IMG/VR virus record: IMGVR_UViG_3300041955_000060
Span: 1 to 46,501 of that record
Reading direction: 5' to 3' (one strand)
From: a virus
DNA: 46,501 nucleotides
Positions within the stretch are counted from its first letter, which is position 1. The number at the start of each line of letters is the position of its first letter. Positions 1 to 46,501 of the stretch are shown here, one piece after another. A model generated the notes under the pieces. It did not search any database. It saw only the letters and a program-made list of their open reading frames with translations, and was not told the DNA's origin. A program made the position numbers and the translations under genes.

Positions 1-1685
1 CACACCCGCCCGAGGCCCCAAGCTCCACCGCCCCCGAACTCCATTCCCACGGGCCGCCTGTCGCTGTGGCTGAACAGCTCCCGCACCGCTGGCTCGTTCG
101 AGAAGCCCCGTCGGGCGGGACCGTCCCCAAAGACGATGCCGCCGTCCGTGAGCACGATGACTTGCTTCCCTTCCTTCACCCAGCCCGTCATCTGTTCCGC
201 GTTGTCCGTGTCCCAGCTTGTTCCGCCGTCCGACTCCAGACTCAGCCCCTCCATGAACGGGCCGCTGTTGAAGCGCCAGCACTGCACCTTGGCTCCCTGC
301 TTCGTCAGGAACTCTTCCATCGCCTTGCCAAAGTGATAGGCCAGCTGACTGTTCGTCTTCATCTCACCACCCACCATCACTCCCCCACAGCTCATACTGC
401 CACTCACGTCTTGGAGGATGACGAATGTCTGGTTGCGGATGTCCTCGCGGGCTGGGACTTTGAACAGCTTCGTCTCGCCCGTGAACCGCGCTCGAACCGC
501 AATCCGCGTGTTCATCCGGTTGCCTGCCTCGTAGTGTCGAGTGCCCGTCATCCGCAGCTTCTTGAACCGCTCGGAAACCAGCTTGAAGATTTCCGGGTCC
601 ACCTCTGGAGCGTTGCGCTCCCGGTGCATCAATCCGCCGAGCCCTGCTCCGTTGCCACCCTGCCCGATGTCCTGATGCTGGATGAAGAACTGCGCCAGCT
701 CAGAATCCGCCCTCCGCGACTCGTTCTGAGCCTCGATTTCCTCGGCTGAATTGAGCGGCTTGTCTTCCTGCGACTTGAGATTCGACTCAGGCTTCTCACC
801 CTCGTCTTCGTCCCCCTCACCATCGCCCTTGCCGTCCTTCTTGTCTTCGGAATCCTCGTCTCCCTCGCCATCCCCAGAAGACTCGTCCTCGTCTTCCTCC
901 TCATCCTCGGAGTCGCCCTTCTTGCCCTTTCCCTTCTTGGGCTGCTTCTCCTTGTCGCCCTTCCCGCCCTTGCTGCCGCCGTCCCCTTCGCCGTCCCCAT
1001 CACCGCTGCCGTCTCCGTCCTCTTCGTCCCCGCTGCCACCCGGGAGGCTCATTCCGCCGTCTCCCTTCGGCCCCTTCTGGCCCTTCTGCTTCTGCGGGGT
1101 ATCCTGCGATGGGTCACGCCCGATGTATCGAACGACTGCGCGAGCGAACTTCTGATACAGCTCATAGAAGTCGTAGTTCCGCTCCTGCCCCTTCCGCCCG
1201 CCCACTGCCGCGTTCACCTTGCGAGCCAGCTCGAAGATGTACTCCTCGTCTGGATTCGCCGGAGCCGCCTGTGTCGCGTTGAGGAGCAAGTGCGTCACCT
1301 TCTGCCGCATGTCGTAGGCACCACGAGCCGCCGAGGCTTTGTAGCCATCTCGGAAGCCCGGGTAGCGCTCGGCCTCTTGCAGGTTGATGCGCACGTCCTC
1401 GATGATGTTTATCGTCCCCGCCCCCAGCCGCGAAATCTGCGGGTTGCTCAGTCCAAAGCTGTCCAGCTCCAGATGCCCGTGCTCGTGCCGCAGGGCCGCC
1501 ATCTTGCCAAGCTCCCCCTGCATCACGTTGCTCAGATAGATGCGCGCTGTCGGGTTGTCGCGCTGGTTGTCCACCACCGTTACCGACTGCCTCCGCGGCC
1601 CCGTTGAGTCGATGACTACGTGGACGCCCTTCAGCTCCTTGCTGAAAATCCGCTCCCACTCCCGGCTCAACTCATCCTTCGCCAT
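1..1685 (-). CDS. Metallopeptidase-like/VWA domain protein (CobT-like), 3' end outside window
   Basis: The frame is open from ATG at 1685 to the window edge (561 codons) with no stop, so the C-terminus is missing. Residues 67-71 read HEHGH, an HExxH zinc-protease motif, followed by NIIEDVRIN (93-101), which could supply a further ligand. Residues about 190-310 form a low-complexity Asp/Glu/Gly/Lys linker. A von Willebrand A domain follows, with a MIDAS motif DVSGSMS (426-432) and TDGG (513-516). The layout resembles CobT and related VWA proteins that work with MoxR/CobS AAA+ ATPases, and such an ATPase is encoded 1 nt upstream. By family analogy the pair would remodel or metallate a target; the target is unknown. 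Peptidase activity is inferred only from the motif. The Ser/Pro-rich frame on the opposite strand is an artefact of the linker. Confidence 0.85.
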   Translation of the reverse strand, partial: MAKDELSREWERIFSKELKGVHVVIDSTGPRRQSVTVVDNQRDNPTARIYLSNVMQGELGKMAALRHEHGHLELDSFGLSNPQISRLGAGTINIIEDVRINLQEAERYPGFRDGYKASAARGAYDMRQKVTHLLLNATQAAPANPDEEYIFELARKVNAAVGGRKGQERNYDFYELYQKFARAVVRYIGRDPSQDTPQKQKGQKGPKGDGGMSLPGGSGDEEDGDGSGDGDGEGDGGSKGGKGDKEKQPKKGKGKKGDSEDEEEDEDESSGDGEGDEDSEDKKDGKGDGEGDEDEGEKPESNLKSQEDKPLNSAEEIEAQNESRRADSELAQFFIQHQDIGQGGNGAGLGGLMHRERNAPEVDPEIFKLVSERFKKLRMTGTRHYEAGNRMNTRIAVRARFTGETKLFKVPAREDIRNQTFVILQDVSGSMSCGGVMVGGEMKTNSQLAYHFGKAMEEFLTKQGAKVQCWRFNSGPFMEGLSLESDGGTSWDTDNAEQMTGWVKEGKQVIVLTDGGIVFGDGPARRGFSNEPAVRELFSHSDRRPVGMEFGGGGAWGLGRV

Positions 1686-1686
1686 C

Positions 1687-2481
1687 TTAATCGCTTCCCA
1701 GAATCCTTCGACTGATGGGCTCACCCAGAATCAGCCGCACCGCTTCCCGAACCAGCTTCTTCTTCTCCTCGTTCGGGTACTTGTTCACCACAATGCGCAT
1801 GGCTTCCTCAGGGCCGTACTTTGGCGCGAGGGCCATAATCTGCCCGGACTCCCGAAGGCTGTAAACTCCCTGCGTCTCGGCCATGAGCTTCGCGTCCGTC
1901 TTGCCACAGAGCCCGCCTTCCAAGAACCTGTCGGCCAGCTGCTTCGCATCCAGCGTCCAGAGAACTGCCCGCGAGACGGAGGATACATCCAGCTCGAACC
2001 CCGCCGACTCCTGCTCGCTGTTGCAGGTGCCCAGCACCTTCAGGTTGCCGTTGCCGTAGAGCCGCCCGATGGGTGTCTCCACCGACTTGCGGTGGTCGAA
2101 CACCGAATCGATAGCCTTCATTGTCGGCTGCGTCAGCAGGTTGATTTCGTCCATGATGAGCAGCGTCTTGTTGCCGTCCTGCGCGTGCTTCATCGCACTC
2201 GCCACGACTCCTGCCTGATAGACTGCTCCCTCGCCGTCCAGAAGCCACGAGCCCACCAAGTCGAAGTAGCCGTGCTCGGAGGAACACTCCTGCACGTAAG
2301 CATCGTAGCCCGCCTGCTTCGCCCAAAGGTAGGCGTCCCACGTCTTTCCGAAGCCCGCTGGGCCACGGATGATTTCGAAGTCGTAACACTCCAGCACCAT
2401 AAGCTCGTGTGCCAGAGGGTTGAACCCCGACTCGATTCTCGACAAGTCCACCGGCTCCTTCCAGTTCACTTTTCCTTCCAT
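1687..2481 (-). CDS. MoxR/CobS-like AAA+ ATPase
   Basis: A 264-residue AAA+ ATPase. Walker A is GPAGFGKT (40-47), Walker B is LLIMDE (107-112), sensor-1 is Asn154 in GTCN, and a likely arginine finger is Arg171 in SSVSR. This order and the small size fit the MoxR/CobS clade. The start is ATG at 2481 because GGGAGG lies 7 nt upstream; an in-frame upstream ATG would overlap the preceding gene. The VWA/HExxH gene starts 1 nt after its stop, the classic MoxR-VWA pairing. Comparable AAA+/VWA pairs are known in other archaeal viruses (for example ATV p618/p892) and CobS/CobT homologues occur in tailed viruses. The ATPase call is firm; the substrate is unknown. Confidence 0.9.
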   Translation of the reverse strand: MEGKVNWKEPVDLSRIESGFNPLAHELMVLECYDFEIIRGPAGFGKTWDAYLWAKQAGYDAYVQECSSEHGYFDLVGSWLLDGEGAVYQAGVVASAMKHAQDGNKTLLIMDEINLLTQPTMKAIDSVFDHRKSVETPIGRLYGNGNLKVLGTCNSEQESAGFELDVSSVSRAVLWTLDAKQLADRFLEGGLCGKTDAKLMAETQGVYSLRESGQIMALAPKYGPEEAMRIVVNKYPNEEKKKLVREAVRLILGEPISRRILGSD

Positions 2482-2503
2482 TGTTTTTCCTCCCTTTCCT
2501 TCC

Positions 2504-3013
2504 TTAGCTCTTCTGCCACGCTGCATCCAAGTCTCGCCGCTGCATCCAGTTCAACCCCCCGATGCTCTGCGTCTTGTTGCCGTGTCCATCGTGAATCTTC
2601 ACGAACACCAGGCTCGACTTTGTGCTGATGCTCATCGCGTATTGGCCGTGCCCGCGAATCCGCCGCCACGTCCAGTGCGGGTTCCGCTGCGCTGCCAACT
2701 GCCGCAGAAGCGTCAACTGCCGCGCTACCGGCTCGGGCACGCTCGTCCAGCGCCGGGTAGCTCCCCGCATCTCCCCTGCCGTGTCGTCCATCCCCACGTA
2801 GATGCGATTCGGGAGCGGGGGTGGGGCATTCTTCAATGCTTCCTCTCTCTGCTGCCGGAGCACCTCTGCCCGTGCCACTGCCTCGTCTTGGATACGCCTG
2901 TTCTCAAGCGCCTGTCGCTGGGCCTCGGCTGCCTTGCGGGCGTTTTCCTCTCGCTCAGCTGCCTCGAAATCGAACAAGTTGCCGATGTCGTATCTCGGTT
3001 TTACTCCTTCCAT
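2504..3013 (-). CDS. Hypothetical protein with N-terminal KPxYDIGxLF peptide and coiled coil
   Basis: 169 residues, family not recognised. The N-terminus contains KPRYDIGNLFDFE, closely matched by KPKFDIGELFHVE at the start of the unrelated protein at 16641-17021. Residues about 18-60 are Glu/Ala/Arg/Gln-rich and should form a charged helix or coiled coil. The C-terminal half is basic and Trp-containing. The start at 3013 has GGAGG 5 nt upstream, and the previous stop (TAG) abuts the ATG. It lies just ahead of the AAA+/VWA pair and may be co-transcribed with it. A docking function for the N-terminal peptide is inference. Confidence 0.75.
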   Translation of the reverse strand: MEGVKPRYDIGNLFDFEAAEREENARKAAEAQRQALENRRIQDEAVARAEVLRQQREEALKNAPPPLPNRIYVGMDDTAGEMRGATRRWTSVPEPVARQLTLLRQLAAQRNPHWTWRRIRGHGQYAMSISTKSSLVFVKIHDGHGNKTQSIGGLNWMQRRDLDAAWQKS

Positions 3014-3187
3014 CTATTCCTCCAACATCTTCTGGATGTCTGCCACGACTCCCCGCGCGCACCCCTTGCAACACATGATGTCACTCGGGGACTCTTGAGC
3101 GCGGAGAAGGAGGCACAGCCCATCCACCACCGTGCCGCATCCGTCGCAAATGTCTACTCCCTCGCTTCGCACTACCGCTACTCCCAT
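3014..3187 (-). CDS. Small four-cysteine zinc-binding protein
   Basis: 57 residues with CDGC near the middle and CCKGC near the C-terminus, the spacing of a small zinc ribbon. The ATG at 3187 is chosen because GGAGG lies 8 nt upstream; an in-frame GTG at 3217 lacks such a site. The tandem promoter region at 3240-3360 lies upstream and its TTATAA box (3258-3263) suits a leader of about 45 nt. It is the first gene of the 3187-1 operon (zinc protein, coiled-coil protein, AAA+, VWA). Role unknown; a transcription-associated protein is possible but unproven. Confidence 0.7.
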   Translation of the reverse strand: MGVAVVRSEGVDICDGCGTVVDGLCLLLRAQESPSDIMCCKGCARGVVADIQKMLEE

Positions 3188-3239
3188 TTTGCTTTCCTCC
3201 ACTTGCCCGGGTAGCACTTGAACAAAGGCTACCCTATGT

Positions 3240-3360
3240 CCCTTAAGTAGTGGGGGGTTATAAAGAGCATGACTGGACTGGAAATAGGGGTTTCGCCAGA
3301 TTCTATTGTGTGGGTGTTGAGTCTATATAGTTCCTTAAATAGGGGAGGTATATAAATATG
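3240..3360 (-). promoter_or_regulatory. Tandem TATA boxes and upstream element A
   Basis: This gene-free stretch carries four TATA-like elements on the minus strand (3258-3263, about 3323-3330, 3332-3340 and about 3345-3354). A 45-bp block at 3258-3302 closely matches 4304-4348: a TTATAA box, 7 nt, then ATGACTGGACT on the plus strand, then a GAAAT/GGG/TTTC segment. The identical spacing to the TATA box suggests a regulator site just upstream of the promoter. Confidence 0.6.
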
Positions 3361-3399
3361 GGGAGGCGTCATCCTTTCGTCTGCCATCCCCTTCCCCGC

Positions 3400-3765
3400 T
3401 TAGGCGATTGCCCGATAGGCCCCAGCCAGCGCATCCACTTGCTCTTGGTTGAGCTGGCCTGCCTTCACCATTATCCGCGTTACCTTCGGCTTGTGCATCG
3501 CCACGTAGACGTACCGCGACTTGGTGACTACCGACACCTGCGGGTTCGGCATCCCCTTCTTCCCCACCCGGAACACGTACCCTTCCCCCGCCGCCGTCTT
3601 TGCGGCATCGAGGAACGGCTGCAGCACCGCGCTCAGGTTCGAAGCGCTCATAATCCAGCTCTTGTTCTTCTGGACGTACAGCTCCGAGCCCGGCCCGAAC
3701 TTCATCCGCCCGGGTAGCTCCGCCTTCTCCTTCGTCTCCACCTTTGCTTCTACTTCGTCTCCCAT
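3400..3765 (-). CDS. Hypothetical protein, 121 aa
   Basis: 121 residues with no family recognised. The first 17 residues are Glu/Lys-rich and probably disordered. The rest is a compact alpha/beta sequence with several short beta stretches, ending in an Ala-rich helix. The start at 3765 is preceded by AGAAGGA. It is the last gene of the 4273-3400 operon, starting 24 nt after the stop of the previous small gene. The tandem promoter region for the next operon begins downstream. Confidence 0.7.
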   Translation of the reverse strand: MGDEVEAKVETKEKAELPGRMKFGPGSELYVQKNKSWIMSASNLSAVLQPFLDAAKTAAGEGYVFRVGKKGMPNPQVSVVTKSRYVYVAMHKPKVTRIMVKAGQLNQEQVDALAGAYRAIA

Positions 3766-3789
3766 TTTTCCTTCTGTCCTTTAGGACCG

Positions 3790-3912
3790 TCAATTCGCGA
3801 GGACCAGCCACGACTTGACAACCGCCGTGTCTGCCTCGTGATTCAGCTCCAGCCATTCCAGTTCAGAAATCGCTACAGTCGGGTTGGCCGACATGCCCCT
3901 CGCGGGTTCCAT
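3790..3912 (-). CDS. Small hypothetical protein, 40 aa
   Basis: A 40-residue protein with an acidic, Leu/Trp-containing centre (ELEWLELNHE). Its ATG overlaps the TGA of the preceding small gene by one base (TGATG), implying translational coupling. There is no recognisable domain. Support comes only from the tight overlap and the continuous operon. Confidence 0.5.
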   Translation of the reverse strand: MEPARGMSANPTVAISELEWLELNHEADTAVVKSWLVLAN

Positions 3913-4043
3913 CAGGCCCACCCCCGCCGTTCCTCGATGAGCTTCTTGATGGCTGCCAGCGTGGCTACTGACACATCTTCGCTGAGCAGCAAACGTCCTC
4001 CCCCTGCCTTCCAGTCTCGTGCCGTGATGCGTATCTCCGTCAT
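3912..4043 (-). CDS. Small hypothetical protein, 43 aa
   Basis: 43 residues, beginning with a beta-like segment (MTEIRITARDW) followed by a helix ending in KKLIEERRGWA. The start ATG overlaps the upstream stop as ATGA, and the stop overlaps the next start as TGATG. This chain of overlaps is the main evidence that it is real. No domain recognised. Confidence 0.55.
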   Translation of the reverse strand: MTEIRITARDWKAGGGRLLLSEDVSVATLAAIKKLIEERRGWA

Positions 4044-4273
4044 TTCAACCTCGCCGTTGCTTCCTTCCGTATCTCTGCCAGCAGAGCCTCGGCCGAGCGT
4101 ACATCGGCCTGACCCGCCGTAGACAGCCGAACCATGAAATCGCGGGAGACTCCAGCGTTCATCGCGTCACATATCCGCTGGGCATCGTTCTCCAAAAACA
4201 CCAGACAAATGTGCCGCCCATCCTCTTCGATGGCGAACTGCTGAAGGCTCCCGCTGCGCTTGAACGTGAACAT
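4040..4273 (-). CDS. Hypothetical protein, first gene of small operon
   Basis: 77 residues, unknown family, alpha/beta with a C-terminal Ala/Arg/Lys helix. The frame extends upstream to 4381, but the TATA box at 4305-4312 lies inside that extension, so the start is placed at ATG 4273, about 35 nt from the TATA centre and preceded by GAGGGA. It is coupled to the next gene by ATGA. The matching upstream element (4304-4348) suggests it is co-regulated with the operon starting at 3187. Confidence 0.65.
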   Translation of the reverse strand: MFTFKRSGSLQQFAIEEDGRHICLVFLENDAQRICDAMNAGVSRDFMVRLSTAGQADVRSAEALLAEIRKEATARLK

Positions 4274-4303
4274 CGATTCCCTCGGGAAAGGTAAGGTCGG
4301 CAT

Positions 4304-4348
4304 CCTTATAAGTTCGATGACTGGACTCGAAATGGGATTTCCCGGATT
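4304..4348 (-). promoter_or_regulatory. Promoter with upstream element B
   Basis: CTTATAAG (4305-4312) is followed on the plus strand by GATGACTGGACT and a GAAAT/GGG/ATTTC block, matching 3258-3302 with the same spacing. It is placed to drive the operon beginning at 4273. Because transcription is leftward, the conserved block sits just upstream of TATA/BRE, where archaeal activators or repressors bind. Confidence 0.65.
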
Positions 4349-4571
4349 TTTTTGCAACCCAGCCAAGATTTCATCGTGCATCGTAGAAAATGACTACTTA
4401 CGTGAGTCCTTACACCCTCAATATCACTTCTTCGTCTGTGTAATTCCCTCTGTAGTCCTCTATGTATAATCTATATCTAACGGCCGCCGCACCTCTGCGT
4501 GTTCTGCCTGCCCAACGTACTTCCGCAGATGCCTCCGTAGATTTTGCCCTCGGCAATTCGAGTTGCGTCCC

Positions 4572-4618
4572 GGGGCTATGTAGCCACACGTACATCGCCT
4601 CTGCTACAACCACGCCCC
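4572..4618 (-). other. Strong RNA hairpin, function unknown
   Basis: On the minus strand GGGGC pairs with GCCCC, and after an asymmetric internal loop TGTAGC pairs with GCTACA, closing an 18-nt loop. It lies in the 4382-5047 gene-poor region downstream of tandem promoters. A frame of about 67 codons (4410-4613) overlaps it but has no convincing ribosome site. It could be part of a small structured RNA or a transcript end. Confidence 0.4.
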
Positions 4619-4696
4619 AATCTGTTTAGTTGTCATCGTAACCTCCACACCAGATTTCGTATCTGCCAGATGTCGTAGAGGCGTATTAGCCAGTTA

Positions 4697-4874
4697 GACG
4701 GCAGCGGGCGGGATTTGAACCCTTACACGGACTCGGGGTGCTCAGGGAGATGAATCGTTCCCTTCTTCGGCACCTTGCATTAAACATACTTCCATACGTT
4801 AATAATACACGCTCCAATCCTTTGTGCTCAGAGCGAGTCAAACAAGCTTCGCCAAGTGTACATAGCACCCCTGC
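4697..4874 (-). other. tRNA-like segment (class II 3' half), possibly degenerate or an attachment-site remnant
   Basis: The minus strand at about 4697-4740 has a T-loop TTCAAAT, a partial T stem (GGG/CCC) and a 3' acceptor-like CCGCTGC. Before it, GCAC/GTGT could form a long variable arm, as in tRNA-Leu or tRNA-Ser. A 5' acceptor-like GCAGGGG at 4868-4874 pairs with the 3' end except for one mismatch, but the spacing would need an intron of roughly 90 nt and no clear D arm or 7-nt anticodon loop is found. A functional intron-bearing tRNA is therefore doubtful. A decayed tRNA or a carried tRNA 3' end (att core) fits as well. Confidence 0.4.
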
Positions 4875-4938
4875 CCACCCTCTTGCCCGCTCCCACGCCT
4901 CCTGACTAATACACCTCCACAGGAGAGAAGTAAACAGT

Positions 4939-5035
4939 CCTTATAAGTCTTTTGACTGCCCGCCTAACTAAGGATTTCCGCGCCCGTCTATATAGAAACA
5001 ATAGTTTCGCCGTCAGTATTTAAGGCTTGTTACCT
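4939..5035 (-). promoter_or_regulatory. Tandem TATA boxes and upstream element C
   Basis: Three minus-strand TATA-like boxes: CTTATAAG (4940-4947), CTATATAG (about 4989-4996) and TTAAATAC with a preceding AAGCC (about 5018-5030). The CTTATAAG box is followed by a weaker version of the element found at 3258-3302 and 4304-4348 (GACTG, then GGATTTCC). They would drive the tRNA-like and hairpin region. The rest of 4382-5047 shows no convincing gene. Confidence 0.5.
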
Positions 5036-5047
5036 CACTGTACAAAC

Positions 5048-5140
5048 TCAAGTGACTCCCTCGCTCGGGTGCGGGCCCCCCGGAGACTCTCTGATGGACG
5101 AGAATCCCAAGCCCGCCTCCCATTTTCCTTCCATTCTCAT
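5048..5140 (-). CDS. Possible 30-aa peptide
   Basis: A 30-codon frame whose ATG overlaps the upstream TGA as ATGA. It is Gly/Pro/Ser-rich with no domain. The coupling overlap is the only support; it may be fortuitous. Confidence 0.25.
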   Translation of the reverse strand: MRMEGKWEAGLGFSSIRESPGGPHPSEGVT

Positions 5141-5298
5141 AGCCACTCTGCATTTCGTTCCTTGATTCCGTGCCTCTCAGTGTCGTTTTCACCAAACCAT
5201 CGGCTCCTGACTCTGGAGCGGCACCTATGCGGCAGCTCCTCTATCGGCGTATACCACACCCCGCACTTCGGGCACTGCACCTTCCCCGGAACCATCAT
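5137..5298 (-). CDS. Small zinc-ribbon-like protein, 53 aa
   Basis: Contains CPKCGVWY near the N-terminus, then HRC and a basic C-terminal half with several Arg and Glu. The CxxC plus His-x-Cys set could bind one zinc. Two tandem ATGs (5298 and 5295) are possible starts. AAGGTGA lies 5 nt before the first, which also overlaps the previous stop as ATGA. It belongs to the small-gene tail of the methyltransferase operon. Function unknown. Confidence 0.6.
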   Translation of the reverse strand: MMVPGKVQCPKCGVWYTPIEELPHRCRSRVRSRWFGENDTERHGIKERNAEWL

Positions 5299-5459
5299 AT
5301 TTCACCTTCTATCCGCCCAATCTTAGGCTTTTCCACCTCAGTATCGCCGCAATGGCAGCACATCCCAGCCGAGTGCACCACGCAACAGTTTCGATTCCCC
5401 TGCAACCACCACCGCCGACACCTCGGACACTGATACACCATTCCCGTTACTGATATCAT
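5295..5459 (-). CDS. Small zinc-binding protein, 54 aa
   Basis: The order CPRC, CC, H, CCHC suggests one or two zinc sites. It is joined to both neighbours by ATGA overlaps (5459 with the preceding stop, 5295-5298 with the next start). No known family is recognised. Two zinc-ribbon genes in a row look like a duplicated or paired small-protein module. Confidence 0.6.
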   Translation of the reverse strand: MISVTGMVYQCPRCRRWWLQGNRNCCVVHSAGMCCHCGDTEVEKPKIGRIEGEI

Positions 5460-5602
5460 TTCTCAGAAGCAATACGCTTCAAGAACTCCGACATTGCCCT
5501 GAACGTATCGCTCTCCTTCTTCAGCTCCTTGCCACAAATGTAGCTCCACTTCTCGGCCCATTGCGCCCATAGCAATGCTGCAGTCTTATCCATCTCGTTC
5601 AT
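5456..5602 (-). CDS. Small helical protein, 48 aa
   Basis: 48 residues, Trp/Lys/Glu-rich and probably helical (LLWAQWAEKW, then FLKRIASEK). The frame is open upstream to 5683, but ATG 5602 overlaps the glycosyltransferase stop as ATGA and has GAGGAG upstream, so it is preferred. Family unknown. Confidence 0.6.
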   Translation of the reverse strand: MNEMDKTAALLWAQWAEKWSYICGKELKKESDTFRAMSEFLKRIASEK

Positions 5603-6324
5603 GGCCGCTGCGGACTCCTCCGCACGCTCTCTACCCACTCCTTGCTGGGCTTGCCTCCCCAGCTCTCCCAGCCAGTCCCCCATCGTCTATGATAGATGTC
5701 GCAGTTCACTTTCCAGTTCGCCATGTTCGTCCCATTGCGATAGTCCCCGCCCAAGTTATGAATCGTGCCCATTATCTCATGAGTCAAGAAACTGTCCCAC
5801 GCGTGCCACTCCGCGTCCCCTCCTGCAGCCCACACTTGACAAGCCAAGTCGTGGTCCTCCCAAGACGCCGGCAAGTAGTCCTCGAACCAGTTAGGCTTCA
5901 TCGCCTCCCACAGCTTCCGCGATAGACAGAAAATAGCTGTCGGAATCACTATCACGTATGTCATCGGGTCCGCCGTTTCCAGATATTCCCGCACCTTGTC
6001 TACGGCTCCCTCATTCCAGATAACATCGTTGCTGACGAACATCGTCCAGTCAGCGTGCGCTCCTTCGAAGCCATCCAGAATCAACTGGCCCCAATTCCCC
6101 ATCAATGAACCATTATAGTACTCTCTGATGTCAGCAGCTACCAAGCATGAATGAGTGGCCGAGCATACCTCTGGCTTCATCGGCAGCGCGTCCTGCGCAT
6201 GATACGCCACAACATCGCCCAACGCCTTGAACTGCTCTGAGGACTTACACGAGCGCTCTGTCAAGTCCATCAGCCCTTTATGCGGCCGAGGCAAATACGC
6301 AATCGTCCCGGTGAACAGCTTCAT
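5599..6324 (-). CDS. Family 2-like glycosyltransferase
   Basis: 241 residues with a GT-A-like pattern: an acidic SND near residue 98 in place of a strict DxD, and SWEDHDLACQ around residue 158, the ED segment that supplies the catalytic base region in GT2 enzymes. There is no transmembrane segment, so it is probably cytoplasmic. It is coupled to the upstream methyltransferase by ATGA. Together with three methyltransferases directly upstream it forms a sugar-transfer/methylation cassette. Donor and acceptor cannot be told from sequence. The GT fold is likely and the exact family tentative. Confidence 0.65.
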   Translation of the reverse strand: MKLFTGTIAYLPRPHKGLMDLTERSCKSSEQFKALGDVVAYHAQDALPMKPEVCSATHSCLVAADIREYYNGSLMGNWGQLILDGFEGAHADWTMFVSNDVIWNEGAVDKVREYLETADPMTYVIVIPTAIFCLSRKLWEAMKPNWFEDYLPASWEDHDLACQVWAAGGDAEWHAWDSFLTHEIMGTIHNLGGDYRNGTNMANWKVNCDIYHRRWGTGWESWGGKPSKEWVESVRRSPQRP

Positions 6325-6860
6325 GGCTTCAAAATCCTCACCATCTTCTCCATTCCAGCATCAATCTTAAGGCCCATCGTCAATAAGAACTCATCGGTTG
6401 CCTTCTTTACGCCGGGCCATCCGCCAACATAGTCATCCAGTACCAACACTCCGCCACGTTCAAGTAGCTCCCAGATATCAATCAAGTCCCCTGCCACTGC
6501 ATCATAAGAGTGGTCCGCATCCAAGAATGCCGCCTTGAACTTCAACTCAAGCGAATCAAGGTACGACAATGCCACCATGCTGCTCATCGGAACGATTACC
6601 ACGTTGCTCAGCCGCCCGACTGAATCAATGTTCTGAGCGAACTCTGGCAACACGAATCTCTCCTCCATCCCCGCCCCGCCATGAAACGTATCGACACAGA
6701 ACACAATACCTTCCAGTGTCAACGCTGATGCTGACAGCCCGAGCCACGAGCCTACCTCAAGAATCGGGCCTGTCCCCTTCGACATCCGAACCGACTCTCG
6801 TAGGAAATCCAGCTCATTGATGGACTCAAATCCAATTCCACGCGGAAGATAGCCACTCAT
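6321..6860 (-). CDS. Class I SAM-dependent methyltransferase (Methyltransf_24-like)
   Basis: 179 residues from ATG 6860. Motif I is ILEVGSWLGLSA, a mid-chain FLDADHSYDAV segment is typical of the Methyltransf_24 group (including glycan-linked enzymes), and GGVLVLDDY follows. A longer start at 6881 exists, but ATG 6860 overlaps the upstream stop as ATGA. It lies between another methyltransferase and a glycosyltransferase in one overlapping operon, which points to modification of a sugar rather than DNA. The target is inferred. Confidence 0.8.
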   Translation of the reverse strand: MSGYLPRGIGFESINELDFLRESVRMSKGTGPILEVGSWLGLSASALTLEGIVFCVDTFHGGAGMEERFVLPEFAQNIDSVGRLSNVVIVPMSSMVALSYLDSLELKFKAAFLDADHSYDAVAGDLIDIWELLERGGVLVLDDYVGGWPGVKKATDEFLLTMGLKIDAGMEKMVRILKP

Positions 6861-7402
6861 CGATTCCTCGCTATCGCCCACACCATTATCGGGGCATCGG
6901 GTTCATTGTACTGAGCCAACTGATACAAGTCTTTGTCTCTGTTGTTCATCTGCCATCCGAACACTGCCTTAACCGCCGACTTGTTACCCCAGCTACCAAT
7001 CATGACTTCCTGATAGTTTCTGAACAAGTACTCCAGCCCTCGCGGCATAAATCGCCAGTAGTCAGCCGGCATATCATGCGGCGGGAACAAACACACTGTC
7101 GTTACTACTGCGTAGCCTTCCGGCTTGAGCATTTTTTGCATGTTCTCCACCGCCACCCACGGCGCTTCGACGTGCTCCAACACTTGATTAGCAAACACCA
7201 GCCCGTAGCCAGTTCCATACGGCCTGACCGTATCATAGTTGCAAATGTCAATCTCTGGATACCACGCCTCCCTCACATCCTGAAACCCGAACTCTGTCCG
7301 CAGCTCGATTCCCGATATCTCGAATGCCCTGACTCCTTGCCTTGCCTCCAAGAACGGCCTCAGTGACTCGTACATTGCCGCCCGGTATACGTCTGCCGTC
7401 AT
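6857..7402 (-). CDS. Class I SAM-dependent methyltransferase (Methyltransf_11-like)
   Basis: 181 residues with a shortened N-terminal SAM region; the clearest motif is VFANQVLEHVEAP, the post-II segment of Methyltransf_11, followed by ML+PEGYAVV. The glycine-rich motif I is poor (FEISGIE), so cofactor binding should be checked. The start at 7402 couples to the upstream stop by ATGA; an alternative ATG at 7414 would overlap more. It is the middle gene of three consecutive methyltransferases. Confidence 0.7.
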   Translation of the reverse strand: MTADVYRAAMYESLRPFLEARQGVRAFEISGIELRTEFGFQDVREAWYPEIDICNYDTVRPYGTGYGLVFANQVLEHVEAPWVAVENMQKMLKPEGYAVVTTVCLFPPHDMPADYWRFMPRGLEYLFRNYQEVMIGSWGNKSAVKAVFGWQMNNRDKDLYQLAQYNEPDAPIMVWAIARNR

Positions 7403-8052
7403 GTTCTCTTCCAACCGAACGCCATATGAAACTCCCTCGGCCCTTCGAAACTACCACGAACGAACTGTCCGTTGAAATACTGAACGATGTCGTCTCGATA
7501 CTCAAAGCCCTCGCGGCTGAATATCTCAATCCACTCTGGCTTCAGTATCCGCGTCACATGCAAATCGTGCCCATCTTGAATCGATTCCCCAACTGTCGTG
7601 CTCGCTATAAAGAACCCCGCCGGTGCCAGATGCTTACGAATGTTCTCGAACAACCCACGATGCTTTTCAACCGGGATGTGCTCCAGCAGCTCCCATGCTG
7701 TTATCGCTCCAAACTTTATCGGTATGTCCGTCTCTCCCCAGTACAACTGAAACGGCTCGGTCACATCGCACGTAAACAGATTCTCCGGTATCCTCGCCCA
7801 TGCCACCCTCTTAGCCTTTTGCGAGAAATCGCTGCCTTCCAGTCCGACTGCCCTCTGCCCGTCCTTAAGACAGTCCTCTACGAACCCACCGCCCGCACAT
7901 CCCAAATCCAAGATAGGCGTCCACTTTATGAGCGGATACAGCTTCTCATTGAACGCCTGATTCCGCGAGCAATCTTGCTTCGTGCCAAGCGGATACAAGT
8001 AGTCCAACGAGTCCGTCGCCAGTAACTTCGTACACTCCAGCCGAATGTGCAT
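7399..8052 (-). CDS. Class I SAM-dependent methyltransferase
   Basis: 217 residues. Motif I is ILDLGCAGGGF, the acidic end of strand 2 is LEGSDFS, and AWELLEHIP is a typical post-II segment. It resembles Methyltransf_23 enzymes acting on small molecules or glycans. It starts after a 13-nt gap from the previous gene. With the next two methyltransferases and the GT2-like gene it forms an ATGA-linked block (8052-5599) with a likely role in decorating a glycan. Confidence 0.8.
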   Translation of the reverse strand: MHIRLECTKLLATDSLDYLYPLGTKQDCSRNQAFNEKLYPLIKWTPILDLGCAGGGFVEDCLKDGQRAVGLEGSDFSQKAKRVAWARIPENLFTCDVTEPFQLYWGETDIPIKFGAITAWELLEHIPVEKHRGLFENIRKHLAPAGFFIASTTVGESIQDGHDLHVTRILKPEWIEIFSREGFEYRDDIVQYFNGQFVRGSFEGPREFHMAFGWKRT

Positions 8053-8065
8053 TTAGCCTACCCCA

Positions 8066-8308
8066 TCACGTTACAGGTGTCCCGATAGGGGTTGCGAGGC
8101 CCGGAAGCGTAGGCGGGCCGTTTCCGCTAATCTGGCGGGTATGCCCCGATGTCAGCTGGAACCCCTCCCGCCGCCTGCTCGGAGGCGTAGGCCGCTTCCA
8201 GCCGTTCAAGTCACAGGGGCCTTTATGCCCATACCGCCTGCGACATACCTCTTTCGGCAGCTTCTTCGGGTCGCCCATGACAAACCGACACATCCTTGTT
8301 GCTTTCAT
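8066..8308 (-). CDS. Hypothetical protein with ISGNG C-terminal motif
   Basis: 80 residues: a Cys/Arg/Lys-rich first half (CRFVMGDPKK, CRRRYGHKGPC) and a Pro/Gly-rich tail containing ISGNG and ATPIGTP. The C, C, H, C residues of the first half could bind zinc. The DNA of the tail (8069-8132) resembles 38119-38182 downstream of the tail tube gene. The start couples to the previous gene by ATGA. Function unknown. Confidence 0.6.
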   Translation of the reverse strand: MKATRMCRFVMGDPKKLPKEVCRRRYGHKGPCDLNGWKRPTPPSRRREGFQLTSGHTRQISGNGPPTLPGLATPIGTPVT

Positions 8309-8460
8309 TGCTTTTGCCTCTTCAATACGATTTCTTCGCCATAGCCAAGCTCATAAGACTCGATTACTGGCGAACCGTTCCGCCGCACTTCAATCATGTC
8401 TCCGTCTTCTCCCAATGCTATCGTCTCGTACCGAATCCCGAACTTCTTACCCGCTCCCAT
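8305..8460 (-). CDS. Small hypothetical protein, 51 aa
   Basis: 51 residues, beta-rich and acidic in the middle, basic at the C-terminus. It starts inside the last 14 nt of the sequon-rich protein gene and ends with an ATGA overlap to the next gene. No family recognised. Confidence 0.55.
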   Translation of the reverse strand: MGAGKKFGIRYETIALGEDGDMIEVRRNGSPVIESYELGYGEEIVLKRQKQ

Positions 8461-9067
8461 ATCCCACCGTCACATCCAACGAATATGTTCCCGGCCAATA
8501 CGGCACCCCAATCAACGCCGTGACTGCCACGCTGTCCTCAGGATACACCCAAGACGTATACAAAAGTAGCGTCCACGGGCTGTTTACCGACACGTTAAAC
8601 CCGTCCCAGCAACTACACTTGACGTGATATGTCGCCACGTTGAACTGCAGCCATGTCACTGTCCCAATCGGGAGCGAGTAGTTCTCATGGGTCGTCACCG
8701 TGAAGTTCTGCCCCAGAGCCGCCGCGCTGTAGTTCACCCAAACATACGTGACGTTGACGACTGGAACCAACTCTACGATAGTCGTGTTCACGTACTCTGT
8801 CGAGTTGCGATAGATAACATGCGTTGTATTCACCGTGGTGTTCACCCAGCTCGTGCTGTTGTGCCAGTACGCCTTCGTTACGTTTTCAGTAACGTTGCGG
8901 TATATCGTGCTGTTGTGCTCTACAGTCGCGTTGTTCCACACTGTTTGAGTCGGATACGTCGCTGACCCGCCGTGAGGCTGTTCGGCCACGTACAGCCCAA
9001 TACCACTCAATAGCAGCGCGATAGCCAATAGCACGGCCACTGTCGCCTTGAACCCTCTCTCCGTCAT
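8447..9067 (-). CDS. Membrane-anchored protein rich in N-glycosylation sequons
   Basis: 206 residues. A hydrophobic helix at about residues 8-27 acts as signal anchor, and the remainder would be outside the cell. It holds 14 N-x-S/T sequons, most between residues 45 and 140, in irregular repeats such as YRNxTExVNTT. No enzyme motif is visible. Archaea N-glycosylate these sites, so the exposed part could be densely glycosylated. The nearby glycosyltransferase and methyltransferase genes make a link with glycan decoration attractive. It may be a host-surface protein made during infection or a virion spike. The start couples to the upstream zinc protein by ATGA. Confidence 0.75.
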   Translation of the reverse strand: MTERGFKATVAVLLAIALLLSGIGLYVAEQPHGGSATYPTQTVWNNATVEHNSTIYRNVTENVTKAYWHNSTSWVNTTVNTTHVIYRNSTEYVNTTIVELVPVVNVTYVWVNYSAAALGQNFTVTTHENYSLPIGTVTWLQFNVATYHVKCSCWDGFNVSVNSPWTLLLYTSWVYPEDSVAVTALIGVPYWPGTYSLDVTVGYGSG

Positions 9068-9189
9068 TCTTTTACCTCAATCATTCCAGTGCCGTGACAC
9101 TCCGGACAGTTCAGGTCCCGTGGCTTCCCGCCCTTAAACCCGAGATGCCCGCCGGAACACGTTGGGCAGGGCTTCCAAACCGTCGTCAT
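9064..9189 (-). CDS. Small DnaJ-type zinc-finger protein, 41 aa
   Basis: Two CxxCxG-type motifs, CPTCSGG and CPECHGTG, in 41 residues: the fold of the DnaJ central zinc finger without J domain. ATGA overlaps join it to both neighbours. Small stand-alone CxxCxG proteins are frequent in tailed viruses; role unknown. Confidence 0.65.
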   Translation of the reverse strand: MTTVWKPCPTCSGGHLGFKGGKPRDLNCPECHGTGMIEVKE

Positions 9190-9305
9190 ACTGGATGACT
9201 CACCCAACCGTTCTCGTGCCGAATCTCAAACGTTCCGTGCTTCAAGACTTGCTTGCCTTCAACTACCTCGCTGGATGTCCAACTGCAAACAACTACGTTC
9301 GTCAT
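9186..9305 (-). CDS. Small hypothetical protein, 39 aa
   Basis: 39 residues with a single Cys and a beta-like pattern (VVVCSWTS, then FEIRHENGW). It overlaps both neighbours as ATGA. Evidence is positional only. Confidence 0.5.
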   Translation of the reverse strand: MTNVVVCSWTSSEVVEGKQVLKHGTFEIRHENGWVSHPV

Positions 9306-9478
9306 TCCGCCGTCTCCACGAACACCCTGATGTCGTCAACGTGCGCCAAAATCAGCTTGGCCTTTTTCTTGCCAAAGCTGAAACGCCGTTCGACTCCATT
9401 GGCGTCCTTGTATACCAACGCGATGACTGGGTGCTCCTTGAACGTCGTTACTTCCGCTCGCGTCGCTTCGTCTGGCAT
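9302..9478 (-). CDS. Small hypothetical protein, 58 aa
   Basis: 58 residues. A central RRFSFGKKKAKLILAH segment is strongly basic between acidic ends. It starts 19 nt after the membrane-protein stop and is coupled downstream by ATGA. The pattern could be a small beta-hairpin plus helix; no family recognised. Confidence 0.55.
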   Translation of the reverse strand: MPDEATRAEVTTFKEHPVIALVYKDANGVERRFSFGKKKAKLILAHVDDIRVFVETAE

Positions 9479-9496
9479 GGTTTTCCAGTTCCCTTC

Positions 9497-9898
9497 CTAC
9501 GGCTTCTTAGCGAAGTACACCTTGCCCGCTGCAGTCACCTGTTGCAGGACGTAGGCCACTACGATTGCCGCCGTTGCAAGAGCTGTTGCAGTCGTGTACG
9601 CAGTCTGTTGGAGCAGATACTCAAGCCCAACCAGCACGCCACCCGCTACGATGTACAAAAACGCCTTGAGCGTAATCGTCGCAGTCGTTGGCACCGCCGG
9701 GTTCTCGTACAGAGTTGCAAACTCTACAATCCCTGTCAGAAGCGCGCCAACCCCAATCCCATAGCCAATCGTTGTGAAGCCACTCAGATACGAAATCCCT
9801 GCCCCGAGTGCCCCCAAAATGGCCGTCAACAGGACAACCGATAGGGCCGTGCTTCCACTAATCGCCGCTCTCACATTGCGTCTCAGTCGCCCGAACAT
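9497..9898 (-). CDS. Membrane protein with four predicted TM segments, possible holin-like
   Basis: 133 residues with hydrophobic segments at about 16-40, 44-62, 78-95 and 103-122 and a basic C-terminus (KVYFAKKP). A TATA box at 9921-9928 has its centre about 27 nt from the ATG, so a leaderless transcript is likely. Size and topology would suit a holin or a small membrane channel, but there is no diagnostic motif. It heads the 9898-5048 group of surface-related genes. Confidence 0.65.
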   Translation of the reverse strand: MFGRLRRNVRAAISGSTALSVVLLTAILGALGAGISYLSGFTTIGYGIGVGALLTGIVEFATLYENPAVPTTATITLKAFLYIVAGGVLVGLEYLLQQTAYTTATALATAAIVVAYVLQQVTAAGKVYFAKKP

Positions 9899-9900
9899 AC

Positions 9901-10734
9901 CTATCCTAAGGAAGAGACAGTATTTATAGCTTCGGGTGCCACCCCGAACTTGAACAGCCCGCCCAATCCGAGCTTCCTGAGTCTGGAGTGCATATCCGCG
10001 TGCTCTTCCATGATTCCGCGCTCTATCTGCCCTGCGTGAGCTATATCCAACCCCTCTACGACGGCTGCTTCAGCCCCTTCTACATCCATTTTTAGCACTA
10101 CAGGCTCCCCATCAAAAAAGTCTAACAGCTCGTTAAGCGATATAGTCTCTACCTCCGCGCCGGGCACCGTCTTATACATCCCGGGATTGCTGCCCCGCTG
10201 GAGGCCAACCTTGCTGTTGCCCTCTTTGGCTACCGCCCGGTGTAGCACGTAGACGCTCTTCAGCCTATTGTGCCCCACATTCCGCTGAGCCAACCATGCC
10301 GACTCCTTATCCGCCTCAACCGCCAAGACCTTCTTAGCTCCCTGAATAGCGAACCAGACTGTCGAATCGCCCGAACAAGCCCCGATGTCCAGAACGTTCT
10401 TACCACGCACTGGCAGCAAGTCTCGATACTCGCCATCCTCAATTATCGACCTGACACCCCACACGTCCCCGCTACCATCCCCCCTTGCCTCGAACATCAC
10501 GTTACGGCCGTCCAAAAGGATGTTCTCGCTCCACACTGTAATCTTCCACCCGCGTGACTTCAAGTACACCAGACTATCTACCTCATTGAATCCGCCATCC
10601 CGAGTCAATATCACCCCATTCTTCAGCACCAACATTGGCACGTATTCGGCCCCGTAAACCTCGTCTGCGTTGAGCAACACCTGCTCGTAGAGCTGCCTAC
10701 TCACCTTGCTTTTGCTTCCCAGCACATCTCTCAT
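9901..10734 (-). CDS. FkbM-family methyltransferase
   Basis: 277 residues. The SAM motif is VLDIGACSGDSTVWF, followed by VLAVEADKESAW, and a late VVLKMDVEGAEAAVVEG segment is the hallmark of FkbM methyltransferases. Members O-methylate sugars and other small molecules. The start is ATG 10734, overlapping the terminase stop as ATGA; a GTG/ATG slightly upstream is less likely. The N-terminal 100 residues do not match the catalytic core. It bridges the packaging gene and the surface-modification block. Confidence 0.85.
   Translation of the reverse strand: MRDVLGSKSKVSRQLYEQVLLNADEVYGAEYVPMLVLKNGVILTRDGGFNEVDSLVYLKSRGWKITVWSENILLDGRNVMFEARGDGSGDVWGVRSIIEDGEYRDLLPVRGKNVLDIGACSGDSTVWFAIQGAKKVLAVEADKESAWLAQRNVGHNRLKSVYVLHRAVAKEGNSKVGLQRGSNPGMYKTVPGAEVETISLNELLDFFDGEPVVLKMDVEGAEAAVVEGLDIAHAGQIERGIMEEHADMHSRLRKLGLGGLFKFGVAPEAINTVSSLG
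9921..9932 (-). promoter_or_regulatory. TATA/BRE promoter of the surface-gene operon
   Basis: On the minus strand AAGC is followed by TATAAATA (9921-9928). The TATA centre lies about 27 nt from ATG 9898, the spacing expected when transcription starts at the start codon. Confidence 0.7.
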
Positions 10735-12104
10735 ATGCCCCACGCTGACCAGCTAACGGGCCGCCGGTCCAAAGCCATCCGCCGTATCGGGTTCAACTGG
10801 ATGCCCTCGCCAAAGGTGTCCCACACCAAGTCCCCCTCACCACAGAAACACAGCGCCAATGCGTCCACACAGTCGTCATGGCCCCCGCCCTTCACGATAT
10901 GATACGAACCGTCGCTGGACTGCTTGGCCGTATAGTTACCGAACTGCCCGGCCAACTTCCTGTCTTCCCCGCTGATAGTCAGCCGACGCTGTTCCAACCC
11001 CAGCTTCAAGTTGCTATACATTCTATTGCGGGTCGCCACCGTGAATACTACGCCTGTAACACTAACGTTGCGCTCCCTAACGATGTCCAGAGCCCCTACC
11101 CCCAGCCCTGTCGCGTCCACGTAAATCTTCATGTCAGGATACTGCCCAGCCAGCTCCACTATCCGCCCAGCCGTCTCAGTAATCAAATTGTGCCCGTGCG
11201 TCTCCAGCCACAGCAACTTGTAGTGGTTGTCCGTCGTTATCGAACAAATAGCGATAGCCGTCTCGTCGCTTCCAGCCCGTGCCACGTCTACCCCCATCAC
11301 CAGCTTAGCCCCGACTGGCAGCGTTGTCGGCAATCCATACTGATAGTCGTCCATCGCTGGGACAACCAACGAATAAGGGAAATACGAATTGCTGTCCGCA
11401 ATGAACTCCGCCTCGAACTCCTGCTGATACTGGTCGATAGTCATCGTCTCCTTCATCTCCTGCAAGAATCGCGGGTCGATGAATGGGCTATCCGCCGAAC
11501 GAATCTTGAAGACATCCCACTCCTTGTCCTTCTCTTTCTTCAGCTCCGTAAGCCGATACTGATTATAGAAGAAGCCACGCTTACCGTAGGGCGTCCCACT
11601 CATTACCAACTGCTCCCCACGCACCGCCATACTCGGCCTAATCGCAAGGAACACCGCATCAGGAATCAACGCCGCCTCATCGAAGATAATCATGCTTGCC
11701 GCGAAACCACGGATGCTCGCCCCCTCATGCCCCGCCGGGAGACAGTGAATCCGCGAACCCGAATCGAACTCTGCATTCGACATTGTGAGCCGCCGTGTGT
11801 GCTGCTTGATGAACTCATTGAACGTACAGAAGTCGTAAATCTTGTCGAACATCAGCCCTGCCTGTCGTTGTGTGGGGGCCACAATCAAAATCTCCTGATT
11901 CTTACGTGTGAGCGCCCGATGCAACGCCTTGGCCGCCAGCGTCGTCGTCTTGCCGCACTGCCGCCCCCAGATAACTATGCTGTTCTTCTCGCTCTCCAAC
12001 AGCTCCGCCTGATACCTTGTCGGCTTTAGGCCGAGGATGGCGTAACTAAACAGTGTCGGACTTGACAGCTTCTTCTTCAGTTCCTCTGCTGGGTTCTCCA
12101 CCAT
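10731..12104 (-). CDS. terL: Terminase large subunit
   Basis: 457 residues, full length. ATPase: Walker A GRQCGKTT (47-54), Walker B MIIFDE (138-143), motif III SGTP (169-172). RNase H-like nuclease: Asp273 (GVDVARAG), Asp330 (DATGLG) and Asp410/Asp411/Asp414 (HDDCVDA). It packages viral DNA into the prohead and cuts concatemers. The start at 12104 has a near-perfect ribosome site (GGAGGTGA) and lies 59 nt inside the 3' end of the DpdA gene. Such a deep overlap with a strong ribosome site suggests the two proteins are made together. Unusually, capsid genes are not adjacent; surface-modification genes follow. Confidence 0.95.
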   Translation of the reverse strand: MVENPAEELKKKLSSPTLFSYAILGLKPTRYQAELLESEKNSIVIWGRQCGKTTTLAAKALHRALTRKNQEILIVAPTQRQAGLMFDKIYDFCTFNEFIKQHTRRLTMSNAEFDSGSRIHCLPAGHEGASIRGFAASMIIFDEAALIPDAVFLAIRPSMAVRGEQLVMSGTPYGKRGFFYNQYRLTELKKEKDKEWDVFKIRSADSPFIDPRFLQEMKETMTIDQYQQEFEAEFIADSNSYFPYSLVVPAMDDYQYGLPTTLPVGAKLVMGVDVARAGSDETAIAICSITTDNHYKLLWLETHGHNLITETAGRIVELAGQYPDMKIYVDATGLGVGALDIVRERNVSVTGVVFTVATRNRMYSNLKLGLEQRRLTISGEDRKLAGQFGNYTAKQSSDGSYHIVKGGGHDDCVDALALCFCGEGDLVWDTFGEGIQLNPIRRMALDRRPVSWSAWGI

Positions 12105-13683
12105 CCGTCACCTCCTTGGCTTCTATGTCAACTGCTTTAGCCCGCTTTCGAATCTTCTCTACCAGCCTATCGCCGTACTCCGCTTGAACATCCGCTAATA
12201 TCTGCTCTGTGTTCAACGCCATGCCAACTTGAACCCCGTCCTTCGTCATGTTCAGGGCCACTTTCATGCCTGCCCCGGGCATCCCGTACTTCACCCGATA
12301 GAGAAGCTCCATCGCCTTCAGCAAGTCGTTCTCGAACTGACTTACCGCCGAGTCCGTGGCCCCTCCCAGCCGTGCCTCCATGTACGACGCCCGTTGATAC
12401 CGCACGAACTTGTCCGCTATCAAGTCTTCCATCTTGCGGGTAATCTGCTCTTGATTCCGCGTACTCCCGCCCATCTTACGCCATGTCGGGATGAAGAAGC
12501 ATAGTGCGTCCTTCTCGAAGACGGGACACTTGTCGTTCACGATGCAGTTGTTGCACTCCAGCGCACTCTTCTGCAGCTCCCGCGCATACATGCCTGACTT
12601 CAAAGCGTTGAAGCGACTCTTAGCGTAGATTACCTTGCTTCGCCCAAGCCTATCCGTATCTCCTGCCCACATTGGCAGCGGCGTTCCACCCGCGTTGGCC
12701 AAGTCCACTGCCGTCTTGTAACCGGGCTCTTCGTTGTTATTGTCAACCCACTTCTGCAGCTCAATCAAGTTGTAGAAATTCAAAATCCGATACCTGTGCT
12801 CCTTGACAGCCCTCTCCCGCTCCTCCTGCGTGAACAGCTGCATGACAGGCTCCTTCATGATTTGATGCAAAATTATCGGCTTGTGTCGCAAGTCTTCGTG
12901 CCCACTGAGCTTCTTGCCCTTAGCAATGAACAAGCTTGCCTGCTTGCCTGCCTGCAGCCACGATGTCGAATCTACGCTTGTAATCCACTTGCCGTAGCTG
13001 AACAAGTCTGCCGGTGTAAACGCGAACATGTGCACGAAACCGCACTCCGACAACTGTTGCAGAAACAGCCTGTCTCCCGCGTTGTCTTTCGTCCACCCAC
13101 TCCCAAGCCCAAAGTACTTGCAGCCCTTCTCCTTCCACTTACGGGCTGTCTCAATCGTATCCCCAGCATTGCTGTGCATGACGAAGACAATCGGGAGCCC
13201 CTTCGCCAGCCATTCCTCGCGCCATGCGTCTACCTTCTCCTGCCCAACCAGCTTCTGAATATCCAACTCCACCAGCCAGTCGTAGGCGTCTCGATTCTCC
13301 TCCGCCCACTTCATGTAGTTGTGAACGTACTCATCTTCCTTGCCCGTCCACTCCCGAGCCCCTTCGCTTGTTCGGATGTCCCGAGACGAAGCGTTCGCCT
13401 TGCCCTGCTCAGCTACATCATTGTTCAAGAATGAGAACGCCCCGCTATCAATCATCACCTTGCCGCCGTACTTGCTACGGAACTCCTTGAGCTGCTGCCA
13501 TGCCGTAGACTTGCCCTGCATGTGCATGTAGCTCATCATCACCGCCTTCGGCTTGTGTTCCAGAGTCGATTCCTCCAGCTTCACCAAGTCAGGCCAGCTC
13601 GATTCGAAGCCCGAGAAGTACAACGTTACGGCCATATCATACTCACTATCGGCGGAGACTCCTCTGGGTACGTACACCAACAT
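12046..13683 (-). CDS. dpdA: DpdA-like 7-deazaguanine DNA transglycosylase with extra C-terminal Cys/helical domain
   Basis: Numbering is from ATG 13683 (545 aa). The TGT/DpdA signature is YFSGFESSW near the N-terminus, DSGAFSF (about 79-85) and SVDSTSW (about 236-242); the two Asp residues match the catalytic pair. DpdA enzymes exchange guanine in DNA for preQ0 or a derivative. After about residue 365 there is a region outside the TGT fold: Cys377, 380, 386 and 395 (CNNC...DKCP...LC) and a helical segment. This lies where a small terminase subunit is expected and overlaps terL. Start choices: 13683 (GGAG 9 nt upstream), 13752 (better ribosome site, 127-nt overlap) or 13635 (just before the first fold strand). 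FolE, QueE and QueC in the window support the function. Confidence 0.85.
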   Translation of the reverse strand: MLVYVPRGVSADSEYDMAVTLYFSGFESSWPDLVKLEESTLEHKPKAVMMSYMHMQGKSTAWQQLKEFRSKYGGKVMIDSGAFSFLNNDVAEQGKANASSRDIRTSEGAREWTGKEDEYVHNYMKWAEENRDAYDWLVELDIQKLVGQEKVDAWREEWLAKGLPIVFVMHSNAGDTIETARKWKEKGCKYFGLGSGWTKDNAGDRLFLQQLSECGFVHMFAFTPADLFSYGKWITSVDSTSWLQAGKQASLFIAKGKKLSGHEDLRHKPIILHQIMKEPVMQLFTQEERERAVKEHRYRILNFYNLIELQKWVDNNNEEPGYKTAVDLANAGGTPLPMWAGDTDRLGRSKVIYAKSRFNALKSGMYARELQKSALECNNCIVNDKCPVFEKDALCFFIPTWRKMGGSTRNQEQITRKMEDLIADKFVRYQRASYMEARLGGATDSAVSQFENDLLKAMELLYRVKYGMPGAGMKVALNMTKDGVQVGMALNTEQILADVQAEYGDRLVEKIRKRAKAVDIEAKEVTDGGEPSRGTEEEAVKSDTV

Positions 13684-14072
13684 GCGTGCCCGCTCCACGG
13701 TGGGCCGCAACAATACTTGAACGTCTTTGGGTAGCCAACCGGCCTGTGACATCTCACTCCTTTGTCTTCAGCCAAGAGCGGATGCCCGCACCTTGGACAT
13801 GGCGGCCCATTTCCTTTTGCTGCCAGTAGCCGTTCACCCAAAGCATTAGCAATCGGATACAACTCCTCCCGCTCATTAAGCGCCTTGAGAATCTGCCGCA
13901 GCCACCATCCCTGTATGTCCGCAGCCATGTTCCCCATCACCCCGATTATCACTGGAAAGTTGTACTCGCTCCCCAAGTAGCTGTCGCCGAACATAGACTC
14001 TGACTCCAAGAACCTTTTCAGCTCGCTAACCGGGTCCTCATGAATCCTCTGCCTCCACTCCTCGACTGTCAT
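13626..14072 (-). CDS. Hypothetical protein with C-terminal zinc-binding segment
   Basis: 148 residues. The first 85 residues are helical with no recognised fold. The rest has CPRCGHPL, CHR, CCG and HACWC, likely zinc ligands. The last 58 nt overlap the dpdA frame (127 nt if the longest dpdA start is used), so one stretch may code in two frames. It starts directly after the FolE stop (TAGATG). Its place between folE and dpdA suggests a role in base modification, but nothing in the sequence proves this. Confidence 0.65.
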   Translation of the reverse strand: MTVEEWRQRIHEDPVSELKRFLESESMFGDSYLGSEYNFPVIIGVMGNMAADIQGWWLRQILKALNEREELYPIANALGERLLAAKGNGPPCPRCGHPLLAEDKGVRCHRPVGYPKTFKYCCGPPWSGHACWCTYPEESPPIVSMIWP

Positions 14073-14606
14073 CTACTTCAACCCCACCAAAGCCAAGAAC
14101 TCATCCCGCGTTGCCTGCTGCTCGAAAGCTCCCTTGAATAGACTCGTAATCGCCTCCTCGCCCTCGTCTCCAATCCCCCGCATCGTCATACACAAATGCT
14201 TCGATACGATGACTACGATGGCATCCTTAGCCTCTATCAACTCAAGAATCTCCCGCGTCATGCGCTCCTGCGTCTGCGCCTGATACCCACACTTCTCAAC
14301 GATTCGCGGTAGCTTGCTCAACCCGTAGATATTATCACCGGGAATGTAGCCCAAATGCGCTTTTCCTTCGAACGGTAGCAGATGATGCGAACACTCTGCG
14401 TACACTCGGATGTTCCGCACGATTACCATGCCGCCGTAGCGCTCCTCCTGCGGGAACGTTGTGAGCTTGTCGTAGTCATGCTTCCGCCCCCACTCATCGT
14501 AAGCTGCCTTGACCCGTGCCGGGGTGTTCGCGTACTCTTCCTCGCTGAACCGCCAGCCGTAATCTCGTTCGAGTGCTTTCATCACCGCTCGAATCTCATC
14601 CTCCAT
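14073..14606 (-). CDS. folE: GTP cyclohydrolase I (FolE type I)
   Basis: 177 residues. Zinc and catalytic residues are in place: Cys72 with His74/His75 (ECSHHLLPF), Cys139 (HLCMTMRG), and the GLSKLPRIVE and QAQTQERMT segments bind substrate. It makes dihydroneopterin triphosphate from GTP, the first step to preQ0. The start overlaps the endonuclease gene by 11 nt and has GAGGCAGAAG upstream. With QueE, QueC and DpdA in the window, its product most likely feeds DNA modification rather than folate. Confidence 0.93.
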   Translation of the reverse strand: MEDEIRAVMKALERDYGWRFSEEEYANTPARVKAAYDEWGRKHDYDKLTTFPQEERYGGMVIVRNIRVYAECSHHLLPFEGKAHLGYIPGDNIYGLSKLPRIVEKCGYQAQTQERMTREILELIEAKDAIVVIVSKHLCMTMRGIGDEGEEAITSLFKGAFEQQATRDEFLALVGLK

Positions 14607-14991
14607 TCTTCTGCCTCAACCACTGCTGCGCCGGCGGGTCTTCCAGATACAGCTTAGCCGCATGCTCCCCAGTCCCGTCCCTAATCTTCAAGTTCGGGAA
14701 TCTCTCCACCTTCCCAACGAACCGCCAGTTGCACCCTCGCCGTTTGCCGCACAAGACTCCACGAAACGGCCCCATGTCATTCTTCCCGTGAGCGTGGTCC
14801 GCCGTGTCGCTGCCCTTGTCATCCGCGAAGAAAATCTTGTCGCACACACCGCATCGGTTATGCTGGAACTCCATTACCGCCTTGTACGTCTCCCAAGTCA
14901 AGAAACCAGAGCCGTCCGGCTCCATGATGCCCTGCTTGTGCCAGTATCGTTCCCTAACCTTCTGGTAGCCCAAAGTCGTCACTGTTCTCAC
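14596..14991 (-). CDS. Endonuclease VII-like HNH nuclease
   Basis: 131 residues with CGVCDK, then ADHAHG (catalytic His), then FRGVLCGKRRGCNW, the zinc-bound treble-clef order of the T4 endonuclease VII (Endonuclease_7) family. Members cut branched DNA before packaging, though phage copies can also be homing nucleases. The start is GTG 14991 with AAGGA 4 nt upstream and a TATA-like box at 15004-15016. An internal ATG at 14925 is less likely. The position next to dpdA and terL fits a packaging-related resolvase. Confidence 0.85.
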   Translation of the reverse strand: MRTVTTLGYQKVRERYWHKQGIMEPDGSGFLTWETYKAVMEFQHNRCGVCDKIFFADDKGSDTADHAHGKNDMGPFRGVLCGKRRGCNWRFVGKVERFPNLKIRDGTGEHAAKLYLEDPPAQQWLRQKNGG

Positions 14992-15003
14992 ATATCCTTG
15001 GAG

Positions 15004-15016
15004 CTACTTAAACCTT
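15004..15016 (-). promoter_or_regulatory. BRE/TATA promoter before endonuclease VII-folE-dpdA-terL
   Basis: AAGGTTTAAGTAG on the minus strand, identical to 33335-33347 and nearly identical to 41866-41878. It lies about 20 nt upstream of the GTG start at 14991 and would give a transcript covering folE, dpdA and terL. Confidence 0.6.
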
Positions 15017-15121
15017 ACGGCCGTTTTCACATCCAACCTGATGCTTCTCGCAATACACCGACCCCGCGATAGCTCTCCGCTTGCATCGGATGTGCCGGTT
15101 GAACCAATGCTGACACCTCAA
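15008..15121 (-). CDS. Possible small zinc-finger protein, 37 aa
   Basis: Begins at TTG overlapping the previous stop (TTGA). Residues include CQHW, RHIRCKRR, GSVYCEKH and GC. The C...GSxYCxxH pattern is a recurrent treble-clef-like motif in small proteins. The promoter box of the next operon overlaps its 3' end. The unusual start codon lowers confidence. Confidence 0.4.
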   Translation of the reverse strand: MRCQHWFNRHIRCKRRAIAGSVYCEKHQVGCENGRKV

Positions 15122-15258
15122 GTCTCATCCTTGTCATCTGCAGTATCTAACCACTCCTGCAAATCCACTCTCTCATTCCAACAATCTTCACAAAGAATGC
15201 CCCAAATGTACCCTTTGTACTGTCTGGCTCCATCTCTTCCGCATCTCTCACATTTCAT
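15118..15258 (-). CDS. Small zinc-ribbon protein, 46 aa
   Basis: CERCG near the N-terminus and CEDC about 20 residues later form a short zinc ribbon, followed by an acidic tail. The ATG at 15258 lies 36 nt after the QueE stop. It couples downstream to a TTG start by TTGA. Function unknown. Confidence 0.55.
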   Translation of the reverse strand: MKCERCGRDGARQYKGYIWGILCEDCWNERVDLQEWLDTADDKDET

Positions 15259-15294
15259 GGGAAATTGCCAACAGGGCAGCCTGTTGCCTCATGG

Positions 15295-16077
15295 CTAAGG
15301 GAACCCACCGGTGATTTGCAGCCTCGGGCTGATGTGCACCTTCTTGAATGCCAGATACGTCTCTTGGAATGCCTTGACAACGCCAGCCTTCAAAAGCTGC
15401 AACGCCTCGTCCATGCTCTTGTCGTCATTCGTTAGCGGCATCAACCAGATGTCGGCATCCTTCGGCAGCATCATCGATTCAACCCAGTCCCGCAAGTCGT
15501 ACACGTCTGCCTGCGTTCCCACCACAAACTTCCACGCTACCTGCACCCCGCAGTTCTGCCACGCCTTGACCTTCTCAATCGTGTACTCGCTCGGATACAA
15601 CTGATACTTCGGGCTCATGTCGAAGAAGTCGATGTTCTTCCGTGCCCACTCGTTCGGAGGCTTCGAACCGTTCGTCTCAAAGTGAATCTTCAGCCCCTTC
15701 GCCTTCAGCCCCTCTATCAACTTGTGAAACGCCTCGCTGTCCTGCCGTAGCATGGGCTCGCCGCCCGTTACCATGACAATCTTTGCCCGCTTGTAGGTGG
15801 CGAACGCCTTTGTCTCCCACGGAGCCAGAGCCAGATGCTTACAAGCCTCCTTCCAAACTCTGTCCACCAGCTTGTCCACGCCCCATACCTCTCCACGCTC
15901 GCTGCCGTCCCACGTCCACTTCGTATCGCACCAAGATAGGCCGCCAGTATTGTTCCGCCAATGGCACTTCATGTTGCAGCCCATGAACCGCAACACCACG
16001 ATACGTTCGCCTGCATACGGCCCTTCTCCCTGCCAGCTTTTGACTGGTGTGCGCTTGTCTACGCCCGCAATCTCCAT
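15295..16077 (-). CDS. queE: 7-carboxy-7-deazaguanine synthase (radical SAM)
   Basis: 260 residues from ATG 16077. The iron-sulphur cluster cysteines are Cys34, Cys38 and Cys50 (CNMKC...WCDT), preceded by SWQGEGPYAG and followed by TGGEPMLR, all QueE hallmarks. It turns carboxy-tetrahydropterin into 7-carboxy-7-deazaguanine. The cluster loop between the second and third Cys is longer than in canonical radical SAM proteins, as is usual for some QueE. The start at 16077 has AAGGTGA 6 nt upstream and matches the family N-terminus; 16125 (GAGGTG upstream) would add 16 residues. QueD, which makes its substrate, is not seen here. Confidence 0.92.
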   Translation of the reverse strand: MEIAGVDKRTPVKSWQGEGPYAGERIVVLRFMGCNMKCHWRNNTGGLSWCDTKWTWDGSERGEVWGVDKLVDRVWKEACKHLALAPWETKAFATYKRAKIVMVTGGEPMLRQDSEAFHKLIEGLKAKGLKIHFETNGSKPPNEWARKNIDFFDMSPKYQLYPSEYTIEKVKAWQNCGVQVAWKFVVGTQADVYDLRDWVESMMLPKDADIWLMPLTNDDKSMDEALQLLKAGVVKAFQETYLAFKKVHISPRLQITGGFP

Positions 16078-16106
16078 CCTGTTCACCTTACCCCGAACCA
16101 TTCTCC

Positions 16107-16640
16107 TTATGCCTGCAATGACCATCGCCGCACCTCTTCCTCGAATGCCTTGCCTGCTTCTCCGTTGTTCATGTTCATCAGCCTGAGCGGCGGGAGACAT
16201 GTTGGCGTTCCGCTTGTGTTCTCACAGTACAATCCCATCCACGCTGCCTCCGAGTTCCCCGCCGTTGCGTCAGCCCATTTGACTCGCTTCTCCGCCTCTA
16301 CATCTGGGATGACCCCAAACTGCTTGTGGATAGCCGCCCTCACCCGTGCCTCCAGCTCCCTGTATCCTGCCATGCAATCCATGTGCTTTAGCGGGCCGGG
16401 AACGTCTACCAGATACGCCTCAGAGGCATCATGTAGCAACGCCCGTAGCTTGTCCCTTGGCTCTACCAGCTCACTGACGAACAACGAGTGCTGCGCTACG
16501 CTCCACCACCTGCCGTGCCCTGCCCACCTACACAACTTCCCCAGAGCGAACCCTATCTCCGACTCCAGATACCGGAAGTCCTCAGGCCGTTCAAAGTAGA
16601 ACACCTGCCCACTATGCGTGGCAATGTACTCCCCTGTCAT
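16107..16640 (-). CDS. HD-domain phosphohydrolase
   Basis: 177 residues. Metal ligands: His in SVAQHS, His-Asp in LLHDASEA, and a later Asp in KWADAT. The GQVFYF...GHGRWWSVAQHS pattern matches phage HD hydrolases related to YfbR-type 5'-nucleotidases. It may dephosphorylate nucleotides or pterin intermediates. It lies directly upstream of queE, and the same gene neighbourhood is seen in other viruses with deazaguanine genes; a role in that pathway is inference. It starts right after the previous stop (TAGATG). Confidence 0.85.
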   Translation of the reverse strand: MTGEYIATHSGQVFYFERPEDFRYLESEIGFALGKLCRWAGHGRWWSVAQHSLFVSELVEPRDKLRALLHDASEAYLVDVPGPLKHMDCMAGYRELEARVRAAIHKQFGVIPDVEAEKRVKWADATAGNSEAAWMGLYCENTSGTPTCLPPLRLMNMNNGEAGKAFEEEVRRWSLQA

Positions 16641-17021
16641 CTACGGATACCACTGATAGCTTACGCCGCTCGCGCCGTTCGCGTTACAGTTCATGTTGAC
16701 GATATTGTTTGCGCTCCCGTATAGCGGAAGGGCGTACGTGGGCGGGCTCCCTGTCGTGTACGTTATGGATGTCCCGGTGCCTGTCGTAATCCACGGCTGA
16801 ACCGTGCCCACGATGGTATACGTTCCCGGGTTCACAATGTAAGGGCTCACGTTCGGGTTGAACGGCGTGCTCGGGCTTGGCATGCTGGGCGGAACTGGGC
16901 CGGGGACGTACATCCCACCTCGCTTCTCCATGTCCATTCGCGTCCGCTCATCCTCAATCTCCTTGTCCGACTGTGGCTCCACATGGAACAGTTCACCGAT
17001 GTCGAACTTAGGCTTTGACAT
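16641..17021 (-). CDS. Hypothetical protein with KPxFDIGxLF N-terminal peptide
   Basis: 126 residues. The N-terminus (KPKFDIGELFHVE) matches the peptide in the protein at 2504-3013. An acidic helix follows, then a Pro-rich linker (PGPVPPSMPSPS) and a Thr/Gly/Tyr-rich beta segment resembling a small structural domain. There is no membrane segment. The combination of a shared short N-terminal peptide with unrelated bodies suggests a common docking signal. Confidence 0.7.
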   Translation of the reverse strand: MSKPKFDIGELFHVEPQSDKEIEDERTRMDMEKRGGMYVPGPVPPSMPSPSTPFNPNVSPYIVNPGTYTIVGTVQPWITTGTGTSITYTTGSPPTYALPLYGSANNIVNMNCNANGASGVSYQWYP

Positions 17022-17023
17022 AC

Positions 17024-18379
17024 TTACTCCTTGATGGGCACCTGCCCTGCTGGGATTCCCTGACTCTCCCGGGGGCCAACCGATGGCGTGACGGGCCCCG
17101 GCTCGTTTGTCGGAAGCATCTTCTTTGACGCCTCTTCCTCAATCTGCTTCTCTGCCTGAGCCAGCGCCTTCCGCATCGCCTCCAGCTGTTCCTGTCGAGG
17201 GTCCAAGATGGGCATCGTCCGAATCTTCTCTGCCTGCTCTGCAAGCTGCTGAGCAAGTCGCTTCCAGCTGAACTGTGGATACAACCGCATGTTGATTTCC
17301 TTCTTGCCCATGTCGAACGCCTTCGCCAGCTTCTCAGCTGCATCATCCGGGTCCGCCGCATGCTCGAACGTCCACACCGTAGGCAGCGTTGCCGTTGCCT
17401 TGATGAACTGCGCCCTGTCACCGAAACACGAGAAGATTTCGCGGTGAATCGGCGTGTCCGTGACTACCGCGGGTAGCCCACATGCCAACGCTTCCAGCAG
17501 TGGCTCATTGAACCCTTCCGCTGCCGTACAACTGATGAATGCGTCCCCGAGGTTGTACATCGTCGCCATCTCCGCCGTAGTCAAGTCCCACGTCATCAAC
17601 TTCATGCCTTCCCCACTCTTCAGGAAGCATGACTTCTCCAGCCCGAGGTTCGTGACGAACAGCGGCAAGTCGAATCCGCCGTACGGGTTCGTGTGCAGAT
17701 ACAGGATAGCATCGCTCCGCGTCTGTTCCGTGGGGTTCTCAAACGTCCATCCGGGCGAAAGATACTTCCTGAATGCCATCATCGACAATGGAATCGCCTT
17801 CCTGTAATCCATGTTCGCTCCAACGAAGATTGCCATCTTCTTGTCTGTCGGCAACCCTGTCCCCTTCCTGTCTGTCGGGAACGTTCGGAACATCCCGGGG
17901 TCCACACCGTTATACAAACAACCAACTCTGTCCTTCGGAGCGCCCTGCTTAATCAACGCATCTACACCTACCTGATTCGTGACGTACGTGAAGTCGGCCT
18001 GCTTGTCGATAGTCTCAACGAACTCGGGTGGCAGTGGTGTAGCCTGTACCGGCGTGTAGTTAATCAGATGTACTCCCAGCTGGTGGCACATCCCAATCAG
18101 CGAGTACGGCGTTGGCACGTACTTCGGGATGAAAATCCAGTTGTCCCTGATGTGCATCATAACGTCAGGATGGAACTTCGCAATTGACTTCTGCAGCATG
18201 AACGGCGTTGCACCCGGATAGATATCCAGCCCTTTGTAGCGCACCGGCTCGCCAGCGTGTCCCAATCCCATCGCAGCCACTTCGTGCCCCAACTGGTCAA
18301 GCTCGTTCAGCAAGTTATACGTGTTCTGTCCGTAGCCCGTGTTCAAGCCCGGCGAATCAGACAAAATCAAAAACCTCAT
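17024..18379 (-). CDS. GT4-family glycosyltransferase
   Basis: 451 residues. The N-terminal Rossmann domain starts at MRFLILSDSPGLNTGYGQNTY. The C-terminal domain has FVGANMDYRKA, and EGFNEPLLEALACGLPAVVTD is the GT4 nucleotide-sugar loop with its two Glu residues. After about residue 385 there is a charged helix and a Pro-rich tail not needed for catalysis. Start ATG 18379 overlaps the previous stop as ATGA. The gene lies apart from the other surface-sugar genes, so it may modify a different target; glucosylation of modified DNA is another possibility. Neither is shown by the sequence. Confidence 0.88.
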   Translation of the reverse strand: MRFLILSDSPGLNTGYGQNTYNLLNELDQLGHEVAAMGLGHAGEPVRYKGLDIYPGATPFMLQKSIAKFHPDVMMHIRDNWIFIPKYVPTPYSLIGMCHQLGVHLINYTPVQATPLPPEFVETIDKQADFTYVTNQVGVDALIKQGAPKDRVGCLYNGVDPGMFRTFPTDRKGTGLPTDKKMAIFVGANMDYRKAIPLSMMAFRKYLSPGWTFENPTEQTRSDAILYLHTNPYGGFDLPLFVTNLGLEKSCFLKSGEGMKLMTWDLTTAEMATMYNLGDAFISCTAAEGFNEPLLEALACGLPAVVTDTPIHREIFSCFGDRAQFIKATATLPTVWTFEHAADPDDAAEKLAKAFDMGKKEINMRLYPQFSWKRLAQQLAEQAEKIRTMPILDPRQEQLEAMRKALAQAEKQIEEEASKKMLPTNEPGPVTPSVGPRESQGIPAGQVPIKE

Positions 18380-18561
18380 AGCTTCCACTCCCTAATCGGG
18401 ATGACATGATGCCATCGGCTTCTGTCTCCCCAAAACATGCCGTTGCGGACGTTCCACCTTCCATCCAGCCCCGTTGTTATCATCGTCTGGTCCTCATTAC
18501 AAAGCACCGTGTTCCCCTCGAAGTCAATCGTTGGTGTCCCATTTTCAATAAGCAACTTCAT
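18376..18561 (-). CDS. Small hypothetical protein, 61 aa
   Basis: 61 residues, beta-rich, with several Trp in the C-terminal half (GRWNV, MFWGDRSRWHH). It is joined to both neighbours by ATGA overlaps. No family recognised. Confidence 0.6.
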   Translation of the reverse strand: MKLLIENGTPTIDFEGNTVLCNEDQTMITTGLDGRWNVRNGMFWGDRSRWHHVIPIREWKL

Positions 18562-18752
18562 TCGGACGCCTCCTCAGCCACCGAAACCTCGATTCGAATC
18601 TTGGCTCCCAGCGGGATGTTCTGGAACAACGCGTTGCCCTTGTTCGCAAAGCGTAGCTTCCACTTCTCCTCTGTGCCAACCTCAGTTCCCGTCACTCCAA
18701 TTCCGCGATACGAGTTCATGCTCACTTCCCCTTCAATCACTGTTTGCTTCAT
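18558..18752 (-). CDS. Small hypothetical protein, 64 aa
   Basis: 64 residues, acidic and beta-rich (WKLRFANKGNALFQNIPLGAK). It could be a small beta-barrel. ATGA overlaps link it on both sides. No recognised family. Confidence 0.6.
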   Translation of the reverse strand: MKQTVIEGEVSMNSYRGIGVTGTEVGTEEKWKLRFANKGNALFQNIPLGAKIRIEVSVAEEASE

Positions 18753-18931
18753 TCCTTCACCTTCAATGCTTTCAACACTTCGTCCATGCTCGCCTCTGCC
18801 GCCTTCTTCGTCTCAAACCCGCTGGACCCCCACTGACAGAACTTCTCTCCCCGCTGTTCAATCTTGTAGGCCCAGCCACCCTTCTCCCGCCATAGCCCCG
18901 CCCAAATACTACTGCTGCCCACTCGCTTCAT
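18749..18931 (-). CDS. Small hypothetical protein, 60 aa
   Basis: 60 residues. WAYKIEQRGEKFCQWG followed by FETKKAAEA resembles the three-strand-plus-helix DNA-binding pattern of AP2-like or integrase N-terminal domains, but this is weak. The ATG has a strong GGAGGTGA site and lies 23 nt inside the end of the nuclease gene. Confidence 0.6.
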   Translation of the reverse strand: MKRVGSSSIWAGLWREKGGWAYKIEQRGEKFCQWGSSGFETKKAAEASMDEVLKALKVKE

Positions 18932-19616
18932 CAGCTATCACCTCCTCCTTTTTCTTCTTTTCGGTCCACTTCCGATGAAACACGTCAGACAAATGCTTGG
19001 CATCCTTCTTCCCAAGCACCTGCGTCAACTCAGTAGGAGATGCACTCACTACCTTATCAAGGCTACGGAACGTCTTAAGCAATGCCTCGCCCTTCGTTTC
19101 GCCAATCCCATCGATGCCACGCAGAACGTCCACGCTCTCCTCGTTAGCCGTCCGCTTGTCCTTCGTGAACCCGAGCATTCGCGGGAACGTCTCTTCCTGC
19201 GCATCGCCAACCTTCTGAGTCAGCCTCTTGATTAGATTCACTGTCTCAGACATGTTCTCCGTAGCCATCAGTGTGATGTCATTCCATCCATACATTATGG
19301 ATGCCTTCGTTCCCGCAAGCCTAGCCTCCGTTATCGAAGAATCCCACTTTGAGGCGTCCTCCAGCAATCCTTCAATCAACAATACCTTCTTGTAGCCCTC
19401 GAACTTTTCGAGCCCCTTCATCTGAGCCCACAGCCGTCCGTCCTTCAAGCTTGCGAACAAGTCGTTGATTTCCTTGCGCTCGATGACGAATCGTTGCTTC
19501 GGCCCTTCGATGATGAAGTCGCCAAACGTCAACGTCCGCATTTGTGCCCCCGGAATCAGTGTCAGCAGCTCCTGCGCCAGATGCTTCGGTTCCCGCGTGT
19601 CAATGATTAGCGTCAC
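18909..19616 (-). CDS. XPF/ERCC4-type nuclease with helix-hairpin-helix domain
   Basis: 235 residues from GTG 19616 (GTGA overlap with the previous stop); ATG 19634 is the alternative. Catalytic motif: Asp6/Glu9 (IIDTRE), Asp33 (FGDF), Glu46-Arg47-Lys48 and Asp52 (ERKEIND), the XPF/Mus81 nuclease signature. GIDGIGETKGEALLKTF (about residue 165) is the start of an (HhH)2 DNA-binding domain. There is no helicase domain, as in crenarchaeal short XPF. It would cut branched or flapped DNA during repair or fork processing. A lysine-rich tail follows. Confidence 0.92.
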   Translation of the reverse strand: MTLIIDTREPKHLAQELLTLIPGAQMRTLTFGDFIIEGPKQRFVIERKEINDLFASLKDGRLWAQMKGLEKFEGYKKVLLIEGLLEDASKWDSSITEARLAGTKASIMYGWNDITLMATENMSETVNLIKRLTQKVGDAQEETFPRMLGFTKDKRTANEESVDVLRGIDGIGETKGEALLKTFRSLDKVVSASPTELTQVLGKKDAKHLSDVFHRKWTEKKKKEEVIADEASGQQ

Positions 19617-19930
19617 GGCTCGGGTGCTCCACATGACTTGCATCGACCATCATCAAACCCTCGCTTCGTCCCGCAGTAATCACATCTCTTTTCGAGCGCT
19701 CCTTGTAGGAAATTGCCGCCGCCGATGATAAAGGGCAGCATACCGAAGCATCCCATCACTCCAACTGTTGACGTTGCGTAGGCGTAGGCTCCAGTTACCG
19801 TCCCTCTAAGCGGTTCGATTTCCCGAGGGTCAACCCCAGCCTTGTTGCCAAGCCAGTTCCACGCTTCGGCTTCCGCTTGCTCGTGACTTACCAAAACAGG
19901 TGCTTCCTGCGCTTTTCTAAACCAACTCAT
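19613..19930 (-). CDS. Hypothetical protein with zinc-ribbon C-terminus
   Basis: 105 residues. The N-terminal half is amphipathic, a Gly-rich hydrophobic stretch (GVMGCFGMLPFIIGGGNF) sits in the middle, and CDYCG...CKSCG forms a zinc ribbon at the end. The hydrophobic stretch could be a membrane segment. It is coupled by ATGA upstream and GTGA downstream. Family unknown. Confidence 0.65.
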   Translation of the reverse strand: MSWFRKAQEAPVLVSHEQAEAEAWNWLGNKAGVDPREIEPLRGTVTGAYAYATSTVGVMGCFGMLPFIIGGGNFLQGALEKRCDYCGTKRGFDDGRCKSCGAPEP

Positions 19931-20202
19931 GTTTCCACCAACAAATCCCGAAGATGACGAGCTATCGCCTCACAAGTGATAACCCGCTTCCCCTTCTGCA
20001 TCGTGCCGTCTTCCATCTTAACATCCAGCCCCGTCTCGCTTGCCGTTTCCAGCTCTTTTGCCAACGCCTTGAGCTTCACTCGAAGCGGGTCGTTCTCAAC
20101 CATTTCAGCTGCTCGCTCGTAGGCGTGGGCTGCAATCTCACCATACATACCGTCGTCGGCCTCCTTGGCCTTTGCTCGCAACTCGTCTGCCAATCGTGTC
20201 AT
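19927..20202 (-). CDS. Hypothetical helical protein, 91 aa
   Basis: 91 residues, predominantly Ala/Glu/Lys/Leu and helical, with a short beta-hairpin (VKMEDGTMQKGKRV). It overlaps both neighbours as ATGA in the recombination gene run. No recognised family. Confidence 0.6.
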   Translation of the reverse strand: MTRLADELRAKAKEADDGMYGEIAAHAYERAAEMVENDPLRVKLKALAKELETASETGLDVKMEDGTMQKGKRVITCEAIARHLRDLLVET

Positions 20203-20984
20203 TCCTTTTTCTCCTCTATTTGCTTCTGAGGGCCAGTCACCGGCCCGCTCAAAGCCTCACAATCCTTTTTCCACTTGCAGTATCCACATAGCCATCCTGT
20301 CGTCCTGTCGATGATTTTACCAGCATTGATGGCCTCCTGAACCTTCCGCACCTTCTCTTCAAGCTCTGCCTTTGCCGCCTTAGCATCCACATCAAAAGCA
20401 AATGCCCGCATCCTCAAGATTGGCTCGCCCCTCGCTATGGCTTCCTCAAGCTGCCTCTTCGTGGGAATCACCGGGCGGAAATACAGAAGCGCTCCCTTGT
20501 CCACGTTCGCTCCCGTCTGCTCGTTGTACAGTGCCGCGTAGTAGCTCACCTGCTTGATATGATGCGCGTTGGGGCTCCGAGGAACCGTGGCCACGAACTT
20601 CTTGTCGATGATGACTCGGGTGCCATCGTCCCACTTCTTGACTTCATCGATGTGCCCGAGAATCTTCACCTTCGTTCCGTTCACATCAAGCTCCCTGCTC
20701 AACCCGAACTCATGCTCATCTGTAATCGGAGTCTCGTGCAGCTTCGTGCCAATCCACGTTCGCCACAGGCCCTCTTTGTCCATCTCCTCGCCTTCTTCGT
20801 GGTTGCTCGTTTCCTTCTCTTCGTGCAGCCGAGCATATTGGATGCTCCGTAGACACTCGTAGCTCAAGCCGCTGACGTGGAACCCGGGCTCCCTGCCAGC
20901 CGCACCCATCTTGCTGTAGGCACGGACGCCCTGCTCAAACAGCTCTTCTATTTCGTGTTCCAACGTCTCGTCTTCAGCTTCCAT
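20199..20984 (-). CDS. Cas4/RecB-like PD-(D/E)XK nuclease
   Basis: 261 residues. The nuclease core is GHIDEV (acidic), VIIDKKF (the D-x-K part) and QVSYYAALY (motif IV Gln-x-x-x-Tyr). One Cys near residue 44 (SYECLRS) and three near the C-terminus (CGYCKWKKDC) would hold a 4Fe-4S cluster, as in Cas4 and AddB-type enzymes. It is probably a 5'-3' or single-strand exonuclease for recombination. There is no CRISPR array nearby, so it is a viral recombination nuclease rather than part of a CRISPR system. It starts immediately after the RPA-like gene. Confidence 0.85.
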   Translation of the reverse strand: MEAEDETLEHEIEELFEQGVRAYSKMGAAGREPGFHVSGLSYECLRSIQYARLHEEKETSNHEEGEEMDKEGLWRTWIGTKLHETPITDEHEFGLSRELDVNGTKVKILGHIDEVKKWDDGTRVIIDKKFVATVPRSPNAHHIKQVSYYAALYNEQTGANVDKGALLYFRPVIPTKRQLEEAIARGEPILRMRAFAFDVDAKAAKAELEEKVRKVQEAINAGKIIDRTTGWLCGYCKWKKDCEALSGPVTGPQKQIEEKKE

Positions 20985-21617
20985 TTACCACTTCACCCTT
21001 CCGTTTGCGTGACTGATGAACACTCGCTCGAAAATGGGAGACAGCAGCTCCTTATTAGCCTTTGTGGCGAACTCGAATTCCTCTTCCGACAGCCCTCCTT
21101 CGCCTCCGTGTACCTCTTTGTAGTCGTCCAGCTTGCTCCAAGCCGTCAGTTGTTCCGGCGTTAGCGCTGCGATGCTCTTGATGTAGAACTCCCGTCCGAA
21201 CTTCTCGCTCACCTTCAGCACCCCGCTCACCACGAACAGCTCGTTGCCCTCAATGATGTCCACCACTGCCTTGTCCGTCCCGATGCGCTCGAACGACTCG
21301 ATGCCCGACTGGTCCCCCGCAATCATCCGGCAAATGTAGAATGGCACCCGCCCCGTGTTGTGCTCGCATCCCTTCCGCTTGTTGCACTCTTTGCAGACAT
21401 CCATCGTGTTGACGCTGCTTTCCACCTTCGTGACAATCAGCGACACCGGCATGTCCGCCTTGAGTTCCGAGATGCTCGATAGCTGATAGGCCATTGTCTG
21501 CAACGACATCGAAGGCTGATTCAGAACCTTCTTCCGATACAGACTCTCAATCAGCTTCGGGTTGCTCATTACGTACGGATAGTGTTCCCGTCCCCACTTC
21601 TCGATTTCCGCGTCCAT
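20985..21617 (-). CDS. RPA-like single-strand DNA-binding protein (OB fold with zinc)
   Basis: 210 residues from ATG 21617 (TAATG overlap). The middle has an OB-fold pattern interrupted by a zinc motif (VCKEC, GCEH, YIC), then FVVSGVLKVSEKFGREFYIKSI. Archaeal RPA subunits have such zinc-containing OB folds. The neighbours are ERCC4, Cas4-like, PolB, primase and RadA-like genes, which supports a role in coating single-stranded DNA. The fold is inferred from pattern, not from a search. Confidence 0.65.
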   Translation of the reverse strand: MDAEIEKWGREHYPYVMSNPKLIESLYRKKVLNQPSMSLQTMAYQLSSISELKADMPVSLIVTKVESSVNTMDVCKECNKRKGCEHNTGRVPFYICRMIAGDQSGIESFERIGTDKAVVDIIEGNELFVVSGVLKVSEKFGREFYIKSIAALTPEQLTAWSKLDDYKEVHGGEGGLSEEEFEFATKANKELLSPIFERVFISHANGRVKW

Positions 21618-21853
21618 TACACTGTCTCCAACTTGACGTGGACCCTCGTTCCCGCCGGGAACATTTTGTTTGCCGCCCATAGCTTGAGTTCGTCATTGAC
21701 AGAAACCACGATTCCGCCCAAGCCCATCTCGCGGATTACGCCATCAAACTCAAACCCAGCAACGACTTTCAGCATGGTTCCCGACTTGGCCCCCATCTTC
21801 GGCTCCATCGCTTCCTTCAACTCTGCCACCGCTGGCTCCAATTCTTCGTCCAT
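21617..21853 (-). CDS. Small beta protein, paralogue of 22425-22661
   Basis: 78 residues. The last 45 residues (FDGVIREMGLGG, then LKLWAANKMFPAGTRVHV) align with the gene at 22425-22661 (LWAAHKMFPVGTKVKI). ATG 21853 is chosen because GGAGTGA lies upstream; a longer frame starts at 21883. It ends with a TAATG overlap to the RPA-like gene. The fold resembles a small beta-barrel; function unknown. Confidence 0.65.
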   Translation of the reverse strand: MDEELEPAVAELKEAMEPKMGAKSGTMLKVVAGFEFDGVIREMGLGGIVVSVNDELKLWAANKMFPAGTRVHVKLETV

Positions 21854-21857
21854 TTCT

Positions 21858-22214
21858 TCACTCCTCGTATGTTTCCTCTTCAATGGATGCCAAGTAGCCC
21901 ACAGATGTAGCGAGCACTCGGTTCAGTCCTTCCAACAGCTCGTTGTACTCCTTGCTGTCCATCGTCACCTTCTCTGTCGTATTGGCGTCCAACGCTCGCA
22001 ATGCGTCGCTGAACACGTCTGTCGTCGCAGATGGCGGAAACGGCGGGTAACGAAACACCGCGTCCCCATCAACCGTGTGCCTCTGAACGTAAGCGAAATA
22101 CTTACCCAGCTTTATCTTCCACTTCTGGATACCTTCCACCCGCAGTGCCATCGCCTTCTCTCGCCTCTCCTCGATTTCCTTTCGCAGCTTTGCTGCATCT
22201 ACCACAATCTTCAT
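21858..22214 (-). CDS. Hypothetical protein, 118 aa
   Basis: 118 residues. The N-terminal helix is Lys/Glu/Arg-rich, a central stretch contains YPPFPPSATTDVF, and the C-terminus is acidic. It is coupled upstream by ATGA and ends 4 nt before the next ATG. No family recognised. Confidence 0.6.
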   Translation of the reverse strand: MKIVVDAAKLRKEIEERREKAMALRVEGIQKWKIKLGKYFAYVQRHTVDGDAVFRYPPFPPSATTDVFSDALRALDANTTEKVTMDSKEYNELLEGLNRVLATSVGYLASIEEETYEE

Positions 22215-22423
22215 CTTTGTTCTCCTTGCCCAAACAACATGTCCAATCCCATGCTCTCTTCCTCTTCTTGTCGAAACACCAGTAGCTTGTCGCCCCGCTT
22301 AATCTTTGGACGGGCGAAATCATCCTCTGGCGCAATAATCGTACCGTGATATTTCCACTTGTTGCCTTTCTTATCAACAAGAGTAACTACATCCCCAAAA
22401 TTAATCTGAACATACTCTGTCAT
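22211..22423 (-). CDS. Small hypothetical protein, 70 aa
   Basis: 70 residues from ATG 22423, right after the preceding stop. Beta-rich (VVTLVDKKGNKWKYHGTII, then KIKRGDKLLVF), like a small SH3-type barrel, with an acidic tail. The longer frame to 22561 only mirrors the neighbouring gene. Function unknown. Confidence 0.6.
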   Translation of the reverse strand: MTEYVQINFGDVVTLVDKKGNKWKYHGTIIAPEDDFARPKIKRGDKLLVFRQEEEESMGLDMLFGQGEQR

Positions 22424-22424
22424 G

Positions 22425-22661
22425 TCACGCCTTCTCCATGATGATTTTGACTTTCGTTCCAACAGGAAACATCTTGTGTGCCGCCCAAAGCTTGTGCTCG
22501 TCAATCGGCCGAATAACTGCCCCGCTAAGCCCAATCTCGACGACATTGGCTTCGAATTCAATGTTAGACTTTGTCTTCTCTTTAGTCCATACCAAGACTT
22601 CGCCCGGATGTACTGTCGGCAATTCTACTTGCTCCTCTTCTGTTAGCTCGTTTTCGCTCAT
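22425..22661 (-). CDS. Small beta protein, paralogue of 21617-21853
   Basis: 78 residues from ATG 22661, about 29 nt from the centre of the TATA box at 22687-22694, so probably leaderless; ATG 22676 would lie too close. An acidic N-terminus is followed by the shared domain (EIGLSGAV, KLWAAHKMFPVGTKV). It is the first gene of the 22661-18376 run. Confidence 0.65.
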   Translation of the reverse strand: MSENELTEEEQVELPTVHPGEVLVWTKEKTKSNIEFEANVVEIGLSGAVIRPIDEHKLWAAHKMFPVGTKVKIIMEKA

Positions 22662-22686
22662 TTCACCCTCTTGCATAAACCGACTC

Positions 22687-22698
22687 CTTATAAGGCTT
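22687..22698 (-). promoter_or_regulatory. TATA/BRE promoter of the 22661 operon
   Basis: AAAGC followed by CTTATAAG on the minus strand. The centre lies about 29 nt from ATG 22661. It overlaps the stop codon of the upstream coiled-coil gene. Confidence 0.65.
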
Positions 22699-22858
22699 TA
22701 GCCTGTTTCACCCACTTTTTCTCAAGTTCAATGACTTTCTCTTCCGCCTTGGCAAGTTCGGCGTTCAACTTAATCCACTCAACGGCCATCTTTTGCCATC
22801 GCTTGTGCACTTCTTTACGTTCCTGCTGCGCCTTCTTAATCTGTTCCTCAAGCTTCAT
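22688..22858 (-). CDS. Small coiled-coil protein, 56 aa
   Basis: 56 residues of Lys/Glu/Gln with regular hydrophobic positions, so a long coiled coil. The stop TAA is part of the next promoter. AGGTGG lies upstream, and the start overlaps the previous stop as ATGA. Function unknown. Confidence 0.6.
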   Translation of the reverse strand: MKLEEQIKKAQQERKEVHKRWQKMAVEWIKLNAELAKAEEKVIELEKKWVKQAKAL

Positions 22859-23013
22859 TGTTTCCACCTATATTTCGGTTCCCAACTCGAATCACCAAGG
22901 GCCGTTCGAATACGTTCTATAATCTGCCCGTCCCAATAAATCGGACATCCACAACAATCTACCGACATCTGAACAATATCACGTACCAATTGTTTCCATT
23001 CTTCTTCGCTCAT
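22855..23013 (-). CDS. Small hypothetical protein, 52 aa
   Basis: 52 residues with CCGC in the centre and an acidic Trp-containing N-terminus (MSEEEWKQL). Coupled by ATGA at both ends. The three clustered Cys may bind metal or form a turn; no family recognised. Confidence 0.55.
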   Translation of the reverse strand: MSEEEWKQLVRDIVQMSVDCCGCPIYWDGQIIERIRTALGDSSWEPKYRWKQ

Positions 23014-23162
23014 TTCTTCGCCTCGTGTGCTACTCTTTGTAAAAAGATTGCCATCCTATGGAAAATCTTGCTCCGCTCAGGCAATTCATTGTATATCGCC
23101 TTAGACCAAGCTTCTGCATGTGCTGCCAGTTCAAGTGCCTCTTTCCTATCTTTATCATTCAT
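23010..23162 (-). CDS. Small helical protein, 50 aa
   Basis: 50 residues, almost all helix-forming, basic overall. It overlaps the upstream gene by 8 nt and the downstream gene by ATGA. No family recognised. Confidence 0.55.
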   Translation of the reverse strand: MNDKDRKEALELAAHAEAWSKAIYNELPERSKIFHRMAIFLQRVAHEAKK

Positions 23163-23412
23163 TTTTCTCCTTCAATTTCTTCTTAAATTCCGCCAATTCA
23201 TTTCGTGCCGTACGTAATGCCTGTTGTTTCATCTTTACTTGAACCTGCAAACATTTCAAATCATCTTTGTCCCACAATGGCTGCATACTCTTCTCATACT
23301 CAACTTCGTGCTTCTTGCACCGCTCAATGCCCGTGGTCTCCGGACAGAAATCATCCCAATGAACTACTGTCTTACACCCGCAATAATCAGTTGCGATAAC
23401 CTTCTCTGGCAT
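23155..23412 (-). CDS. Zinc-binding/coiled-coil protein, 85 aa
   Basis: 85 residues. The first half has CGC, C, CKKH as possible zinc ligands; the second half is a Lys/Glu/Gln coiled coil. Its ATG overlaps the polymerase stop (TAATG), so it may be made with the polymerase and could be an accessory factor; this is inference. Confidence 0.6.
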   Translation of the reverse strand: MPEKVIATDYCGCKTVVHWDDFCPETTGIERCKKHEVEYEKSMQPLWDKDDLKCLQVQVKMKQQALRTARNELAEFKKKLKEKNE

Positions 23413-25367
23413 TACTTCGTCTCCTCTAAATACACATCAAGCGAAATCTTAGGCTGCTTCTGCGGAAGACACGTCTCCAATCTCTGCACCATTGGTTCTA
23501 TTTGCTTTTTCCAAATTACGTTCAAATCAAGCAATTTAAGGATTTCTTCATCTGTTCTCCCGTTTCGAACAATCGTTTGCCCCTTGGGCCCAACCCAATA
23601 AGTTACAAACCCAATAACTCCTTGTCCCTTATCCGTAAGTTGCTCATAAGCTTTCAAATGCTGAACCTTTACTTTATAATCACGTTCCGTGTCTATACTC
23701 TTAGTAATCGCCAAATCGTCTAATGGAATCTTACCACCAAAAAATGCTTGTCTTTCTGCCACAACTGCGTCACTAAGCCTCTTACCTACTTCATCTTGCG
23801 GCCCTGTTAACATAGCTCTAAGCAGTGTTTCTTGACAATCCCTTGCGTGGGGACTCCAATCGTTTCGAATCATCTCCAACCCCTTAACGATAAGCTCGCC
23901 GTCCTCCGTCATAACCGCATATCGCTTCTTGGTGGCCTCTCCTGCCTTCTTGCCAGTGCCCCCGAAAATAAGGAACCGGCTCGCATAATACTCAAGCTTG
24001 ACGGGATATGGTGCCAATCGCTTGTTGACAATCTTCAATACCGCTTCCGCCTTATCTTTCGGAATCTGAATCGAACACGAATCCGTGTCGCTGACAATCG
24101 GAACGAACCCCAAGTCCTCCGCAATCTTCCGCAGCTCCATCAGCTGGTCCCGTGCGTTGGACGTGATGAACGCCGCAATCAGCCGGTTGCTATATCTGAA
24201 CCCGCCGTTGCCGAAGATGCCGTACGACGAGTTGGCCAGCTTCTTGTAAGCCTCCCGGAGCGCCCCAGTGCTCGCTGCCTTGAGCGCCACGAACTCTGCC
24301 TCCGACTTCTGCATCACTCGCCACACCTCCTCCCCCTCGCCTTTGTACTGGTTGTTGATGACAACGTTCGGATACAAGCTCGTATAGTCGAACATCGCCG
24401 CACCGTCGTAGATGCCCGGTTCGCCGTACAACACCAACCCGCCTTGGTAGCTCCCTTCCTTCTTCTTGAAGCCGTGCCCGCCTTCCAACCACAGCCCGAA
24501 CTTGCTGCGGTTCTTCATCAGGTAGTTCTCCCACATAGCGATGGCCCGCAAGTTGTCGGGTGCCGGCATGATGCCCGTCAGGCTCCCCAACGCGTACTCC
24601 GTGCCAATCAAATCCAGCTTCTTGATGATAGCCTCCATAACTCGACAATCGTTCTCGTTGTACGGAATCAACCCTACCTCATCTGGGTCGAGCTTCTTCC
24701 CTACCTTCTCCCGCCGAGCTACCACATCCAACCCCCGCCGAGCATGTCTCGGACTGAACGCTGCGTACAACGACATGCTATCAATCTTTCGAACATGATT
24801 CCAGTACTCGTTGAATCCGCCGCTCAAGTTGTTCAAGATGCGGAAGTCATACTTGTCCCCGTTCCATGCCGTTACCGCCGCCACCTTATGCGCCTCAAGA
24901 TACTGAAAGTAGTCCTTCGGCTCCGTGAACGACTCGTACTTGCCTTCCAGAACCGAGCCAATCAATGCCAGCTTCCCCGTCTTCCTGTCGCTTTCGATAT
25001 CCATGTATGAGATGCGGTCGGGCAGGACCCACTCTATCTCCCCGTCTGCCCCCAGCCGCCTATCGAGATACACGATGTCATCCTCCGCCGATTCCTTAGC
25101 CTTTGCCCGTAGCATCTTTGTCAAATGCGGGGACATCATCTCAATCTTCCACATCTCCTTCTCTTCGATTGCGTTGGCCTTCAGAATCCGTATCTTTTCC
25201 TTCTTGCAGCTGACTACCCCGAACCCGCCCTTCAGCTCCGCGTCTGAGTAGAAATACGGATAAGGAATCTCTTTGCCTATTGTTACTTCGGACACAGTTC
25301 CGTCTGCTCCCATTATCCAAATTCTGTTACCACCACCGTAACCCGCCGACACCGCCTTAAACTTCAC
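23412..25367 (-). CDS. polB: Family B DNA polymerase
   Basis: 651 residues. Exonuclease: D123/E125 (YMDIES), D171/D174 region (AWNGDKYDF), Y236/D240 (YNENDC). Polymerase: YQGG near 308, motif A DYTSLYPN (327-334), motif B KKLANSSYG (375-383), motif C SDTDS (426-430). All key residues are present, so proofreading and synthesis should both work. It is about 100 residues shorter than typical archaeal PolB, mostly between motifs A and B and at the C-terminus. The start is GTG 25367 with GGGAGG 5 nt upstream. It is the main candidate for viral replication. No helicase gene is seen in the window. Confidence 0.95.
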   Translation of the reverse strand: MKFKAVSAGYGGGNRIWIMGADGTVSEVTIGKEIPYPYFYSDAELKGGFGVVSCKKEKIRILKANAIEEKEMWKIEMMSPHLTKMLRAKAKESAEDDIVYLDRRLGADGEIEWVLPDRISYMDIESDRKTGKLALIGSVLEGKYESFTEPKDYFQYLEAHKVAAVTAWNGDKYDFRILNNLSGGFNEYWNHVRKIDSMSLYAAFSPRHARRGLDVVARREKVGKKLDPDEVGLIPYNENDCRVMEAIIKKLDLIGTEYALGSLTGIMPAPDNLRAIAMWENYLMKNRSKFGLWLEGGHGFKKKEGSYQGGLVLYGEPGIYDGAAMFDYTSLYPNVVINNQYKGEGEEVWRVMQKSEAEFVALKAASTGALREAYKKLANSSYGIFGNGGFRYSNRLIAAFITSNARDQLMELRKIAEDLGFVPIVSDTDSCSIQIPKDKAEAVLKIVNKRLAPYPVKLEYYASRFLIFGGTGKKAGEATKKRYAVMTEDGELIVKGLEMIRNDWSPHARDCQETLLRAMLTGPQDEVGKRLSDAVVAERQAFFGGKIPLDDLAITKSIDTERDYKVKVQHLKAYEQLTDKGQGVIGFVTYWVGPKGQTIVRNGRTDEEILKLLDLNVIWKKQIEPMVQRLETCLPQKQPKISLDVYLEETK

Positions 25368-25647
25368 GATAGCCTCCCATTATCTCCGACAGAGCCTCTT
25401 CGAAACTGACACATGAACGCCTGTCCCAATAGATGTAGCTGCATCCGCTACAGTATATCTGACTCGTCTCCCAATGGCCAGTCCATCGCACGAAAAGCGT
25501 GTCGTGATGGCAGACTATCGACTTCAGCTGCCGTAGCTCCCTCTGAGGGGCCGCCGTGCCCGTAAAAAGGTGTCCTGATATGGATTCCGAACCAGACAGG
25601 GTTGTACGGCCATTCTTGGCCTGTTTCTGACTATCCCGGAGAGCCAT
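25357..25647 (-). CDS. Hypothetical protein, 96 aa
   Basis: 96 residues from ATG 25647, which has GGAGGGTAGCA upstream and lies in the 3' end of the primase gene. It has CHH in the middle and CSGC and C further on, possibly a zinc site. It overlaps the polymerase start by 11 nt. No family recognised. Confidence 0.6.
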   Translation of the reverse strand: MALRDSQKQAKNGRTTLSGSESISGHLFTGTAAPQRELRQLKSIVCHHDTLFVRWTGHWETSQIYCSGCSYIYWDRRSCVSFEEALSEIMGGYREV

Positions 25648-26635
25648 TGCTACCCTCCTGCCCCAACTGCCTCCGCCGATGCAATGAAATTGAAGGCCAA
25701 TACGCACAATCTCTTCGCTCTACATATGGGCACACTGTATTGGGAACCCTGCTGCATTTGAACGGATTCAGGTTCATCCGCTCGATGTAGCCCAGCTGAT
25801 ACTCGCTGATGGCCGGGTTGAAGTCTCCAGCGTAGTCCTTCAGCAGGTTCCACCCCTTCTGCTTCTCGCCGTTCTGCACCAAGAATGAGAACAAATGCAA
25901 CCGCTCCGTGTGGTCAAGCTCCCCCGTCTGCATCATCGTCTTGATTCCAACTCTGATGCATGGCGGGTAAGCTGACTCCTCATACAGGTGCTGCGCCGCT
26001 GGCGATGGCGAGAATTCCCGTTCCGCATCCTTTGACTCCCCCACCACAATGACTACAGTTCGAGGCTCTTTTGCCGTAAGCGTTTCAACCGCAACCCCTC
26101 CAGCATTGAGGAACACCATCATGTTATCCAGAGGCTCATCGATAGCACTTTCATCAATCCGCACCATGTAGCCGCCCTTCGAGTTCTTACTCATAGGTAG
26201 GCGTGCCATCCGCCGCACGTCCCCAACCACATGACTGTCCACCAGCTTCCCGATGTCCCACTTCTTCACGAGCGATGCAACTACCTGCTTGTATCGGCCA
26301 GTGCCCTCTATCGGACTCTCCAAGTCCCAATACAAATGCGCCCCGCGTCCTGTCGTGTAAAGCCGAGATGGCGGAACCTCACATTTGCCAAGCAACTCCT
26401 TCACCTTCGTCTGCCAGCACTCGCCCTCTGCATGAGCATCCACGTCCATCAGAATCGTGTCGAACGAACTGCCGTTGATTTGCTGGTCGCTAAATACCGC
26501 CGCATACTCATCTACCCCAGCCCAATTCGCTTTGAGCCAGTCGAACCCATCGCCGGGCCTACGAGGGATTTTGAACTCCCGCTTGTCGTTGATGTGCCCG
26601 CGTGTCCAGTAGCGAAACTCTTGTGCCGTAATCAC
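25631..26635 (-). CDS. PriS-PriL fusion primase (compact archaeo-eukaryotic primase)
   Basis: 334 residues. N-terminal catalytic part: D64/D66 (MDVDAH), TTGRGAHLYWD (94-104) and RRMARLPMS (141-149), matching the PriS metal and nucleotide sites. C-terminal part: PPCIR (Cys226), FKCSR (Cys294), VCPY (Cys302) and DCAYWP (Cys310), the four cysteines of the PriL iron-sulphur domain. Cellular primases split these between two subunits; fused forms are known from archaeal plasmids (pTN2 type). Start GTG 26635 overlaps the previous stop as GTGA. It should prime synthesis for the adjacent PolB. Confidence 0.85.
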   Translation of the reverse strand: MITAQEFRYWTRGHINDKREFKIPRRPGDGFDWLKANWAGVDEYAAVFSDQQINGSSFDTILMDVDAHAEGECWQTKVKELLGKCEVPPSRLYTTGRGAHLYWDLESPIEGTGRYKQVVASLVKKWDIGKLVDSHVVGDVRRMARLPMSKNSKGGYMVRIDESAIDEPLDNMMVFLNAGGVAVETLTAKEPRTVVIVVGESKDAEREFSPSPAAQHLYEESAYPPCIRVGIKTMMQTGELDHTERLHLFSFLVQNGEKQKGWNLLKDYAGDFNPAISEYQLGYIERMNLNPFKCSRVPNTVCPYVERRDCAYWPSISLHRRRQLGQEGSNGSPG

Positions 26636-26826
26636 GGGATGTTACTCCGAATCAAATGCGAGAGTGCTCCAAGTGCAATACCAATCCCAAGCCCGCTCCA
26701 CCAGAAACAGAATGCTTGGTGTCCACCAAACCATGATACCGGGCCATATCCACCTGCTAACCCAATGATAAACTCGGCCACTCCAATTACCATGAGCAAT
26801 ACACACCCAGCTTCCTTCTCGTCCAT
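26632..26826 (-). CDS. Small membrane protein, 64 aa
   Basis: 64 residues with two hydrophobic helices at about 7-26 and 40-58. It sits between radA-like and primase genes, starting next to the TAG of the first and coupled by GTGA to the second. Function unknown; a membrane anchor for replication or a holin-like role are both guesses. Confidence 0.6.
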   Translation of the reverse strand: MDEKEAGCVLLMVIGVAEFIIGLAGGYGPVSWFGGHQAFCFWWSGLGIGIALGALSHLIRSNIP

Positions 26827-27684
26827 CTACTCTTCGTCCTCTTTGCCCTTCTTCGCTGCTTCCAGAATCGCCGTGATGTCCGCCTCGGTGCTACTGACGA
26901 ACGCCTTGTCCGTATCGATGTGCATCCAACAAGAGTTGCCCCACTCCTTCGCCCCGGGACTTCGCACCGCCCAGCATTTTCTATACGTGTCGAGAACTTT
27001 CTTCTTTGGCTTCTCAAGATAGGCAACGTTCTTGCTGTAATAGCTCACTGTGCTGCCTCCCCGCATCCCGGCCATCTGCCACGGATTTGTCGGGTTCAAC
27101 GAAGCATGGTTTGTCGTTATCAACGGAGCGTTCACCCGCTCCATCAACTTCGATAGCGCAAAGACGAGATATGCCGTAGCGTCCCCCCGCCCGGGAAAGT
27201 TCTGCAGCGTGCTTCCAAACTGCAGCCGGAACAAACTCGACATGCTATCGATGACAATCAAGCAGTTGTCCCGCTTGCGTCCGAATCCACCCGCATCGTA
27301 CACCGTTGGCTCACTGCCCCGAACCTTTCCTCGGAACTGGACGTTCATCTTCCCCTCGCCGTACTCCACGTCCACTTGATAGCCCAGCCACTTCATCAAG
27401 TCATCGTAGTCCACGAACCGCCGATAGTCTACCAGCTCATTCATGTCTTTGAGGCCGAACCGCTTCTCCAACTTGGGCTTCCATGCGCCCCAGATACCCG
27501 AAGGGCTGTCAAAGTTCAACCCGCCCTCCGTGTCCAACCACAAGGTTCGAACTCCCTGCGATTCAAGTGCCGCCACCTCCGTCATCGCCAGCACGGTCTT
27601 CCCAACATTCGGAACCCCGTAGATGGCATAAACGTTCTTTGGCTGGAACTCCCCGAACAACGGCCCGAACAACTCTGTCTTCAT
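26827..27684 (-). CDS. RadA/RadB-like recombinase ATPase
   Basis: 285 residues from ATG 27684 (ATGA coupled). Walker A is YGVPNVGKT (about 22-30), Walker B is LIVIDSMSS (about 155-163), and a loop FGSTLQNFPGRGDA follows. The size and lack of an N-terminal HhH domain are closer to RadB or viral UvsX-like forms than full RadA. It would promote strand exchange or load onto single-stranded DNA. It lies upstream of the primase and polymerase genes. Confidence 0.88.
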   Translation of the reverse strand: MKTELFGPLFGEFQPKNVYAIYGVPNVGKTVLAMTEVAALESQGVRTLWLDTEGGLNFDSPSGIWGAWKPKLEKRFGLKDMNELVDYRRFVDYDDLMKWLGYQVDVEYGEGKMNVQFRGKVRGSEPTVYDAGGFGRKRDNCLIVIDSMSSLFRLQFGSTLQNFPGRGDATAYLVFALSKLMERVNAPLITTNHASLNPTNPWQMAGMRGGSTVSYYSKNVAYLEKPKKKVLDTYRKCWAVRSPGAKEWGNSCWMHIDTDKAFVSSTEADITAILEAAKKGKEDEE

Positions 27685-28010
27685 CTCGTCCCCTCCTCCG
27701 GCATCGATAGTTTCTTCACCCATTCTTTCACCAACTCTGCTTGCTTCAACTGCTTTCGTAGATGCTCAACTGACTGAGCGATTCTCTTCTGTTCATCCTC
27801 GGGTTGCTTGGCCAGCCATCTCTTCGTCATTGTTATGAGCGTTGGCTTACCCTTCCGATTCACGTAACCGTAGGGCTGGTAACAAAACTCACAAACGACA
27901 AGGTGCTTGTCCAGCACCTCCATCCGTTCCTCTGCTGGGATAATCAACGAAGTCGTTCGCTCCAATGCTTCGAGGAACTTCATCTCCTTCTTACACGCCT
28001 TGCACTTCAT
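27681..28010 (-). CDS. Zinc-ribbon/helical protein, 109 aa
   Basis: 109 residues. CKACKK at the N-terminus and CEFC at about residue 40 make a zinc ribbon; the C-terminal half is a Lys/Glu helix. It overlaps the upstream SWIM gene by 20 nt and couples by ATGA to the RadA-like gene. A partner of the recombinase is possible but unproven. Confidence 0.65.
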   Translation of the reverse strand: MKCKACKKEMKFLEALERTTSLIIPAEERMEVLDKHLVVCEFCYQPYGYVNRKGKPTLITMTKRWLAKQPEDEQKRIAQSVEHLRKQLKQAELVKEWVKKLSMPEEGTR

Positions 28011-28170
28011 GTTTTCTCTCCTCTCGTTCTTTTTTCTTCTGCGCTATCAGCGCAACGTGGGAGCACTTCTTCCGAAATGTCCACCCTGCACAGGAACAAG
28101 TTAGCTCTCCGTTTTCATCGTAGACAACGTGTGTCCCCGTCTTGCCTTCGACTAAGTACGTCCGCAACAT
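27991..28170 (-). CDS. SWIM zinc-finger protein, 59 aa
   Basis: 59 residues from ATG 28170. The CSC...CSH set (CxC, then 8 residues, then CxH) with GELTCSCAGW is a SWIM finger. Archaeal SWIM proteins act with Rad51/RadA paralogues, and the RadA-like gene is two genes downstream, a fitting context. A Lys/Glu tail follows. The longer upstream frame reads through the preceding gene and is not used. Confidence 0.75.
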   Translation of the reverse strand: MLRTYLVEGKTGTHVVYDENGELTCSCAGWTFRKKCSHVALIAQKKKEREERKHEVQGV

Positions 28171-28174
28171 CCGC

Positions 28175-28489
28175 CTAAACGAATGTGTAGTACGTCCGCC
28201 CCGTCTTCTTGCTCGTCTTCTGCTCGATGGTTGTCTCAACCGTCTTCCCCGCATCCGTCTGCGGCTTGATGACGTTCGCGGCTTGGTCCTTCAGAATCTT
28301 ACTACCGCTTCGAACCTGCTTGCCGTCTACGAGCGTGATGAGCAGAACGGGCTCCCCGCCACGTCCCATCTCCAGCTCGACGTTCTTCACGGTAATCTTC
28401 TTCCCCATCACCGCGTCCACGCTGTCCTCTCCGCCACTGCCCTTTCCGCTCGCGGCGTTAATAGCCGCAAACGTTACCTTCTCTCCCAT
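28175..28489 (-). CDS. Hypothetical beta-barrel protein, 104 aa
   Basis: 104 residues. The N-terminus is Gly/Ser-rich, then alternating beta strands (ITVKNVELEM, VLLITLVDGKQV) and a basic hairpin near the C-terminus (QKTSKKTGRTYYTF). It resembles an OB fold but no family is certain. GGAG lies 7 nt before the ATG and a TATA box 58 nt upstream. It is the first gene of the recombination operon. Confidence 0.65.
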   Translation of the reverse strand: MGEKVTFAAINAASGKGSGGEDSVDAVMGKKITVKNVELEMGRGGEPVLLITLVDGKQVRSGSKILKDQAANVIKPQTDAGKTVETTIEQKTSKKTGRTYYTFV

Positions 28490-28541
28490 CTTCTTTCTCC
28501 TTTCGTTGTCCTAACGGACCGTGATACCCTATCGTGGGCCT

Positions 28542-28556
28542 CCTTATTAGGCTTTA
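28542..28556 (-). promoter_or_regulatory. TATA/BRE promoter before 28489
   Basis: AAAGC followed by CTAATAAG on the minus strand. The expected transcription start is about 30 nt upstream of the ATG, allowing a leader with the GGAG site. Confidence 0.55.
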
Positions 28557-28995
28557 GTCTCCCACGGCCGAGCGTTGTGTCCGCCCGACTCCAAAATGTC
28601 ACAGTTCGCACACAGCAACCTGTAACAATCTGATGTTCTTCAATATCGCGAAACCCTTGGCCTCTCTTACGCCGCTTCTCCAAAATCGGAGTCGGTTTCA
28701 TATGACACCACTTAAGCAACCTCAAATCATCAACCCCGCATGCTTGGCATTCTCCACCAAAAGCGAACGCAAGCCTGTCCCATCGCTCATGATACCGAGC
28801 GAGAACAGTCTCACGGTGCGTCTTGTACCACTCCCGCATTAGAGCATTCATCTGCTCTTTGTTGCTTGAATACCGTTGTCTGTCTTTAAACAGCAGACGC
28901 TCTCGATTAGCAATTCGCCAATCATGCTTCTGTGCCGGTGTGTAGCCCATCATATTGTATGACGTTTCACCGTCCTTAAAGAGTATCTGTTGCAT
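28547..28995 (-). pseudogene. HNH endonuclease with frameshift near 28615-28635
   Basis: The initial frame has an Arg/Lys-rich helical N-terminus and CQACGVDD, then CHMKP, the start of a phage HNH core. It then loses the motif, while the -1 (or +2) frame continues as RLLCANCDILESGGHN and ends at TAA 28547; LLCANC is the standard end of the HNH zinc site. A stop in the second frame at about 28640 limits the shift to a few codons. This may be a real inactivation, a programmed shift or a sequencing error. Such HNH genes are often mobile. Confidence 0.65.
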
Positions 28996-29020
28996 AAGAA
29001 TTCTATTCTAAAAATGATTC

Positions 29021-29377
29021 CTATGGAGAGCGTCTAACGAATCTCTTTTCTTCGAATGCCCGTGTCTGAGGATTTCTAATAAAATAACACTCCTCCAAGC
29101 CCATCTCTTGTGCTACATCATGCAGCACCGCAACAAGCGGGGAGTAACCTGCCAACACAACCTTTACCGCTTCGCCGCTCTTCAACCCCTGACAAATCAC
29201 CACCATACGATTCCGCACTGAGGTATAATCCATGTCCCTCGTAGTGACTCCAGAGTTGTTCACAACATATTCCCGCCGTGCGCTCTTCCCGTAGCTCCCT
29301 GCTATCTCGGAAAAGGCATCGCGGGTGGGGTTCAACTTGTTGGCGTAGACGAATACGATTCCTTCGTTTTCTGTCAT
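29021..29377 (-). CDS. Hypothetical protein, leaderless, 118 aa
   Basis: 118 residues, alpha/beta. The centre has VVICQGLKSGEAVKVVLAGYSPLV and a C-terminal basic stretch (EEKRFVRRSP). The pattern resembles a Rossmann-like fold but no family is recognised. The TATA centre is 27 nt from the ATG, so translation probably begins at the first base. It is a single-gene unit between the tail fibres and the recombination genes. Confidence 0.65.
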   Translation of the reverse strand: MTENEGIVFVYANKLNPTRDAFSEIAGSYGKSARREYVVNNSGVTTRDMDYTSVRNRMVVICQGLKSGEAVKVVLAGYSPLVAVLHDVAQEMGLEECYFIRNPQTRAFEEKRFVRRSP

Positions 29378-29398
29378 CAGTAACCCTATCGTTGGCTT

Positions 29399-29411
29399 CC
29401 TTAAATAGCTT
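29399..29411 (-). promoter_or_regulatory. TATA/BRE promoter of 29377
   Basis: AAGC followed by TATTTAAG on the minus strand; centre 27 nt from the ATG. Nearly the same sequence is found at 42462-42474. Confidence 0.7.
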
Positions 29412-29423
29412 TGGGCACCGCGT

Positions 29424-31724
29424 CTAATGTCCTATCGTTGTCCCTGTAAACGCCGTGAAGTTCGGCTGCCCGAACGGTGTAATCGTAGCGTACCAAATCG
29501 TCCCAACTGTGCCCGTCCACTTGGGCTGGCTCGCGTCGTACGCTCCATCAATCCAAATCTGCGCTCCTGCCCCCGTCACCGAGTACGTGCTCGGACATCC
29601 CTTCCCCGACATCAAGAAAAAGTTCCCGTTCTGGATAATTGCGTTCCCCTCGGTGTCTTGCCGAGAATAAATCGTAATCCCGCCGTTCGCTTGGCTACTG
29701 TTGACAACATACATCGTTACCCCCGCTGCATGCGTCTCTCCGCCCACCAACGTCAACATCCCACACGAGCCTGCCGCTTGCAAGGAAATCGTAGCGTTCG
29801 ACCTGTCGTACCAATTCGTAATCGTGTGGTTGCCGCCGTCCATGTAGTTCAACCCGATATTGATTCCGCCAGTGCACAATGACGTGTAGTTGCTATCGTT
29901 CGACTTTCCGCTTACGTTGTTAATGCCAATGCCGAACCCGTTGTACCCGAACGCCGAAACTCGCTTGAAGTACATGTTCTCACAGTTTGCACCGTACTGC
30001 GTGTCATAGATGAAGCCGTATCCAGCTGTCGTGTTCTGGTTGTAAAAGTAGCAGTCCTCGAACGAGTCGCTTCGGCCGTTGCCAGCAAAATGAAACACTG
30101 CGTTCGTGTTGCTGCCCGTGAACACCAGCCCCGTGAACTTGAGCGCCTCGGCATACGTCCCACTGTCTCCGTAAACCAGAACGCCATCTGCTCCCGTTGT
30201 CCCCGTCCAAATGTATCCGGGCGAGACGTTCGGAGCCCCCGTCCAACCATTGCTTCCCTGCATCCGCGACTCAACCGTAAAGTTGTTCGTGTTATGCATC
30301 ACCCACCCGCTTCCATTGTAAATGAAGCGCGGGTCGAGATAAATACCAGAGTAGCCTGCCGCAATCGCTGCCGGAACAATCGTTGACAGCAACGGAGCTG
30401 TGGCCGTAGTCAACCCTCCGTGCACGAAATACAACCCCGGCGGTGCCGTTATCTGGCTGATATCGATAACCGTTCCCGTGAACGCAGAGAACGTCGGGTT
30501 CGAATACACATCAAAGTTGCCCTGAACGATAAGCGTTCCAGACGAACCAGTTACCGTAAAGTTTCCCGAGTCAAAGCTTGCGCTGAAATATGCCGTCCCG
30601 CTTCCAGAAATTACCAGTGGCGTTGACGCTGCCGCTCCTCGCCCCGAGTTGAAACTGAGTATCCCGCTACCTCCAACCTGAACTCCGAGGCCGGGGCTAC
30701 CAACCGTAATCAACGCTCCGTTGTCGAGCGAAACGTGCCCGTTATTGACAGAAAGCGCAACCGAAACCGAAGACGTGTTGTTCCACGGCTCGCCGCCAGC
30801 AAACGAAATGTTGCCTACCGTCCCGCCTGCCGCAACGTAATACCCGTATGTCGCGCTCGTTCTGTCATAGTAGTTAAGCCACGTCCACTGGCCCCCGTTC
30901 AGATGATATACCCCGTACACGCCCGCTGCAATCCGAACGTTGTCCATCTTTGTGTCGTTGGACCGCAGCGAGTTGTCGTTGATTCCAATTCCAATAGCAG
31001 CATATGCCCCATCAAAATACGTACTCGCCCACTCGTTGTCTTCGTTCGCGCCCGGTACAAGCTGCGAATCGTCAGCCCATGCGAACGGCGCTACTTGAAT
31101 GCTTGCCGGCGTCGAACCATTCGTGTTTCGAATGTAGCAATTGTATCCGCCACTTGCATGAACGCTCCCGCCAAAATGCAGAACTGCCCCTGCCGCCGTC
31201 GTTCCAATCAACGCCATACCAACGAACTGAATGTTCTGACAGTTAATCAACTGCATACAATCGCCAGTCGCTGTCGTAAAATTGATGTACCCTGTCGGTG
31301 CGTTGTTCCGCAGATACCCCTGCGTGAACGACAAGAACGTAAAGTTATTCACTCCAGTCAACACAATCGATGCCGCGTTGTAAATTACATCCGGGTGCAC
31401 ACAGATTCCCTGATACCCCGCCGTAATCGCATTGTTAATTGCTGTCTGCGTGAACCCGCTGGCCGAAGCAATATACAGATACCCCGGCGGTGTCCCTGCC
31501 CCAGCTACCCACACCGTTCCGTTATACTGCAAGACGTTGCTGGCTACCAATGACGCAATCGAAACCGGGACTCCCTGAACTCCGCTAACAGTGACTGACG
31601 CCACCGCCGTCCCTGTCAAGTCCCCGCCGAACGCCGGAGCTACACTAAGGACGACTGTCGTGCCCGCCTCGGACACCGTAGCCGTCCCGCCCAAACTGTC
31701 TTTGATTAGGAGGTTTGCCGCCAT
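29424..31724 (-). CDS. Tail fibre/receptor-binding protein, duplicated beta-helix
   Basis: 766 residues. A short N-terminal beta domain (MAANLLIKDS) resembles that of the next upstream gene and may attach the fibre. Two related halves follow, at about 80-370 and 430-740. Each begins PPGLYF/PPGYLY, contains AGY-GI--(H/D)P, later HFAG/HFGG, then GIGIN and NWYDR/NYYDR. Both are Asn/Gly/Thr-rich right-handed beta-helix-like sequences typical of viral fibres. Host binding is inferred. The start overlaps the previous stop (TAATG). Confidence 0.75.
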   Translation of the reverse strand: MAANLLIKDSLGGTATVSEAGTTVVLSVAPAFGGDLTGTAVASVTVSGVQGVPVSIASLVASNVLQYNGTVWVAGAGTPPGYLYIASASGFTQTAINNAITAGYQGICVHPDVIYNAASIVLTGVNNFTFLSFTQGYLRNNAPTGYINFTTATGDCMQLINCQNIQFVGMALIGTTAAGAVLHFGGSVHASGGYNCYIRNTNGSTPASIQVAPFAWADDSQLVPGANEDNEWASTYFDGAYAAIGIGINDNSLRSNDTKMDNVRIAAGVYGVYHLNGGQWTWLNYYDRTSATYGYYVAAGGTVGNISFAGGEPWNNTSSVSVALSVNNGHVSLDNGALITVGSPGLGVQVGGSGILSFNSGRGAAASTPLVISGSGTAYFSASFDSGNFTVTGSSGTLIVQGNFDVYSNPTFSAFTGTVIDISQITAPPGLYFVHGGLTTATAPLLSTIVPAAIAAGYSGIYLDPRFIYNGSGWVMHNTNNFTVESRMQGSNGWTGAPNVSPGYIWTGTTGADGVLVYGDSGTYAEALKFTGLVFTGSNTNAVFHFAGNGRSDSFEDCYFYNQNTTAGYGFIYDTQYGANCENMYFKRVSAFGYNGFGIGINNVSGKSNDSNYTSLCTGGINIGLNYMDGGNHTITNWYDRSNATISLQAAGSCGMLTLVGGETHAAGVTMYVVNSSQANGGITIYSRQDTEGNAIIQNGNFFLMSGKGCPSTYSVTGAGAQIWIDGAYDASQPKWTGTVGTIWYATITPFGQPNFTAFTGTTIGH

Positions 31725-33310
31725 TACGTCTCCTCAAGCTTTGCTATCCGAGCCTCCAGCTTCTCAATCACTTCCTGCTGCGCCTTAAGAATCCCGACAA
31801 TCCAATGCGTGTAACCCGGGAAACTGACTCCGTAGATAGGGTCCTTCACGTCTTTGCTTCCGTGACGATACGATTTGCTCCTCACTCCATCTGGGAGTGT
31901 ATCCGCCGCAACTGCTGGATGGAATTCATCCATAGTCCAAGTGCTTCCATCCGGCTTAATCCATTGACGATGCATCCCGAACCGAACTCCCTTCAACTCT
32001 GCCAACACGTTGCCGCCGTAAGGCTGGAAATCTGGCTTTAGATGCGAATCAGAACCAACGTTTATCGACCCTATGCTGAGCTGATATCCAGTATTGGTAG
32101 CTGCGGCCGCCGCAAGAACCGCCGCCACCGCATTGCCCGATACATTGTCAAGGAACTCCAACGTCGTTCCAGCCATCCCGGCAATAATCTGAGCAGCAGA
32201 AGTCCGAGTGGACGTATTCATGAAAACCAATGACGGGTATATCGTGCCCGACAATGTAATCGTGCTTGCAAACGATTCGTTGGGCGTCCATGTCAACGAT
32301 GCCGCCTGATTAATCGATACCTGACTTCCCGACACGTTGATGCCCGTCCCAGCCGTAAGCGCCGAAAGCCCCGTGTTCGTAATCGTGAGCACATTTCCCG
32401 AGCCAGAAATACTAATCCCCGTTCCTGCCGATAGCCCCGTAAGAACTCCGCTCCAAGCACTTGCACTCAATGTTCCAGTTACCGTCGCCCCGCCGGAGCC
32501 AAGCTGAAGAATCGTGCTGTTGTTAATTCGCATGAACACGTTCTTTCCAGACGCGGCATTCACAAACGTGTTACCAGAGCTGTCTTGAAGCATTGCATAC
32601 GAGTTCGAGCCCGACACCGAACCCAAACTGGCGTTCTGAATCCCGGCATACGTAGGCCCCTCTTGCCCGAGCACCCACGATGCCGCCGCCACTCCACTAT
32701 TAACAATGAGCGAACTTGCAACCGCCGCGCCTCCGAGCATGCTGACGTTTCCATCTACTGTCAGACTTCCAGCCACAACCATGTTCCCAGAGCCGTCATC
32801 GAGAGTCGTTCGGCCTGCCGGGTCGGTAATTCCGGGCACATACGTATGGCCGCTCGTATACAGAGCCCCGCCGGCACCTCCTATCAACATCGCAACATTC
32901 GTAGTTCCCGGGAAGCCATTTGCCGTTGAACTACTCTTGTTTGTCATCCCAATGATAAGCGAATCGAAATCTTCCGTGGCGAACCAGCCGAGCGTCTCGG
33001 CGTTGTCATAGAACCCACTAACCAAGGATGGCTGCGCGTTCGTATTGTTTCCCAACGAGTTCGCTTGCCCGCCAAGATATATCGGGCCCGGGCCGAACGC
33101 CATTGCCACCGAGTACGTCGCCGGATGCGTGTAACTAATGTCTACCGTTACCACGCCGCCAACGTTCCCGACTATCAACGTTTGATTCGGGCTCGATATC
33201 CCCGATAGCACTTGCCCCGTGCCGACCGTGAGTACCACCGGAATCGTGCCGCTCTCCCAGACTGTGCACGCCCGGCTTTGGCCGTCCTCAATATTCAGAT
33301 TCGCTGCCAT
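31724..33310 (-). CDS. Tail fibre protein with S74-like C-terminal chaperone domain
   Basis: 528 residues. The N-terminal domain matches the downstream fibre (MAANLxIxD). The middle is Gly/Ser/Thr/Val-rich, as in elongated fibres. The C-terminal 110 residues contain SDSHLKPDFQPYG and end in a coiled coil (IEKLEARIAKLEE), the layout of Peptidase_S74 intramolecular chaperones that trim themselves after trimer folding. The exact catalytic Ser is not certain. GGAGGG precedes the ATG, and a TATA box is at 33335-33347. Confidence 0.7.
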   Translation of the reverse strand: MAANLNIEDGQSRACTVWESGTIPVVLTVGTGQVLSGISSPNQTLIVGNVGGVVTVDISYTHPATYSVAMAFGPGPIYLGGQANSLGNNTNAQPSLVSGFYDNAETLGWFATEDFDSLIIGMTNKSSSTANGFPGTTNVAMLIGGAGGALYTSGHTYVPGITDPAGRTTLDDGSGNMVVAGSLTVDGNVSMLGGAAVASSLIVNSGVAAASWVLGQEGPTYAGIQNASLGSVSGSNSYAMLQDSSGNTFVNAASGKNVFMRINNSTILQLGSGGATVTGTLSASAWSGVLTGLSAGTGISISGSGNVLTITNTGLSALTAGTGINVSGSQVSINQAASLTWTPNESFASTITLSGTIYPSLVFMNTSTRTSAAQIIAGMAGTTLEFLDNVSGNAVAAVLAAAAATNTGYQLSIGSINVGSDSHLKPDFQPYGGNVLAELKGVRFGMHRQWIKPDGSTWTMDEFHPAVAADTLPDGVRSKSYRHGSKDVKDPIYGVSFPGYTHWIVGILKAQQEVIEKLEARIAKLEET

Positions 33311-33334
33311 CTACCCTCCTTTACCGTCACCTGC

Positions 33335-33347
33335 CTACTTAAACCTT
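33335..33347 (-). promoter_or_regulatory. TATA/BRE promoter of the fibre genes
   Basis: AAGGTTTAAGTAG, identical to 15004-15016. The TATA centre is about 28 nt from ATG 33310, although a GGAGGG ribosome site lies in the gap. Confidence 0.6.
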
Positions 33348-35586
33348 ACCCCTGCGATTGCACCGCTACAACATTGAACAAAGCCAGCTGAGTATCGTCT
33401 GCCGATGCCACGAAACTTGTCGTTACCGTCTCGCCGCTCTTGAACGTGACTTGAACCCCCGTCTGCGAAACCTGCACGTCCTGCACAATACAATTATACA
33501 ACGTCGTTCCGTCCGCAAAATTAAGCGTGTACAAATTCTGCCGTGTAATCGATACCTCGCTTCCTTGAGCGAACGTTGCTGCCACCGTGCTAACGTGAAT
33601 CGTTGCGTAAGGCGCTATTGTCCACTGATAAAAGTTCTGAACCGCGAACACGTTCTGAGTGCCGATGAAAACTGGGTATCTTCCCGGAGCATATATCGGC
33701 CCTCCCGTCAACTGAACTGTTCCCGTGATACTTGCTGAGTACTCAAAAATCCACGTACCCTGCGTTCCACACGCTGTAACCGCCGCAATCGAATAGTCTG
33801 CATCCCAATCTACGTCTTGAATCTTCCACCCCGCCGGCAACGTAAGCGTCTGTAAGACAGTGCCACCCGGAAGTGCTCCGTTAATCGTGTACTGCTGAAC
33901 GAACGCTACTGTGTTCGTGCCAGCCAAAAGCAACCCGTTCCCGCCGATAATCGCTGCCCCCATCAATACCCCGCCGGGAACGAACGTCCCAACGTTCACC
34001 GTACCAAGGACTCCCGTATTCGTCATGAACCAGTACGGAATCAAACTCCCGCCCGTGCAAGCATAAAGCCAATTTGCCGGCGCATCCACTATCAATCCAG
34101 TGACATTATACGCCGTGGTTCCAGCAATCGTGCCTATCACAGACACCACCGCGCCACTGCTCGTTCCAACCACCCACTGGCCTATTCCCTGCGACGCAAT
34201 CGTATTAATCGTTCCACTAACCGAGGCCACTTGTGATGTCGTTCTCATGTACCAATTCGTAGCATAAATTGCGCCTGCCGTGCTCGCTGTAAACAGTGTA
34301 TCCTGCCCATCGTAGTCGATGTTCTGCGCTCTCAACGAACCAGCCACTCCAATCGTTCCAGCGATAGACATGTTACCCGTCATAAACCCGTTGAGCCTCG
34401 ATATCTGCGTCCCGGCTACCACGCAGTACTCAGGGCTTTCCGAGTTTCGAACATAGGCCCCGCCAACAAACCCACTTTGCAGCTTCGTGACTATCGGAAC
34501 TGTCCCACCTGTCACTGGCGAAAGAAACACTCCAACGCTCGGAACGCATGTAAACCAATACTTGTTGTCGCCAATGTATGCATTGATACTACCGAGGATG
34601 TCTACCCCCGACACATCGAACCAACGATTCGTCATAATCACCGCCGTCCAAACGCCATTCTCGAACGTAGCCTGATACTGCAATGCGATGTTCGTCAAGT
34701 TCGTCTGGTCTGAAGCCGTTACGAACAACCAGTCGCTACCGAGCGTCCTGCTTGGCTTGCCGATTCCAGCTACACCAGTAATTATACCTCCCGAATCCTG
34801 CTCACCAACCACCGTCCAATTTCCGTACTCCTCGCTTGGGTCGTAATTTTTGCTCGTGCCAACAATCACATCTCTGTTCTCTGTCAGCGTTATCGTCCCA
34901 ACTGCCGCATTACTTGGCAAGTATCGGTAGTTCGTCAGCATCAAGTTGCCGACAGCATCCGTGTATGCCGTGTAGCCGAACCCCTGCGCAATCGATTCAA
35001 TCTTCTGCAGCACCTGCCCGCTTGAGAAGCCCCATCCAAAAATCTGCGGAATCTCGCCCGCCGGGATATTGATGCCCATCCGCTCCGTCTGCGTTGCCCC
35101 GAGCCCACCAACTTGCAGCGCATAGCTTTTGAGCAAATCACTTACCCCCAACACCGCCGAATCCCGTGAAATGTCTCCCGCGTTGCTTACCGCCTGAGCC
35201 AAACCATACCCGCCATCGTAGGCCGTAAAATCATACGTATAATCACTGTTCTTGTTCACTGCATACACCCACCCGTAGAACGCAGGATGGCCGCGATAGT
35301 AAAACTCAACTCTGTCTCCGATACCAATCGATGCTCCTATCGTCGCCAACGTTGTGAATGCCAAACTACCAGCAATGCTTATCATCCGTTCTGTGCCAAT
35401 CTTATACGCGGGAATCACTGTCCCGACAAGCACTGTGCCGCCAGCATGGAATATCTGACATGGATACTGCGTTCCGCCGCTTCCAATCTGGTTGATGACA
35501 TTTGCGCCGTAGAAGAAATACGGTGTCGGCGCTACGGCTGGAGTTACGGTAACTGAACCAACCACTTGCGTCGAAAAGACTGTCAT
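33346..35586 (-). CDS. Large tail/hub protein with propeller-like region
   Basis: 746 residues, no Cys-rich motif. The first 350 residues have hub-like features (DRVEFYYRG, GYGLAQAV, LMLTNYRYLPS). Residues about 400-630 have repeated short hydrophobic-beta units with GT/IG turns, as in beta-propellers or beta-helices. The C-terminal part is beta-rich. The place between tail tip genes and fibres fits a baseplate or tail-tip hub. Family not certain. GAGGTAGC precedes the ATG. Confidence 0.6.
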   Translation of the reverse strand: MTVFSTQVVGSVTVTPAVAPTPYFFYGANVINQIGSGGTQYPCQIFHAGGTVLVGTVIPAYKIGTERMISIAGSLAFTTLATIGASIGIGDRVEFYYRGHPAFYGWVYAVNKNSDYTYDFTAYDGGYGLAQAVSNAGDISRDSAVLGVSDLLKSYALQVGGLGATQTERMGINIPAGEIPQIFGWGFSSGQVLQKIESIAQGFGYTAYTDAVGNLMLTNYRYLPSNAAVGTITLTENRDVIVGTSKNYDPSEEYGNWTVVGEQDSGGIITGVAGIGKPSRTLGSDWLFVTASDQTNLTNIALQYQATFENGVWTAVIMTNRWFDVSGVDILGSINAYIGDNKYWFTCVPSVGVFLSPVTGGTVPIVTKLQSGFVGGAYVRNSESPEYCVVAGTQISRLNGFMTGNMSIAGTIGVAGSLRAQNIDYDGQDTLFTASTAGAIYATNWYMRTTSQVASVSGTINTIASQGIGQWVVGTSSGAVVSVIGTIAGTTAYNVTGLIVDAPANWLYACTGGSLIPYWFMTNTGVLGTVNVGTFVPGGVLMGAAIIGGNGLLLAGTNTVAFVQQYTINGALPGGTVLQTLTLPAGWKIQDVDWDADYSIAAVTACGTQGTWIFEYSASITGTVQLTGGPIYAPGRYPVFIGTQNVFAVQNFYQWTIAPYATIHVSTVAATFAQGSEVSITRQNLYTLNFADGTTLYNCIVQDVQVSQTGVQVTFKSGETVTTSFVASADDTQLALFNVVAVQSQG

Positions 35587-35592
35587 GCTACC

Positions 35593-36009
35593 TCAGATAA
35601 TCGTCCCCGCGTACATCGTCATTGTGCCCGTGAACGTGTTCGGCTCCCCCTGCACATACGTCAGCTGCATCGTGTAGATGAATCCCTGAATACTTATCGT
35701 GCCCATCTCGGGCACCACGAGATTGTACCCCGCCGTGCTGGCCCCCGGCTGGAACGACCCTGCCAGCGCACCAGTGGCGTTCCCACTCAATAGAATCCAG
35801 TCCCCGGCCACTGTGCCCGTACTATTGAGCGCCCCTGTAACCATCCAACTAACCGTAACCGATGGCTGCCCGCCACCAAAGTTCATCAATAGCGGAATGT
35901 TCTGCAGCGGAATCGGCATCTGCGTTACCTCTACTTGCTGGTTGAACGTCAACGCTGTCGCTATCGGGAAATTGTACTGCGCATTCGTCGTCAAATCTTG
36001 TATGTACAT
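35593..36009 (-). CDS. Tail protein, beta-rich, 138 aa
   Basis: 138 residues, Thr/Gly/Val-rich beta sequence with no charged clusters. It begins 1 nt after the tape-measure stop and ends 6 nt before the hub gene, the place of a distal tail or tail-tip adaptor protein. No family recognised. Confidence 0.6.
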   Translation of the reverse strand: MYIQDLTTNAQYNFPIATALTFNQQVEVTQMPIPLQNIPLLMNFGGGQPSVTVSWMVTGALNSTGTVAGDWILLSGNATGALAGSFQPGASTAGYNLVVPEMGTISIQGFIYTMQLTYVQGEPNTFTGTMTMYAGTII

Positions 36010-36010
36010 C

Positions 36011-37585
36011 TCACCACGTCCTCAAGCGCCTAACTTGATTCGACATCTCTTTCGCCACCGCCTGTGCCAATGCTTGGATGTTCGTATCGCTTGAAATCGA
36101 ATTCCCCGTTACGTTCACCGTGATGTTCGCCTGCCCAGAGCTTCCAGCAGGAATCACCGTCTCGCCAGCATGGATATATGCCAACGTATTCTGCGGAACG
36201 TATCCTCCAGTCTGCAAACTCATAACCCCGTTTATCAAACTCTGCCCCCAGTTCGCGGGGTTCGCAGACTGCAGTGCCCCGCCAATGCTATTCAAGATGT
36301 TCATAATCGTGTTAATCGCACTTCCGATTGCCTGAAAAATCGGTTGCATGATGCCATCGAAGAAATTCCAAACGTCCATGATGATGCTCCACACCCCGCT
36401 AATCGCTGTCTCAATTACAGACATCACCGATGCCACGATGCCGCTAAAGAATCCCCATATCGATGACAAGATATTCCACACCCCCGTGAGGATGTCGCGA
36501 ACCTCTCCAATTACCTCCCCGAGCGTTCCAACAAACCAGTTGTAGATATCTTTGAACACAGAAACGAGCGAAGATACCCATGCCCCCAACACCCCCACAA
36601 ACCAGTTGTAAACCGCAACTTCGTCGTTATGAAGCGCCTGCATCCCGCTCGATATACCGCCAGCCAAAAAGTTGCCGACACCAACGAATACCTGCCCAAC
36701 TGCTTCGAGGCCGTGAAGAATGTCCAAATCCACCTGACGAATGAAACCGGCCACTGCAAGAATTCCATTCCAAATTCCAGTAGCAACAGAAACGACTCCG
36801 CTGATAGCCGTATTAAAAATCCCTCCCAGCCACGAAATGATTGCGCCGATGACGCCCGCAAGCCAGATGATACTGTTGATGACAATCATGATGACATCGT
36901 ACCACAACGTCACGTAGCCTACAATCACTTCCCAAATGTATCCCAGCACCTTCGAAATTATCGGCGTAATCTCGTTGATGACTTTGAAAATCGCTGCCCA
37001 CGGAAGCTTTCCGAGCAGCTGCAATAGCGGCATCAAGAATGGCATCAAAATCGCCATCAACACCATCGCCAGCGGCAACAGCGCCAACGACATGATTGCG
37101 CCGATGATTTTCATAATCGCCTTAATCGGACCCAACGACTCCAGCACATCCGCAATCTTACCCAAGATGCCGAGCCCAGCCATCCCACCAGCTACACCGG
37201 CTGCAACGCTGCCGCCGCCTTTTTCAACAATCCCCTCTTTGGCCTCCTTGTGCGCCGAAAAATCATACAGCCCAGCCGTAACTCCTGTCGCGAGCGGCCT
37301 CCAATCGAACTTGGGCAGCAACCCCGGCTTCTTCTCGGTTCCTTCTGCCGCCCCTCCTTCGCCCGATGCCGCTTTTACTACCTTAGCTGCCTCTTGAGCA
37401 ATTGCTCCACTCCATGCCGACTTCGCTGCTTTGTCTAACGCCGAGATGAATTCGGGAGATACTGATGCGCCGGTTAGCTTTGCTTCCTGCAATGCCTGCT
37501 GAACAGGAGCGTAAATCTGCCCTTTCAACTTATCCAGCCCCGCAAGCTGGGCCTGTATCGTGAACTTCTTAACTTCTCCGGGCAT
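36011..37585 (-). CDS. Tape measure protein
   Basis: 524 residues. A charged N-terminal part is followed by a very long hydrophobic region (about 120-430) with repeated W/NILSSIWGFFSG-type segments. The C-terminal LQTGGYVPQNTLAYIHAGETVIP stretch is the conserved end of many tape-measure proteins. It would set tail length (about 70-80 nm at 1.5 angstrom per residue) and guide DNA entry. It is short for a siphovirus. The start lies 17 nt inside the end of the tail chaperone frame. Confidence 0.85.
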   Translation of the reverse strand: MPGEVKKFTIQAQLAGLDKLKGQIYAPVQQALQEAKLTGASVSPEFISALDKAAKSAWSGAIAQEAAKVVKAASGEGGAAEGTEKKPGLLPKFDWRPLATGVTAGLYDFSAHKEAKEGIVEKGGGSVAAGVAGGMAGLGILGKIADVLESLGPIKAIMKIIGAIMSLALLPLAMVLMAILMPFLMPLLQLLGKLPWAAIFKVINEITPIISKVLGYIWEVIVGYVTLWYDVIMIVINSIIWLAGVIGAIISWLGGIFNTAISGVVSVATGIWNGILAVAGFIRQVDLDILHGLEAVGQVFVGVGNFLAGGISSGMQALHNDEVAVYNWFVGVLGAWVSSLVSVFKDIYNWFVGTLGEVIGEVRDILTGVWNILSSIWGFFSGIVASVMSVIETAISGVWSIIMDVWNFFDGIMQPIFQAIGSAINTIMNILNSIGGALQSANPANWGQSLINGVMSLQTGGYVPQNTLAYIHAGETVIPAGSSGQANITVNVTGNSISSDTNIQALAQAVAKEMSNQVRRLRTW

Positions 37586-37752
37586 TCAAACTTCGCTCCA
37601 ATTCCACATTCTCCCGCTTCAGTCGTTCCAAAAAGTAGACGACTTCAACGAAGGACATATCAAGTAAGTCCGCCCGCGATATATAAAAGTTCCGAGCGAA
37701 CGCGTATTCTATGTCGAACTGATTTATCTCTATCTCAGTGAGCTTCCTCTCG
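37569..37752 (-). CDS. gpT-like tail chaperone extension made by +1 frameshift
   Basis: About 60 residues in the +1 frame relative to the gene at 37735-38049. It begins ERKLTEIEINQF after the proposed slip site and ends RSLNARRS just inside the tape-measure start. It has no convincing start of its own. Its place between a gpG-like gene and tape measure is the standard gpG/gpGT arrangement of long-tailed viruses, where the extension is made only in a minority of products. Confidence 0.6.
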
Positions 37753-38049
37753 AAAGGTTCCGGGCGTGCTACCCATCCCGTTGTACTCCAAAACCTTCGC
37801 TTGCAAGTCCAACCCGTCCGTAACGTCAAGCTCATGGAAGTCCGTCTTCCCGTCTTCAGCCCTAACCGACGCCTTCATCAGTTCGTCCACCAGCTTCGTC
37901 ATGTCGAGCTTGCCCCTCGATATTCCGCCCATCAGCTCGACAGTGCTCATCGAGCCCATCGCTTTCTGATACTCACCGAACTTGAGTCGGCGGATATAGA
38001 ACTTAGTCGGCTTTCCGTTCACCACATACTCTGTTTCAATCTCGCTCAT
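37735..38049 (-). CDS. gpG-like tail assembly chaperone
   Basis: 104 residues. It starts with a beta hairpin (VNGKPTKFYIRRLKFGEYQ) and has an acidic helical centre, as in many tail-assembly chaperones, and it lies directly upstream of the tape measure. It ends at TGA 37735, but the +1 frame continues for about 60 codons. GGTGG lies upstream of the ATG and a TATA box at 38079-38086. It would keep tape measure soluble until the tail tube forms around it. Confidence 0.7.
   Translation of the reverse strand: MSEIETEYVVNGKPTKFYIRRLKFGEYQKAMGSMSTVELMGGISRGKLDMTKLVDELMKASVRAEDGKTDFHELDVTDGLDLQAKVLEYNGMGSTPGTFREEAH
37751..37756 (-). other. Proposed +1 frameshift site, TTT.C
   Basis: The minus-strand reading is ACC TTT CGA GAG. 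If tRNA-Phe on TTT slips one base to TTC, the next codon becomes GAG and the frame continues as ERKLTEIEINQ. UUU.C is a known +1 slip context. The site lies six codons before the gpG stop. Confidence 0.5.
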
Positions 38050-38077
38050 TGTTTCCCACCTTCCTTAACCCCTTCGT

Positions 38078-38090
38078 GTATTTATAGCTT
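38078..38090 (-). promoter_or_regulatory. TATA/BRE promoter of the tail chaperone
   Basis: AAGC followed by TATAAATA on the minus strand. The ATG at 38049 is about 33 nt from the TATA centre and has a GGTGG site. Confidence 0.65.
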
Positions 38091-38188
38091 CCAACCCCCG
38101 ATTTTAGCCTGCCCCGGCCGTTGGAGGTGCCGTGATAGGCTTTACCGTGCCCCGAGCCTTGCCAGCCCCGTTTCCGCTAATCCTATGC

Positions 38189-39070
38189 CTATACAAACGT
38201 AATCTGCTGGGCACTAAAGTCGAACTTGTCCGTGGCTTCCTTGACTGGCTCCAAGCCCAATGTCCCCTTCGTCAGATAGACGCCCGTAAACGTGACAGTG
38301 TGCGAGCCCATCGTGACAGTAATCGTTCCGCCCGCGTTCGAAGGCACTACCGTGCTTCCAAGCACTGGCAGGTTCATCAGCACGTCAAACGCTGCATCGT
38401 TATGGAATGCTGTGATGTCGCCCGTGATTTCGCTCTTCAGCGGCAAATACGCCTGATAGGTTGCGCTGCCGAGGGCATAGTACAAAGACGCTCCCGTGTC
38501 GATGTTAAAGTTCAACGACTGAATCAACTGAGTCGTTGGCCCAACCGTCATAGCAACGTCCTTCCACGTCAAAAGCTGGCTCGGAATCGTCCCTGCCAAA
38601 ACCGTCCCGGGCACCACCGTTCCGAACGATGCTCCCGTGCCTGTCAACGTAACCTCCACCGGAGAGCCTTGTGTTACCGCAAACTTGGCCGTATTGAATG
38701 CAATCCCACCCACGATGAACTTGTTCCCCTGCGGCGTCCCCAGATTCACTACCCCCGTCGCAATCGCCGTGCCCACCGTGTATGTCCCTCCCGTAGGCGG
38801 CCCAAGAACGAACTGAAGCCATCCCACCGAGTCTTCGCACATGTAGAAGTCGAGAGCGATGCCAACCTTCAGGCCATTCGTGTAAAATGCGCTCGGATAA
38901 CGCTGGTTCAACTGATAGGCCGCTGTCCAGCCGTTGTCCAGCTCGTAGCTCGTAAACTTCGTCATGATTCCCAGCGATGCGAAGTCCACCAAAACCGTGC
39001 CCGAGTTGAAAGTAGTCTCGGTTCCTACATCAAGTGTAAACCCCGTGCCCGAATAGATTGTCTGCGGCAT
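38189..39070 (-). CDS. Major tail (tube) protein
   Basis: 293 residues, beta-rich. It includes DNGWTAAYQLNQRYPSAFY and a late GDITAFHNDAAFDVLM segment, and it ends FDFSAQQITFV. Gene order (neck proteins and QueC upstream, gpG/gpT and tape measure downstream) fits the tail tube. The start is ATG 39070, with GGAGG just upstream and a TATA box whose centre is 27 nt away. In the +1 frame the DNA after the stop could encode about 35 more residues with an ISGNG motif. Confidence 0.75.
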   Translation of the reverse strand: MPQTIYSGTGFTLDVGTETTFNSGTVLVDFASLGIMTKFTSYELDNGWTAAYQLNQRYPSAFYTNGLKVGIALDFYMCEDSVGWLQFVLGPPTGGTYTVGTAIATGVVNLGTPQGNKFIVGGIAFNTAKFAVTQGSPVEVTLTGTGASFGTVVPGTVLAGTIPSQLLTWKDVAMTVGPTTQLIQSLNFNIDTGASLYYALGSATYQAYLPLKSEITGDITAFHNDAAFDVLMNLPVLGSTVVPSNAGGTITVTMGSHTVTFTGVYLTKGTLGLEPVKEATDKFDFSAQQITFV

Positions 39071-39092
39071 CAGTCCTCCTATGCCTCCTTCG

Positions 39093-39105
39093 CTATTTAT
39101 ACCTT
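39093..39105 (-). promoter_or_regulatory. TATA/BRE promoter of the tail tube gene
   Basis: AAGG followed by TATAAATA on the minus strand, same as 45133-45145. The centre lies 27 nt from ATG 39070. Confidence 0.7.
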
Positions 39106-39789
39106 GTGCTGCTCTCCGAGGGCGCGTCTTATCTCGCCGTTACGTGTCTCGCTCTCGTAGTGCTTGTCCGCGTAATACACCGCTGCTCCTGCTTTCACAT
39201 CCGCTTCGAACCATCCAGTTGTGTCGATTCCGTTGCTGGCCAAGGCCACCCAAAATCGATAGCACGCGGGACAAGCCCCGCACCGACCCTCTTTACCAGA
39301 GTAGCAACTTACGACTCCCTTCAGCACGTCCATCGCATCTGGCTCATTTCGTATCAACCACCCAACCAGCTGCCCCTTTGTCTTGTCCCAGAACGGGCTG
39401 AACACCTGAATCAACGGCGTCCCCTTGTGCCGAATCGTGTTCAAAGCCGCCGTCATAACATTGAACGCCGTCTTGCTCTTATCTTCGCTGTCGTCTCCCT
39501 CAACCCCTATGATGGCCACCCGAATCACATCCTCATCCATCCATTCCTCAACTACCGCGTTGTAGGCTATTTCCGCGAACATCAAATTGCGGTAGGGGAT
39601 ATGCTTCGTGGCTCCTATCTCCGCCGTCGGAACCTTGAGTGCGATGTAGCCCACGTCATCTGGCAGACGATTTGCTTCCTTCTCTGAGTACTCCGTGCCC
39701 AAGTCCAAATACAAGCACAGCTCAGGCTTCAAAAATCGCCGTGCAATCGTGCTGTCCAACCCGCCGCTGTAACAAAGAACGGTCTTCAT
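39097..39789 (-). CDS. queC: 7-cyano-7-deazaguanine (preQ0) synthase
   Basis: 230 residues from ATG 39789 (ATGA overlap with the neck gene). The PP-loop is SGGLDST (8-14), and the zinc cysteines are in the C-terminal part (SCYSGKEGRCGACPACYRF). It turns 7-carboxy-7-deazaguanine into preQ0 using ATP and ammonia, the step before DpdA. It lies within the virion-protein genes, over 20 kb from folE, queE and dpdA, which is unusual and suggests late expression. Confidence 0.93.
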   Translation of the reverse strand: MKTVLCYSGGLDSTIARRFLKPELCLYLDLGTEYSEKEANRLPDDVGYIALKVPTAEIGATKHIPYRNLMFAEIAYNAVVEEWMDEDVIRVAIIGVEGDDSEDKSKTAFNVMTAALNTIRHKGTPLIQVFSPFWDKTKGQLVGWLIRNEPDAMDVLKGVVSCYSGKEGRCGACPACYRFWVALASNGIDTTGWFEADVKAGAAVYYADKHYESETRNGEIRRALGEQHKV

Positions 39790-40184
39790 TGTAGTGCTCG
39801 CTTCCACGCTCTCTCAATAAGATGCTTGCCCGGGATTCCTCGCTTCTTAATCTTCAACATGATAGCCCACGTTACATCGTGTGTCTCCCGCGTTCCTCTC
39901 ACACCGAGCTTACGTCTAACCCATCTCCGAATAGCATCATAGGGCGGCATGCTGCCGGGGCTCCGTCCCTCTTCAACGAAATCCGCATACGAAGTCGTCA
40001 TAACCACAGTCCCCTGCTCTTCATCAATCTGAATTGATTTCAGAAGACGCCCCGTATCGCTGACACCCTCAGATTCTATCTCCTCACGCAACCTCTGTGC
40101 TACCCGCCCAAGATGTTCGTGATAAGCTTGTCTTTGCAGTTCCGCCTGCTCTTCATCCAACCAGTCGGGCCATCTCTCGGGCAT
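39786..40184 (-). CDS. Neck/tail completion protein (HK97 gp10-like)
   Basis: 132 residues. VSDTGRLLKSIQI followed by SYADFVEEGRSPGSMPPYDAIRRWVRRK is the pattern of the HK97-gp10-like family that closes the head-tail joint. Size and gene order also fit. It is coupled by ATGA to QueC, an unusual neighbour. Confidence 0.8.
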   Translation of the reverse strand: MPERWPDWLDEEQAELQRQAYHEHLGRVAQRLREEIESEGVSDTGRLLKSIQIDEEQGTVVMTTSYADFVEEGRSPGSMPPYDAIRRWVRRKLGVRGTRETHDVTWAIMLKIKKRGIPGKHLIERAWKRALQ

Positions 40185-40864
40185 TACGCTATCCCGCCAC
40201 CCTGAATTGTCTTGAACCCTTTGATTTGGTCTTCAAGCTTCTGGACTCGTTCTGTCAAATGCTTCCAAGTGTCCATCATCTCAACCCCGCCGATGTTCTG
40301 GCTGACAAGCGCCGAATACCGCTCATTCTCCAAGAACAACTGCGCGGCTTTCAGCATCGCCAGCTCGTGAACTTGCCCGTCCATGTAAATCGTCCCTGTC
40401 GTATTGTAGCCGTAGCTGTACGTCGTCTCGACTTCAAAGCCAAGATACCAATACCAGCCCATGATGTACACCTGTCCATCCTGCGGCTCAACCCAATACT
40501 GTCCCCACCGTGCCTCTTGCTGGACGCCAGCCCACTCCTGATACTGGTTGCCGTTCCAAATCTTGAACGACTGCAACGTTTGCTGGCCCGGGATATACGG
40601 AATCACTGGGTAGAACGACAAATATACTGGGGCTCCCGTTAGATACATTCCAAAAACTGCTGGCCGCCCTATCGAAAGCGTCTCCGTCACATTGATACTG
40701 CCCCATGTCGTCCCAGCCAACGTATCAATGTTGTTGCACACAATCGGAATAATCGTGTTATCCAGCAGCTGCGCGTCAATCGTGCTGTAGTTCAAAATCT
40801 TCAGATATGCCAGAACCTCGGCCGACTGCGTATAACTGACTCCGCCTTGAAACGTGCTCGTCAT
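40184..40864 (-). CDS. Head-tail connector protein
   Basis: 226 residues, rich in Tyr/Thr/Trp. The N-terminus (EVLAYLKILNYSTIDAQ) resembles gp6-like DNA-packaging adaptor proteins with a helical start; the remainder is beta. The last 45 residues form a coiled coil (ERVQKLEDQIKGF). It lies immediately upstream of the gp10-like neck gene. The call rests on position and size; the family is tentative. Confidence 0.55.
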   Translation of the reverse strand: MTSTFQGGVSYTQSAEVLAYLKILNYSTIDAQLLDNTIIPIVCNNIDTLAGTTWGSINVTETLSIGRPAVFGMYLTGAPVYLSFYPVIPYIPGQQTLQSFKIWNGNQYQEWAGVQQEARWGQYWVEPQDGQVYIMGWYWYLGFEVETTYSYGYNTTGTIYMDGQVHELAMLKAAQLFLENERYSALVSQNIGGVEMMDTWKHLTERVQKLEDQIKGFKTIQGGGIA

Positions 40865-40872
40865 TGATATAC

Positions 40873-41013
40873 CTAAACGTTCAGCTCCTTCTTAAGGATT
40901 GCGATGACCGTAGCCAGCCCCCGATTCAATTCCTTGACGTTGTGCTCCATCTTAGCCAGTCGTCCATCGAACTCCGCGAACTTGTCTTCGATGTCATGCA
41001 ACGATAGCGGCAT
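40873..41013 (-). CDS. Small coiled-coil protein, 46 aa
   Basis: 46 residues, a coiled coil (FDGRLAKMEHNVKELNRGLATV). The ATG follows the peptidase TAG directly. A minor virion or spacer protein is possible; no domain recognised. Confidence 0.6.
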   Translation of the reverse strand: MPLSLHDIEDKFAEFDGRLAKMEHNVKELNRGLATVIAILKKELNV

Positions 41014-41844
41014 CTACGAACCCTCGATGCTCACCAAGTCTGCCTGCAACTGAGCAAGGTCGAACCCCGGCGGAGCCACACCAGAACCCAGCCAGTCGGG
41101 GGAAATAATCGCGTATGCCTCATCGCTGTAAGCCGCATAGAAGCCCCAGCTCATTGTCTTTACCGCCCCCCACGTCACAACGTACGCCTGAGTCGCATCG
41201 TAACCAACGATACAAACACAATGCCCGTTGTTTGGGTTCGGTGCCGCGTTACCTACAGCCCCTCCCGGAGGAACCACCCACGGAGTCGAAAGCATGTCTC
41301 CCTGCACCGCAAAATCAGGAAGCTCCAGCCCGATGTAGGCCCCGCCAAACAACCAGACTGCCTGCTGTGCCTCCAACTGATTCCCCGCCTTGAGTGCCGT
41401 GTACGCCGCAATCTTGTCTTCCGAAGATGGCCCACCGCACTTCAAATGAAGCGCCCGTCCAATCCCAACGAGCCAACGATTCGCTGCTACTGTCCCACCG
41501 TAAGCCAGCCCGTTACCCTGCCATGCCTGCAGAACAGTCAGCAAGTCCAAACCATTGTCCTGCCCGCCCGTCAAAGCAAAGTAGTCGTTCGTACAGTCAG
41601 TCGTAGAGAACACCCTCGGGCTGGGCGGTGTCTCATTGTAGCTCCAGTTCTCAATCAGATGTGCCGCGCCCGCAATCGTGCAGTCTCCATACGTATCGTT
41701 ACCATCCATCGGGAATGACGGGACTCCTGCCTGCCAAAGCTCCTGCGTTGGCGGTGTGCCGAGAGCCGCCGTATACCGAGCGAATCGCAACGTCCGAGGG
41801 TCGTGCCGGGGAACTTTCTTGCCGAGCCTAAACTTTCCCGCCAT
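41014..41844 (-). CDS. Papain-like cysteine peptidase
   Basis: 276 residues from ATG 41844 (TATA centre about 26 nt upstream, so leaderless). The catalytic Cys is likely Cys55 in TYGDCTIAGAAH, and His208 in NNGHCVCIVGYD is the general base; VTWGAV may hold the third residue. This is the papain (C1A/C39-like) order. There is no signal peptide. It lies between the capsid and neck genes, so it could process virion proteins or act as a wall-degrading enzyme. Both remain inference. Confidence 0.7.
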   Translation of the reverse strand: MAGKFRLGKKVPRHDPRTLRFARYTAALGTPPTQELWQAGVPSFPMDGNDTYGDCTIAGAAHLIENWSYNETPPSPRVFSTTDCTNDYFALTGGQDNGLDLLTVLQAWQGNGLAYGGTVAANRWLVGIGRALHLKCGGPSSEDKIAAYTALKAGNQLEAQQAVWLFGGAYIGLELPDFAVQGDMLSTPWVVPPGGAVGNAAPNPNNGHCVCIVGYDATQAYVVTWGAVKTMSWGFYAAYSDEAYAIISPDWLGSGVAPPGFDLAQLQADLVSIEGS

Positions 41845-41865
41845 GCTACTCAAATCCCCGCTCAA

Positions 41866-41878
41866 CTACTTAACCTTT
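41866..41878 (-). promoter_or_regulatory. TATA/BRE promoter of the cysteine peptidase
   Basis: AAAGGTTAAGTAG on the minus strand. The TATA centre is about 26 nt from ATG 41844. Confidence 0.65.
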
Positions 41879-41893
41879 CCTTCGTGGGCACTA

Positions 41894-41966
41894 TGGGGCT
41901 GTTCGAATTTGAATCGAAACTTCGTGGTTCCAAGCCACGGATGCTACCGGGTTACACCACAGCCCC
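41894..41966 (-). tRNA. tRNA-Pro (anticodon UGG)
   Basis: 73 nt. The acceptor GGGGCTG/CAGCCCC pairs fully. The D arm is GTGT/GCAT with a GG in the loop. The anticodon stem is CGTGG/CCACG with loop CTTGGAA (anticodon TGG). The variable loop is 4 nt and the T arm TTCGA/TCGAA carries loop TTCAAAT. The discriminator is A, and CCA is not encoded, as is common in archaea. There is no intron. It sits in the late region downstream of the HNH and small genes. Confidence 0.9.
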
Positions 41967-41973
41967 ACCGCGC

Positions 41974-42345
41974 TTAATCCGAGCGCCGTGGCGGCAGGGG
42001 CTTCCCTTGCGCACCAACCTCTTGCCGTGTCCCTTCCTGTCCCGATACTTCACCCAACGTCCCAGTCTCTCGCACCACACCCGTACGTGCCTGTTTGCTC
42101 CGCTCATTCCACTCACCTAACGACAGCTGTCTATTCTGTCGTGTAGGCGAGTTGCTTCGCCGCCCAGCTTCCATCTTCCTCAGTTCCTTGGCAAGCCAAC
42201 TTTCGCCCATCTTACGCTTGTGGTCCTCACACTGCCAATCAAACAGCCTGCCTCGTGCCAGCGGTTTGTTACATCCTTCTACCGCACATGTCCCATCGAT
42301 AACGAGAGTCTGCCCCCCGTCTTCATCATCTCTCAAGTAGCTCAT
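41974..42345 (-). CDS. Small zinc-finger protein with charged tail, 123 aa
   Basis: 123 residues. CAVEGC...CEDHK in the first 45 residues looks like a C-C-C-H zinc finger; the rest is Arg/Glu/Gln-rich and probably disordered. It ends 8 nt before the tRNA-Pro 5' end, so one transcript may cover both. No family recognised. Confidence 0.6.
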   Translation of the reverse strand: MSYLRDDEDGGQTLVIDGTCAVEGCNKPLARGRLFDWQCEDHKRKMGESWLAKELRKMEAGRRSNSPTRQNRQLSLGEWNERSKQARTGVVRETGTLGEVSGQEGTRQEVGAQGKPLPPRRSD

Positions 42346-42348
42346 GTT

Positions 42349-42423
42349 TCACCGGGAAAGAGAGCGGAGGCTGCGACTCTCACGCTGTCGGAATGGCCTC
42401 ACAACGGTTTCGCCGTGCTCCAT
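42349..42423 (-). CDS. Small Arg-rich peptide, 24 aa
   Basis: 24 residues, nine of them Arg. GGAGG lies 7 nt before the ATG and a TATA/BRE box is about 44 nt upstream, so a leader of about 17 nt is expected. These signals, not the composition, are the evidence. Confidence 0.4.
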   Translation of the reverse strand: MEHGETVVRPFRQRESRSLRSLSR

Positions 42424-42461
42424 ACTTTACCTCCGCTCCCCGATACCCTAAAGGATGGCCA

Positions 42462-42474
42462 CCTTAAATAGCTT
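42462..42474 (-). promoter_or_regulatory. TATA/BRE promoter upstream of the 24-aa peptide
   Basis: AAGC followed by TATTTAAG on the minus strand, nearly the same as 29399-29411. It overlaps the end of the membrane protein gene. Confidence 0.6.
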
Positions 42475-42721
42475 TTGGACGGCCTCTCCACACGAACATT
42501 GCCAACCACAACCCCACCGAACAGAACGTTGCCGCCGCCCCGAGCCACAGCGTTAAGTCCAGATTGCACAGTCCGAGGATGAACAATATCGCCGCCGTGA
42601 GTCCGCTGGACTTCCTGACGATGTACGTCTTCTTGTTCAGCATCGCCGGTAGCAAAACTATCAACGATAACGCTTGACATAGCGCAATCACCGCACTGAT
42701 GTCACCCAACGTCCCGAACAT
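42464..42721 (-). CDS. Small membrane protein, 85 aa
   Basis: 85 residues with three hydrophobic segments at about 8-28, 40-56 and 58-77 and a basic C-terminus (WRGRPKAI). The start ATG 42721 has GGAGCAAAG upstream and overlaps the HNH stop. It could be a holin or antiholin; it has no diagnostic motif. Confidence 0.6.
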   Translation of the reverse strand: MFGTLGDISAVIALCQALSLIVLLPAMLNKKTYIVRKSSGLTAAILFILGLCNLDLTLWLGAAATFCSVGLWLAMFVWRGRPKAI

Positions 42722-43254
42722 CACTTTGCTCCTTTACTCAAATTACATACTGGATGTGCCACCTGAACGTTATCATACGTGTGCGTGCCGCCTTTCGATA
42801 GCGGGATAACATGGTCAACGTGCCAATTCTGCTCATCTGCTGGCTGCTTACAAATACCACAAATACCGCCGTCTCGCTCCCAAACTTTCCTGCGAGATAT
42901 GAACTCGAACGGGCCGTTGCTCATCTGCCGAGCCCGGTAAAGATGCCACTCTTCATTCTTCTCCATCCGATGTGCCTTACGCCACTCTGCAAAATACTCT
43001 GGATGAGCTTCACGCCACGCCTTCTGCATTTCAGGATGCAATCCCCGATATTCCGCCTGCTGAGCCCGAATCCACTTTTTGTTTGTCTCGTAATACTTTG
43101 AATCGTACTCTGGATGCGTCTCCTTCCATTTCCTACGTATCTCAGCCCGCCTCTCTGGATGCGCTTTTGTCCATTCTACATTCATGGCATTTAGTCGTGC
43201 TTTGTTCTTCTGATAATATTCCCGCAAATAGGCTTGTCGTTCGGCGCTAACCAT
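42721..43254 (-). CDS. HNH endonuclease with HPE repeats
   Basis: 177 residues from ATG 43254, which lies about 26 nt from a TATA box at 43277-43284. The C-terminal HNH core is complete: CGICKQP, HVDHVIPLSKGG, DNVQVAHPVCNLSKG. The N-terminal part has four or five copies of a short HPE(Y/R/M) unit at about 20-residue spacing within charged helices, possibly DNA-contacting. It is likely a homing-type or packaging-related nuclease. It lies between capsid and peptidase genes, a common insertion point for selfish HNH genes. Confidence 0.82.
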   Translation of the reverse strand: MVSAERQAYLREYYQKNKARLNAMNVEWTKAHPERRAEIRRKWKETHPEYDSKYYETNKKWIRAQQAEYRGLHPEMQKAWREAHPEYFAEWRKAHRMEKNEEWHLYRARQMSNGPFEFISRRKVWERDGGICGICKQPADEQNWHVDHVIPLSKGGTHTYDNVQVAHPVCNLSKGAK

Positions 43255-43274
43255 GAGTAAGGTTAATGTCACTA

Positions 43275-43285
43275 AGTATAAAAGA
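43275..43285 (-). promoter_or_regulatory. TATA promoter of the HNH gene
   Basis: CTTTTATACTT on the minus strand. Centre about 26 nt from ATG 43254, fitting a leaderless message. Confidence 0.6.
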
Positions 43286-43332
43286 CATCTGAAAGGGTTG
43301 GCTGGAAGGGGTTTGCGACTCAGTTGATGTCT

Positions 43333-44571
43333 TTAATTGATATCGCGTATCTTCCCCTGAGCCGAGAAGAACCTGCACGCCTGCTCCCCGAACGTCATGT
43401 ACATCCCCTCGTACGCAAGGTACTGCAGGAGGATGAAGTCACGAGCAGTCGTCTCAAGGTAGTTCGTAGGCTGCAGAACCTGCAGTCCGTACCGGGCGTC
43501 TCCGTAGCCCTCAGTGTCGGTCGTGTCAAGCAGGTAGACGTTCTGGACGCCCGCGCTCACGGTTCCGTTGTACTGGCTCTGCGGGGTATCGACAGCCTGA
43601 ATCACAGGCAACCCGTAGACGCTGGCCACCTTGATACCCATGTCGAGTCCCTCAGATGTCTTGATGCCGTTCAGGCCAGTGTCAACCCGCAGCTCGCCCC
43701 AGTTCGCAGTCCGCCAGTTGCTGAGGTAAAGTCCCTGCAGCTCCTGATACGTGTTGTAACCAGTGATGAACACGCTGTTGAACCCACCCGCCGTCTTACA
43801 CTGTTGGATGATTTGCCGAATCGAGTTGTCCGTCAAGACAGCCGCGACACCCAACGTCCCGCTCGGAGCGATAACCTGAGCATCGTAGGCAGAGGCCGCC
43901 GTACGAGACACCGCACCGCTGTAAGGCGAAACAACGTTGGACGCAACCGTTCCCGAAAGCCCGGCCGCCTGAGTCGCCTCACCCCAGCTGGCAACGATAC
44001 GGTCAATCGACTCGAACGTAGTGATACCGACACCGCTCGTGCATCCCGTAGAGACTGTCCCCACGACAACCGAGTTCAGCTGTTGGTTGAGCAGCTTGAC
44101 GTGCTCAGTCGCATAGAACAGCCGAATCGTGTCGAGGTTCGCGAAAATGTCGTCTTGGCTAATCTTCGCGAGCTGCTCCACAACCTGCGAGGTCTGGAAC
44201 GTGTTCACGCCAATCTTCGGCGTGAGCTTAATCGTCAGGATGTTCGGAACAGTCGGGCTCGGAATCGTTCCCGTCTCAGAGATGGCCATCGAAGCCGCCG
44301 TCCGAGTGAAAGACGAAATCGCACGGAAACCACTCTTGTCCCAAGTGAGCTTCGGCAGAACGCCAAACAGGTTGGCTTCAGAGTTCAACTGATACCAAGC
44401 CTGCGCACCGTAGACAGGGTTCCACGCTCCGTTCGAACTCCCACTCATTCCAACGTTGCCGATGTTAATCATCGACTTGTTGAACACGGAGTCATCCGGC
44501 GACACGCCCGGGGTGATAGCGCCCGAGTCGTAGAACTGATAGATATCCTGCATCGTCAGTTGCCGCGACAT
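43333..44571 (-). CDS. Major capsid protein (HK97 fold)
   Basis: 412 residues. It has an N-terminal arm (MSRQLTMQDIYQFYDSG), a long beta-rich centre and late segments such as LLDTTDTEGYGDARYG and YETTARDFILLQYLAYEGM typical of phage and archaeal HK97-fold capsid proteins. It lies immediately after the scaffold-like gene. GGGGAGG precedes the ATG. There is no protease gene next to it, so if the head matures by cleavage the enzyme must lie elsewhere. Confidence 0.85.
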   Translation of the reverse strand: MSRQLTMQDIYQFYDSGAITPGVSPDDSVFNKSMINIGNVGMSGSSNGAWNPVYGAQAWYQLNSEANLFGVLPKLTWDKSGFRAISSFTRTAASMAISETGTIPSPTVPNILTIKLTPKIGVNTFQTSQVVEQLAKISQDDIFANLDTIRLFYATEHVKLLNQQLNSVVVGTVSTGCTSGVGITTFESIDRIVASWGEATQAAGLSGTVASNVVSPYSGAVSRTAASAYDAQVIAPSGTLGVAAVLTDNSIRQIIQQCKTAGGFNSVFITGYNTYQELQGLYLSNWRTANWGELRVDTGLNGIKTSEGLDMGIKVASVYGLPVIQAVDTPQSQYNGTVSAGVQNVYLLDTTDTEGYGDARYGLQVLQPTNYLETTARDFILLQYLAYEGMYMTFGEQACRFFSAQGKIRDIN

Positions 44572-44573
44572 GT

Positions 44574-45110
44574 TTAGGCCCTCCCCATTCGGCGGGCGTT
44601 AATCTGCGTAATCTTCGCCTTTCCAGTCAGCACCTGCCTTAGCGCTTCAGTAATCTCGTTGCTCTGCCCCATTGTTGGACCCTCCCTGCTTCCGTCAGCC
44701 GCAGCGCCCAGCGCGGACTTCTGGATGTCCTTGCCGAACGGCTTCGCATTCGGATTCAAACCCTGTGAAAGCTTTGGAGCCTGCTTCCCGTCACTCAGCG
44801 GGCCGCCAGTCAGAGGCTCGGGGTAGTCCGTCACCTTCGGAGGCTTGCTGGTGTAGTTCGCCTTCTCGATGCCATCGAGCACCTTCGCGATGCTGGCTTC
44901 GAGCCTGTCGAACCGAGCCGAGAGCGCCTTTAGGGCCTCTTCGAACTCATCATCATCTTCCTTCTCATCAACCTTGGGAGCCTCTTTGACTTCCACTGGA
45001 GCATCTTCCGCCTTAGTGTCTTCCACCTTGGCGTCCTTCTCCTCTGCAGAGTAAGGCTCTTCCTTGGTATCGCTCTTAGTCGCCTCGACTTTCTTCGGAC
45101 CGCTCGGCAT
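44574..45110 (-). CDS. Scaffold-like protein
   Basis: 178 residues from ATG 45110, which lies 27 nt from the TATA centre at 45134-45141 and is therefore preferred over ATG 45122 or a longer frame to 45236. Residues 1-65 are Lys/Glu/Asp-rich and disordered, followed by a coiled coil (FEEALKALSARFDRLEASIAKVL) and a Pro/Gly-rich C-terminal part. Composition and position directly upstream of the capsid gene fit an internal scaffold. No protease triad is visible. Confidence 0.65.
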   Translation of the reverse strand: MPSGPKKVEATKSDTKEEPYSAEEKDAKVEDTKAEDAPVEVKEAPKVDEKEDDDEFEEALKALSARFDRLEASIAKVLDGIEKANYTSKPPKVTDYPEPLTGGPLSDGKQAPKLSQGLNPNAKPFGKDIQKSALGAAADGSREGPTMGQSNEITEALRQVLTGKAKITQINARRMGRA

Positions 45111-45132
45111 GGTTTTATCCATAGCGTTCGCA

Positions 45133-45145
45133 CTATTTATACCTT
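45133..45145 (-). promoter_or_regulatory. TATA/BRE promoter of scaffold and capsid genes
   Basis: AAGG followed by TATAAATA on the minus strand, the same as 39093-39105. Centre 27 nt from ATG 45110. Confidence 0.7.
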
Positions 45146-45154
45146 TCTCATCCT

Positions 45155-46501
45155 TCATGAACTCAACCTCCGTACCAACTTCCGCAACTTTCGCTTGGAA
45201 ACCTTCGCTATCGCTCCCTTCCGCGAACTGGAACATGTCTTACAGAGTGCCCGCCCGCTGACAGTCTTGTATACCTGTCCCTTCCGCGCACACCGACTGC
45301 AAGTGCCGTAGAGTCCATCGACTCCCTTCTCCACCGACTTGTCCCACGTCTTCGCTCCCTCGGCCATCCCACAATTCATACAGCGCCATGTCTTGTCTAT
45401 CGAGTCCCAATCGTATCTCGTCTTGTTACAATTATAGCATGGAGCGCCGTCGTGCTGTTTCGCCTTTTCCACGGACTTTCCCTGCTCTCGTTCCCGCTTT
45501 ACCTGTATGAACGCGTCAGTAGCCGAAAGGCCATTCTTACGGGCGTTCAAGTAGACGATTCTATCCCGCCCCGTTAACCCGGCTCCTTGTGCTTCGTATT
45601 CATAGTCCATGTCATCCGCCTTCCGCATCCCTGCCAAAGCCTTGACGAGCTTTAGCCGCTTCATCCCAACGTCCCCGCCAGCCCCCAATCCCCACGGCGG
45701 CTGAACGTTTGCGTCTTCGGTAGCTCCATCCCGAGGCTTCTTGACGACTCTCTTTGCCTCCCGCTGCTTGACGTACCACACTGCATCTTCTCCGTCAAGT
45801 CCAAATCGCTGAGCCTCCACTGCAAAGTCTGCCTTCGTCAGCCCGGCCAGCGTCCGAACGAACTCCAAGTTCTTCTTCTGATGTCCCGGCCGATACCCGC
45901 ACTTCGCGCAATAGACATGGTTGTGCGCCGTCTTCAGAAGCGGGAACCCGCACTTTGGGCAGTCCTTGCCGACATGCTTAATCAACGTCTTCCTGCGTCC
46001 CATCGGCGCAGTCGCATAGACGAAGAACTTCCCCGTGGGAGATGCTTCGACTGCAACCCCGCTGTAATGAAGCTGCTCGTACTGCGATGCCCTGTGGTTT
46101 GCCTCAACTGCCGAGCGGAATGTCTCGATGATAGACTCAGGCTCTTTCGTGTGCAGCTGAGTGCCGGGCCGCAAGAAGTCCTTCTCTTCCTCGACATCTT
46201 TCTTCGAACCAAAATGCTCCTTGCCCTTTGCCTTCCGGTCCGCCGCTTCCTGCCGAGCCTTGTCTTCGTCTTTCAGACTCTCAGGCATCTTCGAGTCAAC
46301 CGAATCCTTCGTAGTCCGCGCCCCCATCTCACTCTTCGCATCAGGAACCGCCTTGTCGTACTTCGTCCGCAGCGTCCGTGTGTCAACATCACAATCGACG
46401 CAAATCGAATGGCCGTATTCGTCTTCGACGACTTTGACATTCTGTGCGCCGCAAAGCGAGCAATTCCCCGTGCCTGCCTCCAAGTCGTCCGCCGCAATCA
46501 A
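45155..46501 (-). CDS. Multi-zinc-ribbon protein, 5' end outside window
   Basis: At least 448 codons, open to the right edge. Four CxxC pairs-of-pairs are visible: CSLC/CVDC, CPKCG/CAKCG, CYNC/CMNCG and CSRC/CKTC, spread along the chain. Charged Lys/Glu linkers lie between them. Two related segments (VRTLAGLTKADFAVEAQRFGL and VKALAGMRKADDMDYEYEAQG) suggest an internal duplication. A virion role is inferred from its place upstream of scaffold and capsid; it could be the C-terminal part of a larger portal-region protein. The C-terminus is strongly basic, which suggests nucleic-acid contact. Confidence 0.65.
   Translation of the reverse strand: MIAADDLEAGTGNCSLCGAQNVKVVEDEYGHSICVDCDVDTRTLRTKYDKAVPDAKSEMGARTTKDSVDSKMPESLKDEDKARQEAADRKAKGKEHFGSKKDVEEEKDFLRPGTQLHTKEPESIIETFRSAVEANHRASQYEQLHYSGVAVEASPTGKFFVYATAPMGRRKTLIKHVGKDCPKCGFPLLKTAHNHVYCAKCGYRPGHQKKNLEFVRTLAGLTKADFAVEAQRFGLDGEDAVWYVKQREAKRVVKKPRDGATEDANVQPPWGLGAGGDVGMKRLKLVKALAGMRKADDMDYEYEAQGAGLTGRDRIVYLNARKNGLSATDAFIQVKREREQGKSVEKAKQHDGAPCYNCNKTRYDWDSIDKTWRCMNCGMAEGAKTWDKSVEKGVDGLYGTCSRCARKGQVYKTVSGRALCKTCSSSRKGAIAKVSKRKLRKLVRRLSS

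Follow-up and report, generated by a model that had tools for sequence, protein, structure and literature searches.

The locus considered here raises the question of what a DpdA-type transglycosylase with an additional Cys-rich helical region may be doing directly in front of terL, the gene for the large terminase subunit, in a virus from an IMG/VR record (the window, 46,501 nt, is the whole stretch that was analysed). Sequence is a poor guide to small terminases, and the way in which phages with modified bases select the DNA that they package is an open question. If the terminase slot held a protein derived from DpdA, this would offer a candidate for a physical connection of modification with packaging, and a large actinophage family named by position alone would be explained. 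No report relating DpdA or deazaguanine to terminases was found in the titles, abstracts and passages of the open-access literature, subscription papers and preprints being outside this scope.

The DpdA gene and the 7-deazaguanine genes of the virus

The gene product, P0001, consists of 568 aa encoded on the minus strand from 13752 to 12046. An earlier note, made from the sequence, had recognised in it a TGT/DpdA with the motifs YFSGFES, DSGAF and SVDSTSW, and this was borne out: all three are present and the protein matches the DpdA profile of PHROG, phrog_887 (Table 1). Both catalytic Asp are in place, D102 in the DSG and D261 in the SVDS motif, and the latter would be the equivalent of the TGT nucleophile. 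The conserved His reported for DpdA is H196, which is absent in DpdA2; H193 and H241 of P0001 are both conserved in the DpdA alignment, and H196 may correspond to one of them. The AlphaFold2 model had a mean pLDDT of 54 overall, with higher values in the barrel core. Its Foldseek matches were generic TIM barrels, OMP decarboxylase first, with no TGT among the matches listed, so that the DpdA identity rests on sequence; a sequence search of the whole protein against PDB gave no match.

Table 1. Coordinates in the window of the dpdA-terL region and of the 7-deazaguanine synthesis genes.
Feature	Position	Strand	Basis
terL, large terminase subunit	10731..12104	-	PF03237 E=1.9e-18, PF17289 E=2.3e-7; phrog_2 E=3.3e-52
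dpdA-Cys fusion gene (P0001)	12046..13752	-	phrog_887 E=2.6e-21, residues 38-522; SD AAAGGAGTGAG before ATG
C-terminal helices, residues 515-549	12106..12210	-	model secondary structure, low confidence
terL ribosome site, within dpdA frame	12108..12117	-	AAGGAGGTGA then CGG-ATG; terL start preceded by AAGGAGGTGACGG-ATG
Helical hairpin, residues 431-489, R..E..GG signature	12286..12462	-	alignment and model secondary structure
Cys knuckle C400-x2-C403-x5-C409P-x8-C418	12499..12555	-	four Cys and Pro invariant in DpdA-linked set
TGT/DpdA barrel, residues 43-272	12937..13626	-	alternating beta/alpha elements, AlphaFold2 model; Foldseek matches TIM barrels
SVDSTSW motif, D261	12958..12978	-	Asp in 16/19 DpdA; Ser/Ala in BRock, GiJojo, L058
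DSGAF motif, D102	13435..13449	-	Asp identical in 19/19 aligned DpdA proteins
folE-type GTP cyclohydrolase I	14073..14606	-	PF01227 E=4.5e-46
queE-type radical SAM	15295..16200	-	TIGR03963 E=9.3e-20, below curated cut-off; true start uncertain
queC	39097..39807	-	PF06508 E=5.3e-11; phrog_1550 E=5.9e-14

Genes for FolE, QueE and QueC are present in the same virus, and such synthesis genes are a further likeness to phage DpdA systems; QueD was looked for in the window fragment and not found. The first ~50 aa of the queE-type ORF overlap the upstream gene. Judged by these sequence features, P0001 is probably an active DpdA exchanging guanine in viral DNA for 7-deazaguanine. The TGT barrel and the catalytic motifs are common to P0001 and DpdA of Enterobacteria phage 9g (phrog_887; Hutinet et al. 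2019, PMC6884629). In contrast to the 9g-type enzyme (~317 aa), which ends after the barrel, P0001 has a further ~170 residues with the Cys/helical domain, and its gene overlaps terL.

The Cys/helical domain as a companion of DpdA

The four Cys announced for the C-terminal region were located at positions 400, 403, 409 and 418, and the knuckle that they form probably binds zinc. The claim that this region lies outside the known fold held only in part: it is outside the TGT barrel, but within phrog_887, as the C-terminus alone aligned to profile positions 365–478 (E=2.5e-5). Scored against the DpdA-linked set in a leave-one-out comparison, the domain reached 41.4 bits (E=6e-11), and 46.7 bits with more members. 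Direct sequence searches with the C-terminus gave no match among phages and none in Pfam; the links came through relatives. Relatives in IMG/VR were found with a three-sequence DpdA alignment, a six-sequence alignment being too divergent for searching, while single-protein searches of IMG/VR with P0001 or its TerL and a search of Genome_contigs gave no relative.

The fused form, for which the earlier note had proposed to look in related viral contigs, recurs in Streptomyces phages and in four IMG/VR contigs, and a sequencing-error fusion was rejected on that ground. It is likewise hardly credible that dpdA became joined to a separate gene in the window assembly through a frameshift or by chance: both parts are indeed separate, neighbouring genes in Bacteroidota-type phages, but fusions in identical domain order occur in L009, L054, L057, L058, BRock and GiJojo, and in the window the frame is open throughout. 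Good ribosome sites precede dpdA (AAAGGAGTGAG-ATG) and the next gene, terL (AAGGAGGTGACGG-ATG), so that both starts look real.

Each DpdA-linked Cys protein found was either fused to DpdA or encoded by its neighbour gene, and all seven matches of the motif scan in IMG/VR were DpdA-linked. Together with its place within phrog_887 this marks the Cys/helical domain above all as an extension that recurs in association with DpdA. Since it travels with DpdA, a primary terminase identity was rejected as the simplest interpretation of the domain.

Close counterparts in architecture, the Streptomyces phage proteins BRock gp36 and GiJojo gp181 (~500 aa), have both domains of P0001 in equal order and match the entire 509-position phrog_887 profile. 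Unlike P0001, they have Ser/Ala in place of the SVDS Asp, no QueC or QueD, and terL far away. The L058 fusion also lacks this Asp, and QueC and QueD are absent from the records of all three, while QueC and/or QueD are present in the records of all four fusions that keep the Asp, in a comparison comprising only seven fusions that are not independent lineages. The persistence of fusions after loss of both the Asp and the synthesis genes indicates that the architecture outlives catalysis. Two of the three Asp-less fusions belong to Streptomyces phages. Retention without catalysis is also compatible with a regulatory role unrelated to packaging.

TGT enzymes are dimers with zinc near the active site, which agrees with a domain that, instead of binding DNA, docks a partner such as QueC for precursor channelling or serves in TGT-like dimerisation. 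For phage 9g, channelling of preQ0 from Gat-QueC to DpdA has been suggested (Hutinet et al. 2019, PMC6884629). However, the domain is absent from 9g, Dp-1 and mycobacteriophage DpdA, and it is retained where a genome has neither QueC nor QueD, which makes partner docking improbable.

Position beside terL and the actinophage proteins

The gene following dpdA on the same strand is terL. Both the 59-nt overlap between the two and the terL ribosome site inside dpdA were seen as the earlier note had described them. Its statement that no small terminase is encoded elsewhere in the window stood for the proteins scanned, which gave no match to small-terminase families; these were part of the ORFs of a record that is itself a linear fragment, in which end repeats were looked for and none found. 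Neither a classical TerS domain (Pfam/PHROG) in P0001 nor, in a whole-record search of the window, a match to the profile of the actinophage proteins described below was detected.

The Cys domain also occurs in "terminase small subunit" proteins (phrog_6902/16015) of Gordonia, Tsukamurella and Rhodococcus phages, with all four Cys kept. Their genes lie directly upstream of terL (the TerS slot) in Kvothe, Jumbo, Kampe, GMA3, Mbo2, Gmala1, ReqiDocB7 and Reynauld, and a protein of this two-part build takes that place in >100 phage records. With the Cys-domain HMM over 8103 ORFs, the TerS-slot proteins ranked right behind the DpdA-linked ones: 14 of them had E<=2e-3, the first other ORF had 0.19, and reversed ORFs gave no match below 8.8. 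Three deeper branches (Jumbo, Gmala1, GMA3) scored weakly (0.4–4.3), yet belong to the same family. Profile-profile comparison of the domain with the TerS-slot proteins gave E=2.7e-7 to 6.8e-7 at a probability of 92–93%, and Kvothe gp9 itself matches phrog_887 (E=2.1e-4). The reading of the Cys domain as unrelated to terminase was therefore rejected. A DpdA extension with no terminase relation, named in advance as the finding that would speak against a packaging role, was nearly what emerged, the extension being within phrog_887.

For the actinophage proteins a TGT-like barrel has support as well, but of a weaker kind. Their N-terminal half was modelled as a barrel, with moderate confidence (pLDDT 61.6), whose best PDB match was the TGT 7a3v (E=9.5e-3, probability 0.87). 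In BFVD, once members of its family and a myovirus protein of uncharacterised function are set aside, the first named match was a queuine tRNA-ribosyltransferase, that of phage Megan (E=5.5e-4). Profile scores were weak: hhalign against a wider DpdA profile aligned 122 collinear columns (E=1.3e-3, at a low probability of 19%), while comparison with the DpdA fusions alone reached E=0.044, so that the barrel claim relies on structure and on the wider profile. The TerS-slot proteins thus seem, on these models, to keep a degenerate TGT-like barrel, and their enzyme half appears dead; neither QueC nor QueD was present in the eight TerS-slot phages examined.

P0001 is like Kvothe gp9, Jumbo gp6 and GMA3 orf1 in its Cys/helical C-terminus and in having terL directly downstream on the same strand, and it shares with them the build of a TGT-like barrel, model-based in the actinophages, followed by a four-Cys helical domain. 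Unlike in P0001, neither a DSG nor an SVDS motif could be recognised in these actinophage proteins, QueC and QueD are lacking, and detectable sequence similarity is essentially limited to the Cys domain. Against the TerS-slot HMM the score of P0001 was only 12 bits (E=0.056), the homology being visible between family profiles only.

Modification, packaging or both

In the favoured explanation the barrel of P0001 would replace guanines of the viral DNA by a 7-deazaguanine that the virus makes with its own FolE, QueE and QueC, and the Cys/helical part would be a DNA- and/or terminase-docking module. The family would serve, or be ancestral to proteins serving, as the DNA-recognition partner of TerL. 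The chances of this explanation being right are judged to be about even. Counting against it are the mainly positional basis of the TerS annotation in actinophages, the distance of ~14–50 kb between terL and the catalytic DpdA-Cys genes of other relatives in which terL was located, the lack of a classical TerS domain and the low score of P0001 with the TerS-slot HMM.

A serious contender, albeit with somewhat less than an even chance, is a plain modification enzyme, in which the Cys/helical domain would be a specificity or processivity subunit that brings the barrel its viral DNA or a sequence context, terL adjacency would reflect a late operon only, and the actinophage "TerS" would be mis-annotated DpdA remnants with another role. 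The constant association of the domain with DpdA and the remoteness of terL in those relatives where it was located agree with it, as do unrelated phages without the Cys domain in which 7-deazaguanine genes adjoin terL (dpdA-que-folE-terL; queD-terL), showing that adjacency by itself is not special. In the clusters of the actinophages Hedgerow, Bipper, Sour and Nicole72 such genes lie directly upstream of terL, but the gene that abuts it is folE or another small one and not dpdA; their DpdA is shorter and the Cys/TerS profile had no match in these genomes. A plain enzyme leaves unexplained, however, why the slot directly upstream of terL is occupied in so many phage records and why the architecture persists after the catalytic Asp and the synthesis genes are lost.

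Returning to the docking-module explanation, the terminase link proposed earlier survives as homology of the Cys domain to the actinophage "small terminases", with the domain itself primarily a DpdA extension. The combined modifying and packaging protein proposed with it gains from the shared build of the TerS-slot relatives and loses by the distance of other catalytic DpdA-Cys genes from terL, where it was located, and by the positional labels. A dual role is plausible, and the data suggest that base modification and packaging share one protein family; in the window virus a single protein would be responsible for modifying the genome as well as for bringing it to the packaging motor. The stronger version, a bifunctional DpdA/small terminase with preferential packaging of modified DNA, whose enzyme half died in actinophages while the protein survives as a small terminase, is put forward tentatively, with doubt prevailing. 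If true, a DNA-modifying enzyme would be the ancestor of this terminase subunit. Such a link between modification and packaging is testable in culturable Gordonia phages.

The dpdA-Cys gene and its surroundings

The 568-aa product of the fusion gene (P0001) contained all the transglycosylase motifs claimed for it in the earlier note, and the four cysteines of its C-terminal region were located at positions 400, 403, 409 and 418. In a PHROG profile search residues 38-522 matched phrog_887 ('queuine tRNA-ribosyltransferase', 509 positions) with E=2.6e-21; taken by itself, the C-terminal part matched positions 365-478 of this profile (E=2.5e-5). The overlap with terL was of the size previously proposed, and the terL ribosome site (AAGGAGGTGA-CGG-ATG) was indeed found inside the dpdA frame; the dpdA start has an upstream site of its own (AAAGGAGTGAG-ATG). 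An additional 148-aa Cys-rich ORF lies between folE and dpdA and shares 127 nt with the beginning of dpdA. Either this ORF is spurious or the true dpdA start is codon 40 (13635), near the start of the relatives; the strong ribosome site favours 13752 rather than 13635. The 7-deazaguanine genes of this virus encode FolE, QueE and QueC, with no QueD found in the window record. No small-terminase family was matched among the window proteins scanned, but this record is only a linear piece of the genome, and a separate small terminase may still exist.

Coordinates of the features discussed
Feature	Record	Position (strand)	Remark
dpdA-Cys fusion gene (P0001)	window	13752->12046 (minus)	ORF, 568 aa
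terL	window	12104->10731 (minus)	59-nt overlap with dpdA
Cys-rich ORF	window	13626-14072 (minus)	148 aa
Glycosyltransferase-like and methyltransferase-like genes	window	5599-8052 (minus)	translations only
ERCC4/HhH nuclease and family B DNA polymerase	window	18909-19643 and 23412-25367 (minus)	
queD (PTPS)	L045	1647-2192	abutting/overlapping terL
queD (PTPS)	L046	1706-2239	abutting/overlapping terL
queD (PTPS)	L048 (BS162P1)	2306-2842	abutting/overlapping terL
terL	L048 (BS162P1)	2835-4001	910-aa open frame
dpdA with intein-like insertion	L003 (MT835482)	6914-9112	732-aa open frame
dpdA with intein-like insertion	L014	5890-8088	732-aa open frame

The Cys domain among DpdA-bearing viruses

Relatives were located by an alignment-based IMG/VR scan and inspection of their loci, which revealed the Cys domain either fused to DpdA or encoded separately. 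The viral locus L009 has a fusion as in the window (511 aa), and full-length fusions are present in Streptomyces phages BRock, GiJojo and three others. In loci L008, L011/L012, L013, L014 and Bacteroides phage BS162P1 the domain occupies the C-terminal part of a stand-alone protein (230-256 aa), whose gene lies just 3' of dpdA; in L010 the separate gene sits one gene further away. A motif-only DNA pattern (C-x2-C-[YF]-[MI]-x-D-K-C-P) run across all IMG/VR produced seven stretches, all encoding the domain fused to DpdA or next to dpdA, including three new fusions (L054, 525 aa; L057, 515 aa; L058, 486 aa). Against the DpdA-linked set, the P0001 domain still reached 41 to 47 bits when left out of its own model.

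A chance joining of dpdA and the Cys domain is therefore very unlikely. The 'extra' domain of the earlier note is present but not unique: its recurrence fused to or beside dpdA makes it a recurrent DpdA extension, and the fusion sought in related viral contigs was found in L009, L054, L057 and L058. That P0001 is a DpdA and that the domain is DpdA-linked is close to certain. The fusion already occurs in PHROG and in named phages, though unremarked there.

Two dpdA genes, in MT835482 and L014, carry an intein-like insertion, which in MT835482 divides the active-site motif (SSDS...insert...TTWLGG), the usual intein location in an essential site. The BS162P1 terL frame continues past the Walker B region into intein-like sequence (VQKCYAEDTLINLPYGDYATIKDVVERK); a 910-aa frame is also listed in MT835482.

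Relation to actinophage TerS-slot proteins

The point of interest is a link of DpdA to an actinophage small-terminase family. The Cys segment of several relatives weakly matched phrog_6902 and phrog_16015 (both 'terminase small subunit'), and sensitive tblastn reached gp9 of Gordonia phages. Kvothe gp9 (465 aa, with a 4-nt overlap with the terminase gene gp10) matched phrog_6902 along its full length, phrog_16015 through residues 291-455 (E=1.2e-29) and phrog_887 through its Cys region (E=2.1e-4). By tblastn, relatives of gp9 turned up in the records of phages of Gordonia, Tsukamurella and Rhodococcus (116 records), the gene being directly upstream of terL in 8/8 genomes examined (Kvothe, Jumbo, Kampe, GMA3, Mbo2, Gmala1, Reynauld and ReqiDocB7, where it is annotated as two genes).

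Three tests addressed the homology. With the DpdA-linked domain HMM over 8103 ORFs, the TerS-slot proteins ranked immediately after the DpdA-linked ones (14 ORFs, E 1e-6 to 2e-3; next unrelated ORF 0.19), and reversed ORFs gave nothing better than E=8.8; Jumbo, Gmala1 and GMA3, of the same family, were too diverged for this single HMM (E 0.4-4.3). Profile-profile comparison of the domain with the TerS-slot families gave E=6.8e-7 and 2.7e-7 (probability 92-93%). Finally, the TerS-slot model run through whole phage genomes hit, wherever it matched, nothing but the dpdA-linked Cys gene (BS162P1, E=4.4e-5; GiJojo, 5.7e-4; L009 and L010 records, 1.5e-3), with no match in the whole window record. 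Homology of the two domains is thus highly probable.

For the N-terminal half, an AlphaFold2 model of Katyusha/Kvothe gp9, built on an alignment of eight IMG/VR members, showed strands alternating with helices from residue 11 to residue 246, where pLDDT was mostly 70-90; beyond this region confidence was low. Its best PDB match was the tRNA-guanine transglycosylase 7a3v (E=9.5e-3, probability 0.87), with 7a6d third and mostly TIM barrels among the other top matches, none at E<=0.001. Among viral models it matched its own family, one uncharacterised myovirus protein and then the queuine tRNA-ribosyltransferase from Microbacterium phage Megan (E=5.5e-4, probability 1.00); DpdA models from Arthrobacter phage Mufasa8 and Mycobacterium phage Bella96 ranked further down. 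In hhalign, the N-terminal profile aligned with 19 DpdA over 122 collinear columns at E=1.3e-3 (E=0.24 when the sequences were reversed), but with a probability of only 19%. Descent of the TerS-slot proteins from DpdA is likely.

Packaging and catalysis

Several points count against a packaging role. The TerS names of the actinophage proteins are essentially positional: the GMA phage paper recognised a pattern of the small terminase typically upstream of the large one, with homology support in some cases (PMC4524720). In the other relatives whose terL could be located, about 14 to 50 kb separate that gene from the DpdA-Cys gene. Furthermore, queD abuts terL in three Bacteroidota-type phages (PF01242, E=4e-27 to 9e-31) and folE does so in Hedgerow, Sour and Nicole72; 7-deazaguanine genes near terL are therefore common, and their proximity could have an operonic cause. 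Several unrelated viruses have such a gene next to terL: queD in Bacteroidota-type phages, folE in actinophages and dpdA in the window. In actinophage loci L005, L042, L043 and L044 a ParB-like or regulator gene, dpdA, que genes and folE are lined up immediately upstream of terL, with no small terminase annotation in the stretches read.

The DSG Asp was conserved in 19/19 aligned DpdA proteins and the SVDS Asp in 16/19, with Ser or Ala instead in BRock, GiJojo and L058, whose records contained neither QueC nor QueD. The four fusions with the SVDS Asp (window, L009, L054, L057) came from records with QueC and/or QueD; neither was found in eight TerS-slot phages. The series from catalytic fusion through Asp-less fusion to TerS-slot protein points to a second function other than catalysis, as a correlation rather than a test, because only a few proteins, related to each other, make up the series.

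Judging from family and motifs, the P0001 barrel most likely exchanges guanine in viral DNA for a preQ0-type base, as established for phage DpdA (PMC6884629). In this reading, the Cys knuckle with the helices would dock the protein onto viral DNA and possibly also onto TerL. For the combined statement, base exchange by the barrel with docking by the Cys/helical part, the chances appear even.

Elsewhere in the window, the run of glycosyltransferase-like and methyltransferase-like genes possibly serves surface or glycan modification, and the ERCC4/HhH nuclease together with the family B DNA polymerase would fit an archaeal host.
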